DNA of 64,000 nt from Phototrophicus methaneseepsis (lineage in GTDB: Bacteria; Chloroflexota; Anaerolineae; Aggregatilineales; Phototrophicaceae): contig NZ_CP062983.1 of assembly GCF_015500095.1 (NCBI RefSeq), positions 310,001 to 374,000 of the forward strand. The letters run 5' to 3'. Positions within the stretch are counted from its first letter, which is position 1. Each line of letters opens with the position of its first letter. Of the stretch, positions 1 through 64,000 are shown one piece after another. Below the pieces are notes generated by a model, which did not search any database, had not been told where the DNA came from, and saw nothing but the letters and a program-made list of their open reading frames with translations. A program made the position numbers and the translations under genes.

Positions 1-5
1 GAAAC

Positions 6-41
6 CTCCATCATGGGACGATTTTTTGTCCCACGATGGAG
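6..41 (-). terminator. possible merA terminator hairpin
   Basis: An inverted repeat lies just past the merA stop. CTCCATC pairs with GATGGAG and TGGGAC with GTCCCA, with one A/C mismatch between the two stem blocks and an eight-base A/T-rich loop. No long T-run is visible before the window edge, so termination is inferred. Confidence 0.5.
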
Positions 42-51
42 TGTCATTGAG

Positions 52-1965
52 CTACACGGCACAGCACGAAAGCATTGAGACATCTTTATCGAATGTCAGA
101 GCTGCCAATTTGAGACCTTCAACTTGTGTCAAATAGGGGAATAACGTATCTGTTAGGTTGTCAATCGTCAGTCCAAATTTGACGGCTAAAGTTGCTGTCT
201 GAATAACTTCACCACCTTCCGCAGCGATTACATGCACTCCCAGGATGCGTCCTGTTCCGGTTTCCGCAACAATTTTGATGAGACCACGAGTATCACGGGC
301 AGCCAGGGCACGCGGCACATGCTCTAAGCCAATCGTACTGGTACGAATTTCATATCCAGCTTCACGCGCTTGCGCTTCGGTCAAGCCAACCATTGCGATT
401 TGTGGGTCGGTAAAGATGACTTCAGGTAGTGCAGATAAATCCAGTGGTTTTTGTGAACCTGTCAGAGCATTGTTAGCAGCAATGCCACCTGCTGCGGCGG
501 CAACATAGACAAATTCAGGATTGGTTGTTACATCACCAACCGCGAAAATTCTTGGGTTGCTTGTCTGCTGATAGGAATTAATCTTGATGAAGCCACCTTT
601 ATCCGTTTCAACACCAACATGCTCCAAGGCTAAGCTGGCAGTGTTCGGCTCACGTCCGGTTGCCATCAGAATCTGGTCAGCCCTAAATTCACGAACCTGA
701 CCCATAACCCGCGCATGAATAATACGAGTTTCCCCGTCACGTTCTAATTGCTCAATCTGTACACCTGTAATGACACCGATGCCTTCATGTTCCAGATAAT
801 CCTGAATCGCTCGTCCGATCTCCGGTTCATGATCGGGAATCAAACGAGAACTCCGTTGGAGAATTAACACATTCACACCCAATCGTGCCATTGTTTGCCC
901 CAATTCCAGAGCAACCGCACGTCCTCCAAGGATTATCAGTGACTCTGGCAATTCTTCTAAATCCATAAGTGTCGTGCTATTGAGCGGCTCCGCTTCTTCA
1001 GTACCCGCAATAGGCAATATGCGCGGGTGTGCGCCCGTTGCGATGATGTAGCGGTCTGCTGTGTACCGTGTATCGCCAACCTGTACTGAGCCATCTTCCT
1101 GAAACGTGGCATAGCCTTCAATAAAGGTCACATCTGGATATGCCGAAAGCACATCTATGTATTTACTTTGCCGTAGACTACCTACCAGTGCGTCTTTCTC
1201 AGCACGGATGGTTTTCCAATCCAGATCAGTTTGTGTTGTCGTGATGCCTTTGAACGGATGATGTCCAGCAGTATGCCATGCTTCAGCAGCACGAATGAGC
1301 GCTTTACTTGGAACACAACCGACATTGACGCATGTTCCGCCAATTGTTCCACCGTTAATCATGCCGACTCGTTTGCCCAGACTGCTAGCTGTTATTGCTG
1401 CCGCAAAACCACCCGAACCACCACCAATAACCAGCAAATCAAAATCACTGGAGCTATTGCCGTTCTGGATTTCCATATCTTGCACATGAATTGGCATCTG
1501 ACTCTGTACTGTTGCCGAATAGCCCGCATCAGTTACAGCCTGTACCAGAACGTCGGCGTTTACATTTTTCGATGCGACAACGCTTGCTTTTCCAGACTGC
1601 CAACCGGGTATATCAACGCTTTCTACACCGTCCACAGCTTCAAGCGCGTGTTTTACATGCTTATCACAACTAGCACAGGTCATTCCACCGATGCCGAGAT
1701 TGAACTCCTGTTGCTCAGCATTGTCCTGATCACGTAATGCAATCCTCTCGCGTAAAACCGCGCCGTAGCCAGCCTGTTCAACCGCCGAGATCAGGCTATC
1801 TACTGAAACATTGTCGCTAGCAACAACGGTAGCTTTAGCCGACTGCCAATTTGGAATATTCACAGATTCAACGCCTGCAACTTCAGCAATGGCGTGGGAA
1901 ACATGCTTATCGCAACTTGCACAGGTCATACCACTAATGCCCAATTCAATTTGTTGTTTACTCAT
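52..1965 (-). CDS. merA: mercuric reductase with two heavy-metal-associated domains
   Basis: This cytoplasmic flavoenzyme reduces Hg(II) to volatile Hg(0) using NADPH. Two N-terminal metal-binding domains each carry GMTCASC (about residues 12-18 and 95-101). They are followed by an FAD-binding GGGSGG motif, the redox-active GGTCVNVGC pair, the NAD domain and the C-terminal vicinal cysteines LSCCAV. The last feature separates MerA from lipoamide dehydrogenases. The start at 1965 (MSKQQIEL) is chosen because upstream codons are not MerA-like. It overlaps the merR stop by 8 bp, indicating translational coupling. Two tandem N-terminal domains are less usual than one. No merT/P/B is adjacent, but a MerT-like protein lies near 42.5 kb. 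The identification is firm. Confidence 0.97.
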   Translation of the reverse strand: MSKQQIELGISGMTCASCDKHVSHAIAEVAGVESVNIPNWQSAKATVVASDNVSVDSLISAVEQAGYGAVLRERIALRDQDNAEQQEFNLGIGGMTCASCDKHVKHALEAVDGVESVDIPGWQSGKASVVASKNVNADVLVQAVTDAGYSATVQSQMPIHVQDMEIQNGNSSSDFDLLVIGGGSGGFAAAITASSLGKRVGMINGGTIGGTCVNVGCVPSKALIRAAEAWHTAGHHPFKGITTTQTDLDWKTIRAEKDALVGSLRQSKYIDVLSAYPDVTFIEGYATFQEDGSVQVGDTRYTADRYIIATGAHPRILPIAGTEEAEPLNSTTLMDLEELPESLIILGGRAVALELGQTMARLGVNVLILQRSSRLIPDHEPEIGRAIQDYLEHEGIGVITGVQIEQLERDGETRIIHARVMGQVREFRADQILMATGREPNTASLALEHVGVETDKGGFIKINSYQQTSNPRIFAVGDVTTNPEFVYVAAAAGGIAANNALTGSQKPLDLSALPEVIFTDPQIAMVGLTEAQAREAGYEIRTSTIGLEHVPRALAARDTRGLIKIVAETGTGRILGVHVIAAEGGEVIQTATLAVKFGLTIDNLTDTLFPYLTQVEGLKLAALTFDKDVSMLSCCAV

Positions 1966-2386
1966 CGTTCTCTGCTTTCTCTTGAATACCTGTCTGGATA
2001 AGGTGGCACACACAAGTCTTCATCTGCACATCTTCGGGAAGTTGCTTGCCTGCTTCATGAAGACGTTTAATTTCATCTCGCACACGCTGTAAATCTCGTA
2101 TTCGATTTTCGATTTCTTCGATTCGACGTTCCATCACCATCATGACGTGGGAACACGGGGGTTCATTCCGTTCACGAAAGGCAAGAATTTCATCAATTTC
2201 ATCCAGTGCGATGTCCAACGCACGCGCCCGCCGAACGAAATTGAGTCGTTCTACATCGGATTGCGTATACACGCGGTATCCGTTGTCTGCCCGTTGTGGT
2301 TCCGGTATTAAACCAATGCGTTCGTAGTAACGAATGGCTTCGGTGCTGACACCGGTTTGTTCACTTAAGTCGCCTATCTTTAACAT
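1958..2386 (-). CDS. merR: MerR-family metal-responsive activator of merA
   Basis: This 142-residue regulator has an N-terminal winged helix (IRYYERIGL) and a long dimerisation helix. Its metal-site cysteines are in PPCSH (about residue 78) and KTCVCH (about 124-126). The PCSH and CVCH arrangement resembles the ZntR/CadR/PbrR branch at least as much as classical MerR, so the inducer might include Zn, Cd or Pb as well as Hg. It is the first gene of a two-gene operon with merA and sits directly behind a MerR-type promoter, so it probably controls itself. Its coding end overlaps the merA start by 8 bp. Confidence 0.93.
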   Translation of the reverse strand: MLKIGDLSEQTGVSTEAIRYYERIGLIPEPQRADNGYRVYTQSDVERLNFVRRARALDIALDEIDEILAFRERNEPPCSHVMMVMERRIEEIENRIRDLQRVRDEIKRLHEAGKQLPEDVQMKTCVCHLIQTGIQEKAENDE

Positions 2387-2407
2387 TTGCGTACCTCCTA
2401 TATCGTT

Positions 2408-2438
2408 ATTCTAAACCTTGTAGTCACTACAAGGTCAA
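2408..2438 (-). promoter_or_regulatory. MerR-type promoter/operator of merRA
   Basis: On the minus strand, TTGACC (-35) and TAGAAT (-10) are separated by exactly 19 bp. A 19-bp dyad CCTTGTAG-TGA-CTACAAGG (2416-2434) fills the spacer. The overlong spacer with a central dyad is the hallmark of promoters that MerR-family proteins untwist. An RBS (AGGAGG) follows before merR. Confidence 0.9.
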
Positions 2439-2691
2439 GGGTATTCGTCGCAACCCGAAATATTGCTTCCCAAACCCGAAAAACTCCCAAGCCAAAACTG
2501 AAAAAATCGGACGGTTTGCCTGCTTGACTTTGATACGCTGAGAGTGTCAGGAAAACAGGTGGTGAGCGGGCATCCACAACGTGCCGGATGACCCCACACA
2601 CTGAAAGATACAGCGTCATGGCGCACAGGCTGGTCTTGCCCACACCACCCCTTCCAACACCCTTATGTGTCCCATTCAGGAGGATTTATCG

Positions 2692-2931
2692 TTGGATCTC
2701 GCTACCGCTATTGAACAGTTTTTCGGGGATGTGCAGACCGCTGCACAGACCATCGCACCACTGATTGCCGTGATTGGTTTCATCGGTCTGGGTGTGATGT
2801 ACATGGGGTCTTCATGGCCTTTAGTGGGGGACTGGAAGAAGGACAATCCGAAAGCCGCCAATCAGGTGGTCATGGGTTTGCTCTTTGTCATCTTCGCTTC
2901 CAGTGTCACCACGCTCATCACCTTCCAATAA
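2692..2931 (+). CDS. small two-helix membrane protein, pilin (VirB2/TrbC)-like
   Basis: This 79-residue protein starts at TTG 2692, chosen because a perfect AGGAGG (2678-2683) lies 8 nt upstream; the in-frame ATG at 2665 has no such site. Residues about 20-40 and 58-77 are hydrophobic segments flanking a short polar loop with GDWKKDNPKAA. That layout is typical of processed pilin subunits of type IV secretion, and the next two genes are VirB3- and VirB4-like, so a conjugative pilin role is inferred from size, topology and context. No signal peptide is evident, as in some minimal systems. Other small membrane proteins cannot be excluded. Confidence 0.7.
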   Translation: MDLATAIEQFFGDVQTAAQTIAPLIAVIGFIGLGVMYMGSSWPLVGDWKKDNPKAANQVVMGLLFVIFASSVTTLITFQ

Positions 2932-3016
2932 GTCAGCACAGATCAGTGTCAATCAGATGAGGCGCGTCATGGAGGGCGCACCTCATCATTTTGTCTATTA
3001 GGGAAAGGAATCAAGG

Positions 3017-3484
3017 TTGGCAGCAGATTTCAAATCGCACGTCTTGCTACGGGATGAAAAGGGATTGTTTGGCATTCCTTTCAAACGCTTGCTTCTCGCA
3101 GGCGTTGGCGGTGGCATGACTTACACCATCTTCAATCTGGCAGTCACCGGATGGTCAATCCCTGTCGCCATCGTTACAGCAATTGCCATCATTGTTCTAA
3201 CTGCACCGCGTGGCGGCATTCCGCTCTGGAATCGTCTGATTTATCGCTTTCGGGGAACCCTGTTGCTTATCGCGGCACGTTTTCCGCGTAGCCCCATCGG
3301 ACAATTGGTGCAAGCAATGGAACTTCCAGTTGAACTTGTCAAATTGGAAGGTTCACGGGTTTTCGCGCCACCCACTGGCAGTATGGATATTGACCTGCGC
3401 GAGTGGATTACCTTCGCTTATGCGGCAGAGAAAGATGGCTTGATTTTCGTGGATGCACCGATGAAGGAGGGGCTGTATGAGTAA
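3017..3484 (+). CDS. VirB3/PrgI-like inner membrane transfer protein
   Basis: This 155-residue protein begins at TTG 3017 behind GGGAAAGGAA. Two hydrophobic segments lie near residues 27-45 and 48-64, followed by a soluble, basic-then-acidic tail. VirB3/PrgI proteins have this architecture and almost always precede the VirB4 ATPase gene. Here the stop overlaps the virB4-like start by 8 bp. The identification rests on position and topology because the sequence family is diverse. Confidence 0.7.
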   Translation: MAADFKSHVLLRDEKGLFGIPFKRLLLAGVGGGMTYTIFNLAVTGWSIPVAIVTAIAIIVLTAPRGGIPLWNRLIYRFRGTLLLIAARFPRSPIGQLVQAMELPVELVKLEGSRVFAPPTGSMDIDLREWITFAYAAEKDGLIFVDAPMKEGLYE

Positions 3485-5591
3485 CGTACACACCTTCCTT
3501 ATTGAACCCTTCGACATCATGCTTCACGCGACGGAAGACGGTGTGCAATCGCTTCAAGCCAGATTTGCCACATGGCTACGCACACTCAATAGTCCAGCCC
3601 GCTTTGTTTGCTGGCAGATGCCCGCCACATTGGATGAAAAAATCAATCATCTAACCCGGACAGCGCGTGAAACAAAAGACCCACAGCGAGCGCAGCTCCT
3701 GATGGAATACCGTCGTCACTATGAACAACTCGATGACAGTGCCGAATATCAACGTGCCTTATGCGGGATGGCGGTCTGGAGTGAGCAAAATCCACGTGCT
3801 TTAGCAGGTGGCATGTCATCTTCCTTCGATACGTCTGTGGTTGAAGGCATATGGCCCGCGCTCTTCGATGGTCAATACGAAATTCGGGATACTCCTTTCT
3901 GGCATCTGGCTCCTGTGGGTAGACCCGGTGGTCGTCCACTTTGGGCAGTATTAAACAGCTTTGAGTTTGCGCCATCGACATGGAATTTCTTTCGTCCACT
4001 GCCACCACTGCTCAGGCTGAATTTCCCACTGGCATTGTCGGTGGATATTCCCAAAACCTATGAGCGTAACAGTGCCATTGACGCACTGGAAGGTGTCATT
4101 CAGGCGTATGAAGTCCATCTTTCAGGCTTAAGTGGTGAAGATAGTCGTTCGGTACAGCGTGTCACAGACTGTCGTCAGGCGTTGCAGGAAATCAATGCGG
4201 GAGATGCCCTACATATGGTGCAGCTCAGCATTGCCATTGCCGCAGACGATTTAGAGACCCTGCGTGAGCGAGTGCAGGCAGTCATCCACGAAACAAAAGC
4301 ATGGTTCAGTCTGAGACATGAAGTTGGCGAACTGCTGGCACGCAGTCTGGGCTACTTCGCGGCAAAAAGTACCAAACAGATCGCTCTGCCCGATACAGGC
4401 TGGCCTGTCGTTTCACGTGAATTAGCACTCATGCTCTCACCACTGGGCTATCGCAAACTCTCTGGCACAGAGGGTGTTCTGCGGGGTGAAGCGGTTGGTG
4501 CTTCTTATCCGGTCTTTCATAACTCGTGGCGTGACAAAAGGGCAACGCATGAAATCTGGGTGGGGACTTCCGGTTTTGGCAAGACCTTTGCCAACAACTG
4601 CTATCTCACCCGCGAATTCGCTGAAAATGGCATTCCCTTCGACCTGCTCGAACCGATGGGGCATGGCAAGCACATCGCAGATGCTTTTGGTTTGCCCTGG
4701 TATGTCATGAGCGCGAAGGCAACAAAGCTCAATCCACAGGATGTGATGTTCCCGACGATCATCGAGCAAGTTTCGCACAGCACTCGCATTTATGAAACGG
4801 TGCTGGGACGACCCTTATCCGGTGGTCAGCGTCAAAATCTGGAACGCGGTTTGCTGGGTGAGGCATTGGAAACGCTGTATCGTGGTTTTCCTGATCTGGA
4901 GAAAGTTACACCCGACATCACCCCGACCTGTGATGTGGTCTGTGATGTCTTATCTGGATTGGGAGATAAGGAAGCAACCCAACATATCGCCCGCGATCTG
5001 GCGGATGAAATTGCAGGACTGTGTACGGGTTCTGGTCCCTGGTCGAGTTTTCTCAATGGCATGACCAATATCGACCTGACTCGCGGTGGCAGAGATTGGA
5101 TTCGTCCGCGTGTCTTCAGTTTCCATGAATTGGAAAGCGACCCGATTTTGCAGGCACTGGCGTACACACAGGTTTTGAGTGCCATTCGCCGTGACAGTCT
5201 GATCGACGAGCAGCCACGTATCATCGCAGTGGATGAGGTTTATCGCCTGATGCGTCATCCGTCCCTGCTGGACTTCCTGATTGAAGCAGCGAAGACCTTC
5301 CGCACAAGAAGGAAAAAATTAATCTGTATTGATCAACAGATGTCCATTTTTATGGAGGGTAAAGCGCGACTAGTCTTTGAGAACAGCCCGATTCGCGTGG
5401 TTTTCAGTCAACGTCAGGGCATGAATGTCTTCCATGAAGATGCCGCATTCCAGCATCTCAATCAGCAGCATCGAGACATCATTGCGGCATTACCACGCTT
5501 CCACTTTGTGCTGGACATTCAAGATGAAGGCATTTTCTATCTCGTCAACCGTGCCACATCAAATGAGCTGGCACGCTTCTCCACAACATGA
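3477..5591 (+). CDS. VirB4-type conjugative transfer ATPase
   Basis: This 704-residue ATPase is predicted to energise pilus assembly and DNA transfer at the inner membrane. The Walker A motif GTSGFGKT lies near residue 362 and the Walker B motif RIIAVDEVYRL near residue 580. A conserved C-terminal segment after it (RRKKLICIDQQ, then FSQRQG) resembles VirB4/TraC/TrsE proteins. The N-terminal half is the poorly conserved VirB4 domain. It is preceded by the VirB3-like gene with overlapping reading frames. The length is typical for compact VirB4 proteins. Confidence 0.9.
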   Translation: MSNVHTFLIEPFDIMLHATEDGVQSLQARFATWLRTLNSPARFVCWQMPATLDEKINHLTRTARETKDPQRAQLLMEYRRHYEQLDDSAEYQRALCGMAVWSEQNPRALAGGMSSSFDTSVVEGIWPALFDGQYEIRDTPFWHLAPVGRPGGRPLWAVLNSFEFAPSTWNFFRPLPPLLRLNFPLALSVDIPKTYERNSAIDALEGVIQAYEVHLSGLSGEDSRSVQRVTDCRQALQEINAGDALHMVQLSIAIAADDLETLRERVQAVIHETKAWFSLRHEVGELLARSLGYFAAKSTKQIALPDTGWPVVSRELALMLSPLGYRKLSGTEGVLRGEAVGASYPVFHNSWRDKRATHEIWVGTSGFGKTFANNCYLTREFAENGIPFDLLEPMGHGKHIADAFGLPWYVMSAKATKLNPQDVMFPTIIEQVSHSTRIYETVLGRPLSGGQRQNLERGLLGEALETLYRGFPDLEKVTPDITPTCDVVCDVLSGLGDKEATQHIARDLADEIAGLCTGSGPWSSFLNGMTNIDLTRGGRDWIRPRVFSFHELESDPILQALAYTQVLSAIRRDSLIDEQPRIIAVDEVYRLMRHPSLLDFLIEAAKTFRTRRKKLICIDQQMSIFMEGKARLVFENSPIRVVFSQRQGMNVFHEDAAFQHLNQQHRDIIAALPRFHFVLDIQDEGIFYLVNRATSNELARFSTT

Positions 5592-5608
5592 ATTGAGAGT
5601 GAGATGAA

Positions 5609-5797
5609 ATGGCAAAGAAAGACACACAACACCCCTGGCAACAAATCGAAGAACAGGCATTTCACGCCTTTCGCGAGTGGCCCCTGTGGCTGGTCTTGCG
5701 CGAACGTGAACTGGCATTGCAAAACACAGGATCGCAGTCAGATACGCCATCTGCTGCGCCTACTGACAAATCAACTCAACAACGGCAAAGCAATTAG
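5609..5797 (+). CDS. small hydrophilic protein of unknown function
   Basis: This 62-residue ORF starts at ATG 5609 behind GAGAGTGAG. It is rich in Gln and charged residues, with a Trp-rich stretch (FREWPLWLVLRERELAL) suggesting an amphipathic helix. It lies between virB4 and topA in the same direction. The competing frame starting at 5604 gives a less protein-like composition. No family is recognised. Confidence 0.5.
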   Translation: MAKKDTQHPWQQIEEQAFHAFREWPLWLVLRERELALQNTGSQSDTPSAAPTDKSTQQRQSN

Positions 5798-5821
5798 CGA
5801 ATGGATGGAGGAACAAAACCC

Positions 5822-7690
5822 ATGAAACTGGTCATCGTAGAATCACCCGCGAAAGCAAAGAAAATCGCACATTTTCTTGGAGACGGTTGGCAGGTGGAAG
5901 CCTGTCGCGGTCATGTCCGTGATTTACCAGAAACCGAACTGGGCGTGGACATCGACGCGGATTTCCGTCCGCAGTATCAGGTGCTGGCAGGCAAAGGGAA
6001 TCTGGTTAAGAAACTGGTCAAAGCGATTCGGGAAGCGGATGCCGTCTATCTGGCTACCGATCCAGACCGTGAGGGTGAAGCCATTGCCTGGCACTTGCTG
6101 GCATTGGCAGGCAATCTTAAAGATAAACCTGTTTATCGCTCGGCGTTCAATGCCATCACCGAAAGTGCGGTTAAAGCAGCACTTGCAGAACCTCGTTCCT
6201 TAGATCAATCGCTGGTTGAAGCGCAATCTGTGCGACGTATTGTGGATCGACTGGTGGGTTATCTGGTTTCGCCACTGGCTTGCAAAGCTCTCAACGGACG
6301 TTTGTCAGCAGGACGAGTACAAAGTGTTGCCCTGCGTCTTGTGGTCGAACGTGAACGCGAGATCGAAGCATTCAAGGTAGAAAGTTTCTGGACGTTAAAG
6401 GCTATTCTGGAAGCCAATGACAGTCGTTTTGAAGCGAAGTTGCACCGTCTGAAAGATGCGGATGTCAAATTCAATGCGCGTGAACAGGCAGAGAAACTTG
6501 TCGGTTTGCTTCAATCTGCGAGTTTCCGGGTGAATAAGGCAGGACAAACGCTCAAACTGCGAAATCCGCTGCCACCTTTCACCACCTCGTCTTTGCAACA
6601 GGCGGCGGCAAAGGGATTGGGACTCTCACCTGAAAAGACCATGCAACTCGCCCAGACACTCTATGAACAGGGTCGGATTACCTATCACCGTACCGACGGC
6701 GTATCTGTCGCAGTCGAAGCGCAACAAGCGGCTGGTTTGCTGATTTTGAAGGATTATGGCACAGAGTATCTGCCTGAAACACCACCTGTCTATAAAACCA
6801 GAACTGCCAATGCACAGGAAGCACATGAGGGAATTCGTCCAACCGATGTTTCGCACTTGCCTGAAGCTAACGATGGTGATGCCGCGAAGCTTTATGCCCT
6901 GATCTGGAAACGTTTTGTCGCATCGCAGATGGCTCCTGCCCGTTATACCGTCACTGCTGCGTTAATCCATGCGGGCAAAGCAGTGGATAAACCCTTTCCG
7001 CTGATCTTCAAGGCACAGGGGCGGGTGCTGGACTTTGATGGTTTCCTGCGTGTCTATGAAGAACCCGACGATGTGGATCAGAGCGAAGCTGAAGATAGTG
7101 GTGCAGTCCCTGCACTCAAAGACGGGCAAACACTCCATCTGGTCGAACTGCCGATTGATGAAGGACAAACCCGTCCACCTGCCCGTTTCAGCGAAGCGGC
7201 ACTGGTGCAAAAACTGGAAGCTGTGGGCGTAGGACGTCCATCGACCTTTGCTTCCATGCTGAAAGTGATCAAAGACAAAAAATATGTCGCGCTCAAACAG
7301 AAACGTCTGCAACCGACTGAGACAGGTACGCAACTCAATGATTTTGTGGTGGAACGTTTCCCGCAGGTCTTTGATGTGGCATACACTGCCCGCCTTGAAA
7401 CAGCACTGGATCGCGTGGCAAACGATGACCTGAGCCGCAGTGATTTGTTGTCTGCATTCTGGCGTGGTTTTCAGCCGCAGTTGAAAGCGGCGACGGAATA
7501 CACGCTGACACAGATGAAGGCACGACCACAGGCAAAGCCGATTGGTGAAACCTGCCCTGAATGTGATGCTGATCTCGTCGAACGGCAGGGGTCTAACGGG
7601 GTATTTGTAGGTTGCTCGGCGTATCCCAAATGCAGCTACACGCGCAATGTCGAACACAAACCGCTCGTCTTGCATCCTGTGGAGGACTAG
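5822..7690 (+). CDS. topA: type IA DNA topoisomerase I (plasmid type)
   Basis: This 622-residue enzyme relaxes negatively supercoiled DNA through a 5'-phosphotyrosine intermediate. The Toprim domain starts at once (LVIVESPAKAKKI), with DPDREGEAIAWH near residues 79-90. The active-site tyrosine is in GRITYHRTDG (about residue 288). A single C-terminal zinc ribbon (CPECDADL, then CSAYPKC) follows. The start at 5822 is chosen because GGAGGAA (5807-5813) is 8 nt upstream and the protein then begins like other TopA. At 622 residues it is shorter than chromosomal TopA with several zinc ribbons, which fits plasmid- or ICE-borne enzymes embedded in transfer operons. Confidence 0.95.
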   Translation: MKLVIVESPAKAKKIAHFLGDGWQVEACRGHVRDLPETELGVDIDADFRPQYQVLAGKGNLVKKLVKAIREADAVYLATDPDREGEAIAWHLLALAGNLKDKPVYRSAFNAITESAVKAALAEPRSLDQSLVEAQSVRRIVDRLVGYLVSPLACKALNGRLSAGRVQSVALRLVVEREREIEAFKVESFWTLKAILEANDSRFEAKLHRLKDADVKFNAREQAEKLVGLLQSASFRVNKAGQTLKLRNPLPPFTTSSLQQAAAKGLGLSPEKTMQLAQTLYEQGRITYHRTDGVSVAVEAQQAAGLLILKDYGTEYLPETPPVYKTRTANAQEAHEGIRPTDVSHLPEANDGDAAKLYALIWKRFVASQMAPARYTVTAALIHAGKAVDKPFPLIFKAQGRVLDFDGFLRVYEEPDDVDQSEAEDSGAVPALKDGQTLHLVELPIDEGQTRPPARFSEAALVQKLEAVGVGRPSTFASMLKVIKDKKYVALKQKRLQPTETGTQLNDFVVERFPQVFDVAYTARLETALDRVANDDLSRSDLLSAFWRGFQPQLKAATEYTLTQMKARPQAKPIGETCPECDADLVERQGSNGVFVGCSAYPKCSYTRNVEHKPLVLHPVED

Positions 7691-7693
7691 CCG

Positions 7694-8869
7694 ATGAGTG
7701 ATATCTACGAACCACCACCGATGGATTACGATAATCTGGAACCGCCACCCGATTTCTATATGGATGATCCCTGGGCAGGAATGCCACTGGATGAGGATTA
7801 TGCCTATGATCCGGGACTGGATTTCGATGCCTTTCCACCGCCACCACCGGATTATGATCTCTTTCCGATTCCAGATGACTACACACCAGATGATCTGCGA
7901 GATATACCCGACCTGCCACCACTCTCTCAGGATGGTTTACAGGGTTTTGAAGAGCCAGAACCACCCGATGAAACCTGGTCATGGCACGATGCCCGTCTGA
8001 TTGGTGTGGATCGTGGTGAAGCGATGGCAGAAGCACGTTATGAAATCGGGGCGATTGACCTGTATGCCGATGCCAGCACAGGCGATCTGGGTGGCAGTTA
8101 CATACCGATTGCCAGTTTTGCCGACGTGGATGAGGCAGAAGCCGTCTTCGATGACTTGCAGGAACAGCTTTATGAAGAAGGACTTGCCCCCTGGCAAGTG
8201 CCTGATTTTGCCGAGAACAAAGCCTTCGAGATGAACCCTGAACCGCAGAACTGGCGTGGTGCAAAAGCCGCCGAATATGTGGCATATGAATATGTCCGTG
8301 ATCTGGAAGCCTTTGCTCCTGAGTTGGCGGATGAACCACCGCTTGAGGCGATTGACCCGCTCATTCAAACCGCGATTGAACTTGGTGGAGTTGTCGTCGA
8401 ACAGGACGTTCAAGTTGAACCGGAAGTTGATGAAGCCACATTTCAGGCATTAAACGCCATTGGGATTCAGGCGGAGAACTTCGACCCGACTGCTGATCCG
8501 CCACCCTTCTACGATGCCGATACTGGAACCGCTTATTGGATTGGTGTCTTTCAGCCCGATAAAGATGACCGGGACAACTGCGTGACCAGCATCCTGTCGC
8601 TTGGGCGTAATCCCGAAACAGGTGAGATGGAAGCACAGCTAGCACCCTGCGTCCCCGGTGATTGGGACAAGGCGTATAGTGCGGCGGAATATCTCATTCA
8701 AGTAGCGGATCGCGGTGGCATTGAACAGCTTTTTGATACCGCCGAAGGCATGGCGCTGGCAACAGATCAGCGCGAATTCTGGGAGACCGAACGCGGGATG
8801 CCTCTTGAATCCGATGCGGCACGCGACATCGCGGATTACACACGCGATACATGGGAGGTGGAACTATGA
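7694..8869 (+). CDS. acidic protein of unknown function with an IELGGV motif
   Basis: This 391-residue, very acidic protein follows topA by 3 nt with GGAGG at 7681. The first about 90 residues are rich in Asp-Tyr-Pro repeats and probably disordered. The rest has alpha/beta blocks similar in style to the 854-residue protein two genes on: a short strand region, then helices rich in Glu and Ala. Residues about 220-236 read PLIQTAIELGGVVVEQD, almost identical to a segment of the methylase-helicase at 32569-36552. No catalytic motif or family is recognised. It belongs to the transfer operon by spacing and direction. Confidence 0.75.
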   Translation: MSDIYEPPPMDYDNLEPPPDFYMDDPWAGMPLDEDYAYDPGLDFDAFPPPPPDYDLFPIPDDYTPDDLRDIPDLPPLSQDGLQGFEEPEPPDETWSWHDARLIGVDRGEAMAEARYEIGAIDLYADASTGDLGGSYIPIASFADVDEAEAVFDDLQEQLYEEGLAPWQVPDFAENKAFEMNPEPQNWRGAKAAEYVAYEYVRDLEAFAPELADEPPLEAIDPLIQTAIELGGVVVEQDVQVEPEVDEATFQALNAIGIQAENFDPTADPPPFYDADTGTAYWIGVFQPDKDDRDNCVTSILSLGRNPETGEMEAQLAPCVPGDWDKAYSAAEYLIQVADRGGIEQLFDTAEGMALATDQREFWETERGMPLESDAARDIADYTRDTWEVEL

Positions 8870-9111
8870 GCGATAGCATAAGCCGCGATTACAGCTTTAC
8901 GGTGCGCCTGTCACCGGAAGAGAAGGCAGAACTAGAGCAATTGGCAGACCGTTTCAAGCTGGATAAATCGGCAACGGTGCGACGTGCCTTGCAGTTGACG
9001 CTTGCCACCAGCAAAAGCATCCTGAGCGAAACGGGTCTCTTTGTGCCGTTGCGGGCGGAAGAACTGGCATTCCCTGTGCGTTTGAGTGGAAAGGATGCCG
9101 ATGGCAGATAG
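8866..9111 (+). CDS. ribbon-helix-helix DNA-binding protein
   Basis: This 81-residue protein starts at ATG 8866, overlapping the previous stop (ATGA), with GGGAGGTGG just upstream. Residues 8-45 (beta strand SFTVRLSPEEKAEL, then helices ending RRALQLTLA) match the MetJ/Arc fold of small plasmid regulators. It could repress this operon or serve in partition or transfer. Its 3' end overlaps the next gene. Confidence 0.75.
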   Translation: MSDSISRDYSFTVRLSPEEKAELEQLADRFKLDKSATVRRALQLTLATSKSILSETGLFVPLRAEELAFPVRLSGKDADGR

Positions 9112-11665
9112 CCCTGTACGACATATTGATGACGATGCTTCGATCTATGCGGCAGAAATCGTGCCACCGGAAGGGGGCGAATATGGCGCCAAATACCACG
9201 TCGATTTAGTCCGTGCCTCTGTCGATGAATACGGACTGGGGCATGAGCAACGCCTGACCGTCGGACAACACAATTCGTGGATGGAAGCTGAAGAACAGCT
9301 TTATGAACTCGAAGATGGTCTGGCAGAAAATAGTCTGGCTGCCTGGGGTGAGAACGCCGAGCGTCTGCGTGAACAGCCCTTTGAAGAGGATATCTTCTAT
9401 ATGGCAGTGACCTATCCACCCGATAGCCGTGAAGGGGACGAACCTGCCGTTTCTCACCTGCTGGCAATTGGGGAACACAGTGTCCGTAGTGCAAAGCTAG
9501 TCACCGGTGATCGTGAATCGGTTGAACGGGTGGTGGATCAGCTCGACTTACTTCAAGCTGAAGCAGGCATTGACCCGATGCTGCAAGGCGCACAGTTAGA
9601 AAGCGAAATCCATGCAGGTGGAACACCCACCACACCCCTATTTGACCCCGATGATGGCGCAGTCCGCCACGTCGATGGCGGTGGAACGGCACACTGGTTT
9701 GCGATTGTCGAACAGACTGAGCCAGAGGGAAATCCTTATGAACTGCGCTACTTCCGCGAACTGAATGTGGAAGATGGTACACAACATCAGGACTCTTATC
9801 CGGTAATGCCTTTACCCGACGATGATCCCTCATCTGCATGGGCTTTGCCCGGTTTGGAAATGTATCTCCAGAAAGGCGATGTCTTCATGGCACAGCAGTT
9901 CGCCCATGATGTAGCAGATGCCTATGGGCAGGAATTTCCTGAACCGATGGATTTGCCATCCCTTGATCCACGTCCTGAATACTACTTCGGCTATGGAGTT
10001 AGCGACAATAACGAACCTTCGCTGGAAGCCGTAAAAACTTGGATGCAAGGTGCTGAACGCCGTTTCGATACGCTGACTGTTGGTGAATATGGCATGTATG
10101 AGGAAGCGGCAGTTGATGAGCGTGAACTGGAAACGCTCATGGATACAGAAGGTGTAGAAGCGGCACTCAATCTGGCTGAGAGTATGGCAGTGGCAGGTGG
10201 CTACCTTGATCCTGAGCGCGATGACCCGCGTATCTTCTTTGAGGACGATGCGCCACCGGATGCCTTTACCACCAACCGCGAACGAGAATTAGCACGTCCC
10301 TCGTATTCGATTGGCGCGATTTCAGCCAATGGTGAATCCTTCCTCGATGTCTATAAGGAATGGGGAACGGACGACTATGAACGACTGGTTGTACCGCAAC
10401 CTGATTGGGACGCTGCCCATGATAACGCTGTACTGGCTAACGAGATGCTGGACGAGAACCGCTTGCAAGATGCCATGCGCCTGGTTGAAGTGGCGGGCAT
10501 TGAAGCAGGGGTTATTGATCCTGAACGTGATGACCCTCGACTGTTCACACAAGGACCACTCGACGCTTTTCAGACGATTCGTGAAGAGCAGATTGATGAC
10601 GATCTAGCAAGCTATGGTGTGACATGGCGCGAATCTCACGAATGGGCAAGCGAAGCGGAGCAAATAGGGAAGGAAGCAGATGTGGCTAAGCCTAATGAGT
10701 TTGAGTTAATTCCTGAGCATGATGATCGTCATCTACTTGAACCACTTGACTCAACCGTGAACTATGCGGTTGTGGTTCAAGCAAGTGATCCCGATACACT
10801 TGAACTGGCAGTGGAGAAAGTTTGGAAATCCGAAAACGGTCAGGCAGGTTTTGAGTCACAAACCGTACAGACTTATGATCCAGAGGATGGTCGTGAGACA
10901 GCAGAGGCAGAGCGCGATGCTTTGCTCGAAGTCTATGATGAACGCGGTTTGGAAGCGATGATGCACAAAGCCGAGTTACAGGCGATGCAAAATGGCTATC
11001 TCGACCCACATCGGGCGAACTTAGGTTTGTTCCGTGATGGACCGCAAGACCGTTTTGAAACACTGGCACAACAGCTGGAGAATGAGACCAATCCCTACTG
11101 GAACACAGAGGGTGAAGTCATTGACGAACCGGAGTCTGAACCATCTGCCCAAAATCCTTACTGGCGTTTGGATACCATCCCGGTGAATGATCCAAAGGGT
11201 GAGCAACTGGGACATGCCTTGCACATGGTGGTTTACGATGGTATTGAACATGACCCTGAACGTGTGGGAACACCACCAATGGCAGAGGATGAGCCATTCC
11301 GTATGCTGGAGATGGCTCATTTTGAGACTACTGAAGCAGCAGATAAGTTTGGCAAAGAATTCAACGGCTATCTGATGCCCGGATTACTGGAAGGTCCCGA
11401 ACTCGCCGTCGAAGTAGCCCGTCTGGAAGAACTGCCTGTGGACTGGAAGTCGCTTGAAGGCGATGATCTCAAAGCCTATCAGGATGGACAATACACGCTC
11501 ACTCATGATCTGTCTGACTGGCATCCCTATAACCCAAATGCTGAACGGGATGCCCGGACTGAGGCAGAGGGGATTTATACCGATCCGATCCACTACTTCA
11601 CCAGCTTCAACGAAAATGAAGACGATCCCAAGATCGAGCCTGTCGCCCCTGATTTTGATCTCTAA
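9101..11665 (+). CDS. large acidic repeat protein of unknown function
   Basis: This 854-residue acidic protein starts at ATG 9101, where GGAAAGG (9088-9094) gives good spacing. GTG 9086 and ATG 9095 are alternatives. It contains at least three copies of a helical module of about 50 residues, ending in GYLDPERDDPRIF, GVIDPERDDPRLF and GYLDPHRANLGLF. Each is followed by a short DAF or DRF-x-T segment and preceded by a variable strand-rich block. A fourth, degenerate copy may lie near residues 140-185. It is the last gene of the transfer operon. No signal peptide, membrane segment or enzyme motif was seen. Function is unknown. Confidence 0.8.
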   Translation: MADSPVRHIDDDASIYAAEIVPPEGGEYGAKYHVDLVRASVDEYGLGHEQRLTVGQHNSWMEAEEQLYELEDGLAENSLAAWGENAERLREQPFEEDIFYMAVTYPPDSREGDEPAVSHLLAIGEHSVRSAKLVTGDRESVERVVDQLDLLQAEAGIDPMLQGAQLESEIHAGGTPTTPLFDPDDGAVRHVDGGGTAHWFAIVEQTEPEGNPYELRYFRELNVEDGTQHQDSYPVMPLPDDDPSSAWALPGLEMYLQKGDVFMAQQFAHDVADAYGQEFPEPMDLPSLDPRPEYYFGYGVSDNNEPSLEAVKTWMQGAERRFDTLTVGEYGMYEEAAVDERELETLMDTEGVEAALNLAESMAVAGGYLDPERDDPRIFFEDDAPPDAFTTNRERELARPSYSIGAISANGESFLDVYKEWGTDDYERLVVPQPDWDAAHDNAVLANEMLDENRLQDAMRLVEVAGIEAGVIDPERDDPRLFTQGPLDAFQTIREEQIDDDLASYGVTWRESHEWASEAEQIGKEADVAKPNEFELIPEHDDRHLLEPLDSTVNYAVVVQASDPDTLELAVEKVWKSENGQAGFESQTVQTYDPEDGRETAEAERDALLEVYDERGLEAMMHKAELQAMQNGYLDPHRANLGLFRDGPQDRFETLAQQLENETNPYWNTEGEVIDEPESEPSAQNPYWRLDTIPVNDPKGEQLGHALHMVVYDGIEHDPERVGTPPMAEDEPFRMLEMAHFETTEAADKFGKEFNGYLMPGLLEGPELAVEVARLEELPVDWKSLEGDDLKAYQDGQYTLTHDLSDWHPYNPNAERDARTEAEGIYTDPIHYFTSFNENEDDPKIEPVAPDFDL

Positions 11666-11672
11666 GCAAATC

Positions 11673-11693
11673 CCCGGCACCTCGCCGGGTTTT
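11673..11693 (+). terminator. rho-independent terminator of the transfer operon
   Basis: A CCCGGC/GCCGGG stem with a five-base loop is followed by TTTT, 8 nt after the stop of the 854-residue protein gene. Confidence 0.85.
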
Positions 11694-11805
11694 CATTTCT
11701 TGTCCCGTTTTATCATTGAAATTTGTTGCGATGGGTGGAAATTAAACATCTGTTCTGGTAAATTTGTTCTACAATAATAGGAATGGATATATTTGGATAG
11801 TAAAA

Positions 11806-12396
11806 ATGTCTCAGTCTACTCGTATTGATTCCTTCGCAACTGATGTACTTGTACTTATAGCAATCTTCTTTTTACAGTGGATGGGACAAGGAACATCTGT
11901 TAACGCAATATGTCGATATTTCAATGGTGATTTACTCAAAACAGATGCAGCCAAAGATTCCTTGAAACGCCTGAAAAAAGGTGGGGTTTTAACATTATAT
12001 AGGTCAGGTCGAGGTGTAATTCCAATATACAATATCGAATTTTCACAGTTGAACACCTATTTTTCGCCTGCTGTAGCTTCTCAATCTACTCAATATAGAA
12101 GTTTGCAGAAACTAGAAGATTTAGAGTTTGTACGTTACCAAGAAGGTAAATATCTATTTGATGCCAACCGATTTCTAGATTTTCTCAAAGTTAATGGGGT
12201 CAACATTGAACAATCGCTAAAGATACTCACAGACATAATTTCGGTATTGTTAAAACGCTCAATACCTCTGATTACCGAGGAACAGTTTGTTGAGTTGATT
12301 GATGGTAACGAGTTTGTTTTTTCTGAACAATTGATCTCATTTGATGAGGGATTTCTACAGATTTGTCAAAAAGCCCTATGTTTGACTACCGAATAA
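11806..12396 (+). CDS. hypothetical protein, possibly winged-helix
   Basis: This 196-residue protein is assigned to ATG 11806; the open frame extends to TTG 11764. A hydrophobic start (VLVLIAIFFLQWMG) is followed by two regions reminiscent of winged-helix folds: NAICRYFNGDLLKTDAAKDSLKRLKKGGVLTLY, and RSLQKLEDLEFVRYQEGKYLF after it. That would suit a transcriptional regulator, but no family is recognised. Base composition is more AT-rich than the transfer operon before it, suggesting a different origin. Confidence 0.6.
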   Translation: MSQSTRIDSFATDVLVLIAIFFLQWMGQGTSVNAICRYFNGDLLKTDAAKDSLKRLKKGGVLTLYRSGRGVIPIYNIEFSQLNTYFSPAVASQSTQYRSLQKLEDLEFVRYQEGKYLFDANRFLDFLKVNGVNIEQSLKILTDIISVLLKRSIPLITEEQFVELIDGNEFVFSEQLISFDEGFLQICQKALCLTTE

Positions 12397-12438
12397 TCAT
12401 ATTCTCGAAATAACTGAATTTGATCTAAGGAGAGAATT

Positions 12439-12660
12439 ATGACTCGTCGAACGGACCCAAAAGCACAAATTGCATCAGCAGTAAGCATATTAACAATAAC
12501 CTTCATGTGGCCTGCGTTGAGTTCATTCGAGCAATTTACAATGCTTTTTGAAGGCAATTCAACCAATCTCTTTATGGGAACTTTATTCTTGTGTGTAACG
12601 ATTGCCTCAATCGTTGGTGGCATAATCTATGCTTTTCTTGCTAATATCGAGCGGATTTGA
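12439..12660 (+). CDS. small two-segment membrane protein
   Basis: This 73-residue protein starts at ATG 12439 with AAGGAGAG upstream. It has hydrophobic stretches near residues 11-33 and 44-68 and short charged ends. It follows the 196-residue gene on the same strand, so the two may be one transcript. No family is recognised. Confidence 0.55.
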   Translation: MTRRTDPKAQIASAVSILTITFMWPALSSFEQFTMLFEGNSTNLFMGTLFLCVTIASIVGGIIYAFLANIERI

Positions 12661-12686
12661 GACATTGGCTAACTTCATAGGTTAAT

Positions 12687-12720
12687 GATATATCCTCACA
12701 TGAGGATATATCTTATTTTT
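12687..12720. terminator. bidirectional terminator hairpin
   Basis: GATATATCCTCA pairs perfectly with TGAGGATATATC around a 2-base gap and is followed by TTATTTTTT. It lies between convergent genes, so it may serve both strands. Confidence 0.75.
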
Positions 12721-12723
12721 TAC

Positions 12724-13023
12724 TCATTCATCTGTGTTGAGTCTTTGTCTAATATGCTTGCTGAAGCGAACTAAAATGCGACGATGATAGCGGTTTGGCA
12801 CAACTTTGTTTCCATTACTATGTTTTAAAATACCAGCATTAGCCCTTCGCTCAATTTCTCTACATTCCATTGTTAGAAAATTCGCCAACTCAATGCGCCC
12901 ACCCGCGACAAGTTCTTCCGTCCATACGTCAATGAGTGTTTCTAAAACCAACTGCACATCCCGATTTTTTAGGCGTGTACGTCGCCCGATTTCGCGTACC
13001 ATCTTGTTTTTGTTCAAACTCAT
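12724..13023 (-). CDS. HU/IHF-family DNA-binding protein
   Basis: This 99-residue protein begins KNKMVREIGRRTRLKNRDVQLVLETLIDVWTEELVAGG, matching the helical half of HU/IHF. The strand half (GRIELANFLTMECREI) follows, and a basic C-terminus could be the DNA-binding arm. Its start overlaps the end of the coupling-protein gene by 4 bp, so it belongs to the mobilisation operon and may bend DNA at the transfer origin. It could also be a general nucleoid protein of the element. Confidence 0.8.
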   Translation of the reverse strand: MSLNKNKMVREIGRRTRLKNRDVQLVLETLIDVWTEELVAGGRIELANFLTMECREIERRANAGILKHSNGNKVVPNRYHRRILVRFSKHIRQRLNTDE

Positions 13024-15011
13024 GCTTCTATGACCTCCATCTGTTCCTTACGTTCTTCAAAATTACGGCGCATGGTAGATAATCCTGTAAACTGCACAGT
13101 GCCAGCTTTGTCCATTGCAGATTGAGCCGCTTCACGTAGTTTGTCGTGCTTTGCTTCTTCTTGTTGTGGCGATGGTGGTTCAATCCTGAGAGATATTCCA
13201 CGTTCCAAGAGCAATGGCGTGATGCTCTCACCTGCTTTGAGATGCTGTTTCCAGTCCTGCCGTTCATAGAAACGGGTCAACCGAGCGTTCAAGACAACCT
13301 GTGTGGCAAATCCTGCTTCGACATACCGTGCGAAGATGGTGCAGTTCCCAACTTGTGGTGTAATCACTTCATCGACGGTGAGTAATGGACGCTGGCGAAG
13401 ATGACTGTTGGGATCATCGGCGTTGGCATCGGTAGTTGCTGTTCCACTTGCTTTGCTATAAAACTCGGCAGTATCTGCATCGCAACCACCATAGATCACC
13501 TGCGTCGCCAGACCTGTGAACAATGCCTGTGTGCCTTCACTGCCATAAATCATGTGGAACTGCCCTTTGGTCTGTGCGCCAATGAGAATCGAGATGCGAC
13601 GCTTACGCACAAGATTGACATCGGCAACCAGCGAATCCAGCTTGCCAAGTGTAGGGAACTCATCGAGGATGACACCAACTGGCATCGGAAGCGGTCCCTT
13701 ATTGCGTTCGCCAATGGTATCCAGATCAAGCATCACTTTACGCAGGGTTGCACCAAGATAGGAGGCATACACGGCTCGCATCCTGCCTGGACATGTCAGA
13801 ACTACAACAGTAGGCTGTTCGACGATCAACTCTGCATCGAAGTCGGAAGCAGCCGTGTTATCACGGACTTCAGTAGAAGCCCATCCAGTGAGAGCAGTCG
13901 CTAAAGTTGCCACCACATTGGATGCCACTTTGCCATCTGACCCTACAGAAGCGATGAAGCTATTTGCCAGTAGTGCCGCGTCATCTTTTTTCTCAGCAAG
14001 TTTTTGTGCCAATGCTTTAAGGTCATTCATGGCATTGTAGATTTCGCCAAGATTGGGAAAGCGAATTAAGCAGGCAGCCAGCAATGCCGCAGCACTATCC
14101 GTCCAGAACTTGTTATCTCCCTGCGCTGAGGGTACAAGTACATCGGCAATTGCACGAGCATCCGAGACGTTATCAATTCCTTCGGCGAGATTGTAGCGCG
14201 GACCAATCGGTGATGTGGGATCATGAACGACAACCAGATGACGGGTAACAGACGCATATTTCAGGATGTGAGATGTGATTTCACCCTGCGGGTCAGCGAC
14301 GACCAGTGAATGCCCCGATAGCATTCTATCAGCAATGGCAGGCAAGATAATCCCCTGTGTCTTACCAGAACCCGGACCACCCAGAGTCAGAATGCCGCGT
14401 GCAATATCTTCACCGCCCAAGCAGAAGCGTCCTGTACCGAGATCAAGTCGTTGTTTGTTTTCGCCCCAGAACGCACCAAGCAGAATCAAGCCTTCGGGAT
14501 CTTCTCGACGAAAGCGTTTGTATTCACGCTGGCTGCAAAAGTGAGAGGAACCCAATGCGCCACGCTTCACACGCGGTGTCCTTAGACGGTCTACCCGCTC
14601 ACGGAGCCAACCACCATTTTTTAGACCACTCTGCAGGCCAATTGTGATGAGCATCCAGAGGAAACCCAGCATCATCCCGAACATGAACAAACGCATGTGA
14701 TGGATGTTTTCAGGACCGCCAACTATCAATCGAATTAAGTTGTTTGCTGTTGTTTTTCCGCGAATAGGTTGGATTGCCATATCACTCAAGAACATGAGAT
14801 AAATGCTTGTCACAGCCAACAGCAAAACGGCAATTGTCAGCCACTTGGCTGTGTGCTTCCAACCCGAATCCCCCTGTGTTTCACTGCTACGCTGGATACC
14901 TGCACCCATTATCGCACTGACGATGAGTGGCATAAGGAGACTCAAGCATAGAAGTGGGGTAATCAGACTGCTGAGTATGTCGCGTCCCTCTGTGAATAAC
15001 CAATACAGCAT
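13020..15011 (-). CDS. VirD4/TraG-type conjugative coupling protein
   Basis: This 663-residue ATPase is predicted to link the relaxase-DNA complex to the secretion channel. N-terminal hydrophobic segments (about residues 15-35, 53-75, 103-125) anchor it in the membrane. The Walker A motif GGPGSGKT lies near residue 210 and the Walker B motif VILDEFPTLGKL near residue 447, which is the classic TraG/VirD4 sequence. The gene order relaxosome protein, relaxase, coupling protein, HU is transcribed away from 16 kb. Its end overlaps the HU-like gene by 4 bp. Confidence 0.93.
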   Translation of the reverse strand: MLYWLFTEGRDILSSLITPLLCLSLLMPLIVSAIMGAGIQRSSETQGDSGWKHTAKWLTIAVLLLAVTSIYLMFLSDMAIQPIRGKTTANNLIRLIVGGPENIHHMRLFMFGMMLGFLWMLITIGLQSGLKNGGWLRERVDRLRTPRVKRGALGSSHFCSQREYKRFRREDPEGLILLGAFWGENKQRLDLGTGRFCLGGEDIARGILTLGGPGSGKTQGIILPAIADRMLSGHSLVVADPQGEITSHILKYASVTRHLVVVHDPTSPIGPRYNLAEGIDNVSDARAIADVLVPSAQGDNKFWTDSAAALLAACLIRFPNLGEIYNAMNDLKALAQKLAEKKDDAALLANSFIASVGSDGKVASNVVATLATALTGWASTEVRDNTAASDFDAELIVEQPTVVVLTCPGRMRAVYASYLGATLRKVMLDLDTIGERNKGPLPMPVGVILDEFPTLGKLDSLVADVNLVRKRRISILIGAQTKGQFHMIYGSEGTQALFTGLATQVIYGGCDADTAEFYSKASGTATTDANADDPNSHLRQRPLLTVDEVITPQVGNCTIFARYVEAGFATQVVLNARLTRFYERQDWKQHLKAGESITPLLLERGISLRIEPPSPQQEEAKHDKLREAAQSAMDKAGTVQFTGLSTMRRNFEERKEQMEVIEA

Positions 15012-15023
15012 TTAGTATCTCCT

Positions 15024-15689
15024 TTAATCCCGTCCGAACCAAGCGTCCAGATCGTTGGGGTCTTTCATCTGTGCGGGTTCAATTTCTGGTTCTTCTTCAC
15101 GGTGCATACGCCATTCGGGTCCAATAACATCATCCAGCATCTCTGAAAAATGACGGGTAGCGACATCCCGAAATAAGGCATCATGTCCACGCTCTTTGTT
15201 GTTGTAGACAGGTAGACGCTCCGCGACAGATGGCACTGTTCCGGGTAGAACGATATGTGTATGAAGTTGCTGCATTCCTTCTTCATCGGTTTGTCGATCA
15301 TGCAGGATGTAGCTGTATTCCGGCACAGCAAAACCCCGCTCAATGTAGTAATCTTCAACAACCTTTTCGGTGAGATCGCAGACAAAATCACGTCGCTGAT
15401 TTTCGGGGACGAGTGCCATGAGATCAGGTGCAGGTGAGACTACCCATGTCCATGCCAACACATGCTTGCTTTGTAGATCATCACTGTTTTTGAGAATATC
15501 ACGCCAATGAATACCCATCCCGCGATCCTGCCAGCGTTCGTAATCGCGATTTTCAGCCAAGAGATTTTGCACTTTGTCCCGATATTGCAGATATTTGAGA
15601 GTAGAACTCAGCCCTTTGCGACCTGTGCCATGTCCCTTGCGTTGTGTACCTTTGTAAGCAAAATCCACCACGATAATCGCTTTACTCAA
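15024..15689 (-). CDS. small relaxase-like protein (candidate MOB-type nickase)
   Basis: This 221-residue protein carries ILHDRQTDEEGMQQLHTHIV near residues 125-145. That fits the HUH metal motif of relaxases (His, then His-x-His). The N-terminal LSSTLKYLQYRDK offers a candidate catalytic tyrosine in the position seen in MOBP-type enzymes. It lies between a ribbon-helix-helix accessory gene (4-bp overlap) and the coupling protein, the usual mobilisation order. It is much shorter than most relaxases, ending soon after the nuclease domain, so a helicase or primase tail is absent. The assignment is by motif and context. Confidence 0.75.
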   Translation of the reverse strand: MSKAIIVVDFAYKGTQRKGHGTGRKGLSSTLKYLQYRDKVQNLLAENRDYERWQDRGMGIHWRDILKNSDDLQSKHVLAWTWVVSPAPDLMALVPENQRRDFVCDLTEKVVEDYYIERGFAVPEYSYILHDRQTDEEGMQQLHTHIVLPGTVPSVAERLPVYNNKERGHDALFRDVATRHFSEMLDDVIGPEWRMHREEEPEIEPAQMKDPNDLDAWFGRD

Positions 15690-16048
15690 TCACTAGACTC
15701 TTTCAACTCACGGACAGCCTTGATTTGAGCTTGAAGAGATTCCCCATCTTGTTTAGCGGCAATAATAGCTTCGCGCAGATGCTGTTCATCTGAAGCAAGC
15801 AGATAGATGAGAACGTTGAACTGGAAGCCAAGAGCTTCTTCAATCTGGTCGATGCGCTCACGAAATGACCGCTGGAAGTGCTTGCGACTGCCAACAAGGT
15901 CTTCCTGCTCATCCAAGTAGCGACGAATGGCTTCTCGAATAAGGTCAGCTTCAGTGATATTGCGTGGTTTGGTACTGACAATTTGATTTAATCGCTCTGC
16001 CATCTCAGGTGTCATTGAGAGGCTACGACGAATGGATTTTCGTGCCAT
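15686..16048 (-). CDS. ribbon-helix-helix relaxosome accessory protein
   Basis: This 120-residue protein starts with a ribbon-helix-helix domain (residues 5-48: RRSLSMTPEMAERLNQIV, then ADLIREAIRRYLDEQ), followed by a long helical, probably coiled-coil tail. The start has GAGGTG just upstream. Overlap by 4 bp with the relaxase gene supports a MobC/TraJ/TraY-like role at the origin of transfer. The dyad upstream is a plausible autoregulatory site. Confidence 0.75.
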   Translation of the reverse strand: MARKSIRRSLSMTPEMAERLNQIVSTKPRNITEADLIREAIRRYLDEQEDLVGSRKHFQRSFRERIDQIEEALGFQFNVLIYLLASDEQHLREAIIAAKQDGESLQAQIKAVRELKESSD

Positions 16049-16074
16049 TGCACCTCGTATATAATGAACATTGT

Positions 16075-16087
16075 TTCTATTATAGAA
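16075..16087. promoter_or_regulatory. palindrome upstream of the mobilisation operon
   Basis: TTCTAT-T-ATAGAA is a perfect 6-bp inverted repeat 27 bp upstream of the ribbon-helix-helix gene. The gap 16049-16237 between the diverging mobilisation and restriction operons is AT-rich and is where a transfer origin would be expected. No nick-site consensus was recognised. Confidence 0.4.
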
Positions 16088-16237
16088 TGTCGCAAATCAA
16101 AAGAGCTGTATTTTTTCAGAATCTGATATGCAATATTTCAGTTCATTACTCATTTATTCAAAAACACTCGTCATGAAGTTTACGTTAATGTCGATTAAAT
16201 ACTTTCCGACTGAACATAGCTAAAGTAACATATAAAT

Positions 16238-17728
16238 ATGACAATTAATGGACAAGCAAAACTAACACAAACTCAACTAGAATCGCATTTATTTGAAGCT
16301 GCGAATATCTTGCGCGGTCCTGTTGATGCTTCTGATTTCAAGGCATATATTTTTCCGCTTTTGTTTTTCAAACGACTATGTGATGTGTTTGATGAAGAAA
16401 CAAGCGACGCCAAAGCTACTCATGGCGAAGTATTTCCTGAAGATCATCGGTTCAAGATTCCATCAGGATGTCACTGGATTGATGTACGTCATACCGCTTC
16501 CAATTTGGGGAACACGCTAGAATATGCTTTTGGACAAATTCAAAGTGCAAATCCTGATAAGCTGTATCACATATTTGGAGATGCTCAGTGGAGTAACAAA
16601 AGACGCTTATCAGATGCATTGCTCAAGGATCTAGTCGAACATTTTTCGCAGCTTAGATTATCACGTAGTGCAGTTGATCCCGATGTACTGGGAAGAGCAT
16701 ACGAGTATCTCATCAAAAAATTCGCAGACCTGACCAATAAAAAGGCTGGAGAATTTTATACACCCCGTAGTGTTGTCACTTTAATGGTTGATATTCTTGA
16801 CCCAAAGGACACCGATACAGTCTATGATCCTGCCTGCGGAACCGGGGGAATGTTACTGGAAGCTGTTCATCATGTAAAAGAATCTGGCGGCGATATACGT
16901 TTGTTGTTCGGGAGGCTTTACGGGCAGGAAAAAAACCTAACTACATCAAGCATTGCACGCATCAATTTGCTTCTGAACGAGATTGATGACTTCCATATAC
17001 AGCGTGGTGATACACTTCGGCAACCTGCATTCTATGAAGGAGATCAACTCGCTCAATTCGACTGCGTGATCGCAAATCCGCCATTCTCCCTGAAAAATTG
17101 GGGCCACAAAATATGGGAAGCTGATCCCTTTGGACGCAATTTTGCAGGTTTACCCCCCGCGACGAATGGTGACTATGCGTGGATACAACACATGATCAAA
17201 TCCACAGCACCTATCACAGGGCGAACTGCTGTTGTGTTACCTCATGGTGTTTTGTTTCGTATGGGAAAAGAGGGGAAACTTCGTCGCAATATTCTTGAAA
17301 AAGATATGTTGGAAGCGGTGATCGGTTTAGGTCCTAATCTATTCTATGGAACTGGACTATCTGCCTGCATTTTGGTTTTTAGAATGCGTAAAAAGCCGCA
17401 ACGACAAGAGAATGTGATTTTCATTGATGCCTCCGAATTGTATCGCAAAGGTCGAAACCAGAATACTCTCGAATCTGAACACAGGGCGAAGATACTTGAC
17501 TGGTACAAAAACTATCAGAATGTTGAAGGTGCGGTTCAAGTAGTATCAATCAACGATATTGCGGCAAATGATTGGAATTTGAATATTCCTCTATATGTTG
17601 AACCCGTGATTGAAGAAGAAACCATTACTGTAGAAGAAGCTTTGAGCAAATTGAATCAGTCTCTCAATGAGGCTTATGCGGCTGAAGATGCCCTCAAAGA
17701 ACTTTTAATGAAGGCAGGTCTAATTTGA
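16238..17728 (+). CDS. hsdM: type I restriction-modification methylase subunit, first copy
   Basis: This 496-residue N6-adenine methyltransferase subunit has the N-terminal HsdM helical domain (LFEAANILRGPVDASDFK). The SAM-binding motif DPACGTGGML lies near residues 197-206, and the catalytic motif NPPF near residue 281. It is first in a plus-strand operon and overlaps the next gene by 4 bp. The following gene encodes a second, clearly different HsdM, so this operon has two paralogous M subunits rather than one. Confidence 0.95.
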   Translation: MTINGQAKLTQTQLESHLFEAANILRGPVDASDFKAYIFPLLFFKRLCDVFDEETSDAKATHGEVFPEDHRFKIPSGCHWIDVRHTASNLGNTLEYAFGQIQSANPDKLYHIFGDAQWSNKRRLSDALLKDLVEHFSQLRLSRSAVDPDVLGRAYEYLIKKFADLTNKKAGEFYTPRSVVTLMVDILDPKDTDTVYDPACGTGGMLLEAVHHVKESGGDIRLLFGRLYGQEKNLTTSSIARINLLLNEIDDFHIQRGDTLRQPAFYEGDQLAQFDCVIANPPFSLKNWGHKIWEADPFGRNFAGLPPATNGDYAWIQHMIKSTAPITGRTAVVLPHGVLFRMGKEGKLRRNILEKDMLEAVIGLGPNLFYGTGLSACILVFRMRKKPQRQENVIFIDASELYRKGRNQNTLESEHRAKILDWYKNYQNVEGAVQVVSINDIAANDWNLNIPLYVEPVIEEETITVEEALSKLNQSLNEAYAAEDALKELLMKAGLI

Positions 17729-19290
17729 CAACACCGACAATCACACAGTCGGAACTCGAAAACTATCTCTGGGGTGCTGCAACTTTACTCCGAGGGTATA
17801 TTGACGCTGGCGATTACAAACAATTTATTTTCCCGCTTTTATTCTTTAAGCGGCTTTGCGATGTATATGATGAAGAAGCAGAACATGCAAAAGCTGATCA
17901 TGGCGCGGTATTTCGAGAGGATCATTGGCTTGAGTTAGAAATCCCTGACGGATCGCATTGGGATGATGTTCGTCAACAAGCAACAAACGTCGGTATGGCG
18001 ATACAAAGTGCAATGCGAACCATTGAAAGCACTAATCAGGAACTGTTTGGTATTTTTGGCGATGCTCCCTGGACAAACAAACAACGCCTGTCTGACGCGA
18101 CTCTGCGCGACCTAATTGAGCACTTTTCAACACAAGAGTTGTCATTATCCCGCGTTTCAGAAGATATGTTAGGGCAGGCATACGAATATCTCATCAAGAA
18201 ATTCGCCGATGATAGTGGACATACCGCTGCGGAGTTCTACACAAATCGCACAGTTGTACAGCTTATGACAAGGTTGTTGGAACCACAAACAGGTGAGAGC
18301 GTCTATGATCCTACCTGTGGTTCCGGGGGAATGCTTCTTGCAACGGCAATGGAACTGCGAGAACAGGGCAAAGAATTCCGAAATTTACGTCTTTATGGTC
18401 AAGAGATCAATCTCATCACATCAGCAATGGCGCGTATGAATCTGTTTATGCACGGGTTTGAGGATTTTGAGATTATTCGAGGGAATACATTGTCAAATCC
18501 GTACTTTATTCGAGATGATGAATTACGCCAATTTGACATTATATTGGCTAATCCACCCTACTCGATCAAACAGTGGGATCGAGATGCATGGGTAAATGAT
18601 TCTTTCGGGCGTAATTTTCTCGGTGTCCCTCCACAAGGACGTGCAGATTATGCTTTCCTACAGCACATTCTTAAAAGCCTGAAGCCAATGAGTGGGCGTG
18701 CTGCCATCTTGTTTCCACATGGTGTATTGTTTCGTGAAGAAGAACGGGATATGCGGACTCGTTTGGTCGAAGATTTCGATTTGGTGGAGTGTGTAATTGG
18801 GTTAGGACCAAACCTATTTTACAATTCTCCTATGGAAGCCTGTATTATGATTTGCCGACGGAATAAAGATTCCAAACGACAAAATCACATCTTATTTATC
18901 AATGCACTAGATCTTGTCACCCGTCGTCAAGCACAGAGTTTTCTTGAACCCGAACATATTGAGGAAATTGTGCAGGCATACCGTCAATTCGAGGATATTG
19001 AGAACTTCGCTAAAGTTGTCAAAGTTGACGAAATTCTTAAAAATCGTGGCAGTTTGAGTATTCAACTCTACGTTCGATCTTCTCTATCTGACAATGAAGA
19101 CGAAAGACCGTTGGATGCTGTCATAGAAGATTGGCAGACAAGTTCAAAGAATTTACGTCAGTCTATGAGCGAGTTGTTCAAAAAACTCGAATATAAACCG
19201 GAAACTGATCAATCCTCTAAAAATGGCGTAGCCCCTAAGAATATGATCGAGGAAATACGAGACACAAATTCAGAGAAAGTTGAGGAATGA
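17725..19290 (+). CDS. hsdM: type I restriction-modification methylase subunit, second copy
   Basis: This 521-residue paralogue of the preceding protein starts at TTG 17725 overlapping the upstream stop (TTGA). It has the same N-terminal domain (LWGAATLLRGYIDAGDYK), the SAM motif DPTCGSGGML near residue 195 and the catalytic motif NPPY near residue 277. The catalytic-motif variant (NPPY rather than NPPF), the extra C-terminal tail of about 40 residues and the divergence throughout argue against a recent duplication. A hetero-methylase (M1-M2-S) is a possible consequence. It overlaps the next ORF by 4 bp. Confidence 0.95.
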   Translation: MTTPTITQSELENYLWGAATLLRGYIDAGDYKQFIFPLLFFKRLCDVYDEEAEHAKADHGAVFREDHWLELEIPDGSHWDDVRQQATNVGMAIQSAMRTIESTNQELFGIFGDAPWTNKQRLSDATLRDLIEHFSTQELSLSRVSEDMLGQAYEYLIKKFADDSGHTAAEFYTNRTVVQLMTRLLEPQTGESVYDPTCGSGGMLLATAMELREQGKEFRNLRLYGQEINLITSAMARMNLFMHGFEDFEIIRGNTLSNPYFIRDDELRQFDIILANPPYSIKQWDRDAWVNDSFGRNFLGVPPQGRADYAFLQHILKSLKPMSGRAAILFPHGVLFREEERDMRTRLVEDFDLVECVIGLGPNLFYNSPMEACIMICRRNKDSKRQNHILFINALDLVTRRQAQSFLEPEHIEEIVQAYRQFEDIENFAKVVKVDEILKNRGSLSIQLYVRSSLSDNEDERPLDAVIEDWQTSSKNLRQSMSELFKKLEYKPETDQSSKNGVAPKNMIEEIRDTNSEKVEE

Positions 19291-19940
19291 GTTTGAAATA
19301 TCCTCTTACAGAAACAGCTAAAGCCACTGCAAGAGAATTAGCTAAAGCGTGGACTGCGGGTCAAGTCCCTCAGCTAATTCCAATGTTTGAAATACGCAAT
19401 GATGGTGGTGTGTGGGATACAGGTTTTAAACGAAAAATAGAGGCAGAACTTGACGCACCGCATACTTCAATTTTGCTTGAACTTGCTGAATTCAATCTTG
19501 TTCGTGTGATCCCTATCGAAAATCAAAGTGAGAGTGTTTTTGAAGTTCTCCTACTCCAAGAGCTAAAAAATGCAGTAGAAAACGACTTCGAGGTATCAGA
19601 TTACTTCATCACGATGAATGCAGTAGGAAACATTATCGTCAATAGCACGACAGGTCCAGTACAGGGTGTAGGGTATAACACTGGTATTCTGCATCAGAAT
19701 GTAGAGCAGCTTGCCGATTTTATGAATGCAACGCTTGGCGATGCTTTTTTGCAGAGTCAAACGGAGTTAAAGAACGCTATTGATGCCCTTCGTGAATCAA
19801 ATGAAGCGAACCAGCAATCAAAACTTGGCAAAGTTGTTTCTGAACTTGGAAATTGCCTACAACATGGAGCAAATACGGCGGCAGTAGTTGCCGCATTAAC
19901 CGCTGCTGCGCCATTTATTCAACAGTTGTTGGGTGGATAA
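19287..19940 (+). CDS. unknown protein inside the type I RM operon
   Basis: This 217-residue protein is coupled to hsdM2 by an ATGA overlap and ends 2 nt before hsdS. An N-terminal alpha/beta part (about residues 1-105) is followed by a distinctive IIVNSTTGPVQGVGYNTG segment near 112-130, a helical region and an Ala-rich hydrophobic C-terminus (TAAVVAALTAAAPFIQQLL). I do not recognise the family. Its position suggests an accessory, regulatory or inhibitor role in the restriction system, or an independent effector carried within the operon. Confidence 0.7.
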   Translation: MSLKYPLTETAKATARELAKAWTAGQVPQLIPMFEIRNDGGVWDTGFKRKIEAELDAPHTSILLELAEFNLVRVIPIENQSESVFEVLLLQELKNAVENDFEVSDYFITMNAVGNIIVNSTTGPVQGVGYNTGILHQNVEQLADFMNATLGDAFLQSQTELKNAIDALRESNEANQQSKLGKVVSELGNCLQHGANTAAVVAALTAAAPFIQQLLGG

Positions 19941-19942
19941 AT

Positions 19943-21172
19943 ATGAGTCAACAATCCACACTTCCAAGCGGATGGGATGTCCATCGTTTTGATGAAATTG
20001 CAGAGAGTATCAATGAGCGAATACTACCTGAAGATGCAGATGGCTTACTATATGTTGGCTTAGAACATCTGGAACCAGAATCACTGAAAATTCGTCAGTG
20101 GGGTACTCCTGACGATGTTGATGCACAAAAGCTACGTTTTTATCCAGGTGACATTATTTTTGGTAAACGTCGTTTTTATCAACGGAAATTAGCTGTAGCA
20201 GAATTTGATGGAATATGCTCAGCTCATGCAATGGTATTACGTGCCAAATCAGATGTAGTATTGCCAGAGTTTTTCCCCTTTTTTATGCAAAGTGAAGAAT
20301 TCTTCAGACGAGCGATGTCAATCTCGGTAGGATCGCTATCACCGACTATCAACTGGAGGACACTAGCCCGACAAAAGTTTGCTCTGCCACCAATGGACGA
20401 ACAACAACGAATTGCTGAGATTTTGTGGTCAGTAGAAAAAACATATCGAAGTTATGATGTTTCACTAAGTGATGCTATAAGAGCTAAAGACTCTTTACTC
20501 ACAAGACTTACACTTCAAGGTCAAGATGTTCACGATTTTCAACATAGCAAAATAGGGGACATTCCCAAGCATTGGCGATTAGCCACCATAGGTGATGTGC
20601 TTGAATCAAGCCAATATGGACTTTCAGTCCGGGCTGATGACGAGGGGAAATATCCTATTTTCAGGATGATGAATATTGAAGATGGTGTGATTGTTGAAAA
20701 CGACATGAAATATGTTGATCTGACCCCAAGTGAATTTGATAGTTATAGTTTAATGCCGGGCGATATTTTATTTAACAGAACTAACAGTATTGACCTTGTA
20801 GGCAAAGTGGGTATCTACAGATTAGAAGGAAATCACGTTTTTGCTTCCTATTTGATTAGGTTACGGGCTGACCGAGATCATATTATACCTGAGTACATGA
20901 ATTACTATTTGAACTCAAAGTTAGGTCAGCATCAAATCCGACGCTATATAACTGCTGGTGTCAGTCAAGCAAATGTTAATGCAACAAATTTACAACGTGT
21001 TTTAATTCCTCTACCACCTATTGAAGAACAAAATATCGCTGTGAATACACTGGCAGAATTTGACGATAATATTCTGCATATTCGAGAACATCTAGAAGAA
21101 TTACAAGCCTTAAAAAGGTACTTAATATCATCAATTTTAGAAAATTATCAGATCGAGGCGCTTCATGTTTAA
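19943..21172 (+). CDS. hsdS: type I restriction-modification specificity subunit
   Basis: This 409-residue protein has two target-recognition domains, each opened by an LPSGW / IPKHW strand (residues 7-11 and about 205). Each is closed by a conserved helix with the PPxxEQxxIA pattern (PPMDEQQRIAEIL; PPIEEQNIAVNTL). Such a protein recognises a bipartite DNA target and assembles with HsdM and HsdR. The start at 19943 (MSQQSTLPSGW) is chosen because the region upstream is the previous gene in another frame. The stop overlaps the hsdR start by 8 bp. Confidence 0.93.
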   Translation: MSQQSTLPSGWDVHRFDEIAESINERILPEDADGLLYVGLEHLEPESLKIRQWGTPDDVDAQKLRFYPGDIIFGKRRFYQRKLAVAEFDGICSAHAMVLRAKSDVVLPEFFPFFMQSEEFFRRAMSISVGSLSPTINWRTLARQKFALPPMDEQQRIAEILWSVEKTYRSYDVSLSDAIRAKDSLLTRLTLQGQDVHDFQHSKIGDIPKHWRLATIGDVLESSQYGLSVRADDEGKYPIFRMMNIEDGVIVENDMKYVDLTPSEFDSYSLMPGDILFNRTNSIDLVGKVGIYRLEGNHVFASYLIRLRADRDHIIPEYMNYYLNSKLGQHQIRRYITAGVSQANVNATNLQRVLIPLPPIEEQNIAVNTLAEFDDNILHIREHLEELQALKRYLISSILENYQIEALHV

Positions 21173-24095
21173 CGAAGCCAACAGCGTAGAAGCATTTGTA
21201 CTGGATATTCTTGTTCATCAGTTGGGATGGGAATTTATTCCAGCAAAAGAATTGGGTCGCAAAATTGATGATGTTTTTCTCATGGGAGAACTCATTGATG
21301 CACTTACCCGTCTCAATCCAGAGATCGCCGCTCATCCAGAATATGCCGATGATGTTATTCATCATCTCAATGCAATTTTGCTCTCTGTGCAGAGCGATGG
21401 TCTTGTGCGGGCTAACGAGCACTTCACAGAATGGCTGCGGGACGATCTCACTATGCCTTTCGGAGAGAACAATGATCACGTACCTGTTCGCCTTATTGAT
21501 TTCAAAGACCTGACAAATAATCGATACATCGTTACTCAACAGGTGACTTTCAAACCTGCGAAGGTTGAAAAACGATTCGATATTGTATTGTATGTGAACG
21601 GTATTCCACTTGTTGTTGGTGAAGCGAAGACCCCAACACGGGAAGCTATTAGCTGGTTTGATGGTGCGGAACAAATTCAGAAATACGAAGAAACCGTACC
21701 CAGCTTTTTCGTCCCTAACCTATTTTCGTTTGCTACCGAAGGCAAAACTTACCGCTATGGTTCTGTGCGTATGCCGCTTGATCTGTGGGGACCATGGCGC
21801 GATGAGGATGATGATCGTTACCTTGATGGACTAGAAGCTGTGCAAGCATCTGTTGAGGGTATGTTCCGAAAAGAAGTCCTGCTCGATATTCAACGCTACT
21901 TCACAGTATTCTCGGCATCCAAACACCGCAAAGTCAAAATTATCTGTCGATACCAGCAGTATCAAGGCGCAAATAAAATCGTTGAGCGTGTTCGGCTCGG
22001 ACTTAAACTCAATCAGGCATTACGCGGACTAATCTGGCATTTTCAGGGATCGGGTAAATCTTTATTGATGGTATTCGCGGCTCAAAAGCTACGTCTTGAT
22101 CCAGAGCTGAAAAATCCTACCGTTCTAGTAGTTGTAGATCGTATAGACCTCGATACCCAAATCAGTAATACCTTCAATGCGGCGGATATCCCAAATACAG
22201 TCAGTACAGACAGTCGTGATGAACTTCAGCGATGGCTGGCTCAGGATATGAGAAAAATCATTATCACGACAATATATAAATTCCGTGAATCGAATAGTAT
22301 TCTAAATGATCGTTCAAATATCATCGTTCTGGTTGATGAAGCACACCGTACTCAGGAAGGTGATTTGGGTAATCAGATGCGAGATGCACTACCCAATGCC
22401 TTTTTATTCGGATTGACAGGTACTCCCATCAATAAACGTGACCGTAACACATTCTGGGCTTTCGGAGCAGAGCATGATGAAGGAGGATACCTCAGTCGTT
22501 ATTCCTTTGAGGATAGTATTCGTGATGAAGCCACCTTGCCTCTTCATTTTGAGGCACGGTTAATTGAACTACGTATAGATCGAGAAGCAATTGATGAAGC
22601 CTATGCCAATATCACAGGGCATTTAACGGAGGAAGATCAAGCCAACCTTGCAAAGATGGCAGGCAAGATGTCTGTACTCATCAAAACTAAAGAGCGAGTA
22701 CAACGCATCGTTGCAGATATTGTTCAACATTTTCGGCGACAAATTGAACCAAATGGCTTTAAGGCAATGATCGTTGCATTTGACCGTGAAGCATGTGTCA
22801 TGTACAAGTCAGAGTTGGACAAACACCTCTCACCCGAAGCGAGTGAAATTATCATGACGGTCAATAGTGGTGAAGATGAGTATAAGCCATATGATCGCTC
22901 CAAAACTGACGAGGAAGACATGCTCGATAACTTCCGTGATCCCGCTCATCCTCTAAAAGTCATTGTTGTCACGTCTAAATTGCTCACTGGTTTTGATGCT
23001 CCTATTTTGCAAGCAATGTATCTTGATAAACCTATTAAAGAACATAATTTACTACAGGCAATTTGTAGGACAAATCGCGTTTATCCAAGATCAGATGATC
23101 GTCCTGCAAAGACACATGGTCTCATCGTAGATTACATTGGCGTTTTTGATGAGGTCGCTAGGTCGCTTACAATCGTTGATGAAGAAATTAGGCGAGTTGT
23201 TGAAAATATTGATAAACTGCGTGATCAACTGTCACCCGCTGTAGAAAAATGCCTTCAATTTTTCCCTGATGTAGATCGAACAATAGGTGGATACGAAGGA
23301 CTTATGGCGGCACAACAGTGTCTTCCAAATAACGATATAAGAGATCAATTTGCTGCGGATTTTTCTGTACTTGCACGATTGTGGGAAGCTCTTTCTCCTG
23401 ATCCAGTAATAGTGCCACACCGGGAGGATTATCGTTGGTTATCTCAAGTGTATCAATCAGTCAAACCACCGAGTGGGCAAGGTAAGCTACTGTGGCACGC
23501 ATTAGGTACTAAAACACTTGAATTAATCCATGAGAATGTTCATGTAGAGACAGTTCGTGATGATCTTGATACATTAGTGATGGATGCACAATTTCTAGAA
23601 GATTTGCTTAGTGGAAAAAACCCTGAGCAGGCGAAAATCCTTGAATTTAAGATTATTGCTCGATTGCAAAAGCACAAAAATGATCCCCAGTTTATTGCAT
23701 TAGGTTATCGATTAGAAAAGTTAAGAGAAAAACATGAACGAGGTTTGGTAGCAAGTATTGAATTTTTGAAGACGTTGCTGGATATTGCGAAAGACGTTGT
23801 ACGAGCAGAAAAATCAGTCGAAACTGTGATTGCTGCTCGTGAGGAAGAAGGAATAGCGGCTCTAACGGAGTTGCTTAACGCTATCAAAGGCGATGAAACA
23901 CCCGTAATGGTGGAGCGCATTGTACAGGATATTGATGAAATTGTTCGAGTGGTTAGATTTCCAGGATGGCAACAAACTAATGCTGGTAAAAGAGAGGTGA
24001 AGCGTTCTTTACGGGGAGCACTACAAAAGTACCAGCTTCATAAGGATCAAGACCTCTTTGACAAAGCCTACGAGTACATTGAAGAATACTACTAA
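21165..24095 (+). CDS. hsdR: type I restriction endonuclease/translocase subunit
   Basis: This 976-residue motor subunit cuts unmodified DNA after ATP-driven translocation. The N-terminal nuclease core shows D-x10-GEAK (near residues 134-147). The helicase part has FQGSGKS (Walker A, about 295), VDEAH (about 390), LTGTP (about 419) and the C-terminal lobe with TGFDAP. A C-terminal helical region contacts the methylase. Length is typical. It is the last gene of the five-gene operon and is followed by the hairpin island. Confidence 0.95.
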   Translation: MFNEANSVEAFVLDILVHQLGWEFIPAKELGRKIDDVFLMGELIDALTRLNPEIAAHPEYADDVIHHLNAILLSVQSDGLVRANEHFTEWLRDDLTMPFGENNDHVPVRLIDFKDLTNNRYIVTQQVTFKPAKVEKRFDIVLYVNGIPLVVGEAKTPTREAISWFDGAEQIQKYEETVPSFFVPNLFSFATEGKTYRYGSVRMPLDLWGPWRDEDDDRYLDGLEAVQASVEGMFRKEVLLDIQRYFTVFSASKHRKVKIICRYQQYQGANKIVERVRLGLKLNQALRGLIWHFQGSGKSLLMVFAAQKLRLDPELKNPTVLVVVDRIDLDTQISNTFNAADIPNTVSTDSRDELQRWLAQDMRKIIITTIYKFRESNSILNDRSNIIVLVDEAHRTQEGDLGNQMRDALPNAFLFGLTGTPINKRDRNTFWAFGAEHDEGGYLSRYSFEDSIRDEATLPLHFEARLIELRIDREAIDEAYANITGHLTEEDQANLAKMAGKMSVLIKTKERVQRIVADIVQHFRRQIEPNGFKAMIVAFDREACVMYKSELDKHLSPEASEIIMTVNSGEDEYKPYDRSKTDEEDMLDNFRDPAHPLKVIVVTSKLLTGFDAPILQAMYLDKPIKEHNLLQAICRTNRVYPRSDDRPAKTHGLIVDYIGVFDEVARSLTIVDEEIRRVVENIDKLRDQLSPAVEKCLQFFPDVDRTIGGYEGLMAAQQCLPNNDIRDQFAADFSVLARLWEALSPDPVIVPHREDYRWLSQVYQSVKPPSGQGKLLWHALGTKTLELIHENVHVETVRDDLDTLVMDAQFLEDLLSGKNPEQAKILEFKIIARLQKHKNDPQFIALGYRLEKLREKHERGLVASIEFLKTLLDIAKDVVRAEKSVETVIAAREEEGIAALTELLNAIKGDETPVMVERIVQDIDEIVRVVRFPGWQQTNAGKREVKRSLRGALQKYQLHKDQDLFDKAYEYIEEYY

Positions 24096-24111
24096 CGCAT
24101 TTATGAAATAG

Positions 24112-24479
24112 GGTTGGCGACGACCAACCTTGAGCAATGTTGATAAATTGCATAGCAAATGTCCAACATTGCAGAACGCACGTAATGTGCGTTCTGTCGG
24201 TGTGGTGTACCACACCGACATGCTGACCAGCACGTTGAGGCATGGTCAGCGGTGCGTCACGTAAGCGTGGCGTACCAGCCCCTCCGGCTTGAGGAGCGAG
24301 CTTGTTTTAGCTCGCTCTCTCCCTCAGCCGCGACAGACAGCCATTTTCAATGGGCACTATGTGTTCCACACAGGCTGTCTGACACGCGATAAGCTGAGGG
24401 AGATCGGCGTCCGTAGGACGCGGCACTGCTGCCATGCAGTGCCATCACCGATGATGTGTTCACAACACTGTCATCGGTG
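24112..24479 (+). repeat. intergenic island of about twelve consecutive hairpins
   Basis: No gene lies between hsdR and 24508. Instead nearly every base belongs to inverted repeats: GGTTGG/CCAACC (24112-24129), GCAATGTTG/CAACATTGC (24134-24172), AGAACGCAC/GTGCGTTCT (24173-24195), GTCGGTGTGG/CCACACCGAC (24196-24219), GCTGACCA/TGGTCAGC (24222-24250) and an 11-bp stem with two G-T wobbles (24251-24276). Then come GAGCGAGCT/AGCTCGCTC (24294-24317), a compound stem TCTCCCTCAGC/GCTGAGGGAGA enclosing AGACAGCC/GGCTGTCT (24318-24403), GCGTCC/GGACGC (24407-24421), GGCACTGC/GCAGTGCC (24422-24443) and CACCGATGA/TCATCGGTG (24446-24479). The wobbles pair only if the plus strand is single-stranded, as RNA or ssDNA. 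Confidence 0.85.
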
Positions 24480-24508
24480 CAAAAACGCACATTCTGACGT
24501 AAGACACT

Positions 24509-24969
24509 TCAAGATGACTTCGTATGGTCTTTGGTCAAGCGGATAAAAATCGTTGCATTACGCTTCTTCTTAGGATTATCCCAGCGCGTTTGGAAGGTCT
24601 TAGGATGTGCCTGCACCAAACGACGTAGACCCTTGTAACCAAACGACTTGATGTTGAGGTCAGGGAAATAACGACGCAGGATGAGTGCAACTTCCTGAAG
24701 CTCTCGCCAATTGTAATACAGGTCAGCTCGTAGTCTTTTCCATGTTCCCGAATGATGCGAAGTCGCAAATTCTCCAATTCTGAATCAGGAGTACCGAAAG
24801 CTAGACCAGACCGATCCCAATCACGAGACCGGATCATGTCACGTTCGAGTTTGGCGTAGCAAGTATCACATAAACCTAAATCATTGACTTGGGAGGGCAA
24901 ATCACAACCAGCACAGATTTCGCCGTTCCAGTTTTCCCAGTAGTTATCCTCATAATGTTCGTATGTCAT
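24509..24969 (-). pseudogene. zinc-ribbon plus OST-HTH-like protein, broken by a frameshift
   Basis: The first frame (from ATG 24969) encodes a zinc-ribbon (CAGCDLPSQ, then GLCDTCYAKLERDM) and a helical linker ending near KDYELT at about 24715. There the sense continues in another frame as YYNWRELQEVALILRRYFPD, then KSFGYKGLRRLVQAHP, then ATIFIRLTKDHTKSS, with a stop at 24509. The second part resembles OST-HTH/LOTUS RNA-binding domains. One missing base would restore a protein of about 153 residues. The first frame alone ends at 24535 with unnatural sequence. Either the gene is inactivated, the base is an assembly error, or frameshifting is programmed. Confidence 0.7.
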
Positions 24970-25049
24970 GAAACAGGTCTTTCAACTTCGCTTTCTATTC
25001 AATTATGGTGTTTGGGTAGGGATCAAGCAAGGTGAGGGAGTTGCCAAAC

Positions 25050-25084
25050 AAAAAAAGAGGCGGCACTCTCATGAGTACCACCTC
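25050..25084 (-). terminator. ssb terminator
   Basis: On the minus strand GAGGTGGTACTC pairs with GAGTGCCGCCTC over 12 bp with two G-T wobbles around an ATGA loop. Seven Ts follow. It lies 27 bp past the ssb stop. Confidence 0.9.
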
Positions 25085-25110
25085 AACAGGGGCGTTATGC
25101 GGGGTCAAAC

Positions 25111-25485
25111 TTAGAAGGGAATTTCGTCCGGGGCAACTTCGGGTTCGCCATTTTCGACACGTTCCAGCAGGATCAGACGATCAACATCCATGTCGAGACT
25201 GGCTTGAGGATTGCCGTTCTGGTCAACCCATGCACTCGGGCGTAACCACGAACCCGTTGCCTGAATTAGGACTCCGCGTTTCACATAGCTGGTCGCCACT
25301 GATGCGAGATTTTGCCAGCAGTTCACACGCACCCAGAGCGTTTGTTGCTGTCCACCACCATTGGTGCGATTGACTGCGATGGAGAAGGTGGCAACTTGTT
25401 TTTCGCCAGTGCTGGTTTGTACGGTGCGTACCTGTGGTTCGCTTCCAACGTGTCCGGTCAATGTGATACCAATATGCGTTCCCAT
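25111..25485 (-). CDS. ssb: single-stranded DNA-binding protein
   Basis: This 124-residue OB-fold protein starts MGTHIGITLTGHVGSEPQVR and contains the SSB core FSIAVNR, then LWVRVNCWQNLASVATSYVKRGVLI. The C-terminal acidic tail ends DEIPF, which in SSBs recruits replication and repair partners. It is short for a chromosomal SSB but typical of plasmid-borne ones. AGGAGGT lies upstream. It is a single-gene unit bounded by a strong terminator and, upstream, by a palindrome cluster. Confidence 0.95.
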   Translation of the reverse strand: MGTHIGITLTGHVGSEPQVRTVQTSTGEKQVATFSIAVNRTNGGGQQQTLWVRVNCWQNLASVATSYVKRGVLIQATGSWLRPSAWVDQNGNPQASLDMDVDRLILLERVENGEPEVAPDEIPF

Positions 25486-25497
25486 TTTGAACCTCCT

Positions 25498-25652
25498 GCG
25501 CGTTTTGCGCTTATCTGTTTAATCAGCCCTATGCTGATTTCTTGACCTGCCAGAAGCAGGCGAATCAGTCAGATTTCATCCGTAGGACGCTACCCGTTTT
25601 TGTTGAGAGAAACGGCACAAGCCAGACAAAAACGGGTAAAGCGAAATTCGCC
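25498..25652. repeat. palindrome cluster upstream of ssb
   Basis: The gap contains GCGC/GCGC (25498-25510), AATCAGC/GCTGATT (25521-25539), CCTGC/GCAGG (25546-25560) and a nested structure. In the latter, GGCGAAT (25559) pairs with ATTCGCC (25646), CGC with GCG, and TACCCGTTTTTGT (25591-25603) with ACAAAAACGGGTA (25626-25638). The terminal loop carries CGGCACAAGCCAG. It shares modules with the elements at 24.1-24.5 kb and 39.8-40.1 kb. Confidence 0.8.
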
Positions 25653-25756
25653 CAGAATTTTGAAAGATGACGCGCCTGCTAGCATGGGCAAATGTAAATC
25701 AGCTATTCATGGTGCTGAATAACACAGGAGATGAGCGCCACGCCAGAGAGGGAAAG

Positions 25757-25876
25757 GTGAGGATTGTTATCTACCATAAGCCGGATGGGGAAGCACGTTG
25801 TACAGCCACCGTCAGACAGACGAAAAACAGGGTGATATCAACCGTAGTGGCTATACCAGATGAGTGGCAAAACTAA
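25757..25876 (+). CDS. possible very small protein
   Basis: A 39-codon frame from GTG 25757 is preceded by AGAGGGAAAG. It reads plausibly as protein (RIVIYHKPDGEARCTATVRQ). The frame stays open upstream to ATG 25667. No family or operon partner is visible. The rest of 25653-26122 shows no convincing gene. Confidence 0.3.
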   Translation: MRIVIYHKPDGEARCTATVRQTKNRVISTVVAIPDEWQN

Positions 25877-26122
25877 CAACTCAGGATACAAATAGTTGCT
25901 GGCAAAACACATCAGGGATGAGCAAGAATACGGATAGGGTAGTCAAGGATACGAAGGTTGCCTGTGCATCAGGTTGAACATATTCTCAAGTAGATTGGCA
26001 TTGGTGTATCGTCATACGGAACGATGATGATGAAACGATCTGCCCCGAAAGTCACTCTATGAACTGCAATAACAGCCTGTGGTGGTGAGTGTTCTTGCCA
26101 ACAGGCAATCTCACACACGATC

Positions 26123-26731
26123 TTACTCAGTAGGGAAGTGGGTATTGCTAAAGTCAAACAGGTTCGGGCGCTTGCTGTGGCGGATACCCTCATGCAAGGC
26201 ACCGGTGATCCGCCGTATACCCTGCTGTAGTTTCTCACGGATATAAGACTGGTTGCCATCACTGAGTAATTGAATTGCCGCTTGTGTCAGATAATCAGCC
26301 GCCGACAATAAATCATACGCCATCCGTCCACGCCAGCTATGCACCGCATTCGCACAAGAAACAGCCGCACGTAAAGTATCAGCAGCTTCATATGCCTTCA
26401 ACAGACATTTGGCAGTCATCTGAAAATCGTCAGCCCGCATGTCGACTGGTTGCTGATAAATCAGCAAGTAATTGTAGATCATGTCGATAGCAACAATACT
26501 GATGCCAGTTTGCCCGCAAAGGGTGGCTAACTTCATCCAGGCATCGTCGTAATGGCTGTGTCCGACCAAGCTGAGAGCAACATTCGTGATCTCGTTCATC
26601 ATGTCAGACACCCGCATCGAATCACGTTCCGTCCGTAAATCAATCGCTAGTTGAGCCGCGATTGCCTGATATTGCTGATTATTGAAGAGGCTGTTGTAAC
26701 GAGCGAGAGCTTGTGTGTTATCGTGAAGCAT
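26123..26731 (-). CDS. helical protein of unknown function
   Basis: This 202-residue protein is assigned to ATG 26731 with AAGGAAAA upstream; the open frame begins at 26776. It is almost entirely predicted helix with repeated Ala/Leu pairs, in the style of TPR-like solenoids, for example YDDAWMKLATLCGQTGIS and KCLLKAYEAADTLRAAVSCA. No catalytic motif or membrane segment is seen, and no family is recognised. It is the last gene of a minus-strand block running from about 39 kb. Confidence 0.6.
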   Translation of the reverse strand: MLHDNTQALARYNSLFNNQQYQAIAAQLAIDLRTERDSMRVSDMMNEITNVALSLVGHSHYDDAWMKLATLCGQTGISIVAIDMIYNYLLIYQQPVDMRADDFQMTAKCLLKAYEAADTLRAAVSCANAVHSWRGRMAYDLLSAADYLTQAAIQLLSDGNQSYIREKLQQGIRRITGALHEGIRHSKRPNLFDFSNTHFPTE

Positions 26732-26821
26732 GTGAGTTTTCCTTATCGTGATTATGTGAATTGAAAAACGGCGCATTCACGCTGAAATACGCCGTCGGGT
26801 AAACTGGGGAAAGCATTGCAT

Positions 26822-27268
26822 TTAGGGCTTCTTATAAATCGGGGTTGTTATCCAGTGCAGAAGTCGCCAGTCTAGTTGTGGATCATCAGGATTTGTATCC
26901 AGCGTTTCCAACAACTGTTGCTGTGCCCTCTGAACTTGCTGAAAGATCATGAAGCGATTGTGATCATATGGCAGAACCCATGTACCATTGGGAATGATGG
27001 CAGAGACTCGCGGATCACCCTGGCGATGAAAACGAACGGGCAACTTAAACGGCACATCGCGCAAAGGTTTCCACCCGACAAGTCGAATACGTGGATAAAT
27101 GCGCTCTACTAAGGGAAGCTCCCATGCAGAAAAGACCACACCATCCGGGTGCAGTGCCAGATGAGCGCGACTGACATGCAAACTACAATGGGTACCTGTA
27201 AAGGGTTCACGGGTGACTTTGACCAGCAGGGCAGGCTGCCAGTCCAAATTCGTGGATTGATTTGGCAT
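26822..27268 (-). CDS. hypothetical protein
   Basis: This 148-residue protein begins MPNQSTNLDWQPALLVKV. It is rich in aromatic residues and Pro, with mixed strands in the first 110 residues and a helical tail (FQQVQRAQQQLLETL). No family is recognised. It lies 70 bp downstream of the PP-loop ATPase gene on the same strand and may be part of that transcript. Confidence 0.6.
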   Translation of the reverse strand: MPNQSTNLDWQPALLVKVTREPFTGTHCSLHVSRAHLALHPDGVVFSAWELPLVERIYPRIRLVGWKPLRDVPFKLPVRFHRQGDPRVSAIIPNGTWVLPYDHNRFMIFQQVQRAQQQLLETLDTNPDDPQLDWRLLHWITTPIYKKP

Positions 27269-27337
27269 AAGATATGGCTTTCAGTTGCGTCGGACAGAGA
27301 AAGTGTTTTACGGGTAATACCCGAAGTGGCGTGTGTA

Positions 27338-28204
27338 TTACGCGGTTTTACGTTGGTGTGCTTGTACAGCATCTAGTGTTTCTTGTGGAAGTAGCGATGG
27401 TTGAATATCACTCAACCAGAAGTCTTTGCGGAAACTGTAGCCTGTGACAGCTTCGATGCGGCAGTATTCACGATAGGTATCAGGATTATGGATAGCACCA
27501 TTGATGAGGTCATTGAGGCTTGCCAGCACACATAACGCGCAAGACAAGCGCTGATTGGGTTGTTCCAGACGATAAGCAGGATGAGCAATATCGCCATGTT
27601 TGCGGATGCAGTCCCATACATCACGCTCTGTCCAATTGTGAATGGGCAACCAATCATATACAAAACGTCCCTTTGTTGGTGCAGTACAATCCTGGCGTGT
27701 TTTGAAGGTTGCTTTCTTTGAACGTGCATTGCTTTCAAGAGCGCGTATGCCCATTGAGCAAATCAGATTGCCTGTCGGAAATGTGTTGCGTATCCAACGC
27801 GAGATCGGGGAACGCTTCATATCCGACGTACAAAAACGTATTTTTGCAGAAGGCCAACAGGGACGGGATGGATCTTTGTAGTAACGTTGCCAGATGCGGT
27901 CAATCAGGTCGCCATGCGTCCAGTGTACTACATGCAATTCAACGCTTTTGCGTTTAGCGAGGTCTCGCACATACTCCGGTGTTTGATGCCATTCCACACG
28001 TTCGCCCAAATCTGCGTGCAACATTACAGCATCACCCGTCCAGCCTTCGCGCTCCCTCATTTCAAGCAAATGATGGCTCATAGCATCACTGTCTTTACCG
28101 CCAGAAACAGACAGCACCAATGTCGCGCCATTGCGAAGCAGGGATAATGCATCCCGTGTATCTGCTTCCGCTTCTAGCTCGAACAACTTGAGTTGATGGC
28201 TCAT
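27338..28204 (-). CDS. PP-loop ATPase of the PAPS-reductase/CysH-like family
   Basis: This 288-residue protein has the pyrophosphatase loop SGGKDSDAM near residues 35-43. It also has the family segments LHADLG (substrate strand), RFCTSDMKRSP and SCALCVLAS. Cysteines in RPCWPSAKIRFC and LSCALC form a possible iron-sulphur or zinc site. Such enzymes adenylate a substrate for sulphur transfer or reduction. The start overlaps the ThiF-like gene by 4 bp, so the two are translationally coupled. In Urm1/TtuB-type pathways an E1-like enzyme, a ubiquitin-like carrier and a PP-loop enzyme cooperate, and all three are present in this operon. The substrate is unknown. Confidence 0.85.
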   Translation of the reverse strand: MSHQLKLFELEAEADTRDALSLLRNGATLVLSVSGGKDSDAMSHHLLEMREREGWTGDAVMLHADLGERVEWHQTPEYVRDLAKRKSVELHVVHWTHGDLIDRIWQRYYKDPSRPCWPSAKIRFCTSDMKRSPISRWIRNTFPTGNLICSMGIRALESNARSKKATFKTRQDCTAPTKGRFVYDWLPIHNWTERDVWDCIRKHGDIAHPAYRLEQPNQRLSCALCVLASLNDLINGAIHNPDTYREYCRIEAVTGYSFRKDFWLSDIQPSLLPQETLDAVQAHQRKTA

Positions 28205-28965
28205 AAATACGCCTCCAACTCATCACGACAAACGGCAAGTGAGCGAATCGCCATGCTGTCGGCACTGATATAGCTTAGAAAGTTATAAATGGGCTGGCGA
28301 TAGAGCAACTTATAGAGGTACTGTCCGACGACGGTTGCCATCCAATCATTGATGAGCAAATCCTGCTCACCGATTGCAACCAATTCCGCGCAGGACAGAT
28401 TTTCCGGTTGCGGTTCGGGCTGTGGTTCAGGTTCAAGTAAGGCGGGAAACAGCAAACCTTCTTTGGGCAAGTAGCGCACTTTTTCATCATCCAGATAGCG
28501 TCGGATGAGGTCAGGATCATCGCTATTGGACAGTACGACCTGCCCGGCATCCTTATGGTTACCGGATGAAATGTGAATACCATCAATTTTGTGAATCTCA
28601 CGCCGAGCGAGATGGTTATCCACACAACTGATGACGATATTGGAGCCGTAGCGATCAAAATGTCGCTTCGCATCAACAGCATCGGGAATCCAGCGTGTGG
28701 CGAGTCCAAGTGCATAGTTGAGACGCTTGCCCACAATTTCAGCTTTGTATTGTCCGACATCGCAAGGCGCGAAGAGTTGCCGTCCGACATTTTTCTCTTC
28801 TACTTTGTCGGGATCAATCAGTAGAATATCGGGCGCATGACGACGATTACGTTGCATATCATACACAATCCGTCCGACTATGCGGGCAACCTGACTGCCT
28901 GTGCCGCCTAAGCCAACGATGGTGATGCTTTTGAGATAATGATTGGGATCAAAATACTGCATCAT
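28201..28965 (-). CDS. PRTRC-system ThiF/E1-like adenylating enzyme
   Basis: This 254-residue E1-like protein has the nucleotide loop VGLGGTGSQVAR (residues 18-29) and the ILLIDPDKVEEKNVGRQLF segment with the conserved Asp and Arg of ThiF/MoeB/E1 enzymes. SCVDNHLARREI follows. Such proteins activate the C-terminus of ubiquitin-like carriers. A small PRTRC C-like protein with a C-terminal glycine is encoded in the same operon at 30710. The gene overlaps both neighbours by 4 bp. The family member expected in PRTRC clusters is this ThiF protein. Confidence 0.9.
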   Translation of the reverse strand: MMQYFDPNHYLKSITIVGLGGTGSQVARIVGRIVYDMQRNRRHAPDILLIDPDKVEEKNVGRQLFAPCDVGQYKAEIVGKRLNYALGLATRWIPDAVDAKRHFDRYGSNIVISCVDNHLARREIHKIDGIHISSGNHKDAGQVVLSNSDDPDLIRRYLDDEKVRYLPKEGLLFPALLEPEPQPEPQPENLSCAELVAIGEQDLLINDWMATVVGQYLYKLLYRQPIYNFLSYISADSMAIRSLAVCRDELEAYL

Positions 28966-29669
28966 GATTTGTCTCCAATTGCTTGCGCCAATGTTTTGTC
29001 TGCTGAAATGAGGTCACGGCGTGGATAGACACGTGCCTTGCGACCTTCCAGTTCAATCAACATCTTGCGAATATCCTGCGGAAAACTGGCAGATTTTCCT
29101 GAACAGGCGTGGTCTCCAAAGGGGCTACCAAGTAACATCGACCAATCTACTACGAGTGAACCACTACTGAGCGCATCATCACTAACGCGCTGCACCGTTC
29201 CCCAACAAATCGAAGCGGAGTTGAAAACATTGGGTAGTGGGCAACGGAAAAGTTTCGCATCAAGCGAGGTTGGACGACCTTTGACGGCATAGACCTGATA
29301 TTGAGGGGTGTTATTGTCCGTCGTGGTGCGAATCATGAGCAGATCAGGCAAGGGTACACGCATGGCGGTATCCGAGCCATCCAGCCAGATACCTGTCTTG
29401 CAACGTTTGCGGAAGCCAACCACCGTGCGCTTGACACCATCCTGACGCACCATCAGGGTATCGCCATCCAGCAAGCCTGTATCAAAACCAACTTTAGCGG
29501 CAAGTACCATCGCCACCTGCTGCGGGTCTACCGGGTATTCTGTGACCGTTTCGCCTTCGCGTTTACGTAAGACACAACCATAGGAATAAAAATCGAGCGA
29601 GAGAGCAGGCTGCTCACTCAGGGCAGATTGCAAGATCGACCCATTTAAGTCGAATGTTTGGGGCATCAT
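28962..29669 (-). CDS. PRTRC-system protein B-like
   Basis: This 235-residue protein starts at ATG 29669 (MMPQTFDLNG), chosen because the frame upstream lies inside the preceding gene and a GAAAGG site precedes this ATG. Segments VYAVKGRPTSLDAKLFRCPLPNV and CWGTVQRV fit PRTRC protein B, and the place next to ThiF matches the usual PRTRC order. Biochemical function is unknown. It overlaps the upstream gene by 56 bp and the ThiF gene by 4 bp. Confidence 0.8.
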   Translation of the reverse strand: MMPQTFDLNGSILQSALSEQPALSLDFYSYGCVLRKREGETVTEYPVDPQQVAMVLAAKVGFDTGLLDGDTLMVRQDGVKRTVVGFRKRCKTGIWLDGSDTAMRVPLPDLLMIRTTTDNNTPQYQVYAVKGRPTSLDAKLFRCPLPNVFNSASICWGTVQRVSDDALSSGSLVVDWSMLLGSPFGDHACSGKSASFPQDIRKMLIELEGRKARVYPRRDLISADKTLAQAIGDKS

Positions 29670-30447
29670 TGTTCTTGCCTTTCTTCTGAATTGCTTTGTA
29701 AATTCGGTGAATGTTGTCTTGCATCGCCTGCATGACAGCAGGTTCGGAGGTAAGCCAGTACAATCCCGTGAGAACATCGCCCATGATTTCGTCAGCTTCT
29801 TCAATCATCACACGGGCAAAAGCGAGATCATTCGTTTCCCATGCAAGCGGTTCGACTTCCATCATCAATTCCGCATCCCAATCGCAAATGGAATTGTTCG
29901 TTGCTGATGTCAACCAGAGTAGCCCCCATGCCACCTGCTGATATTGTTCTTCGGGGCGTTTAGCTAAATCAGTGGCAATTATTTCAGCGGCGGTATAGAC
30001 ACAATCAGGTATCGTCATGTGATAAGGATTCGCTTCGGGAGAAATACCAAAACATGCCAGAATGGGAATGACTTCAGGATGGGTTGTGTAGAAATCAGCA
30101 TCGTTCAGTTCAACACCGTAAGCAGGAAGTGGAATACCGTAAGGTAGATATTCGAGGTTATCCAGTGGGATACCTGTATTGGAGATGCCTTCGCAGATAA
30201 GCTGATCAACCGTAGCGTAAGTCGCACCCTGGCGCAGTTTGTCGATGGCATCCACGTAGAGATCAGGAAAAAGCTGGCGTGTAACCACCAGTGCCGCACT
30301 CAAGATGCCATCTGGATCGTGATAAAAATCCTCATCATATCCACGCCACAAGGGATCCAACCAGCAAACAGCTTGCGCGAGACAGAGTAACGAATCACTC
30401 TGCATCGCCTGATTGAGGAAGGTATAGGTCTGCAAAAGATCGTTCAT
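29614..30447 (-). CDS. PRTRC-system protein F-like (by position)
   Basis: This 277-residue acidic, mainly helical protein starts at ATG 30447, where it overlaps the upstream stop by 4 bp. The longer frame to 30525 lies inside that gene. Its place between the protein C-like and B-like genes is where PRTRC protein F normally sits, and size is compatible, but I see no diagnostic motif. No JAB-protease (PRTRC A) gene is present. Confidence 0.65.
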   Translation of the reverse strand: MNDLLQTYTFLNQAMQSDSLLCLAQAVCWLDPLWRGYDEDFYHDPDGILSAALVVTRQLFPDLYVDAIDKLRQGATYATVDQLICEGISNTGIPLDNLEYLPYGIPLPAYGVELNDADFYTTHPEVIPILACFGISPEANPYHMTIPDCVYTAAEIIATDLAKRPEEQYQQVAWGLLWLTSATNNSICDWDAELMMEVEPLAWETNDLAFARVMIEEADEIMGDVLTGLYWLTSEPAVMQAMQDNIHRIYKAIQKKGKNNDAPNIRLKWVDLAICPE

Positions 30448-30707
30448 AAGCCATACTCGATCAAAGCTAAGTTGGTCAATGGAATGGGCGCAAGATTGCG
30501 GAGGCGATGGACGGTGGCATTGCAACGTTCGGTGTATTGCACCAGTTCAATCACCGCTTCTTTCACTGTTGCACGTGCTACATCCTGCGGAAACAAACCT
30601 GTCGCGGTGGGACACGCTTTGAGCAAGCGCATCCCCTGCAAATCGACAGGCTCGATACTAGCGAGACACTCTTGCAAGGTCTCAAGCGAAATACCGGAGC
30701 CAAACAT
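30444..30707 (-). CDS. small protein in the PRTRC cluster
   Basis: This 87-residue protein starts MFGSGISLETLQECLASIEP and is helical, with a hydrophobic C-terminal end (IPLTNLALIEYGL). It lies 2 nt after the protein C-like gene and overlaps the F-like gene by 4 bp. That makes it an extra member of this operon. No family is recognised. Confidence 0.65.
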   Translation of the reverse strand: MFGSGISLETLQECLASIEPVDLQGMRLLKACPTATGLFPQDVARATVKEAVIELVQYTERCNATVHRLRNLAPIPLTNLALIEYGL

Positions 30708-30709
30708 GA

Positions 30710-30922
30710 TTAACCTTTTTTACCAGCCTGCGGAATGTAGTGCACCGCCACGGTTCCATCTTCAAGCGTGATCTCACGGACAGTAGCATGAGCAACTTCG
30801 GGATAGGTTCGTTGCAGGATGGTCTTAATTTCATCCAGCGACTTGCCTGCCAGTGAATCATCCTGAGCAATAGTGGTTGTACCGATCTTGAAAATACGAT
30901 TGGGTGTGCTTTGTTCGGTCAT
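30710..30922 (-). CDS. PRTRC-system protein C-like small ubiquitin-like protein
   Basis: This 70-residue protein has the PRTRC C pattern: RIFKIGTTTI, a helix with DEIKTILQRTYPEVAHATV, then VAVHYIPQAGKKG at the C-terminus. The order strand, helix, strand and terminal glycine is consistent with a beta-grasp carrier that the ThiF-like enzyme could adenylate. AGGAAAC precedes the ATG. Fold and conjugation are inference; the family match is by pattern. Confidence 0.8.
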   Translation of the reverse strand: MTEQSTPNRIFKIGTTTIAQDDSLAGKSLDEIKTILQRTYPEVAHATVREITLEDGTVAVHYIPQAGKKG

Positions 30923-30972
30923 GAGACTTTGTTTCCTTTCATTGAAATGGGTTAAATAGGTGAATGGATAAG

Positions 30973-31623
30973 TTAGATCAGTGTTGCTTGGGCTTCGTCT
31001 TTAAGCTCTTCAACTGAAGCTGGCTCATCATCGCTTGTATCGGTGCCGGATTGCACAAAATCTTCCAGTGTGAATAGGGAAAGGTCTTTTTCGGTCAGGT
31101 GTTTCATCTTCTTCGCTACAGCGTACACATCATCGAAGCGAATGGGGGTTTCACCATCCCAGAGCTTGCCATCTATCAAACGACCCGCCAGCATGGTTGC
31201 CTGACGGTATGCAGCCGCATCACTCTCACCACCGACAATCTTGAGATGGCTGATTTTGACGGCTTTTGTGCCTTTCTTGAGCGGAATCTCAATGGTGGGT
31301 TCTTCGTCCGACACATCTTGATGTGACCCATCTTTCTGCACCGCTTTTGACTTGCGTTTGGGTGTGGATTTTGGTTTTTCTTGGGGCAAGTCGGGAATGA
31401 CAGGCGGGTTATCTTCAAGCAATCCGAGCGATGCGCTGGCTTCACGAACCGCATTGAACAGATCATCCAGCATCCCGGCATAATGAAACTGCCGGACATG
31501 CGCCAGATCACCACGTTGAATGAGCAGAGTTGCAGTTGCTCGTTCGGGTGCGATGCCACCGCCTTCGGGTGTCGGCAGTGTCAGGGTAATGATGGTTGGA
31601 GGTGTTTCTTTTGGTGTTGCCAT
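30973..31623 (-). CDS. PRTRC-system protein E-like (by position)
   Basis: This 216-residue protein has an N-terminal strand-helix domain (TLTLPTPEGGGI, then HYAGMLDDLFNAVREASASLG). A charged, probably disordered linker rich in Lys, Pro and Ser follows (about 75-110), then a second domain with VKISHLKIVGGESDAAAYRQ. It precedes protein C as in PRTRC clusters, hence the E-like call. The sequence match is weak and its role is unknown. Confidence 0.55.
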   Translation of the reverse strand: MATPKETPPTIITLTLPTPEGGGIAPERATATLLIQRGDLAHVRQFHYAGMLDDLFNAVREASASLGLLEDNPPVIPDLPQEKPKSTPKRKSKAVQKDGSHQDVSDEEPTIEIPLKKGTKAVKISHLKIVGGESDAAAYRQATMLAGRLIDGKLWDGETPIRFDDVYAVAKKMKHLTEKDLSLFTLEDFVQSGTDTSDDEPASVEELKDEAQATLI

Positions 31624-31642
31624 AGTGCTTTAATCCTTTCGA

Positions 31643-32398
31643 TTAAATGTAAAGCCCGCCATAATCAGCGGGCTGAATTCCTAAAGTGAGACAGATGTCT
31701 TTCAGCAAGATCGAACCGCAACGAAAACAATTTCCATAACCTGTTCTTGTGTTGAATCCAAAACTGGGATGACGGTCATCGTGCTGATGCTGGTGTGGAT
31801 AGAGGCAATGACCACTCAACCAATCGCCGCGTCCGACATAACCCATGTGAAGCAAATGATCGGAAACGACTTGCAGTAATGCTGGATTGAGCGTATTTCC
31901 TGCTCGATGCTGGCGTATTGGCTGTCGTGTTCGTTGAGGAGTTAACTTTTTCGTCGGACGTGGCAGAAGATGTTCAAATGCTGTTGCGGAATAGTAGTTG
32001 TTCTGCTGTTCAACAATGTAGCAAAATGCGTTGTCGCGCTGTGGCTTGCTATTCCGACTGCCGGGTAAGCGCAGCGAATTAACCACGCTCAAAGCATCTC
32101 CACCAGCCATTCGTTGCAATCCTCGCAGGATGTTGCGTGCCAGCTTCATGTCAGACAGCGGTTCATCCAGCCACCAGTAAGCATGATAACCACCGCCTGT
32201 AAAGGTGATGCACGAAGGTCGCGGTTGGATTGTCTGCAAGCGATGGAGCGTTGCCTCATCTGCGTTATCCACATCAACAAAGACAGCAGGCAGAGCCAGA
32301 ATATCTGACTCTCTGCCACGTTGATAACGGCTCAAGCCTTGTTTGCGTAAACCTATCGCCACAAATGCACCCCAGCCCAGTTGATTGGTTTCCATCAA
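31643..32398 (-). CDS. RepB-like archaeo-eukaryotic-type DNA primase, N-terminus lacking a start codon
   Basis: The conserved core is PAVFVDVDNADEATL (catalytic acidic residues), then ITFTGGGYHAYWWLDEP and SLRLPGSRN. A C-terminal zinc knuckle (HPSFGF, then GNCFRCG) suits priming for plasmid replication. The first standard start is ATG 32398. However, the same frame stays open and protein-like upstream to about 32563, including LTAIHPDGKHRTPSRHIPLD, which matches what RepB-like primases have before the core. No ATG, GTG or TTG opens this extension. It may be read by frameshift from the methylase-helicase gene or from a non-standard start. Confidence 0.8.
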   Translation of the reverse strand: MMETNQLGWGAFVAIGLRKQGLSRYQRGRESDILALPAVFVDVDNADEATLHRLQTIQPRPSCITFTGGGYHAYWWLDEPLSDMKLARNILRGLQRMAGGDALSVVNSLRLPGSRNSKPQRDNAFCYIVEQQNNYYSATAFEHLLPRPTKKLTPQRTRQPIRQHRAGNTLNPALLQVVSDHLLHMGYVGRGDWLSGHCLYPHQHQHDDRHPSFGFNTRTGYGNCFRCGSILLKDICLTLGIQPADYGGLYI

Positions 32399-32568
32399 GC
32401 TCGTCAGTGCATTTTCGAGCAGGGCAGGTTGATCCAGTGGAATATGGCGTGAAGGCGTTCGATGTTTGCCATCCGGGTGAATGGCAGTGAGTGTCAGACA
32501 GCTATTGTGGAGATAGGCATCGCTCCGTGCCAGTAGTGCTTCGAGGAACTGACAGGTTTCGTCGGGGA

Positions 32569-35500
32569 TTAGAACATTGCTAGCTGGGTGGGCAATTCTT
32601 CCTCTGTGCTTTGTTTCCGCACTAAAGGGCGCTTTGGGACAGATACCTCAGTTGGCTCATCTCCCGGAATTGCCATCAGGTCGATTTTTCCACGCTTCCG
32701 CTTCTTGTCTGACTGCCGTGATGTGTGCTTTGCGGATGCCTGTAGTTCTTCATCTTGCATATCCTGTAACTTCTCGAAGATGCCGAGCTTGATGGGGGTG
32801 AGTCCCAACGCCTGTTTCGCCAGATCAACAATGGTCGCGGCGCTTTCGTCCTCACAACCCATGAAAACAAAGCGATGTTGTTTCAGCCAGCCACGAACAT
32901 GGCGTACCATACTCTCTTCGTGAACCGGATACTGACTAAAGTCCGGGTCGCGCATCCCAATGACTTTGTAAGTTTCATCATCATTTTGCACACCATCGGT
33001 CAGGATCGTTAGCAGTTTTGCCTGTAACTTCGCCCGTTTCTTGTCGTCATGAATCAGGTGTACGGTATCCAGATAACGTGTGACATATCGATGCAATTTG
33101 CCTGTCCCATCTGAGGACTTAGCGACAATTTCTCGAATTGGAGACGTATCTTCTTCAACCAGAACACCACCGAGTTCAATCGCAACCTGCACCAGTGGAT
33201 CATCCTGGGTTACGGTGATTTCAGGCTCATCGTCTGCGACTTCGACATTCCAGTACGCCATATCTTCGGCATCAATTTCACTCTGTCCCGCACTGACCTT
33301 GAACATCTCACTGGGATCGAGCAAGGCTTCTTCTTTGGCAATGGCATTCAACAAGGCTTCCTCAAACCCAGATTCCTGTTCCGTCAGGGCATCCAGACCT
33401 GTTAAACCCACATCACCGGTGAGCAATTTCGCGGCACGTTGTTTACGACTCATGAGCTGGACAGCTGTATGCTCCATCGTCCCTTCCGCAAAAATGTAGT
33501 AGGTCTTACATTGCTCATGGGTCTGATTCAAGCGATAGGCGCGGGCGGCAGCTTGCATCATTGTCCCCAAGTTGAACGTGATCTCGTGAAAGATCAGTGT
33601 CGGACTGAACAGCAGGTCGAGGCCAGTTTTGACTAACTCAGGGTTGGTGATGAGTACGTTCATGCCTTTTGCGCGTTCGGCTTCAATCACTTTTTCACGG
33701 CGTTCGGCACTGACAGTATTCTTCAGGATGTAGGGTATAGCACCCGGAACATGCTTGCGAATCAGCGACTCAATGCGAGGTTGAATGTCTTTGGTGGCTG
33801 TCTGACGCAGATACACGACACAGGGTCGATTGTTTGCCAGTTCCTCTGTCAGCAGGTCAATCAATGCCTGTTCTTTGGCGTAGACACGATCCTCACCGTA
33901 AGACGGAATGCGTGTAACCACATGCGGACGCTTCTCACCGGTGATCGGGTGTTTGATGTTGTGGATGACCTCTGTAGGACGAAACGCCGCATTGATCCAG
34001 CCCATGCTCCACTGAAGATACGACCCGCGAAAAGTCGTGTCGCCCTCCCAGCGCCGCTGAATTAAATAATCTTTGAGCAAGGAACGGGTACGATCATACT
34101 GGTCATAGGTGTCGGTATCCATCTCTACCGGAAGTGCAACTTCTTCATAGTCCGGTAAATTTTTACCTAAATCCGCCAAACTGAAGAAAATCGCATGATC
34201 CAGCACCTCAGCCACCAGCAAGGGGGAAATTCCGGGAGCCTCCTGATACGGGCGTTCATAGGTCGATGTACCCGTGAAAGCACCTGTGTTGGTATCGTAG
34301 GTCGGACGTTCTTCGACAACCTGTTCGCGCACACCCATGTCCGACACCCAGCTTGACTCAGCCCGTCCGCGCTGTTTGCCAGCACCCTCCAGCACACTCT
34401 GGAAACGGCTTGAGCCGCGTTCTTTACGACTGAAACGGTCTGCACCGCCCCAGTTGTAGCGTTGTCTGACACGCGGATTCAAATGGTATTCAATGTTGAA
34501 AAGCGAGGACGATTTACCATTGAAGGGTGTGCCCGTCATCGCCAGCACCTTCTGCGCCATGCCTGCCAATCTGCCGAATGACTCACCATTTCCTGTATCC
34601 CCGTTCGCCGCCTCATGGATTTCATCCCAGACCAACAAGTAGACCCGATCTGGATAGACTTTTTTGAGGTATTCATCGAGACGATAACGCGGATTCTTGG
34701 GGGCATATTTATGTCCGGGTTTCGGACGTGAACCGCGATCCCGTGCGTCCTGCCATAAGGGTGTCTGACAAACGGCACAGGCACGTTTGCCCGATTTGAG
34801 CCAGCTTTCTGAAGCAGGCACACTGGTTCCCTTACGTTCCTGCATGACGGTACAACCACAATGCGGACATTTTGGCACGCGCTGTTTGACGATGCGCTGA
34901 TTCGGTTCATAGCCTTCAGGTGTCGGCTGCTTGTGTCGCCATAGGGCAACTGCTTCGTTGCGCCAGATAACAGCGACTTCACGACTGCAACCCAGCTTGG
35001 TCAGATCACGTTTGATGAGACCGATTTTCGGTACATCCGCCCCGATTTTGGTGGCACGTGTCATGAAGCGTGCCACATCTTCATGTCGGTCAAGCCGCTC
35101 TATAACACTGTTCGGATGAATACTGAGCAACTCACGTTTCCACTTATCAATCAAGTGCGGTGGTGCAACAATCAATACTACCTGATCTGCCCGCATATCA
35201 TCGGCGATTTTCTGGACTGCACCCGATGCAATAGTGATTGCCGCAGTACCTCCCATCGCCGTTTTGCCCACACCCATTTGGCCCACCAGCAGGATGCTAT
35301 CGCGTTTTTCAAAGCCCTTCGTAATCGCGGCGATGACGTGTTTTTGAGCAGCGTAGAGCGGATATTTGCCCTTTAACTTGACTCTATCCAGAAAACGGCG
35401 GAGACCATTCATGTCGAACTGATAGGCTGGCGAAAACTTGTTGTTGAGATAAGTTGCTAATGCCTTTTTGTTGCTGGTGATGAACTCCAACAGTGCATCA

Positions 35501-36552
35501 TCACCATCCATCTCGACCAGTGTGCCGTCTTCAGCCAGCAGGGTCAGTGTCGTGGATGGTTTCAGGCGGATGGTGGTTTTCTTGACCTGTCGCTCAGGAT
35601 CATTGGGATCGCTCTCGATATCCACACGGGCAATCTGTTCGACATGCTGAGTCTTGCCACGAATGGCGACTGTGCCGTAATTTTCGGTGTCAATCACTGC
35701 ACCATCTGCGACACCAGCCGCCAACACCAATGCCATATGACCGGGACGTGGTGCAACTACTGGTTCAATTTGTTCGGGTGCAGGGGGAATTTCCAGCAGT
35801 GCCTGAAAGCCATGCGATTTCCACGCACCCTGTTCTTCAATCAGGCGGAGACCTTGCTGTTCATCAATCACATCCGGCGCAAAAACAAATCGCGATAAAG
35901 GTTTCGGTGCAGGCAATTTGTAGACAGGTTCAGGCTGAACCGTGAGCAGTTGCGGATCTGCTTTCTGTGCCATGATCTTGTCATACATGGCTTCTGGATT
36001 CGGATTCAAGCCTTTGACTGCGGCAACCACAATCTGATTGTATTCATTCAAATGTTTGCCCGGTAGCGCCCAGACATCTACCCGCTGACTGTTTTTGGAC
36101 AAAAATGCGGCGGCATCTTCGGTCAGATGCTGGATATAGACTGCCCATAGGACGAGACCACCATCCTGAATCCATTTCCAGGCATGACGAAGATAACGAA
36201 ACTCCACACGCTTGTTACCGGAGCTAAGTGAATCATGGTCATACGGGGGATTGTACCAGCCGATGCTGAAGGCATTGTTGCTGGCAATCAGGCGTTCCAC
36301 ATCACAGCGTACTGCCTGCTTGGGACCAAAACGCTCAATACATTTTGCTGCACGCTCTCCATCGAGTTCGTTGGCGTAGGGTGTGACATTCCATTGTTTG
36401 GCGGCAACTTCGAGAAATTCACCTTCACCCGCGAACGGATCTAACAGACGATGAGCGGCGCTTGCTGGAGCGATGAGGGAGACAATTGCCTCGTGATGAT
36501 GTGGTTCTATTGGCAGGAAGCCAAGTTTTTCTTTGGAAGTTAATCTAGCCAC
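32569..36552 (-). CDS. DNA methyltransferase-helicase fusion
   Basis: This protein has 1327 residues from GTG 36552. That start is chosen because GGAAAGGA lies 8 nt upstream and the protein then begins MARLTSKEKLG, as DUF6094-type proteins do. Residues about 1-190 form a methyltransferase-like domain (DPFAGEGEFL, YNPPYD). A superfamily II helicase follows, with VGQMGVGKTAMG (Walker A), a four-cysteine zinc site (CPHCGC and CAVC), WDEIHEAANG (motif II), MTGTPFNGK, and a C-terminal lobe ending QAAARAYRLNQ. Near residue 1118, PLVQVAIELGGVLVEED matches the acidic protein at 7694-8869. The likely role is adenine methylation with DNA remodelling during transfer or replication, which is inferred. 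Confidence 0.85.
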   Translation of the reverse strand: MARLTSKEKLGFLPIEPHHHEAIVSLIAPASAAHRLLDPFAGEGEFLEVAAKQWNVTPYANELDGERAAKCIERFGPKQAVRCDVERLIASNNAFSIGWYNPPYDHDSLSSGNKRVEFRYLRHAWKWIQDGGLVLWAVYIQHLTEDAAAFLSKNSQRVDVWALPGKHLNEYNQIVVAAVKGLNPNPEAMYDKIMAQKADPQLLTVQPEPVYKLPAPKPLSRFVFAPDVIDEQQGLRLIEEQGAWKSHGFQALLEIPPAPEQIEPVVAPRPGHMALVLAAGVADGAVIDTENYGTVAIRGKTQHVEQIARVDIESDPNDPERQVKKTTIRLKPSTTLTLLAEDGTLVEMDGDDALLEFITSNKKALATYLNNKFSPAYQFDMNGLRRFLDRVKLKGKYPLYAAQKHVIAAITKGFEKRDSILLVGQMGVGKTAMGGTAAITIASGAVQKIADDMRADQVVLIVAPPHLIDKWKRELLSIHPNSVIERLDRHEDVARFMTRATKIGADVPKIGLIKRDLTKLGCSREVAVIWRNEAVALWRHKQPTPEGYEPNQRIVKQRVPKCPHCGCTVMQERKGTSVPASESWLKSGKRACAVCQTPLWQDARDRGSRPKPGHKYAPKNPRYRLDEYLKKVYPDRVYLLVWDEIHEAANGDTGNGESFGRLAGMAQKVLAMTGTPFNGKSSSLFNIEYHLNPRVRQRYNWGGADRFSRKERGSSRFQSVLEGAGKQRGRAESSWVSDMGVREQVVEERPTYDTNTGAFTGTSTYERPYQEAPGISPLLVAEVLDHAIFFSLADLGKNLPDYEEVALPVEMDTDTYDQYDRTRSLLKDYLIQRRWEGDTTFRGSYLQWSMGWINAAFRPTEVIHNIKHPITGEKRPHVVTRIPSYGEDRVYAKEQALIDLLTEELANNRPCVVYLRQTATKDIQPRIESLIRKHVPGAIPYILKNTVSAERREKVIEAERAKGMNVLITNPELVKTGLDLLFSPTLIFHEITFNLGTMMQAAARAYRLNQTHEQCKTYYIFAEGTMEHTAVQLMSRKQRAAKLLTGDVGLTGLDALTEQESGFEEALLNAIAKEEALLDPSEMFKVSAGQSEIDAEDMAYWNVEVADDEPEITVTQDDPLVQVAIELGGVLVEEDTSPIREIVAKSSDGTGKLHRYVTRYLDTVHLIHDDKKRAKLQAKLLTILTDGVQNDDETYKVIGMRDPDFSQYPVHEESMVRHVRGWLKQHRFVFMGCEDESAATIVDLAKQALGLTPIKLGIFEKLQDMQDEELQASAKHTSRQSDKKRKRGKIDLMAIPGDEPTEVSVPKRPLVRKQSTEEELPTQLAMF

Positions 36553-36630
36553 GATACAGTCCTTTCCAGAATCAAAAACAGCCACCTGCATTGAACACGT
36601 GGCTGTGAGTTATCTTATATACAGAAGGGC

Positions 36631-38484
36631 TTAGAGGTTTTGCGGTAGCCTGATGATGTTTTGAGCCAATCCGCCCGTGATGAGCCGTGTCCATCCGCTA
36701 TCATCCAGTGAGATCGTCCAGAGCTTGAGATCACCTCCAGTGCGTGTCGGACGAAGCAATATCGCCCGTTGTCCAGCATCCCACAGATAGGCTGTCCATT
36801 CCGGGAACACAGGCACTTTGACGAGTTTTGTGATGTGCTGACGCAGTTGCGCCATTGCCTGCTCATCGGATACATGAATCATGAAGGTTGTGCTGGCTCC
36901 ACCATAGTTCGGCTGGGTGAGCAGTTCATGACAGAGAATCAGTGATGTGAATTTGGCTTCAGGAATATTCTGCATGAATGCCGAATACATGCCTGTATTG
37001 CCTTCACCCGCGGTGAGTTCGACGCTTGGAGCATCCCACGGAACACAAGACACAATGTCGCCTTTACTAAGTTTGGCTCGAATGGCTTCTACTGCCATGC
37101 GCGGGCCACCCATATTGAGGTAGACGCAGATGCCATCATGGATACCGTATCCGTAGCACCAAACACTTCCCGTGATACTTCCGGTCAATTCGCCACAAGC
37201 GGATTGCGGAATACTATGCAACTGACGTTTATTAGCTGAAGAGCCATTGGATGACTGTAAGACAGGTAGTGCTTCAATCTTTGTCTGACGCACTGCTGTG
37301 ATAACCGCATCCTCTTCTTTACCCTCAGATACATCCAGATTAGGCTTGATAATGCGGATTTTGGGTTGATCTTCTTCGGTATCGTCCGCTTTGTCCGACA
37401 GCAATTCGATATCTTCAATGGCTTCCGGCTGACGCCCACTTTCGAGCAAATTTCGCTTGATTTCTATGTCAGACAGTGGCGATACAGCACCCGGTGGAAC
37501 CACGCTACCGTGAGTGATACGAATACCCGCTATCGGTTCCAGACTGCTCAGTTCGCGCTCGAAAAACCAGCCTGTGCCAATGCCCGTGAAGTCCACGTCG
37601 TAGCTCCAGCCATGTTTACTGTTTCGATTGTACAGACGGGTGATAACACCACTCGTTCCAGTTGGAACAACTTTGCCATCCGGCGTTTCCAGATCGTGAC
37701 GTGCATAGACAGTTTCGTTCAAATCGAACAAACGCGGTGGATGCTCCGGTTGTGGTGTCGATTGTTGCTCATTGACCCGCAATCCAAGAACCTCAGCAGC
37801 TTCTTCAATCGAGCAAGGATCGTGGTTATCCTCATTTGCAGTTATGGTTGCTTCTAGCTGGTCGATGAGTTGCTGAATCGCATCCGGTAAAGTCACACCG
37901 ATGAAGTACCAACTTTTTCGCTTCTTTGACCAGCGACAACCCCAGCGTTTCAACAGCTCACGATGCGGGTAGGTATCGCCGCGAATCCAGTGCCATGGCG
38001 TGTCCGACGGGCTACGCTGGCTTTTTTCAACCGTGATACCAGCAATCGCTGATTCAGCTTCACCTGTACTTGCTGACACAATCAGCATACCGATTGGATT
38101 GAAATCAGGACCGGAACGCCCAATTATTGGGGTGTACTCAGCATGATTGAAATTTGGAAATTCCTGCCAGGCATTCTCTTGCCAGCGATACACGGCTGGA
38201 CGATGCGTTTTGCGGGTAATCACTTCGGCTTTTGCCAGTTCTTCATCCGTGATTTTGAGCAGGATGTATCCGTGACGAACGGTGACTTCCGTATCAATCT
38301 GGATGTAATGATAGGAAGCGTGTTTAGAAGAAACATCGCGTGCCTGATCGCCATATAATGCCAGCAGTACCGCACTGGCGGCTGACGAATAACCCATTTT
38401 GTAGGCACTAATGGTTTGCCCGGTGTGCGGATGTTTGACGCGCTGACTACCATAAGTCGATAACGCAATAATGATCGAAGCCAT
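36631..38484 (-). CDS. large plasmid protein of unknown function
   Basis: This 617-residue protein has several recognisable blocks. The N-terminal domain (HPHTGQTISAYKMGYSSAA) is followed by a central segment WIRGDTYPHRELLKRWGCRW, then SKKRKSWYFIG, which recurs in proteins of mobile elements. An SH3-like stretch near residues 260-320 contains GTSGVITRLYNR. A C-terminal domain (GYGIHDGICVYLNMGGP) follows. It lies 2 nt downstream of the RNase HI fusion gene. No enzyme motif is recognised and the role is unknown. Confidence 0.7.
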   Translation of the reverse strand: MASIIIALSTYGSQRVKHPHTGQTISAYKMGYSSAASAVLLALYGDQARDVSSKHASYHYIQIDTEVTVRHGYILLKITDEELAKAEVITRKTHRPAVYRWQENAWQEFPNFNHAEYTPIIGRSGPDFNPIGMLIVSASTGEAESAIAGITVEKSQRSPSDTPWHWIRGDTYPHRELLKRWGCRWSKKRKSWYFIGVTLPDAIQQLIDQLEATITANEDNHDPCSIEEAAEVLGLRVNEQQSTPQPEHPPRLFDLNETVYARHDLETPDGKVVPTGTSGVITRLYNRNSKHGWSYDVDFTGIGTGWFFERELSSLEPIAGIRITHGSVVPPGAVSPLSDIEIKRNLLESGRQPEAIEDIELLSDKADDTEEDQPKIRIIKPNLDVSEGKEEDAVITAVRQTKIEALPVLQSSNGSSANKRQLHSIPQSACGELTGSITGSVWCYGYGIHDGICVYLNMGGPRMAVEAIRAKLSKGDIVSCVPWDAPSVELTAGEGNTGMYSAFMQNIPEAKFTSLILCHELLTQPNYGGASTTFMIHVSDEQAMAQLRQHITKLVKVPVFPEWTAYLWDAGQRAILLRPTRTGGDLKLWTISLDDSGWTRLITGGLAQNIIRLPQNL

Positions 38485-38486
38485 GA

Positions 38487-39374
38487 TTAGACCTCCATAC
38501 CAAAATTGATGAGATGAGCATCCTTACCGCGTTGGGTCGCGTAGTCATAGCCTGCTTTTGTACCGGGACTGTCGCCATCCCATACGAAGAGACCAATTTG
38601 AGCCTGATCGACCAGCCAGCGATCCCGTACCGTGTAACGATTGAGCAAATGCCCGCCCGATGCGCGATAGGTATCCCGATGCACTTTGACATAGCTACCA
38701 TGTTTGCATCCACCATTGCGCGGAAAATTACCTGCACCTGCGACGATCACCGGTATCTGCAAGCGACGGCATTCACGAACAACCACCATATCCACACCCT
38801 TCGGATTGTCTCCAACCAGAATAGTGAAGCCTTTATCGTGAGCACGACGTACTGCTCGCCTGGCATAATCCAGCATTTGTGGGGTGGCATCCCGACTGCC
38901 TGCAATCATCAAATGTGTGGTTTGTTGAGTCGATTTCGTCGTCGATGTCATACCATGATTGAGACGTGCTTCCTGTGCCAGTCCATCTGCTTCCACATTC
39001 TGCTCACGTGGAATCCACTTCACCGTGACTGTATGAGTTTGAAGCAAAGTCTGAACTGCTTCCCATAGCTCACGATTGGCGACGGGCTGTTTGGCAGCCG
39101 TCTGCCAGCCCCGTGCAATCCAATCTGGCAACCATTCATTGATACCACGTGAGACATATTTCGAGTCTGTGTAGAGAGTGACAGTCTGGTTCGCTTCTTT
39201 GAGCGCGTTCAGTCCGTTCACCACTGCCGTTAATTCCATTGCATTGACCGTTGTATCCGCGACACTGCCACTCAGCACTTTGCGATGCTCACCGCAACGT
39301 AGGACAACAGCCCAACCACCGATCCGTGTCTGTGTCTGACAAGAACCATCTGTGTAGATCGTGATTTCATTCAT
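38487..39374 (-). CDS. ribonuclease HI fused to a SLOG-family domain
   Basis: This 295-residue protein starts at ATG 39374 with AGGAGC upstream. Residues 1-140 are RNase HI: IYTDGSC, AMELTAVVNGL, LYTDSKYV and the final NVEADGLAQEA supply the acidic active site that cuts RNA in RNA-DNA hybrids. Residues about 152-295 (MIAGSRDATPQ, TILVGDNPKGVDMVVVREC, then GLFVWDGDSPGTKAGYDYA) form a Rossmann-like SLOG/DUF2493 domain that may bind a nucleotide. Fusing the two suggests nucleotide sensing linked to hybrid removal. A terminator precedes it, so it starts a transcription unit. Confidence 0.9.
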   Translation of the reverse strand: MNEITIYTDGSCQTQTRIGGWAVVLRCGEHRKVLSGSVADTTVNAMELTAVVNGLNALKEANQTVTLYTDSKYVSRGINEWLPDWIARGWQTAAKQPVANRELWEAVQTLLQTHTVTVKWIPREQNVEADGLAQEARLNHGMTSTTKSTQQTTHLMIAGSRDATPQMLDYARRAVRRAHDKGFTILVGDNPKGVDMVVVRECRRLQIPVIVAGAGNFPRNGGCKHGSYVKVHRDTYRASGGHLLNRYTVRDRWLVDQAQIGLFVWDGDSPGTKAGYDYATQRGKDAHLINFGMEV

Positions 39375-39413
39375 ATCACAGCTCCTGAAATGCAAAATGT
39401 AATGTTTAAGCGT

Positions 39414-39453
39414 AAAAAAAACGCGACTCACAATCCGTAGATCATGAGCCGCG
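39414..39453 (-). terminator. rho-independent terminator for a transcript from the right
   Basis: On the minus strand CGCGGCTCA pairs with TGAGTCGCG (one G-T wobble) around a 14-nt loop, followed by eight Ts. No protein gene upstream of it on this strand is convincing until 40237, so it may end a noncoding transcript. Confidence 0.85.
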
Positions 39454-40236
39454 AGAAATGTCAGAAATTTGTGTTTCATACCGCCCGATGTGTGCTGAAC
39501 CCGTATATCTGTGACATATACCGATTCGTGTTTCACGCGCCTGAATGCGCCCCGGCTTCGCACGAACGAAGACCTCGAGACGTTGGCTTTTCCAGTCTGA
39601 TGGAGTCACATTCCACCAACATCCACGACGGCTAGCACCACCCAATCGGATTATTGGGGGCGGGAATGGCAGTGCGGATCAGAGCGATCATCTCTAGGAG
39701 ACCGTCGGGGCACAATGGCTCCGGGAAAACTTACAGTGCGCCCTTTCGAGCTAACACGGCCTGGCTAACGGTTCATCCGTCTGATCGGATATATCCAGCT
39801 CTGCATTTGTTAAGTGCCGACTTACACATCAGGTAAACCACGTCTGGGCGCACGTCCTGTCACCCGTAGGGCGAGGGGGTTTTCTGGTGAGCGTAAGCGG
39901 CACAAGCCAGGAAGAAAATCCCCTCGAAGCTCTGCTTTGACAGGAGGGGCTGGCGTGGTCTGATGTGTTGGAAGTCGGCACAAAATGCTAGAGATGAGAT
40001 CGAGCAGAGGATGTGAAGCCAGAAGAAGTAAAGCGAAAGGGGGAAAAAATGGATGAGCCAGGGTTAACCGTTCGGGAATTGAATGGCGACCCGCTGACCA
40101 GCACGCGCACAAAACAGAAGGCTATCAATTTCTACTCTTCAAAAATAACGCTCTTGTTGTATAGGAGATGGCAATAGAGGATTTTGGGGTGCATTAGACA
40201 CTTTGGTAGGCACCCCGAATGTTATGACAGAAGTTG
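39454..40236. other. 780-bp gap without protein genes
   Basis: No convincing coding frame is seen on either strand. Short inverted repeats are scattered through it (CTTCG/CGAAG near 39555, CCCAAT/ATTGGG near 39640-39655, ATCCG/CGGAT near 39775). The nested element at 39837-39959 follows, then GGGGTGC/GCACCCC at 40186-40216. A replication or transfer origin or a structured RNA would fit, but no iterons or known motif were found. Confidence 0.5.
39837..40105. repeat. nested palindrome element sharing modules with the ssb-upstream element
   Basis: ACCACG pairs with CGTGGT (39837/39954) and TCCTGTC with GACAGGA (39855/39939). CGAGGGGGTTTTCT (39872-39885) pairs with AGAAAATCCCCTCG (39913-39926) with one G-T wobble. 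The loop contains CGGCACAAGCCAG, as in the element at 25.6 kb. CCGTAGGGCG precedes it. GTAAAGCGAAA (40028) and GCTGACCAGCACG (40093) follow, both also found in the 24-25.7 kb islands. Confidence 0.8.
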
Positions 40237-40578
40237 TCAAATGTGTGGAGCAAATTTACTGAGGATCTGCGCTTTGGGTTTATAGCCTGTGACTCGATCA
40301 ATCACTGCGCCATCTTTGAAGAGTAAAAGCGATGGGATTCCCATCACATTATACGTGGTCACAAGCTCAGGATTGGCATCCGCATCGACTTTCACAACGC
40401 GCAGTTTGCCATCGTATTCGTCAGCAATTTCATTGACAATCGGTGCTACCATCTTACAAGGACCACACCACTCTGCCCAGAAGTCTACGAGTACCGGAGT
40501 AGGGCTATCCAGTACCACATCCTCCCAAGTTGCTTCGTTTACATCCTGTGCTTTACTGCCCATCTCCATTATCTCCAT
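40237..40578 (-). CDS. trxA: thioredoxin
   Basis: This 113-residue classical thioredoxin has VDFWAEWCGPCKMVAP (active site CGPC near residues 38-41), the cis-proline loop GIPSLLLF and a terminal helix. It is the last of three minus-strand genes controlled by a MerR-type promoter near 41.57 kb. The start is ambiguous among ATGs at 40578, 40569 and 40563. The upstream gene's stop lies at 40553, so the frames overlap and coupling is likely. It probably keeps the LCCPF proteins or other thiols reduced. Confidence 0.95.
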   Translation of the reverse strand: MEIMEMGSKAQDVNEATWEDVVLDSPTPVLVDFWAEWCGPCKMVAPIVNEIADEYDGKLRVVKVDADANPELVTTYNVMGIPSLLLFKDGAVIDRVTGYKPKAQILSKFAPHI

Positions 40579-41032
40579 TGCTAGAGGTTAGCATGTTAAC
40601 TGTATTCGCTACTTCAATCGCAGCATTCACCGAATCAATATCTTTGGCATTGGAAACGTTAAATCCAGCAGCCGTAGCCACCTCGACATCAAGCATGTTG
40701 AATTCCTCAATAGAAGCCCGCAGGAACTCTTTTGCGCCTTCACCACCAGTGAAACTAAGCCAGAAGGGTTCGCCAGTTCGCTCAACATCAAGGGTGAAAT
40801 GCAGGAATGGACAGCATAGTCTTTCCATCGTGAGGTCTTCAGCGATAATCATCAGCATTTCTGCTGTACCGGGCAGACGGAAAGCATAACCCCCTGGTAG
40901 TTCGCGGATTTCCTCAATCGCTGAGTACATTTGTTTTCCCACAATCATCCAGCGTTCTTGTTGTTGAGCACTCAAAGCATGGGGATCACAGGCAATCGGA
41001 ATAGCTTCAATGGGTGTTGTATGTAGTTGCAT
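40553..41032 (-). CDS. LCCPF-motif protein, possible metal-binding role, copy 1
   Basis: This 159-residue protein has the segment LTMERLCCPFLHFTLDVE (about residues 77-94) and GYAFRLP, then LSFTGGEGAKEFL. These are shared with the next gene, so the two are paralogues. The vicinal cysteines within a small alpha/beta fold suggest thiol chemistry or metal binding. The C-terminal extension is Asn/Asp-rich. I do not recognise a named family. It lies between its paralogue and thioredoxin. Confidence 0.75.
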   Translation of the reverse strand: MQLHTTPIEAIPIACDPHALSAQQQERWMIVGKQMYSAIEEIRELPGGYAFRLPGTAEMLMIIAEDLTMERLCCPFLHFTLDVERTGEPFWLSFTGGEGAKEFLRASIEEFNMLDVEVATAAGFNVSNAKDIDSVNAAIEVANTVNMLTSSNGDNGDGQ

Positions 41033-41102
41033 GATCTTGCCTTTCTTATTTTGTTATTTGACTGACTTGATATTTGATAAAACTAGATAAACCCTGTTGA
41101 CA

Positions 41103-41498
41103 CTAGCTGTTTGAATTAGCGCTTGCTTCGTCGTAAATCGTTTGTAACGCATCCATTGTGGGAAAATCGCCCGACTCAAGCATCGGGAGTAGTTCCAGCT
41201 TAATTAATTCCTTGACTCCCTCCGTACCACTCACTTCGATCCAGAATTGTTCTCCAACAATCAATGTGAAAGTGAAGAATGGACAACAGAGACGTTCGTT
41301 GGCGATCCATTTCGTGGCTTTGTGAAGCATGATTGTGTCCAGTGGCAAGCGGAATCCGTATCCATCTGCCAATTCTCTGGTTTCCAGTATGGTTGACGAC
41401 GAGAAAAGTTCCTTTGCAAGCAATCCGTGTGCCTCGCGTTCATCTGGATGAATGGCAGCAGGATTGCAAGCGATAATTTGGTCGTTCTGTTCTGACAT
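41103..41498 (-). CDS. LCCPF-motif protein, copy 2
   Basis: This 131-residue paralogue of the previous protein shares GYGFRLP, WIANERLCCPFFTFTLIV and VSGTEGVKELI. It is the first gene after the MerR-type promoter, divergent from the merR-like gene at 41600. Its short C-terminal tail lacks the Asn/Asp-rich end of its paralogue. A role in sequestering or reducing metal or thiol-reactive compounds is inferred from motif, regulator and the co-transcribed thioredoxin. Confidence 0.75.
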   Translation of the reverse strand: MSEQNDQIIACNPAAIHPDEREAHGLLAKELFSSSTILETRELADGYGFRLPLDTIMLHKATKWIANERLCCPFFTFTLIVGEQFWIEVSGTEGVKELIKLELLPMLESGDFPTMDALQTIYDEASANSNS

Positions 41499-41556
41499 GT
41501 TTTATCTCCTCAATGTAAATAGAGTGATTCAGAAGGCTTTTACCAGCCTTAAAAAT

Positions 41557-41587
41557 ACTGTACAATTTAAAGTGCACTTTAAGTCAA
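41557..41587 (-). promoter_or_regulatory. MerR-type promoter of the LCCPF-thioredoxin operon
   Basis: On the minus strand TTGACT (41587-41582) and TACAGT (41562-41557) are 19 bp apart. The perfect dyad TTAAAGTG/CACTTTAA (41567-41582) lies in the spacer. The facing merR-like gene begins at 41600 and is probably the regulator. Confidence 0.85.
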
Positions 41588-41599
41588 GAGGTTAAATTG

Positions 41600-42097
41600 A
41601 TGAAAGATTTGAGCATCGGCGAAATCGCAAGTTACGCTGGCGTAGAGGCTTCAGCAATTCGGTATTATGAAAGCGAAGGCTTGTTGCCTGCTCCAAAACG
41701 TGTCAGTGGGCATCGCCGTTACAGTCCAGATGTATTAAAGCGTTTAGGCTTAATTCAACTGCTGCGTCAGGCGAGTTTTGGCATACGGGAAATACAGGCA
41801 CTGTTCAAAAATTTGAATGATGAAGAAGAAACTGCAACGCCATGGCAGACAGTCGCAACGGCTAAGATTGCCGAGTTGGACGCGATCATCGAGCAGTCTC
41901 AGGCAACGCGGGCATGGTTAGCGGAGGCACTTGCAAATGAATGTGAAAGTGCTGAAGATTGTATTGCCATTGCATATGATGAAAGCGGAGATGGCATGGA
42001 AGTTACCCTGACCTGTATCAACCTGAGCACCAGAACGGGAAAAGACTCTGATAAGAGTTTCAAGTTACTAACGATGCCATCTACCTGCAAAAAGTGA
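41600..42097 (+). CDS. MerR-family regulator facing the LCCPF operon
   Basis: This 165-residue protein starts at ATG 41600 with AGAGG 8 nt upstream. It has the winged helix (SIGEIASYAGVE, then IRYYESEGLLP), a dimer helix and a C-terminal part with cysteines in NECESAEDC, LTCINLS and STCKK. The extended Cys-bearing tail differs from compact metal sensors and could bind metal or respond to thiol oxidation. It most likely activates the divergent operon through the 19-bp-spacer promoter. Confidence 0.88.
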   Translation: MKDLSIGEIASYAGVEASAIRYYESEGLLPAPKRVSGHRRYSPDVLKRLGLIQLLRQASFGIREIQALFKNLNDEEETATPWQTVATAKIAELDAIIEQSQATRAWLAEALANECESAEDCIAIAYDESGDGMEVTLTCINLSTRTGKDSDKSFKLLTMPSTCKK

Positions 42098-42121
42098 GGT
42101 GCTGTGTTTGTGAGACGGATT

Positions 42122-42451
42122 TTATGACTTGCCAAAGATAATGATGCTCGCGCCTATCAGGATAACCAGGACACCTAGCACATCCCAGCGCGTCAGGCTT
42201 TGTCCTTCGACAAACCATAACCAGAGCAAAGCTGAGAAAACATAAATACCACCATATGCCGCATAGGTGCGTGACGCTGCACCGGGATGCAGTGTCAGTA
42301 AGCATCCAAAAAGAATGAGACTGGCAATGGATGGCAAAGCATACCAGGCAGGCTTACCCTGTCTCAACCACAGGTACATGAGATACGATCCCAGCAACTC
42401 AGCAAATGCCGTGATGAAAAACAAGCCAAAAGTTTTTATGAATACGATCAA
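42122..42451 (-). CDS. YnfA/UPF0060-family small membrane transporter-like protein
   Basis: This 109-residue protein has four hydrophobic segments and the family signatures AELLGSYLMYLWLR and GGIYVFSALLWLWFVEG, plus RWDVLGVLVILIGASIIIF. UPF0060 proteins resemble small multidrug-resistance exporters, though substrates are poorly defined. It is convergent with the merR-like gene and lies in the metal-resistance region. Confidence 0.9.
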   Translation of the reverse strand: MIVFIKTFGLFFITAFAELLGSYLMYLWLRQGKPAWYALPSIASLILFGCLLTLHPGAASRTYAAYGGIYVFSALLWLWFVEGQSLTRWDVLGVLVILIGASIIIFGKS

Positions 42452-42490
42452 ATAGCGTCACTCCCTGAATGATGGATGGTGTGCAAAGGC

Positions 42491-42952
42491 TCAACGTTTG
42501 GTTTTTGGTGTACTGGATACCAATGAGGATTCGGGTTGAGCAAATACCATATTCCGATTCGTTTTACGCATCCATCGAAATCCTAGCACAAAGCTAAGGA
42601 TGGAAATGAGGGTCAAACCACCATAGACCAGACCCAGATTCTGGCTCATCCAGATGGCAACAGGTGAACCTGCCAATAATGCGATCACCACAGGTACGAT
42701 TAGAAGTGTGCAACAGGGACTGGCAATACAGGCAATCGTAAACATCACGAATCCACGAATTTTTCCCCAGATGGTTTTACCATCATCCAAACACGCTTGC
42801 AGATGCTTCATCCATGTGCTTTTTCGCTGTACAGGCACGTTGTCTATGGCAATTAAGGTATTAGATGCACAGCCACAACTTGTCGCGGCAGAACCACAGC
42901 CACAGCCTGTTGTGTTCTCGATAGCTTCAATTTTGATGTCTTGAGCGTTCAT
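42491..42952 (-). CDS. Cys-rich membrane protein resembling mercury transporters
   Basis: This 153-residue protein has an N-terminal CGCGSAATSCGCAS cluster. Two membrane segments follow: one has IACIASPCCTLLIVPVV with vicinal cysteines, as in MerT/MerF-like Hg(II) carriers; the second is LVYGGLTLISILSFVLGF. The Cys-rich cytoplasmic end could accept metal. It could supply Hg(II) to the distant MerA. Family assignment is by pattern only. Confidence 0.65.
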   Translation of the reverse strand: MNAQDIKIEAIENTTGCGCGSAATSCGCASNTLIAIDNVPVQRKSTWMKHLQACLDDGKTIWGKIRGFVMFTIACIASPCCTLLIVPVVIALLAGSPVAIWMSQNLGLVYGGLTLISILSFVLGFRWMRKTNRNMVFAQPESSLVSSTPKTKR

Positions 42953-42996
42953 TTTCTCTCTCCTTGAAATTGAATATTTATAGGCAATTTTCTTCG

Positions 42997-43290
42997 CTAA
43001 TCTCGCGGATATTTTTCAACCTGACGACCCATTGCTTTTTCAAATAGCTCCAGTACCTCGCCATCTTCTGGAAAGCGTTTCTGTTCGGCTTTTGAAAAAA
43101 TGACAGTATCATCCACCGTCACATCAAATGTGCCTTTGCTCCCCATAACAAATTCAAGACGATCTATGAGATGCTGGTAGTCTCGCACCAGTGCTTCGCT
43201 GACGGCGAGAGCCTGCTGACTGTAGTCACAGGGAACACAATATTCAATTGATACAGTATGCTTTTGAGCCTGGAGCGGTATATCTGTCAT
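42997..43290 (-). CDS. SelW/Rdx-family thioredoxin-like protein
   Basis: This 97-residue protein starts at ATG 43290 (AAGGAAG upstream). VSIEYCVPCDYSQQALAVSE carries a CxxC motif in the place of the Cys-x-x-Sec of selenoprotein W. GTFDVTVDDTVIFSK follows, then RFPEDGEVLELF. Rdx proteins are small redox proteins without a settled role. Here it lies behind a MerR-type promoter, divergent from a MerR-like gene, suggesting induction by metal or oxidative stress. Confidence 0.8.
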   Translation of the reverse strand: MTDIPLQAQKHTVSIEYCVPCDYSQQALAVSEALVRDYQHLIDRLEFVMGSKGTFDVTVDDTVIFSKAEQKRFPEDGEVLELFEKAMGRQVEKYPRD

Positions 43291-43381
43291 GAGTTTCTTC
43301 CTTAATTTGATCGGTATGAGATACAAAGTTGATAGTTGAATTCGCTTGCACTGAGGCTTGCTCATCAACACGTTCCCATTT

Positions 43382-43412
43382 ACCATAAAACTTAAACCTA
43401 ACTTCAAGTCAA
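43382..43412 (-). promoter_or_regulatory. MerR-type promoter of the SelW-like gene
   Basis: On the minus strand TTGACT (43412-43407) and TATGGT (43387-43382) are separated by 19 bp containing an imperfect dyad (ACTTGAAGT, then TTTAAGT). The regulator gene starts at 43447 on the other strand. Confidence 0.75.
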
Positions 43413-43446
43413 GGTATATTTTGAGTTTTAATCGGAGCTTAATGTG

Positions 43447-43905
43447 ATGAAAATTGGGGAACTTGCTGAACGGACAAATACACCCGCCTCTACGATCCGT
43501 TATTACGAACGGGCAGGTGTTTTGCCGAAACCCGAAAGAATTAGTGGTCAACGCCAGTATGACGAGAAGGTAATTGAAGAACTTGAAGCGATTAAGATTG
43601 CACAGAATCTGGGTTTCAACCTTGATGAGATCAAGCTTTTACTGGAAACATTCCGTTCAAGTCAGGAGCCATCTGAGGAATGCAGAAATTTGACACAGCA
43701 AAAGCTGGTAGAAATCGACAAGATTATTGCGGAGGCTCAAAATATGAAACGGATACTGGAACACGGGATCACATGCAATTGTGCTTCGCTTCAAGGGTGT
43801 TACTTGCAAGAGGAAAAAGAACTGGCAACAGATCAGGAGCGTGAGTGTATTCTCGACCAACTGGTAGACGATGCACAGGAGCAAAACATGGGATACAACG
43901 ACTAA
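43447..43905 (+). CDS. MerR-family regulator
   Basis: This 152-residue protein starts at ATG 43447 (GGAG upstream); GTG 43444 is an alternative. The winged helix (KIGELAERTNTPASTIRYYERAG) is followed by a dimer helix and a C-terminal site rich in cysteine (ECRNL, then ITCNCASLQGCYL). This recalls metal- or redox-sensing MerR proteins with several Cys ligands. It likely controls the divergent SelW-like gene and perhaps the downstream membrane-protein gene. Confidence 0.88.
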   Translation: MKIGELAERTNTPASTIRYYERAGVLPKPERISGQRQYDEKVIEELEAIKIAQNLGFNLDEIKLLLETFRSSQEPSEECRNLTQQKLVEIDKIIAEAQNMKRILEHGITCNCASLQGCYLQEEKELATDQERECILDQLVDDAQEQNMGYND

Positions 43906-43914
43906 AATCTAAAC

Positions 43915-44946
43915 TTACCATTCGCCGTGTGACTCCACAAAGTTCACTCCTTCTGAGGATAATAAAGGGATGAAAGTTTTAAGACTAAAGATTTGCTCAC
44001 TGTGGTAAACACCTGTTGGTGGTCTACTCTGAATCAATTTTAGGATCGATTCAGTAGCAATAAGGGCTGTGATTTTTGCTTCACCCTTGCCTCTAAGCCA
44101 TGATTGGTACACTTGACCAGGTAGGTTACCTGTAACTCGGGATGTGAGTACAAAGACATCTGAACCAAAGCGAAATTTCTGAATAACTGATACCAGCCAA
44201 TTTCTGAATGCTGGATTCCTAAACAACCAGCCGAGACGCAGAATACGAACCAGCCCAATGAAATGAGTAGATAATACCCGGTCATAGCATCCCCAAGAAA
44301 ATGCCTCGCCTATTGGTAAGGTTTTTTCTATCATATACTGGTCAGCAAACGCAAAACGATATGCGGTACGCACGCCAAATTCTTCTCCCATGTTGATTTC
44401 GATACGATTCACTGCATATCGATCACCATAGTGACTAATTGTCCAATTGGCAGACGCTGAACCGAAGACTTCTCCCAAACCAAGGAGGGCAACATTGTCC
44501 ACACGCTTTGCTTCTCCAAACTTTTCAACACCGTGTTTTGCCATCAAGTTAGAAATGCCTGGCATCAGTCCTACGCTTATCAATGCTGTTGTATGATGTT
44601 CCCTGGCGAGATCGTCCAGTGCTTCGATATTTGACAAAACATCTGGCTCGGCAGAAATATCCACATAGTTGATGCTTCTTTCAAGACAAGCTCGAGGAAA
44701 ACGATCATCGGGTAGGTCGAAGCAAGTGACAACTAAATCAACATCCGTAAGCACGTTATCATAATTCTCTACAGACCCTACATCAATTTCGCGAGCTGTT
44801 GCTCGTTCACCGTATTTGTTTGCTTCTGCCTGTGCTTGCGTGTATCTTCTGCCTGCAACAATGACATGTACATTCGATTTTTCAATTAAAAACCTGGCAA
44901 TCATGCTACCTATATTGCCATAGCCTCCCAATATGAGAACACTCAC
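43915..44946 (-). CDS. saccharopine dehydrogenase-like NAD(P)-binding protein
   Basis: This 343-residue protein begins LILGGYGNIGSMIARFL, a Rossmann fold. VVTCFDLPDD and NYVDISAEPDVL follow as in the saccharopine dehydrogenase/trans-acting family. Its substrate is unknown. The following methyltransferase gene is on the same strand, 54 bp upstream. A role in lipid or carotenoid metabolism is common in such pairs, but nothing here establishes it. Confidence 0.8.
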   Translation of the reverse strand: MSVLILGGYGNIGSMIARFLIEKSNVHVIVAGRRYTQAQAEANKYGERATAREIDVGSVENYDNVLTDVDLVVTCFDLPDDRFPRACLERSINYVDISAEPDVLSNIEALDDLAREHHTTALISVGLMPGISNLMAKHGVEKFGEAKRVDNVALLGLGEVFGSASANWTISHYGDRYAVNRIEINMGEEFGVRTAYRFAFADQYMIEKTLPIGEAFSWGCYDRVLSTHFIGLVRILRLGWLFRNPAFRNWLVSVIQKFRFGSDVFVLTSRVTGNLPGQVYQSWLRGKGEAKITALIATESILKLIQSRPPTGVYHSEQIFSLKTFIPLLSSEGVNFVESHGEW

Positions 44947-45000
44947 TCATATCTCCCATTTTGATCAATACAAAAATTGTTTACAGGCATCAAGCGTGTT

Positions 45001-45660
45001 CTATAGTTTGTGTCCAGTTACATATCGATAGACATCACGCACTTCTATGACGTTTACCTTAACAAACCCTGCCTCACCAAAGAGTTTGTACCATTTTTCA
45101 TGGCTGTTGTACACGTTTGCAATCGTCTCTCTACTGGAGAGACACCCTATACTTCCACCCGATTTCAATACGCGATAGGCTTCTGCCAAAACCAATGACT
45201 TCTCTTTGTCATTAAGATGAAGCAACATGAAAGCGGTCACTATCCGATCAAAGCTTTGATCAACAAAAGGCAGATAAATAACATTACCCTTCAGCATAAT
45301 TGGTTGCCGAGCCTGACGTTTCTTCACGAATTGGTGAAGCATCTCAGATGAAAGGTCAATACCAATACTCAAGCGGCTCATTTTTGCGGCGGGCAATGTA
45401 AGCACACCAGTGCCACATCCAAGATCGAGTACCGTATCTGTTGTCTCCAAATTGACGTTGCGTAATAGTTGCGTAGCCACTTCTTGATAATCATCTAAAA
45501 GCTTAGAAGCTACTGAATCGTATATAGGGGCGATGAGTCTGTAAAAGAACTTGATGACGGGTCGCCAGCGTGTGCCACGCAGATATTTGTCTACTTGTGC
45601 TCCCTTCATCACACCATAACGGAGCCATTTTGCTACGCCTCGGTAACTGTCATTACTCAT
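45001..45660 (-). CDS. class I SAM-dependent methyltransferase
   Basis: This 219-residue protein has motif I VLDLGCGTGVL near residue 78, the acidic IGIDLSSEML and motif FDRIVTAFMLLHL. This is the UbiE/Methyltransf_11 pattern. The substrate cannot be told. The start overlaps the end of the copper-chaperone gene by 8 bp. Confidence 0.85.
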   Translation of the reverse strand: MSNDSYRGVAKWLRYGVMKGAQVDKYLRGTRWRPVIKFFYRLIAPIYDSVASKLLDDYQEVATQLLRNVNLETTDTVLDLGCGTGVLTLPAAKMSRLSIGIDLSSEMLHQFVKKRQARQPIMLKGNVIYLPFVDQSFDRIVTAFMLLHLNDKEKSLVLAEAYRVLKSGGSIGCLSSRETIANVYNSHEKWYKLFGEAGFVKVNVIEVRDVYRYVTGHKL

Positions 45661-46087
45661 CGTTGATTTGCCCGGTTGAACTCACTGTCGCAGGAACGGC
45701 GATTTCCCCGGCGTTTTCAAACGTAAGAAGTAGCTCAACTTCTTGACCCTCTGTCAGGTTCTCGCTCAATTGCATAATCATTACATGGAGTTCGCCCTGC
45801 CTGAACTCGACCGTAGCGTTACGCGGAATCTCAATGCCATCTTCCTGGAGTACCATGCGGGCAACATCATCAACTGTCTGTGTCTCATGTACTTCAAGCG
45901 ATTCGGAAAAGTCCGCTGAGATGCTCAATAGGCGATCTGCGCCATCTCCTGTATTTCGAATCACCATGTAGGCGGCAGTAGGCGGTCCATCAATTTCCCC
46001 GGGACGTATCCATGCATTGGTTACAGTGATTTCACTTGTATCTGTCATATTCCCACATGCAGCCATAATGGTTGATAGCAATAACAA
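45653..46087 (-). CDS. PCu(A)C-type periplasmic copper chaperone, signal peptide frameshifted
   Basis: The mature domain has the H-x-M ligand pattern of PCu(A)C chaperones (VHETQTVDDVARMV, then LHVMIMQL), which deliver Cu(I) to oxidases. An AACGN lipobox suggests a lipoprotein. Upstream, an ATG (about 46126) opens a normal signal peptide (MIKKGLMLIG), but an extra G in a GGGG run near 46095 shifts the frame. The duplicate at 50.1-50.3 kb lacks that base. Translation could only start at TTG 46087, giving a truncated leader, so export may be lost. An assembly error is possible. Confidence 0.75.
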   Translation of the reverse strand: MLLLSTIMAACGNMTDTSEITVTNAWIRPGEIDGPPTAAYMVIRNTGDGADRLLSISADFSESLEVHETQTVDDVARMVLQEDGIEIPRNATVEFRQGELHVMIMQLSENLTEGQEVELLLTFENAGEIAVPATVSSTGQINDE

Positions 46088-46130
46088 CCCCTATAAGCAT
46101 AAGACCTTTTTTAATCATTGCTTTATCCTA
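45908..46130. repeat. duplicated segment, copy 1
   Basis: This stretch covering the signal peptide and first half of the copper-chaperone gene matches 50118-50340 with scattered substitutions in the same orientation. It marks a segmental duplication of about 220 bp, 4.2 kb apart. Confidence 0.85.
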
Positions 46131-46498
46131 ATTCAAATAGCTTCCTTATTTATCGGAGTTCTGCCTTCATATCGCTTGCTACAACTATGGAACATTGTAG
46201 CAGATTAAAGTCATCGTGTTCTGCTTCGTTGTAATTAGAGCAAGGTTTCTTCAGACGTTCCCATGCCTGATAGTCAACAATCGCTGTGCTGAACTCACCT
46301 GCGCCCAATTATACTTGCGAGGAAGGGGACATCCAGATTTAGCAAGTCTTGTTCATATAACGCGAAATTCGGCTGAAATTGTAATTTGTTGCTGAAGCAG
46401 CAATAGTTATGACTTTACCTGCTGTGCCCATTTAACTTCATTCAACAACACCGAGTCATACCGTGATAGAAGGGTAGTTCACGCGACTCAAACGAAGA
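46131..46498. other. 368-bp gap with a possible antitoxin-like remnant
   Basis: No intact gene was found. On the minus strand a frame ending at 46151 reads EFSTAIVDYQAWERLKKPC, which loosely resembles Phd-type antitoxins. A short MGTAGKVITIAAS frame precedes it. Stops and a frame change separate them. The assignment is weak. Confidence 0.25.
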
Positions 46499-48628
46499 CT
46501 ATCCGCGCAACATTCGCAACCCACTGCCGATCACGATGAATTCACTGATCTCGTGCCCAATCACAGCAATAGGTAGCGTAAATGCCCCTGTCAATGCTCC
46601 GACAACGAGAATAGTGATCACAACTGCTGATAACGCCAAGTTCTGGTTCACAACAGTTTGGTTGCGCTTAGCAAGCTGCAGAGCATACACGAGTTTCCCA
46701 AGGTCATCAGCCATCAGTGCGACATCGGCAGTTTCAAGTGCGACATCAGTTCCCGCTGCACCCATTGCAATACCAACCGTGGCTTCCGCCAGTGCAGGTG
46801 CATCATTTACACCATCCCCGACCATTGCCACATGACCGTGTTTCTGGGCGAGTTCTTGCACTCGTACTACCTTACCTTCTGGTTTAAGGTCTGCGTAGAC
46901 CTCATCCACACCAACTTCGCGTGCAATTGCCTGAGCGGTGCGAGCGTTGTCGCCAGTCAACATGGCGACTCGAACACCAGCCTGATGTAAGACTTCTATT
47001 GTTTCACGTGCATTTTGGCGAATGGTGTCGCGGATGGCAATTAAACCCCATGGCGCTTGTTTGTCTCCAATCACGATTACTGTTTTGCCCTCATTCTGTA
47101 ATGCTTCGATCTCAGTCATATATTCTGTCATCGGAATATTTAGCTGGTTTGCGAACAAGTCAGGACTGCCTGCGTAGATTGCAGATCCATTTACGCGAGC
47201 CGAGACACCAGCGCCTGTCAGAGAATGAAAGTCAGTCACTTCTGGAGGTCTAATGCCCTGTGCTTCTGCTTTTCGCATCACAGCCTTCGCCAGAGGATGC
47301 TGACTTAGACGTTCTACCCCGGCGGCAATGGTTAATAATTGCTCAGATGAGGTAATCCCATCTAACTGTTCATCTTTCAGTAGAATTACATCCGTCACTT
47401 CTGGTTCACCATGGGTTAAAGTGCCCGTTTTATCCAGAGCAACAACTGTAATTTTAGCAAGTTGTTCGACATATCTGCCGCCCTTAATCAAAACACCTTT
47501 GCGTGCTCCTGTTCCGAGTGTTGCAACCATTGTGATGGGAATAGAGATAACAAGCGCACACGGAGCAGCCGCAACGATGAACACAACGGATCTTGTCAAC
47601 CATGTCTCCCAAGCACCATTGAATAGCAGGGGAGGCAACAGTGCAAACAAAATACCGACTAACAGCACTAGCGGACTATATACCTTGCCAAAACGCTCGA
47701 TGAAACGCTGGCTACTACCTTTCTTTTCCTGTGCTTCCTCGACCATATGAATAATGCGTGCAATGGTATTGTCCGCAAAAGTTTTCGTAGCACGCACTTC
47801 CAGTGCACCCTGCTCGTTGATACTGCCCGCAAATACAGTATCTTCCGGTTGCTTTTCCACAGGGACACTTTCACCTGTTACTGGCGCTTGGTTAACATTC
47901 GATTCGCCAGCGATCACCACGCCATCGGTTGGAATGGATTGCCCCGGCTTCACAATGAATACATCCCCGACAAGAAGTTCTTCAACAGGCACTTCGGATT
48001 CACGCCCATCTCGCCGAACAAACGCCATTTTGGGGGTCAAGTCCATCAACGCTCGAACTGCTGATCGAGTTTTCTCTTCGGTATAGCCCTCGGCCGCTTC
48101 CGAGATAGAATACAAGAAAACCAACATAGCTGCTTCAGCAGGTTCGCCTAACAACAGGGCTGCGACTGCTGCGATAGACATGAGAAGTTCGATCCCAACT
48201 TCTCGCTCGAAGATCAGCTCTTCAAGAGCCTCACGCCCAAAGTAATATCCGCCAATCCCAACGGCTGAAATGTATATGCCATAAGTGACGATCTGCGTTA
48301 CTCCGGCTTGTCCCAGAAGCCAACCAACCAGTAGCAACACACCAGCGACAACCGCCGTAATGACTTTTGGATTTCGCCAGATTTCTGGTTGCTGTGGAAC
48401 GGCACGTCCCTCCTGTGGGGGAAAACCGAGTTCGTCCAACTTCTCGCGCAAAGTATCCGATGATGTTCTTAGGGGATCATAGGTTAGTGACACCTTTGCG
48501 GACTTGGGATAGACTTTTAACTCAACTAGACCGTTGCTATTATCAAGTCCTCGCTTAATTGTTGAGGCATCATGCTCGCAGTCCAGATTACCCACGTACA
48601 CATCAAGTTGTATGTTTTTCATTTTCAT
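46499..48628 (-). CDS. P1B-type heavy-metal ATPase, HEISEF variant
   Basis: This 709-residue transporter (start ATG 48628) has an N-terminal metal-domain-like region with only one cysteine (GNLDCEHDAS). It has the phosphatase motif TGES, a membrane AAPCAL metal site, the phosphorylation motif DKTGTLT and the hinge GDGVNDAP. The last helix has GHEISEFIVIG in the place where cobalt-type pumps have HEGST. The combination APC and HEISEF fits no subclass I know well, so the metal (Zn, Cd, Co or other) is uncertain. A ZIP-like gene lies upstream on the same strand. Confidence 0.9.
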   Translation of the reverse strand: MKMKNIQLDVYVGNLDCEHDASTIKRGLDNSNGLVELKVYPKSAKVSLTYDPLRTSSDTLREKLDELGFPPQEGRAVPQQPEIWRNPKVITAVVAGVLLLVGWLLGQAGVTQIVTYGIYISAVGIGGYYFGREALEELIFEREVGIELLMSIAAVAALLLGEPAEAAMLVFLYSISEAAEGYTEEKTRSAVRALMDLTPKMAFVRRDGRESEVPVEELLVGDVFIVKPGQSIPTDGVVIAGESNVNQAPVTGESVPVEKQPEDTVFAGSINEQGALEVRATKTFADNTIARIIHMVEEAQEKKGSSQRFIERFGKVYSPLVLLVGILFALLPPLLFNGAWETWLTRSVVFIVAAAPCALVISIPITMVATLGTGARKGVLIKGGRYVEQLAKITVVALDKTGTLTHGEPEVTDVILLKDEQLDGITSSEQLLTIAAGVERLSQHPLAKAVMRKAEAQGIRPPEVTDFHSLTGAGVSARVNGSAIYAGSPDLFANQLNIPMTEYMTEIEALQNEGKTVIVIGDKQAPWGLIAIRDTIRQNARETIEVLHQAGVRVAMLTGDNARTAQAIAREVGVDEVYADLKPEGKVVRVQELAQKHGHVAMVGDGVNDAPALAEATVGIAMGAAGTDVALETADVALMADDLGKLVYALQLAKRNQTVVNQNLALSAVVITILVVGALTGAFTLPIAVIGHEISEFIVIGSGLRMLRG

Positions 48629-48693
48629 CACTTTCTAATCACATCATTTTCTTAAAATCAATGGCGTTGTACGATTTTAATCGTTAATGTTCT

Positions 48694-49449
48694 CTATCCA
48701 CCGAAGTATCCTGTGATAAGAGCAAAAAGAGCAAAACCAATAACTAGCATCAAGACACCGAGAGGATCTTCCTCAGTGTCTTGATCTATACGAAACTTAC
48801 GCGCCTGTACAAGCATTTCATCAATGGCCACTCTCAACAGAATTCCAGCAGTGAATGCCAGCAAACTCAACTTAACTAATTCAGATTGATCCCGAATGAT
48901 CCAGTAACCTACTGTCGCGCCCACTGTTACAGGAACAATAAAAGAAGCTGAAAGTAGTATGCGCTTCCACCGTGTTACCTCTTTCTGCTTAAAGGAAACA
49001 ATTGTTGCAAAACCCTCAGGTATGTTCGAAGGGAGATTAGCAACCGCTAACAGAATCCCTAACTGCTGTTTCATACTAAGTCCTGTACTTATCATCAAAC
49101 CATCAACAAATAAATCTACAGCAGTAGCGAAATAAATCATGAGCGGAGTTGTATCACTATCATCAGCTTGATCTGTGCGCCGATGAATAAACTCGATAAC
49201 TTTGTCCAAAATAACGGAAAATATAGCACCTACTATAAATAATAAAATAACTAACCAAATCGCTTCGCTATTAAGAGCTTCGGGTATCAACTCCACTCCC
49301 ACGATGGCTAAGAGGATGCCCGTTGCAGCATACAAAGATAAACTTATGAATCGATTCGAGTAGTCGAAAACTTCAACCAACACCCCTCCTATAAAGTTGC
49401 CTAGGGCAGGCAGGATTGCCAGCCCTAAAACATTTAAATATTCATCCAT
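48694..49449 (-). CDS. ZIP-family metal transporter, copy 1
   Basis: This 251-residue membrane protein has about eight hydrophobic segments. NLPSNIPEGFATI lies in helix IV and VDGLMISTG and FTAGILLRVAIDE nearby, the metal-coordinating segments of ZIP proteins. It is a paralogue of 50526-51275. Direction of transport is unclear. It lies between an ArsR gene upstream and a P1B ATPase downstream. Confidence 0.9.
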   Translation of the reverse strand: MDEYLNVLGLAILPALGNFIGGVLVEVFDYSNRFISLSLYAATGILLAIVGVELIPEALNSEAIWLVILLFIVGAIFSVILDKVIEFIHRRTDQADDSDTTPLMIYFATAVDLFVDGLMISTGLSMKQQLGILLAVANLPSNIPEGFATIVSFKQKEVTRWKRILLSASFIVPVTVGATVGYWIIRDQSELVKLSLLAFTAGILLRVAIDEMLVQARKFRIDQDTEEDPLGVLMLVIGFALFALITGYFGG

Positions 49450-49522
49450 TGTTTAATCCTATGATTTAATGGCTTGCACGGTTGGCTGGGTTCCAGCATG
49501 TTCATCCTATACTTTTAACCTA

Positions 49523-49888
49523 TTAATCTTTTAGAGTAGTTTCACTCTCATCATCCTGCATATCGTAGCGCGTGCATTCGTAAATCCCACGAGCTATATC
49601 TGCCAGAAACGATTCAGATAACTCAAGCAATTCTGCTACACGGTCATCGCTCAAGCGATAGGTCACATAGCGTCCAGACTGTTGTGACATAACCAATCCG
49701 CAGTCCTTTAAGCAACCAAGATGGTTAGACACATTAGATTGCGTAAGATCAGTAGCTTCTACAAGCTGGCTCACGGTGAGCGGAGTAACACGAAGCGCAT
49801 CCAGAATACACAAACGTGATGGATCACCAAATCCGCGAAATAATTTAGCTTTCAAGTCTATTTCCAATTGCTCCGATGCAGTGGGCAT
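49523..49888 (-). CDS. ArsR/SmtB-family repressor, CmtR-like
   Basis: This 121-residue winged-helix protein has NVSNHLGCLKDCGLV in the recognition helix, with cysteines at CLKDC. A further Cys lies in IYECTRYD. This three-cysteine arrangement resembles the Cd/Pb-sensing CmtR class. It presumably represses the downstream ZIP and ATPase genes from the palindromic site just upstream of its start. Confidence 0.9.
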   Translation of the reverse strand: MPTASEQLEIDLKAKLFRGFGDPSRLCILDALRVTPLTVSQLVEATDLTQSNVSNHLGCLKDCGLVMSQQSGRYVTYRLSDDRVAELLELSESFLADIARGIYECTRYDMQDDESETTLKD

Positions 49889-49900
49889 ATGACAACCTCT

Positions 49901-49933
49901 ATATCAGCATATCAGCATATGATGATATGATAT
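49901..49933 (-). promoter_or_regulatory. likely ArsR operator
   Basis: An AT-rich imperfect palindrome (ATATCAGCATATCAG facing ATGATGATATGATAT) lies 12-45 bp upstream of the ArsR start. It is a typical operator layout for this family. Confidence 0.65.
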
Positions 49934-50042
49934 TTTGTTGTTTTTACTAGGGTTAGTTACACCAATGGGATAAAAATCAAGTAGTAAATGGCGTGTTTAG
50001 ATCAGTACAGAGTGAAGAATGCAAAAAGAGCGACCATTTTAA

Positions 50043-50501
50043 CTAGACGTAATTACAAGTCTGGTAGGTAGTGGCAAGATTATGGTGCAATTGGAAAACG
50101 CTACATAGTATCATTTCGGAAAAGTCCGCTAAGATGCTCAATAGGCAATCTGCGCCATCTCCTGTATTTCGAATCACCATGTAGGCGGCAGTAGGCGGTC
50201 CATCAATTTCGCCGGGACGTATCCAAGCATTGGTTACAGTAATTTCACTTGTATCTGTCGTATTCCCACATGCAACCATAATGGTTGATAGCAGTAATAA
50301 TCCAATAAACGTAAGACCATTTCCAATCATTCTTTTCTCCATAGTTGTTATCTGATAACCCAGTTTCTCAAAACGTGCTAGTTCCATGTGCACGGTCTCC
50401 AACGGTGTAGTCGCAATAATTGGTCCAAGACGACTTCGAACGTAAAATGGTGCATAGAAACCATATCGAACTCGATTCCACCAGTTTGCGTTCAAACTCA
50501 T
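50043..50501 (-). pseudogene. truncated copper-chaperone duplicate joined to a methyltransferase-like fragment
   Basis: From 50333 down to about 50118 the frame repeats the leader and first half of the PCu(A)C gene (MIGNGLTFIGLLLLS, then DTSEITVTNAWIRPGEIDG). It then runs into unrelated sequence, so the metal-binding half is missing. Upstream (50334-50501) the frame reads NWWNRVRYGFYAPFY, then VHMELARFEKLGYQI. This looks like the two ends of a SAM methyltransferase with its middle deleted. Both parts appear non-functional. Confidence 0.75.
50118..50340. repeat. duplicated segment, copy 2
   Basis: Direct repeat of 45908-46130 with scattered differences. This copy keeps the correct reading frame through the signal peptide, revealing the extra G in copy 1. 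Confidence 0.85.
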
Positions 50502-50525
50502 TTTCTTTATTGTTAGAGAATGACT

Positions 50526-51275
50526 TTACTGACCCACATAAACCGAAATCAACGCAAATAAAGCAAAACCAACGACTAATGCGATCACTTCCCATGGGTC
50601 TGTTTCTTCACCCGGCTGTCGGTTGTCGTGAGCCTGGGTGACCATCTCTTCCACTGCAATTACAAGTAGTAGTCCTGCTGTAAAGGCCAGTAAACTCAGT
50701 TTAACAATGGTAGGTTGATCACGAACTGCCCAGTAGCCTACCGTTGCCCCAATAAAAATGGGGACTGCAAACGAAAGAGATAGTAAAATCCGTTGCAAGC
50801 GAGCAACACCTTTCTGTCTGAAACTCGCAATGGTAGCAAATCCTTCAGGCACATCGGCGGGTACCTGTCCCAGAGCGAGTAGCAGTCCTAACGCTGGATT
50901 AATCGTTGAACCCGTACCAATGATGATACCGTCACTGAATAGGTCAATCGCTGTTCCAACATAGATCATCCATGGATCTGTGTCTTCACGGGTGTTGCCT
51001 AAACGGTTTCTGATCAAATCAACGGATCGATCTAAAACAATCGAAAAACTGCCACCAGCAACAAACATGAAAATGACAAGCCATGGTAGGTTTGCAGAGA
51101 GCACTTCTGGCATTAATTCGATGCCGATTACAGCGAGAATAATGCCAGCCGCCAGATGTAGCGCCCAACTCAGCACACGTTCTGAAACTGGAAACACCTC
51201 ACTCAAAAGTCCGCCTACAAAGTTCCCAAGCGCAGGCATGGCTGCCAGAGCTAGGACGGTCAGAAATTCGTTCAT
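50526..51275 (-). CDS. ZIP-family metal transporter, copy 2
   Basis: This 249-residue paralogue of 48694-49449 has the same layout: PALGNFVGGLLSEVF, VPADVPEGFATIASF, LFSDGIIIGTG and FTAGLLLVIAVEEMV. It lies 13 bp downstream of the cation exchanger gene, so the two are co-transcribed. Divergence from copy 1 shows the duplication is old. Confidence 0.9.
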   Translation of the reverse strand: MNEFLTVLALAAMPALGNFVGGLLSEVFPVSERVLSWALHLAAGIILAVIGIELMPEVLSANLPWLVIFMFVAGGSFSIVLDRSVDLIRNRLGNTREDTDPWMIYVGTAIDLFSDGIIIGTGSTINPALGLLLALGQVPADVPEGFATIASFRQKGVARLQRILLSLSFAVPIFIGATVGYWAVRDQPTIVKLSLLAFTAGLLLVIAVEEMVTQAHDNRQPGEETDPWEVIALVVGFALFALISVYVGQ

Positions 51276-51288
51276 TTTCGTAGCCTTC

Positions 51289-52329
51289 CTATTCTAGAAG
51301 GTTCAAAATACTGAAAAGCACGATTGCTACATAGACGATGTACAAACCATCCAATGCGAACACTTGCCAGCGTTGAAAACCTGCTTCTTCTGGTCCCCAG
51401 CGAATAAAGAGACCATAGAAAGCGGGGATAAGTCCAACGAAAACAAGACTAACGACGTACAAAGGTAAATTGTCAATCGGCATCGTCACCAGGGCGAGTG
51501 GCAGTAAGCCAAGCGTAAGTGTTACCGCATGATCACCAATGACAACAGTCGTTGCTTCCGTCACCTGCCCGGTGCGGGCGACCTTCCATGAACTGAACCA
51601 TTCAGCCCCTGAGCCTGCCACTGCCGTAATAAACAGTCCAGCAACTACTTCCGAAATACCGAGTGATGAAGCAATATTCTCAGTGGATCGCACCATGGTA
51701 TAGGCTCCAAGCGCCATAACCACGACACCTGCAACTGCCATGCCGATTTCTTTACGAGACCACTCTTGATTCTCGCCTTCGCCACGACCACGCATCAAGG
51801 CCTGTCCAAGGTAAACGAGATAAGCCAAAGACAAAATTAGTCCATCAATAGGCTGAAGACCACGCCAGGCTTCTGGAAGTGTCACAATACCGATGAGGAT
51901 CACCAACGCTAAGTAAGGTAAAACAAGCACGCTAACCGCTTCCTTGCGTACACGGAGAAGATGCTGGTCAAGATGGCGTTTATGTTGTTCAGGTTTTTCC
52001 TCGTCTTCGACCATTTCTTCCTGACCGTCTTTACCGAGACGGCGCTGACGAGTGGCAAAGTAGGCAACGGTCACGATTGCAGGCACGTGGATGATGCTAG
52101 AACCAAGAACCATTCCAAGACCGATCCCGGACACACCACGCACAGCACTGGTCACACTAATCAAAAACTCGGAACCAGCAGTGAAAAGAGCCAGCATCGC
52201 CCCACCGGCAACAGCCGTTAGCCCCCACTGCCCGACTAATTTATGGAGGGGTTTCGCCAGATGCTCGGCGCCCCAATGTGCGGCAAACGCGGCGATGATA
52301 AGGACAATAAACCAGATAATGACGCTCAC
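51289..52329 (-). CDS. calcium/cation antiporter-family exchanger
   Basis: This 346-residue membrane protein has the two alpha repeats of CaCA exchangers: FTAGSEFLISVTSAVRGVSG in the first half and ITAVAGSGAEWFSSWKVAR in the second. A charged cytoplasmic loop (about residues 100-130) separates them. It exchanges Ca2+ or another cation for protons or Na+. Its start overlaps the upstream STAS-like gene by 4 bp. Confidence 0.88.
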   Translation of the reverse strand: MSVIIWFIVLIIAAFAAHWGAEHLAKPLHKLVGQWGLTAVAGGAMLALFTAGSEFLISVTSAVRGVSGIGLGMVLGSSIIHVPAIVTVAYFATRQRRLGKDGQEEMVEDEEKPEQHKRHLDQHLLRVRKEAVSVLVLPYLALVILIGIVTLPEAWRGLQPIDGLILSLAYLVYLGQALMRGRGEGENQEWSRKEIGMAVAGVVVMALGAYTMVRSTENIASSLGISEVVAGLFITAVAGSGAEWFSSWKVARTGQVTEATTVVIGDHAVTLTLGLLPLALVTMPIDNLPLYVVSLVFVGLIPAFYGLFIRWGPEEAGFQRWQVFALDGLYIVYVAIVLFSILNLLE

Positions 52330-52712
52330 AGCCTGTCCTCCTCTGATCCCGGCTTAAACGCATGTTGAGCAATTTGCTGACGCACCTCACGCAGTGCTGT
52401 ATCCTGATCGGACATAATAGGATAGGGGACATTATCAAGTTGCTCTTCTGGAGATGGTTCGCCAACGACCACAACGTGAATGGTGCCATTTCTATATCCG
52501 CTTACCAATTCATCAGAAAGAAGCAATATGAGACACTCATGAATCGTCGCATTGGCACTTCGTACATCGAAAATAAGAAAACAGGTTCCCATTTGCCTAC
52601 ATAGAGCGGACACTTCCCGATGTATTTCCTGTACTTGCGCTTCATCCATGAGACCCTCAATGGTCACAAGGATCAGGGGTTCGTCAACATAGGTTGTTGT
52701 TGTTACTGTCAT
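52326..52712 (-). CDS. small STAS-like protein
   Basis: This 128-residue protein starts at ATG 52712 with AAAGGAA upstream. EPLILVTIEGLMDEAQVQEI followed by GTCFLIFDVRSANATIHE gives the strand-helix order and Asp-bearing loop of STAS/anti-sigma-antagonist folds. It is coupled to the exchanger gene by a 4-bp overlap and may regulate it, as STAS domains do with other transporters. The assignment is tentative. Confidence 0.6.
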   Translation of the reverse strand: MTVTTTTYVDEPLILVTIEGLMDEAQVQEIHREVSALCRQMGTCFLIFDVRSANATIHECLILLLSDELVSGYRNGTIHVVVVGEPSPEEQLDNVPYPIMSDQDTALREVRQQIAQHAFKPGSEEDRL

Positions 52713-52834
52713 AGGAATTCCTTTCCATTTAGCGTCCCTGCTTTTCAGTATGAACCAGGGCGGGTCATTGAAAAAGTGCAAGATAACTCAAAATCTTTGA
52801 ACCTTTTGCCCTATGCCATGCTATAACTTTTGCA

Positions 52835-53056
52835 CTATACATCCTCTGCTACGGAAGCCAGCCATAGTCCAACCATAATTTCGAACAGGCTGAGTAGTCG
52901 GGTTAAACCGGGCATCTTAACAAATGGCTCCATCAGGTCTTGATAGAACTCAGGGCCATCTTTCCAGAGCAGAACGTGTCGCTGTGGACGTAATAATGCA
53001 ACAACGCCATCGCCAATCAATAGAATCGCTATCATATCTTTGAGCTTGTTACTCAT
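52835..53056 (-). CDS. small membrane-associated protein
   Basis: This 73-residue protein has hydrophobic ends (IAILLIGDGVVALL and FEIMVGLWLASVA) and a polar middle. It overlaps the P1B ATPase stop by 4 bp. No family is recognised; it may assist the pump. Confidence 0.6.
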   Translation of the reverse strand: MSNKLKDMIAILLIGDGVVALLRPQRHVLLWKDGPEFYQDLMEPFVKMPGLTRLLSLFEIMVGLWLASVAEDV

Positions 53057-55485
53057 CTGGACTTCTCCTCACTATTAAATTCGGGCTTGTAGCCAAGCAG
53101 TCGAAGGGCATTGATCACAACCAGGATCGTGCTACCCTCATGCAGAATGACCGCACCACTTAATTGCACAATACCAACGACAGATGAGAGAATGAGTAGC
53201 CCGATCACACCTAGAGAAATAACAAGATTCTGTTGAATGATGCGTCGGCTGGCACGGCTCAAGCCGACGGCGAAGGGCAGTCTGCTAAGATCATCCGCCA
53301 TAAGCGCAACGTCAGCCGTTTCGAGTGCAACGGCTGTGCCTGCACCACCCATGGCAATTCCAACTGTTGCGGTTGCCAACGCGGGGGCATCGTTCACACC
53401 ATCACCGATCATCGCAATGGAGCCATACTGTTTTTCTAATGCTTTGATTGCGTCTAGCTTATCTTCAGGTAGCAATTCCGCACGCACATCAGTTAACCCA
53501 ACCTGTTTAGCAATATCTTTAGCAACATCATCATTGTCACCCGTGAGCATCACCAATTGCTTAATGCCAATGTCCTTTAGGCGTTGCATGACATTTTTTG
53601 CTGTATCGCGTGGTACGTCTGCTAAAGCGATAATGCCAAGAAATGTACCATTTTGATTGACAATGACGGTTGTCTTACCATCTCGCTCCAGTTTTTCAAC
53701 GGACTGTCGCAGTTCATTATCGGCTTCAGGAGTGTCCGTACCCTGAAACAATCTCAGCGAACCTAGCAGGATGGGCTGATCGTCAATTTGACTGCGAACC
53801 CCTTTACCTGCAACGTTTTCTAAGCCATTGGCTTCAGGCAAATCCAAGTCGTTTCCCTGAGCGGCGCGGACAATTGCCAGGGCTAAAGGATGGTTCGATT
53901 GCTGTTCGACAGCAGCAGCGATCCGCAGGACATCGTTGTGTTCATAACCATTCAAGGCAACAACATCTGAAACTTCAAATTCACCCCGAGTAATAGTTCC
54001 CGTCTTGTCAAACGCAATGACCTGTAAGTCGCCCAGATTTTCCAGGTGAACACCACCTTTAATCAAGACACCATTACGCGCTGCCTGTGCAATTCCAGAT
54101 AGTACGGCGGCTGGAGTACCAATTGCCAGCGCGCATGGAGAGGCAGCTACCAAAAGGAGCATTCCGCGATAGAAACTGTCCTGAAAACTGGACAGGTTTA
54201 AGATTGGTGGAATAATCACAAACAGCAATGTACCGATCAACACGACTGGAACAAACCACGAGGTAAATCTTTGTGTAAACCGCTGGGTCGGACTCTGCTG
54301 ACTCTGTGCTTCTGCCACCATCTGCATGACACGGCTGAGCGTGTTATCTGCTGCGAGTTTAGTTACCCGAACATCCACTGCATTGTCCTGATTGATGGTG
54401 CCTGCAAATACCTCATCACCCTCAGTTTTATTCACTGGTACACTCTCGCCAGTAATCGGGCTTTGATCGATAGCAGTTGCACCACTGCTGATTTCACCAT
54501 CGACAGGAATTCGATCTCCAGGGCGAACAACAACCACATCACCAACCTGAAGCTCGTCAACAGGTTCTTCAACAATCTCATTGTCGCGTCGCACACGGGC
54601 AGTTTTAGGCATCAGTTCACCAAGTGCATTGACGGCACTGCGGGCACGATCCAACGCATAGTGTTCGCCAGCATGACCGAGTGCAAAAAGAAACAGCAAG
54701 AAAGCCCCTTCCGCCCACTCTCCGAGAATAGCCGCACCGCCAGCCGCCGCTAACATCAATACATCGGTATCGAACTCACCACGAAACAATCCGGGTATAG
54801 CATGGGTGGCGATGTCATAGCCTCCGGCGATGTATGCCAATACAAAAAACACTGTCGCCAGGGTTTCATTCATCCCGAGGAAAGTTTCACCCACAAAACC
54901 AATAGCGAAGAAAATTCCAGCCAAGCCAACAAGAAATAGTGTCCACTTTTCCTGCAACCAGTGCGGTAGGAACTCTGGCGCACTACCGTGATTGTGTCCA
55001 GAGTGTTCATGTTCTTCAGGTCTGTCGGTTTTTTGCTGACTATCTTGAATTATCCTTGCGCTATAGTTCTGGATTATCGCCTCAATCGCTGGTCGTTGGA
55101 TCACGTCAGTATCATAGGCAATAAAAATCAGTCCAGCGGCATAATTGACCGATGTGTGAACTACACCATCTTGCCTTGTGAGTGACTTTTGCAGACTTTG
55201 CGCTGAGTCGGCAGTGTTCAATCCTTTGAAAGCGATCTGCTCGTGACGATAACGCTCTGTGATGCTTGCCCCACTGGTACGAGCGATCCGCTTCACTTCT
55301 CCTAGAGAGATCAGGTTGGGATCAAAATGTAAGCATAATTGAGCCTCGTCATCTTGACTTATTACATGCGCTTTTTCGATTCCTTTTAACCGGGACAGAC
55401 GTTCCGTCAAAATTTCCACGCACTCATCGTCAACGCTTATCTCAGGAAGGACTAAATTCAATTCGATTTGTGTTTTGTTGACCAT
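53053..55485 (-). CDS. P1B-type heavy-metal ATPase, SPC/HEGST class
   Basis: This 810-residue pump has an N-terminal region with two HMA-like folds lacking CxxC and a His-rich stretch (EEHEHSGHNHG). It has TGES, the membrane motif AASPCAL, DKTGT, GDGVNDAP and the final helix VILHEGSTILVV. SPC with HEGST defines the P1B-4 group, linked to Co, Zn or Fe export. A flavin monooxygenase gene lies 2 bp upstream, and an ArsR repressor lies beyond it, so the three form a regulated unit. Confidence 0.93.
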   Translation of the reverse strand: MVNKTQIELNLVLPEISVDDECVEILTERLSRLKGIEKAHVISQDDEAQLCLHFDPNLISLGEVKRIARTSGASITERYRHEQIAFKGLNTADSAQSLQKSLTRQDGVVHTSVNYAAGLIFIAYDTDVIQRPAIEAIIQNYSARIIQDSQQKTDRPEEHEHSGHNHGSAPEFLPHWLQEKWTLFLVGLAGIFFAIGFVGETFLGMNETLATVFFVLAYIAGGYDIATHAIPGLFRGEFDTDVLMLAAAGGAAILGEWAEGAFLLFLFALGHAGEHYALDRARSAVNALGELMPKTARVRRDNEIVEEPVDELQVGDVVVVRPGDRIPVDGEISSGATAIDQSPITGESVPVNKTEGDEVFAGTINQDNAVDVRVTKLAADNTLSRVMQMVAEAQSQQSPTQRFTQRFTSWFVPVVLIGTLLFVIIPPILNLSSFQDSFYRGMLLLVAASPCALAIGTPAAVLSGIAQAARNGVLIKGGVHLENLGDLQVIAFDKTGTITRGEFEVSDVVALNGYEHNDVLRIAAAVEQQSNHPLALAIVRAAQGNDLDLPEANGLENVAGKGVRSQIDDQPILLGSLRLFQGTDTPEADNELRQSVEKLERDGKTTVIVNQNGTFLGIIALADVPRDTAKNVMQRLKDIGIKQLVMLTGDNDDVAKDIAKQVGLTDVRAELLPEDKLDAIKALEKQYGSIAMIGDGVNDAPALATATVGIAMGGAGTAVALETADVALMADDLSRLPFAVGLSRASRRIIQQNLVISLGVIGLLILSSVVGIVQLSGAVILHEGSTILVVINALRLLGYKPEFNSEEKSR

Positions 55486-55487
55486 AT

Positions 55488-56570
55488 TTATGCTCCTTGC
55501 ATAATCGTAGGTTTTGATCTGTTTTTCTGAATTTGTTGAATAAGATAATGTGCATCATCGCCTACACCCGTAATGAGGGCTGATCCGCGAGTGCGTTGCC
55601 ATGAGCGACCCATAAAATAGAGATCATCAACAGGGGATATGCCCTCCTCATGGATTAAATTCCCGTCGTTATCTTTGGTATTTGGAATAGCAACCCAATC
55701 ACTATTGTCCTGATATCCAACAGCCCAAATCACACTCGTCACCTGTTCAACATGACCATTCGCAAAACGAACGGTATTGCCATTGACCGAGCTTAAGTAG
55801 GGAAGAACTTCGACCCCTTTTTCCCGTAATGTCTGGAGTCGTCTGCCCCGAGCAGGAAACGGGTCGGTCTTTTGCATGATTCTTCCGATGATGCTGTCTC
55901 TTCGAGCGTGCAACAAGCCAGTTTTATCTAACCACCACCAGATACTCTTTCCAAATAACCTATCTGGAAGTAAACGCCGTGACCGTCCCGTTGCTAGCAA
56001 TACCTCGTGAGTTTTACTCAGTTCATTAGCAAAATCGCGTCCACTGGCACCATCTCCAACAATTAAGACTTTGCCATCCGGTATTTGTTTCGGATTACGA
56101 TAGCTCTGAGCTGTGAACTGCCTGACAGCTGGAACGAAGTCCTGTGACATTTGAGGCACTCTTGCCTCCTGAAACGCGCCTGTTGCGATGATAACAATAT
56201 CGCTACTGTAAATATCGCCTCTTGTTGTTGTCGCCTGAAAGCCTGTAGGCGTTTTTTCCAATGTTTGAATTGATTGGTTGAGATGTACAGGAAAGCCAAA
56301 ATGCTGTGCATAGCGTTCAAAATAATTGGCAATTTCATCTCGTGTTGCGTAGCCATTGGGATCGCCATCCAATGCTACTCCGGGCAATGCACTGAATGCC
56401 CGGCTTGTGAATAAAGTGAGCGACTCATAACGTTGTCGCCAACTGTCACCAATACGCTCGTTCTTATCAAGCATGAGATAAGATAAGCTGGTTGATTGCA
56501 GATAATAGGCAACGGCAAGTCCTGCCTGCCCTGCGCCAATAATGAGAATATTTGTTTCATATTGCTTCAT
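55488..56570 (-). CDS. flavin-containing monooxygenase-like oxidoreductase
   Basis: This 360-residue protein starts at ATG 56570 with AGGAAAA upstream. It has an FAD-binding GAGQAGLAVAYYL near residue 12, the NADPH-binding VGDGASGRDFANEL and an FMO-type ATGAFQEARVP segment. It lies between an ArsR repressor and a heavy-metal ATPase, 2 bp from the latter. An ArsR-like operator lies just upstream. Similar genes accompany metalloid and metal pumps, but the substrate is unknown. Confidence 0.88.
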   Translation of the reverse strand: MKQYETNILIIGAGQAGLAVAYYLQSTSLSYLMLDKNERIGDSWRQRYESLTLFTSRAFSALPGVALDGDPNGYATRDEIANYFERYAQHFGFPVHLNQSIQTLEKTPTGFQATTTRGDIYSSDIVIIATGAFQEARVPQMSQDFVPAVRQFTAQSYRNPKQIPDGKVLIVGDGASGRDFANELSKTHEVLLATGRSRRLLPDRLFGKSIWWWLDKTGLLHARRDSIIGRIMQKTDPFPARGRRLQTLREKGVEVLPYLSSVNGNTVRFANGHVEQVTSVIWAVGYQDNSDWVAIPNTKDNDGNLIHEEGISPVDDLYFMGRSWQRTRGSALITGVGDDAHYLIQQIQKNRSKPTIMQGA

Positions 56571-56606
56571 ATCTGATTTTCCTAAATGATATACCATCTC
56601 AATATC

Positions 56607-56628
56607 TGAATATATGAACACTTATTCA
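56607..56628. promoter_or_regulatory. ArsR operator in front of the monooxygenase-ATPase unit
   Basis: The half-site TGAATATATG, then AA and CACTTATTCA, differs at two positions from the perfect palindrome at 57024-57045. It lies 37 bp upstream of the monooxygenase start. Confidence 0.75.
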
Positions 56629-56654
56629 GGTGTTTTTCTAAAAAAATGCGAATT

Positions 56655-57014
56655 CTATCCGCATTCAACATGCTCTAATCCGATCTGAAAGACTTGACGC
56701 ACATGATCATCATCTAGTGTATAGTACACATGCCGACCCTCTTTTCGAGATTTGACCAGACGCATTTGTCGCAGTGATTTCATCTGGTGAGATACAGCCG
56801 ATTGACTCATACCCAGAAGGACTGCAATGTCGTGAACACATAGTTCATGATCTAACAGTAAACCGATGATACGTATCCGATTTGTATCACCCATCGCCCG
56901 AAATAGTTCCGCTAAACTAGCTGCTTTTTCTTCTTCTAATATATCTTCTTCAGCGACATGTGGTTCGTTATTTAGAACGTCCCCACAAGAATGTGATTGA
57001 AATGTATGATCCAC
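56655..57014 (-). CDS. ArsR/SmtB-family repressor, CadC/SmtB-like
   Basis: This 119-residue protein is assigned to GTG 57014, preceded by AGGA at 6-nt spacing. The ATG at 57038 lies inside the operator palindrome and is less likely. It has an N-terminal Cys (SHSCGD), ELCVHD before the recognition helix (MSQSAVSHQMKSLRQ), and a C-terminal DDDHVRQVF, then EHVEC. This combines CadC-type and SmtB/CzrA-type metal sites. It probably represses itself and the downstream pump. Confidence 0.88.
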   Translation of the reverse strand: MDHTFQSHSCGDVLNNEPHVAEEDILEEEKAASLAELFRAMGDTNRIRIIGLLLDHELCVHDIAVLLGMSQSAVSHQMKSLRQMRLVKSRKEGRHVYYTLDDDHVRQVFQIGLEHVECG

Positions 57015-57023
57015 AACAAATCC

Positions 57024-57045
57024 TGAATATATGAACATATATTCA
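57024..57045. promoter_or_regulatory. ArsR autoregulatory operator
   Basis: A perfect inverted repeat, TGAATATATG and CATATATTCA separated by AA, lies just upstream of the repressor start at GTG 57014. Confidence 0.85.
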
Positions 57046-57195
57046 TATAATATCAGCGTTTAGTATGTCTGTCAATCTGCTATCTACAATTTTTTATGGT
57101 GTATTTCATCTCAATGTGCTCGTTGGTGTAAGCACGAGAACATGTTGTTGAGGTAAATTTCGTACTACTTGAAATACCCGGGTTTTTATGCTTAC

Positions 57196-57225
57196 TTGAC
57201 AAACTACCTGAAGTAAATTTAGAAT
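57196..57225 (+). promoter_or_regulatory. promoter of the multicopper oxidase gene
   Basis: TTGACA and TAGAAT are separated by 18 bp. The segment from TGAAGTAAATTT (57209) resembles TGAGGTAAATTT at 57149, 60 bp upstream. This direct repeat may be a regulator site. Confidence 0.6.
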
Positions 57226-57278
57226 AACCTAAAATAACAGTTATAAAATACGAAAAAAATTTCTAGGGGAATGTTCTA

Positions 57279-58277
57279 ATGAGCAATCAATTTGAAAAGT
57301 ATTTCTCCAGGCGAAAGTTTCTGGACTTTGGTTTGGGGAGTGTTACGAGCATTATCGGTGCAACATTACTAGGTCGAAGTGCCTCTGCTCAAGATGAGAC
57401 ACAAAGTAATGGTCATCAAATGCAATCGATGTCCGGTCACGACGGCACAATGATGATGATGGGAGAAGTCGATCATCAGCGAAACGGATTTGACCCGCTT
57501 CAAATATTGACAGATTGGGATTATGGTGAAGTCAGCCAGTTAGATAGTGGTCAGACTCTGCGCGAATACACGATTGATGCAGGCGATATCGAAATTGAAA
57601 TTGCACCCGGAATCTTCTTTCCGGCATGGACTTACAATGGCCGTGTTCCAGGTCCAACTATTCGTTGCACCGAAGGAGATCGTATTCGCATTCGCTTCCG
57701 TAACTTCGGCAGTCATCCGCATACTATCCATTTTCATGGCGTTCACCCTTTTGAGATGGATGGTGTTCCCGGCGCTGGAGATGGTGAAATTGGTCCTGGA
57801 GAGGAAACGATCTATGAATTTGATGCTGAACCCTTTGGCTGTCACCTGTACCACTGCCATGCCCTTCCCCTCAAACGTCACATTCACAAAGGGTTGTATG
57901 GTGCTTTCATCGTTGATCCCCTTGAAGGTCGTACACCTGCGCGTGAATTTGTGATGGTAATGAATGCCTTTGATACGAACTTTGACGGTGGAAACGAAAT
58001 CTACGCAGTCAACACCGTCGGATTCGAGTATATGCGTCGCCATATTCCAGCGAAGGTCGGTGAACGTATCCGCGTTTACCTGATAAACATTACGGAATTT
58101 GATCCGATCAACTCGTTTCATTTACATGCTGAGTTCTTTGATTATTACGATCACGGAACGACACTCGAACCCACATCCCGCATAATTGATACCGTCATGC
58201 AAGCGCAGGCACAGCGCGGTATCTTGGAATTTTCGTATCGTTGGCCCGGTATCAGGCACGGGGACATCATGTTGTGA
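57279..58277 (+). pseudogene. multicopper oxidase, 3' end lost by deletion
   Basis: The protein begins with a twin-arginine leader (SRRKFLDFG) and has the copper ligands HPHTIHFHGVHP and HLYHCHALPLKRHIHKGLYG. The second cupredoxin domain with FHLHAEFF breaks off after EFSYRWPG at about 58246, where the family would continue to a final copper-binding His segment. The sequence there switches to the 3' part of a copper ATPase in another frame, so the last about eight codons are spurious. Two-domain nitrite-reductase-like oxidases are closest. It is probably inactive. Confidence 0.85.
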
Positions 58278-58741
58278 TGGTTGGTGATGGTGTGAATGAT
58301 GCACCCGCACTCGCACAGGCAGATGTTGGCATTGCAATGGGTGTCGCAGGAACTGATGTTGCGCTAGAAGCCGCTCATATCGCGATTATGCGTGAGGACT
58401 GGACACTCATTCCCGAGGCATTACGCATCGCACGTCGCACCATGCGTGTCGTAAAGATGAATATTGCCTTTACGGCTGTATATAATTTCTTCGGTTTATC
58501 GCTCGCCGCGATGGGCATCCTGCCTCCGATTTTCGCTGCCGCTGCCCAGTCGCTACCAGATCTAGGGATTCTGGCGAATTCATCACGACTGTTGCGTTAT
58601 CAGCGTGTTCACAGCTTCAATGTGCCGTCTATTCCAGTTTCTGTTGCTCTCCAAGAAACAAACGATTGCTCGTGTTGTTCCACAGAGGAAATAACGACTA
58701 CTCAACGGGTAATAAATCTGAGTTCCATCGAGGTCAGATAA
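58241..58741 (+). pseudogene. 3' fragment of a copper-type P1B ATPase
   Basis: From about 58247 the frame reads YQARGHHVVMVGDGVNDAPALAQ, then VGIAMG and two membrane helices (AFTAVYNFFGLSLAAMG). The C-terminal tail contains DCSCCSTEE. The ATP-binding, phosphorylation and CPC regions are absent. The piece is fused by deletion to the multicopper oxidase. The only start is TTG 58241, and a working product is unlikely. Confidence 0.88.
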
Positions 58742-58807
58742 TCTACTAGGATAGAATATAATGACGAAAGTTGGCTGTCTTATAAAGGCATAGGTAGTAG
58801 AAAGACA

Positions 58808-58845
58808 GAGGTGTTGTTACATCATGCCAACACCTCAGAATTTTT
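58808..58845. terminator. terminator hairpin
   Basis: GAGGTGTTG pairs with CAACACCTC over 9 bp, followed by AGAATTTTT on the plus strand, downstream of the ATPase fragment. Confidence 0.75.
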
Positions 58846-58847
58846 CA

Positions 58848-59111
58848 CTATTCAATCAATTCATTGACCCATGTCCTTACTGTATGATAGCCAGAGAGTA
58901 AATAGAAATCATTCAAGTCCTTACCAAATGATACTGGGACATATTTCGTTGCGTGTGAAAGCTTACTGATTTGTATAGTAGCCCCCTGGCCTGCCCGATC
59001 CTCATCCATACGAAGCAAAATGCTTGGTGCCGAGATAAACTTCGGGAACCAATGCAGGTTAATCTGCTTATTGGGTACCCTACCAACGGAAGCAAAACTA
59101 ATCGTTTCTTC
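58848..59111 (-). pseudogene. C-terminal Toprim fragment of a DNA primase
   Basis: An open frame without a start reads FASVGRVPNKQINLHWFPKF, then ILLRMDEDRAGQGATIQ, then YVPVSFGKDLNDFYLLSGYH and ends WVNELIE. The DxDxAGQ step, the PVSFGKDLNDFYLL segment and the final helix match the end of Toprim-type plasmid primases or related DNA-replication proteins. A TGA lies immediately upstream, so only this tail remains. It adjoins the integrase gene and probably marks the edge of an inserted or deleted element. Confidence 0.7.
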
Positions 59112-59174
59112 TCATATTTATTTTAGAATCCGTGCATCAAACTGACCCTCAAAACCAGTCTTGGAACCCCCTTA

Positions 59175-59210
59175 TAAAGTGTCGTATAATAGGTATAATG
59201 CGACACTTTA
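59175..59210 (+). promoter_or_regulatory. inverted repeat overlapping the integrase promoter
   Basis: TAAAGTGTCG and CGACACTTTA flank 16 bp containing TATAAT twice, 15 bp upstream of the integrase ATG. It may be an operator for the integrase, a recombination core site, or both. Confidence 0.6.
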
Positions 59211-59225
59211 GGAGTTACTGAAAAT

Positions 59226-60269
59226 ATGATCAACTCACAACTTCCAGACCTCATCCGGCGCGGGCAATTACCACCGCATTCCGATAACAAAAATATCGTG
59301 TCACAGGTCAACCGCTACAATCGCTGGCTCATCGAAACCGGACAGGCACTGTATCTGCCTGACCTAACTGCTTATCGTGACCATCTGCTGACGACACTGG
59401 CTCCGTCGAGTATCCGTGCCCATCTGTCCAGCATCCGCCGTAGCTACAAATTGCTGATCGAAAGTCTAGAACATCGGGAAGCACTCATCGCCTATCTGGA
59501 AAAACAGTTTCCCGAAAATGATTTTGCCAGCGTCAAAGCGAAAGCTGATGAGTTGGAGTTGCGTTTAGCACGCGCTATTGACCCGGAACGTTCACAGGTG
59601 GCAACACAAACGATTCAGGATGAAGCCGATAGTCAACACATCCGCTTAACTCCGGCACAGGGAGCGGCACTGATGATGCAACCGGATGTTTCGACTCTGC
59701 GCGGGCGGCGTGATGTGGCGATCATTGCACTCATGCTCGCAACTGGCTTGCGAGAAGGAGAGGTGGTCAAACTCCAAGTTGATGACCTCTATCTAACTTA
59801 TGGCGGTGTTCCGGCTGTGCAGGTGAAGTCCGGTAAAGGGTCAAAAACACGGATGGTTCCGTTTGGCGATATGCTCTGGGCGCGACAGATAACTGAAATC
59901 TGGCTAGCTGGACGTAAGGATGGAATTGTATTCACAAAAATGTCGGATGGTCGGGGCGATGCAAAACAACAACAAAGAACATCACATCCTATGACGACAC
60001 GTAGCATACAACGGATGTTAGGCCATTATCCAATAGCCATCAATGGTATCCCCACAAGCGTTACACCCCACGATCTACGTCGGAGTTATGCTCGTAATCT
60101 ATTTCTGGCAGGTATCTCAATGGAAATCATCCGGCAGAACTTGGGACATGTCGATGTCAAAACAACACAGGATTACATCGGTGTGCTAGATGGCTCAACC
60201 CGCGCACCTGTCAGTGTTTATGATGCGTCAATGATTTTGAAAAAACTTGATAAATCACTTAAATCCTAA
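59226..60269 (+). CDS. tyrosine recombinase/integrase
   Basis: This 347-residue protein has an N-terminal SAM-like core-binding domain (about residues 20-130) and a catalytic domain. The latter shows ATGLREGEVVKL (Arg), TPHDLRRSYARNLFLAG (His-x-x-Arg), LGHVDVKTTQDYIG (His and nucleophilic Tyr). TAGGAG precedes the start. The family cuts and joins DNA at short inverted-repeat sites. Neighbours are a primase fragment and a redox operon, so it could mobilise this segment or be the element's own integrase. Confidence 0.95.
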   Translation: MINSQLPDLIRRGQLPPHSDNKNIVSQVNRYNRWLIETGQALYLPDLTAYRDHLLTTLAPSSIRAHLSSIRRSYKLLIESLEHREALIAYLEKQFPENDFASVKAKADELELRLARAIDPERSQVATQTIQDEADSQHIRLTPAQGAALMMQPDVSTLRGRRDVAIIALMLATGLREGEVVKLQVDDLYLTYGGVPAVQVKSGKGSKTRMVPFGDMLWARQITEIWLAGRKDGIVFTKMSDGRGDAKQQQRTSHPMTTRSIQRMLGHYPIAINGIPTSVTPHDLRRSYARNLFLAGISMEIIRQNLGHVDVKTTQDYIGVLDGSTRAPVSVYDASMILKKLDKSLKS

Positions 60270-60350
60270 TCGGACAAATTTTCTAATGCTTCTCATATGA
60301 GACATCTGTAATATGTTAAATAACAGTTCCTCCCCTGCCCTCACTATCCC

Positions 60351-60809
60351 TTATTGAGATTGGTTACGCACAACATCTGTTGCCTCCTGCTGATTCTGTC
60401 TTTGCTCTTCTGTCCAAAAGGTCTTGATGTAGAAAATCACAGCCTCGATTTCTTCATCGCTCAGTCGCTCGCCAAATGCGGGCATAGGATTGAAATCTTC
60501 TGGATTACCCATGCCACCCTCACGCACAATCTGGTAGAGCAAGTCATCGTCGTGATGCCATGTATGACCGTTATCATCATGGGGTGGCGCACCGTAGCGC
60601 CCACTGGCATCTCGCGCCCGCGGATTTTCAGGGAATTGCCCTTGTCCATTGGCACCGTGACAGGCGGCGCAGTTTTGACCATATACCCGCTGCCCCAGTT
60701 CGTAGGCATCGGGGTTCGTAGCGATGAAGCGGTCTAAGTCAGATTGTATCGAACAGGCTGCTAGCAAGAGTGCCAGCAACCCGCATAAAAGTGATTTGGG
60801 CAACATCAT
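60351..60809 (-). CDS. exported monohaem cytochrome c lipoprotein
   Basis: This 152-residue protein has a lipoprotein leader (LLALLLAACSIQ) and a haem site GQNCAACHGANGQG. The axial Met is probably MPAFGERLS, followed by the family C-terminal helix DEEIEAVIFYIKTFW. It acts outside the membrane as an electron carrier. The start overlaps the upstream DsbA-like gene by 4 bp and the operon order suggests shared redox roles. Confidence 0.92.
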   Translation of the reverse strand: MMLPKSLLCGLLALLLAACSIQSDLDRFIATNPDAYELGQRVYGQNCAACHGANGQGQFPENPRARDASGRYGAPPHDDNGHTWHHDDDLLYQIVREGGMGNPEDFNPMPAFGERLSDEEIEAVIFYIKTFWTEEQRQNQQEATDVVRNQSQ

Positions 60810-61636
60810 TGACCCTCAATGCCTGCTGCAGCGAGTTCTTCCTCAATGATTCGGGCGAAGAAGTCAAAAGGCTGGGCACCGCTCACATAGCGTCCGTTAA
60901 TAAAGAAGGTTGGGGTTCCTGTGGCTCCCAATTGCTGTGCCGTAGCTGCGTCCTGCTGTACTTCTTCTAGATAAGTTTCGTTATCCAGACAGCCTGTAAA
61001 GGTATCTATATCCAGATTGAGTTGCCCCGCGAAATCCAGATACGTTGCACGATTTAGGTTTTGCTGATTGTCAAAAAGCAGGTCATGAAATGCCCAGAAT
61101 TGTTCCTGCTCATCAGCACATTGGGCGGCAATGGCGGCATTGGTTGATTCGGGTCCCAATATGGGGAAATCGCGGTAGACAAAGTAAATATAATCGCCGT
61201 ATGTTTCCAGAATCGGGTCAAGTGTTGTGGTGGCAAAACGTCCACAATAGGGGCACTGGAAGTCGCTGAACTCAATCATAACGATTGGCGCATCAGGTGA
61301 ACCGATCCCTGGATCATCGTCTGCACTCACATCACTCCGGGGTCCTGCACCAGGTTCAACTGGCTGCGGTTGCCCGCCTCTTACCCCATCCATGATTGAT
61401 GAGAGTACCTGGTCAGCGATACGCTGGTCCTGACCCGCAAGCTGGGTAGCGACGACTTCTTCAATCATGGTACGCTGACTCTGGATAAGCAGTCCATAAC
61501 CCACAGCACCGATAAAGATGCCAACAAGTAAGCAGATACTGGCGACTACAGCAAGGCGATAACTCACATGGTTCGTCAAGGTTTGCTCATCATTCGTTGT
61601 CATATCGTCTGTTTGTTCAGCGGATGGTTCTTCCAT
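60806..61636 (-). CDS. DsbA/thioredoxin-like membrane-anchored oxidoreductase
   Basis: This 276-residue protein is assigned to ATG 61636, which has GAAAGGG upstream; 61657 is an alternative. It has a cytoplasmic tail, a membrane segment (residues about 27-50), a linker and a DsbA-like domain with FSDFQCPYCGRFA. The domain ends with GTPTFFINGRYVSG (cis-proline loop). CPYC resembles DsbA/BdbD thiol-disulphide enzymes that introduce or exchange disulphides outside the cell. It lies directly downstream of the candidate selenoprotein gene. Confidence 0.92.
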   Translation of the reverse strand: MEEPSAEQTDDMTTNDEQTLTNHVSYRLAVVASICLLVGIFIGAVGYGLLIQSQRTMIEEVVATQLAGQDQRIADQVLSSIMDGVRGGQPQPVEPGAGPRSDVSADDDPGIGSPDAPIVMIEFSDFQCPYCGRFATTTLDPILETYGDYIYFVYRDFPILGPESTNAAIAAQCADEQEQFWAFHDLLFDNQQNLNRATYLDFAGQLNLDIDTFTGCLDNETYLEEVQQDAATAQQLGATGTPTFFINGRYVSGAQPFDFFARIIEEELAAAGIEGQ

Positions 61637-61649
61637 ATTTTTATCCCTT

Positions 61650-62012
61650 TCAATCATAAATACCGTCTATCATGTTTCGTAAAGATATTTCGTCTTGCAA
61701 TCCGACAGAGCGAGATACTTCACGTCCATCGGGTAAAAAAATGACAAAGGCTGGATGTCCACGCAAGCCCAACTGCTCAAAGGCTACCGCGCCGTCGGTA
61801 TTGGCATTCAAATAACGAAATGCCACACTATCGCTGTACTCCTCCTCAAGCCCATTCACGATGGGTTGCATTTGCGCTCAAGGTGGTCAGCCATCCGTGT
61901 AGAAAAAGATGAATGTAGGTTGATCCGCAGCCAATGGCAATTCGACAGATGTACTTGTACATGCTGCAAGAACTGCCACCAGAATTGGAAATAAGTAGAA
62001 AAGGTATTTCAT
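61650..62012 (-). CDS. thioredoxin-like lipoprotein with two in-frame TGA codons (candidate UxxU selenoprotein)
   Basis: From ATG 62012 the frame is open for 120 codons if two TGA codons are read through. A lipoprotein leader (MKYLFYLFPILVAVLAAC) is followed by PTFIFFYTDG, then TGA, Pro, Pro, TGA, then AQMQPIVNGLEEEYSD and the cis-proline loop LRGHPAFVIFLPDG. The two TGAs (61887-61889 and 61878-61880) occupy exactly the CxxC positions of thioredoxins (residues 42 and 45). No other stop or frame change is present. The piece from ATG 61871 is the only ordinary ORF. The hairpin at 61851-61865 fits a bacterial SECIS. Selenocysteine insertion is inferred. Confidence 0.72.
61851..61865 (-). promoter_or_regulatory. 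candidate bacterial SECIS hairpin
   Basis: In the mRNA CCCAU-CGUGA-AUGGG forms a stem that extends by CAA/UUG across one bulged C. The loop has G at its second position. It begins 17 nt after the second UGA and 26 nt after the first, within the range known for bacterial SECIS elements. Confidence 0.55.
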
Positions 62013-62069
62013 CGTAATCGTGCCTCTCTTTTGACGAATGGTAAAAGCTGTAACCTGCGGATTTCATGT

Positions 62070-62642
62070 TCAAGGTTCAAGTAAGCGTTCCAAAATACGA
62101 TCAAGTTGCCCCGCAGTGATTGGGGCAATAATGGCTTCAACAACATCCCCATTTTGGTCAACAACGAAGGTTTCCGGAACCCCCGTGATACGATACTCTT
62201 CTGAGATAATGGTACCGATATCGGGTCCATTGAAATAGGTAATGCCAAATTCTTGAATAAAATCAAGGGAAGCACTTTCCGAATCGAGATAAGTCACACC
62301 GACCAGAATGACTCCTCGTTCCCGATAACGCTCCCAGACACTTTGTAAGATGGGAGCCTCATCGCGGCAGGGGACACACCAGCTTGCCCAGAAATTAATT
62401 ACCACGACTTTGCCCCGATGATCGGATAGGCGGAAGGACTCGCCATCAAACGTTCTTAAAGTGAAATCCAGTGCAGGTCCAGATGTAGGTTGGGTAGCAC
62501 TTCCATCCACATAAGCCCAGCCAATCACAGTCATGAATAGAACAAGACCGATCAACAAAACAATAGACCCCAAACCCAGCTTTTGTTTGGTTGGTGGTGA
62601 ATCGCTTAGAAATTTTTCAATACTTTCACCTGTATCTTCCAC
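62070..62642 (-). CDS. TlpA/ResA-like membrane-anchored thiol-disulphide oxidoreductase
   Basis: This 190-residue protein has a membrane anchor (about 24-45) and a thioredoxin fold with FWASWCVPCRDEAP (CxxC), YLDSESASLDFIQEFGITY (family insertion) and GVPETFVVDQ (cis-proline). It reduces disulphides outside the membrane, for example of apocytochromes, which fits the cytochrome c in the same operon. It is upstream of the candidate selenoprotein. Confidence 0.93.
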   Translation of the reverse strand: MEDTGESIEKFLSDSPPTKQKLGLGSIVLLIGLVLFMTVIGWAYVDGSATQPTSGPALDFTLRTFDGESFRLSDHRGKVVVINFWASWCVPCRDEAPILQSVWERYRERGVILVGVTYLDSESASLDFIQEFGITYFNGPDIGTIISEEYRITGVPETFVVDQNGDVVEAIIAPITAGQLDRILERLLEP

Positions 62643-62661
62643 ACGTGCCTGCCCTTCTCAC

Positions 62662-63246
62662 CTATATACGCCCGTTACGCAATATGCGCTTGCTCGTATC
62701 AATCTGCACTTCGCTGACTTCACGACCTTCTAGGGGAATGGGATCGCCCGCCTCATTGCTACTAAGTGTTGTTCTGTCTGTAAAAACCAGTGTCGTAAAA
62801 AAGCGATCCAGACTGCGTGGCGCTGGTCCCTCAATCCACTTGCCATTGAGTTCGTATTTCGAGCCATGACAGGGGCATTCAAAACGCTGGTTGCTGGGCA
62901 CCCACTTGGGAATGCAACCCAGATGGGTACAAACCTGATACAACACTACCAACGAATCATCGGCGAGATGGGAGACATGAAAGCGTCCTGTGGGGACTGA
63001 AAAGGGTGCGGCACCCGCGCTTGGGATCTCAGCGGGGTCAAAGCTAAAAGTCCCCCCGAATTCACCGACCCGAAAACGCGGATAGGCAAACCACAGCCCG
63101 ATGCCTACGAACTCCCATAACAACATGAACATCGAGGCACTCCAAATGTAATAGAGAAATTCACGACGGTTGGGTGGGCTGATTGCCACTTCTGTTATTT
63201 CGACGTTTGACGTTACTCTCCTTTGCGATACACTTGCCGTAGCCAT
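62662..63246 (-). CDS. Rieske iron-sulphur protein
   Basis: This 194-residue protein has one membrane helix (about 33-52). The [2Fe-2S] cluster motifs are CTHLGC and CPCHGSKYE, with RSLDRF near the C-terminus. These are the Cys and His ligands of Rieske subunits. No cytochrome b gene is within the window, so it may serve another oxidoreductase or the complex continues elsewhere. It lies in the redox operon. Confidence 0.95.
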   Translation of the reverse strand: MATASVSQRRVTSNVEITEVAISPPNRREFLYYIWSASMFMLLWEFVGIGLWFAYPRFRVGEFGGTFSFDPAEIPSAGAAPFSVPTGRFHVSHLADDSLVVLYQVCTHLGCIPKWVPSNQRFECPCHGSKYELNGKWIEGPAPRSLDRFFTTLVFTDRTTLSSNEAGDPIPLEGREVSEVQIDTSKRILRNGRI

Positions 63247-63267
63247 AGTTTAATTCCTCCCAAGTTT

Positions 63268-64000
63268 CTAGTTGATATAGATGTCACTGCTGTAGACATA
63301 AACATAGGTCACAATGTCTCCGTTTTCGTCAGGGGTTGCTGCCCCGGTCCATTCAAAGAGATAGCGTGCATCACTGATACTCAGGTTGACACAGCCATGA
63401 CTGCGGCGATAGCCAAACAAATCATGCCAATAGGCACCGTGAAAGCTAATATCACCGTCAAAATACATAATCCACGGGACACTCTCCAGAGCATAGCTAT
63501 CGGGTGCGCCTGTGGCTCCTGACTGGTTGCCAACCGCCAACCGCGCCCAGACCGTAAAGATGCCCTCATTGGTGTCCCAACCGGGCAGTCCCGTTGCAAC
63601 TAAAGTCGCAAAAACGGGTGTATCGTCTTCATACGCTACAAGAGTTTGTTCGTAGAGGTCAACAGCGGCCCAACGTCCCTCTACACCCTCTGGTCGCTCA
63701 ACGGGCTTGACGACGGCAACAAAGCGTTGATTCACCCACTGGTTCGGGCCAATCAGATACCAGAGCCAGCCCTCGTTATCAGGCACTTCGGCAAAGATGT
63801 TGACGAGTTCGTAACGATGGGGGATGCGCCCGGTCGCCGCAGAGGACGGCCCGCCCGGATATTCTGAAGTGTAGATTCCCGTTGTATCTACGACCCAAGC
63901 GAAAGGATGCTCAAGGGTATCGGACAAAAGCACCCCCCGGAAGTGCGAGGCTTGTGCCATTTGCGCCTCGCTGCGAAGCAACCATAAACCACTGGCTGCC
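63268..64000 (-). CDS. L,D-transpeptidase (YkuD family), 5' end beyond the window
   Basis: The catalytic segment is YRRSHGCVNLSISDARYLF. It is preceded by WAAVDLYEQTLVAYEDDTPVF, the strand block of YkuD domains, and an N-terminal SH3-like part. These enzymes cross-link peptidoglycan. The reading frame stays open to the end of the window (GLWLLRSEAQ), so the real start is not visible. TTG 63981 is only an internal candidate. Confidence 0.9.
   Translation of the reverse strand, partial: AASGLWLLRSEAQMAQASHFRGVLLSDTLEHPFAWVVDTTGIYTSEYPGGPSSAATGRIPHRYELVNIFAEVPDNEGWLWYLIGPNQWVNQRFVAVVKPVERPEGVEGRWAAVDLYEQTLVAYEDDTPVFATLVATGLPGWDTNEGIFTVWARLAVGNQSGATGAPDSYALESVPWIMYFDGDISFHGAYWHDLFGYRRSHGCVNLSISDARYLFEWTGAATPDENGDIVTYVYVYSSDIYIN

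Follow-up and report, generated by a model that had tools for sequence, protein, structure and literature searches.

An array of adjacent stem-loops in the bacterium Phototrophicus methaneseepsis (Chloroflexota), at positions 24112–24479 of the window (the whole 64,000-nucleotide stretch of contig NZ_CP062983.1 that was analysed), is a real, conserved and strand-specific structured element, tied to a family of relaxase-like proteins. The favoured reading, to which a probability of roughly one half is given, is that the array is a cis-acting single-stranded DNA (ssDNA) element of the transfer origin or leading region of integrative conjugative or mobilizable elements.

The gap that holds the array begins after the hsdR stop codon (24095), and its minimum free energy (MFE) fold contains about 12 adjacent stem-loops, in keeping with the preliminary description, which had seen consecutive hairpins filling the gap and had proposed a comparison with shuffled sequence. 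Against 100 dinucleotide shuffles (RNAfold), the plus-strand energy proved far lower (-208.8 kcal/mol, compared with -129.2 ± 5.9; z -13.4), and the minus strand gave -199.2 kcal/mol (z -11.4), with 0 of 100 shuffles as good in either case. The nested compound stem at 24318–24403 and the wobble-bearing stem at 24251–24276, both singled out beforehand, are present in the MFE fold at these positions. The view of the twelve hairpins as one array holds in so far as the fold is real, but the two leftmost hairpins (24112–24129 and 24134–24172) lie outside the conserved family: the match to the covariance model starts at 24173, and the conserved part of the array runs from about 24173 to 24479. The parts of the array are as follows.

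24112–24129, plus strand: 5′ hairpin, folded in the MFE structure with 6 bp; the covariance-model match (24173–24315) does not reach it.
24134–24172, plus strand: second hairpin (inverted repeat I1), with 18-nt arms that are 78% complementary.
24173–24195, plus strand: H2, 9 bp, in which 9 of 9 pairs change on both sides; it corresponds to helices 1 and 2 of the covariation count (90.6% and 83.1% of cells paired, respectively).
24196–24219, plus strand: H3, 10 bp with a 4-nt loop; 10 of 10 pairs change on both sides, 97.0% of cells paired.
24222–24250, plus strand: H4, an 8-bp outer stem, a bulge and inner pairs; 8 of 8 pairs change on both sides, 95.8% paired.
24251–24276, plus strand: H5, the 11-bp wobble stem; 9 of 11 pairs change on both sides, 83.1% paired.
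24277–24296, plus strand: linker, with a CTCC/GGAG helix (24282–24285 with 24293–24296) in which 4 of 4 pairs change on both sides.
Within the linker, plus strand: possible H-type pseudoknot, GCC (24278–24280) with GGC (24286–24288), strictly counted, 92 of the 100 distinct rows have these letters; GGC is almost invariant, hence covariation cannot be read there.
24296–24315, plus strand: H6, a stem with a T-rich loop, 100% paired; 3 of 5 pairs change on both sides and 2 never vary.
24318–24403, plus strand: H7, a long closing helix around inner hairpins, from the MFE fold and a count of closing runs over the copies.
24407–24421, plus strand: H8, 6 bp with a 3-nt loop, from the MFE fold, with similar hairpins in the folds of 24 copies.
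24422–24443, plus strand: H9, 8 bp, from the MFE fold, with similar hairpins in the folds of 24 copies.
24446–24479, plus strand: H10, from the MFE fold, and found only in some of the closest relatives.

The 5′ hairpin, which a terminator scan flagged as a terminator-like site on the minus strand, probably belongs to the hsdR side and is without conservation in the family, and at the place of the second hairpin other copies hold an unrelated hairpin or none. H8 and H9 are supported by folds and by a hairpin count over the copies, rather than by pair-by-pair covariation. The unpaired letters that hardly vary are GGC and GA in the loop of the linker, and TTTA in that of H6; H6 is a candidate protein-recognition or nick site.

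The check for covariation in homologues, which the preliminary description had put forward, was carried out on 101 aligned copies (100 distinct rows). For 43 of the model's 47 pairs, both sides vary somewhere among these copies, and 92.8% of cells pair, in an alignment fitted to the model, which favours pairing. The covariation score was 0.579, compared with 0.181 ± 0.005 for shuffles (0 of 500 as high), which ignore relatedness, and 0.039–0.088 for slid partners, a control that keeps relatedness and still leaves a wide gap. The refuting outcomes named beforehand for the sequence, a lack of covariation or a fold energy as high as that of shuffles, were thus not observed. The final alignment (A4) was given 100 loci, one per copy as far as possible, and leaves out L072 (a weak match, with the array between the RHH and relaxase matches), L073 (no array), L153 and L164–L170, as well as R1 matches below 46.7 bits in the family scan. 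H7, followed through the 94 copies with enough DNA, has a longest Watson-Crick closing run of 9.5 pairs on average, compared with 4.8 in shuffles; the run reaches at least 8 in 61 of the 94 copies and in 4 of 470 shuffles, with 65 distinct 5′ arms. Further perfect hairpins lie beyond H7 (mean 1.4, compared with 0.14 in shuffles), with at least two in 48 of 88 copies. Fold-energy z was taken for one copy in every four (26 of 101), against mononucleotide shuffles, and had a median of -7.3 with a range from -17.1 to -1.6.

The wobbles of the 24251–24276 stem had been taken to imply selection on a folded plus strand, and the family bears this out. The 101 copies contain 277 G.T cells and 64 A.C cells, of which 28 belong to a single pair that fits poorly; the corresponding ratios are 63:4 in H3 and 44:6 in H4. 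Independently of any alignment, the plus strand folds better in 93 of 101 cores with RNA parameters (mean advantage 7.3 kcal/mol), while flanking windows favour the opposite strand, plus being better in 143 of 350 and 204 of 521; with DNA parameters the figures are 89 of 101 cores and 126 of 350 flanking controls. Because of the covariation and of the strand bias in both G.T pairs and fold energy, selection is seen to act on a single folded plus strand, which RNA and ssDNA would fit alike. Chance or base composition as the origin of the array is ruled out by the shuffle z values, the covariation and the strand-preference controls.

The array family recurs within one bacterial order, and is absent from Rfam. 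The window's genome (5.63 Mb) holds two array paralogues at 70–72% identity, and BLAST matches to the array were found in 9 of 61 genomes, the window's own included. A first covariance model (143-nt core, seven copies, alignment A3) was positive in 33 of 98 genomes of the window's family, and a second, built on 101 copies, in 44 of 154 genomes of the order (E up to 1e-6); in a class sample of 298 evenly drawn genomes there were 8 positives, all 8 from the window's own order. The array is often multicopy, with up to 11 matches per genome. Scanning named genomes with a pattern derived from the linker returned 14 stretches, 11 of them from Anaerolineae, Anaerolineaceae, Aggregatilineales or Chloroflexi contigs; the matches in Sinomonas, Thermoplasmata and Belnapia (L035, L037, L039) were taken for chance, with a model match no better than E 0.96. 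The same kind of scan gave 0 matches in IMG/VR, and BLASTN of 24100–24490 gave none (E up to 1e-5) in 72,556 plasmid and 50,697 phage records, so that similarity to a known plasmid single-strand origin (sso) was not seen among the plasmids. No tRNA or tmRNA was found in the window. A literature search by title and abstract, in which subscription journals were thinly covered, returned no description of the array.

The genes that give the array its setting in the window are listed below.

13020–15011, minus strand: type IV coupling protein (T4CP; PF02534, E 5e-34).
15024–15689, minus strand: relaxase-like protein, with an HTH-type histidine motif and invariant Y and H residues.
15686–16048, minus strand: ribbon-helix-helix (RHH) accessory protein, ahead of the relaxase gene (RHH_1, E 0.0079, under the cut-off).
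16238–24095, plus strand: type I restriction-modification cargo (two hsdM, a 217-aa ORF, hsdS and hsdR), between RHH and the array.
25111–25485, minus strand: SSB gene, reading toward the array, at the start of the presumed leading region.
31643–32398, minus strand: RepB-like primase gene (PF16793, E 1.3e-4, under the cut-off at 22.3 against 24.3 bits).

By its motif the relaxase-like protein looks like an HUH relaxase, the invariant H and Y residues being presumably of that type. The family has no Pfam match above the cut-off (weak TrwC in 1 of 14 members and Rep_OBD in 3 of 14) and no PDB relative by sequence. It was matched once, by the window's own copy, in a phylum sample of 400 genomes, and has so far been seen in one order. 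Within the 154 genomes of that order the array was found in 44, the relaxase in 50 and both in 42 (Fisher 4e-27, for genomes that are not independent); two genomes have the array without the relaxase (G073, G075) and eight the reverse. The window's genome also carries a third, partial relaxase (L200, G000:C1:4329448-4329963), with no array match nearby.

A relaxase lies within 2 kb of 59 of the 101 copies, in all 59 to the left of the array and on the opposite strand, such that the array is divergently upstream of the RHH-relaxase operon; an RHH match within 2 kb, likewise always left and opposite, is found in 59 copies, nearly the same set. This geometry is shared by relaxases 33–73% identical to the window's, and in window-type elements without inserted cargo the RHH start is 97–181 nt from the core. 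On the other side, 25 of 26 SSB matches are to the right and read toward the array. The 42 copies with no relaxase that near comprise 16 with SSB on the right (6 of the 16 with a relaxase farther left), 5 with a short left flank and no SSB, and 21 with neither in the flanks examined. In L115, additional short relaxase-like pieces lie to the right. Together with the covariation and the strand bias, this position beside relaxase and RHH operons upholds the statement that the array does not look like REP elements or ordinary terminators; a REP/BIME repeat was rejected as an explanation, as the arms vary with compensation and 59 of the 101 copies have a relaxase no more than 2 kb away.

The left, opposite-strand geometry is common to three groups of elements: the window's kind, with T4CP and SSB; a smaller kind, with a relaxase 33–39% identical to the window's, an RHH gene and, mostly, a match to a RepB-like primase; and a third, divergent kind that bears T4CP. 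Among 20 further relaxase loci of the order, three (L196–L198) hold strong arrays. A permissive scan of the other 17 gave weak opposite-strand matches in ten (L181, L182, L184, L185, L187, L189, L190, L191, L194, L195; E 2e-9 to 2e-3) and one same-strand match in L192 (E 0.05). A fold scan reaching up to 2.6 kb upstream of 18 of these relaxases (160-nt windows, 20 shuffles each) found a window with z of -4 or lower in six (L185, L187, L189, L191, L194, L196). The array lies next to the relaxase/accessory operon, as an origin of transfer (oriT) should, although 6 of the 10 weak matches (L181, L182, L184, L187, L189, L190) are 3′ of the relaxase gene instead; the 59 strong copies keep to the geometry strictly, but it is not universal for the relaxase family.

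Several observations concern the RHH gene and additional modules. Ahead of the RHH gene, the window has at 16049–16200 a -10-like box and CTGnAAnTTnCAG-like repeats that are loosely conserved; similar repeats were seen by eye upstream of RHH in L089, L075, L081 and others. They stay with RHH where cargo separates it from the array, and are perhaps operators of the RHH protein. In L071, L080, L082 and L085 (G069, G072, G087) a second module of relaxase, RHH and primase genes, smaller and with an array of its own, adjoins the g3477-topoisomerase end of the conjugative element; in five pairs the second array is ~13–22 kb from the first in the same orientation, and a further second-module array, at G069:C6:164187, has the opposite orientation.

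Between the RHH gene and the array, and sometimes beyond it, cargo is found: in the RHH-array gap in the window, L075, L077, L086, L088, L089 and others, and between array and SSB in L083. Cargo is rich in restriction-modification and helicase families, the 62 proteins (picked by eye from 74 ORFs, with backbone and edge genes left out) including ResIII (12), SWI2_SNF2 (8), N6_Mtase (7), HSDR_N (7) and Eco57I (6). In 24 loci, the closest ORF on the left (150 aa or longer) runs in the same direction as the array 18 times and diverges from it 5 times; the remaining locus, at a contig edge, has none. Co-directional ORFs end within 82 nt of the core start (24173 in the window) in 12 of the 24 loci, the window included, the distance being 8 nt in L102 and 13 nt in L031; in 7 of 24 the left cargo ends 8–39 nt from the core.

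Other genes of the window have their own points of interest. The tandem hsdM-type methyltransferases at 16238–19290 (496 and 521 aa, 47% identical) belong to one type I operon, in which the 217-aa ORF stands between the second hsdM and hsdS. The SSB-side operon contains adjacent ThiF and Prok-E2_D genes (28201–29804), a pair that we take to resemble a PRTRC-type cassette and whose relatives adjoin in L075, L077, L079, L089, L090 and L038. A 1340-aa protein (32569–36591) joins a DUF6094 methyltransferase to a ResIII/SNF2-type helicase, and has relatives in like elements. Metal-related genes occupy 52–2013, 46499–52329 and 53053–55485, and include a flavin reductase with heavy-metal domains, two E1-E2 ATPases (weak HMA matches), two ZIP transporters and a Na/Ca exchanger.

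The closeness with which cargo abuts the array raises the question of whether the array is itself a recombination site or hotspot at which defence cassettes are exchanged, either attC-like or by homology between arrays. An apparent case comes from one metagenome-assembled genome (MAG) with three arrays (L030, L031, L036): starting at the linker, all 231 of 231 bases agree, yet the restriction or helicase genes alongside differ, and one of the arrays departs from the others leftwards from a point within it. The three contigs all end at the same point after the array, which suggests repeated cassette-like units. Yet the arms vary while pairing is kept, which leaves little arm sequence for a recombinase, homologous exchange does not need strand-specific folding, and many copies have the array directly beside RHH with no cargo. 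Recombination is therefore an improbable function, and exchange between arrays may be a by-product.

For the favoured ssDNA element, the site itself is informative: between the RHH-relaxase operon and the SSB operon is the expected place of oriT and the leading region. Leading genes of plasmids, including those for SSBs, are described as being oriented such that they can be transcribed from the first-transferred strand (PMC11541004). With the SSB operon reading toward the array, the plus strand would be the transferred strand (T-strand), and the 25 of 26 SSB orientations are those expected if the plus strand enters first. The T-strand so assigned is also the strand that folds, and the ssDNA element is preferred for this reason. 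Moreover, the array persists with RHH, the stop of co-directional cargo (12 of 24) or a divergent cargo gene (5 of 24) as its left neighbour, and so seems to need no upstream sequence common to all copies. Features of an sso were also found, namely strand-specific secondary structure and linkage to a gene for a relaxase or Rep protein (a relaxase within 2 kb in 59 of 101 copies; the other 42 have none so close).

The mechanism that this would entail begins with the relaxase nicking and unwinding the element, with displacement of the plus strand; as this strand entered the recipient, the array would be close to its front. The array, as ssDNA, would fold into its fixed set of hairpins, and the nearly invariant linker/H6 block may be read by a protein, whether the relaxase, the RepB-like primase or host RNA polymerase. 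The folded array could then nucleate relaxosome recognition, prime complementary-strand synthesis in the manner of an sso or single-strand initiation site (ssi), or both. No nic site was found, the invariant TTTA of H6 being at most a candidate.

A related thought is that the array serves as an Frpo-type single-stranded promoter for early leading-region genes. Its leading-region-like position with SSB nearby would suit such a role, and ssDNA stem-loops are known to act as promoters (PMC9849209, PMC11541004). SSB, however, converges on the array in 25 of 26 cases, so the array is not upstream of it, and a consensus scan found no sigma-70-like pair inside the window array; the one pair in 24000–24700 is at 24058–24087, outside the array, in a linear scan that covers unfolded sequence only. 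A promoter of this type is thus highly improbable.

The stronger challenge to the ssDNA element comes from RNA. The preliminary description had offered a structured noncoding RNA and an ssDNA transfer signal as a pair, and covariation, strand bias and the place beside relaxase/RHH operons agree with that pairing. In the RNA version, which is possible if less favoured, the mobile element would transcribe the array, from a dedicated promoter or as the 3′ end of cargo mRNAs, into a structured noncoding RNA of ~300 nt, which perhaps acts as a factor of the relaxosome or of transfer. The G.T tolerance of H3 and H4 is as expected of G-U pairs in RNA, and the multibranch H7, the possible pseudoknot and the near-invariant loops look RNA-like, all of which count against ssDNA. 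So do the far fewer important stem-loops of ICEBs1 sso1 (three), the 42 copies with no relaxase within 2 kb, the members of the relaxase family with no clear array upstream, and a terminator-like plus-strand site inside the window array (24286–24302), flagged by a looser scan. Covarying structure on one strand, the mark of a new structured noncoding RNA, was found, read-through from the co-directional left ORF (18 of 24 loci) would transcribe the array, and there is a precedent in SGI1, which needs a self-encoded sRNA (PMC9299015). Against RNA stand the loci in which cargo 8–39 nt from the core leaves little room for a promoter, the five in which cargo reads away from the array, and the fact that terminator-like plus-strand ends occur in just 2 of 101 copies. 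No Rfam family reached its gathering score in the window, and a known Rfam RNA was accordingly rejected; the sub-threshold matches from permissive scans were three in the array region (E 1.3–6) and a single one outside it (E 0.75), each with a snoRNA or lncRNA family.

Motif searches did little to separate the two molecules. GNRA tetraloops are not clearly enriched (6 of 111, compared with 4 of 35 in flanks and 3 of 8 in a 16S control), which counts against RNA, and a promoter scan of the 59 RHH-adjacent copies gave no signal, and neither did its positive control on the RHH side. GNA triloops, considered as a sign of DNA, occur in 16 of 102 loops on the plus strand, 17 of 102 on the minus strand and 4 of 31 in flanks, and were dropped owing to the like figures for the minus strand and flanks. 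The fuller proposal, that a ~300-nt structured RNA lying divergent from a new relaxase family is the RNA part of conjugative machinery, as relaxosome scaffold or transfer factor, in the conjugative and mobilizable elements of one order, is doubtful.

The array, with more than 100 copies, clear covariation and a linked relaxase family without a Pfam match above the cut-off, poses the question of RNA or ssDNA sharply, and either answer would be useful. A DNA element would add a new and uncommonly elaborate form to the known single-strand origins, and an RNA in conjugation would be the greater surprise. The conversion of the transferred strand of integrative conjugative elements (ICEs) to duplex DNA, on which the array bears, is poorly known, the 2015 paper on the ICEBs1 sso stating that virtually nothing was known of it for any ICE (PMC4595007). 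In addition, the array can serve to trace conjugative elements among Chloroflexota that have not been cultured.

Several known systems share features with the array. Its place divergently upstream of an RHH-relaxase operon is that of inverted-repeat oriTs. Typical oriTs have one to a few inverted repeats. The oriT of SGI1 has three (PMC9299015), whereas a covarying array of such size was not met in the searches made. Frpo and ssi sites are, like the array, folded sites in leading-region ssDNA with SSB genes nearby (PMC9849209, PMC11541004), but are described as upstream of the genes they serve, whereas SSB converges on the array, in which the scan detected no -35/-10 pair. The sgm-sRNA of SGI1, whose functional part is encoded between mpsA and oriT and is needed for mobilization (PMC9299015), is similarly an element-encoded factor between a relaxase-like gene and oriT; it is reported to act as RNA, whereas the array's molecule, judged from sequence, may be RNA or ssDNA, and MpsA and MpsB are tyrosine-recombinase-like, whereas the protein linked to the array is HUH-relaxase-like by motif. 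A close likeness in situation may be drawn with sso1 of ICEBs1, a functional, orientation-specific set of stem-loops formed in ssDNA beside the relaxase gene of an ICE (PMC4595007). The important stem-loops of sso1 are given there as three, whereas the array, known from its sequence, has 9–10 helices, a long compound stem and a nearly invariant linker.
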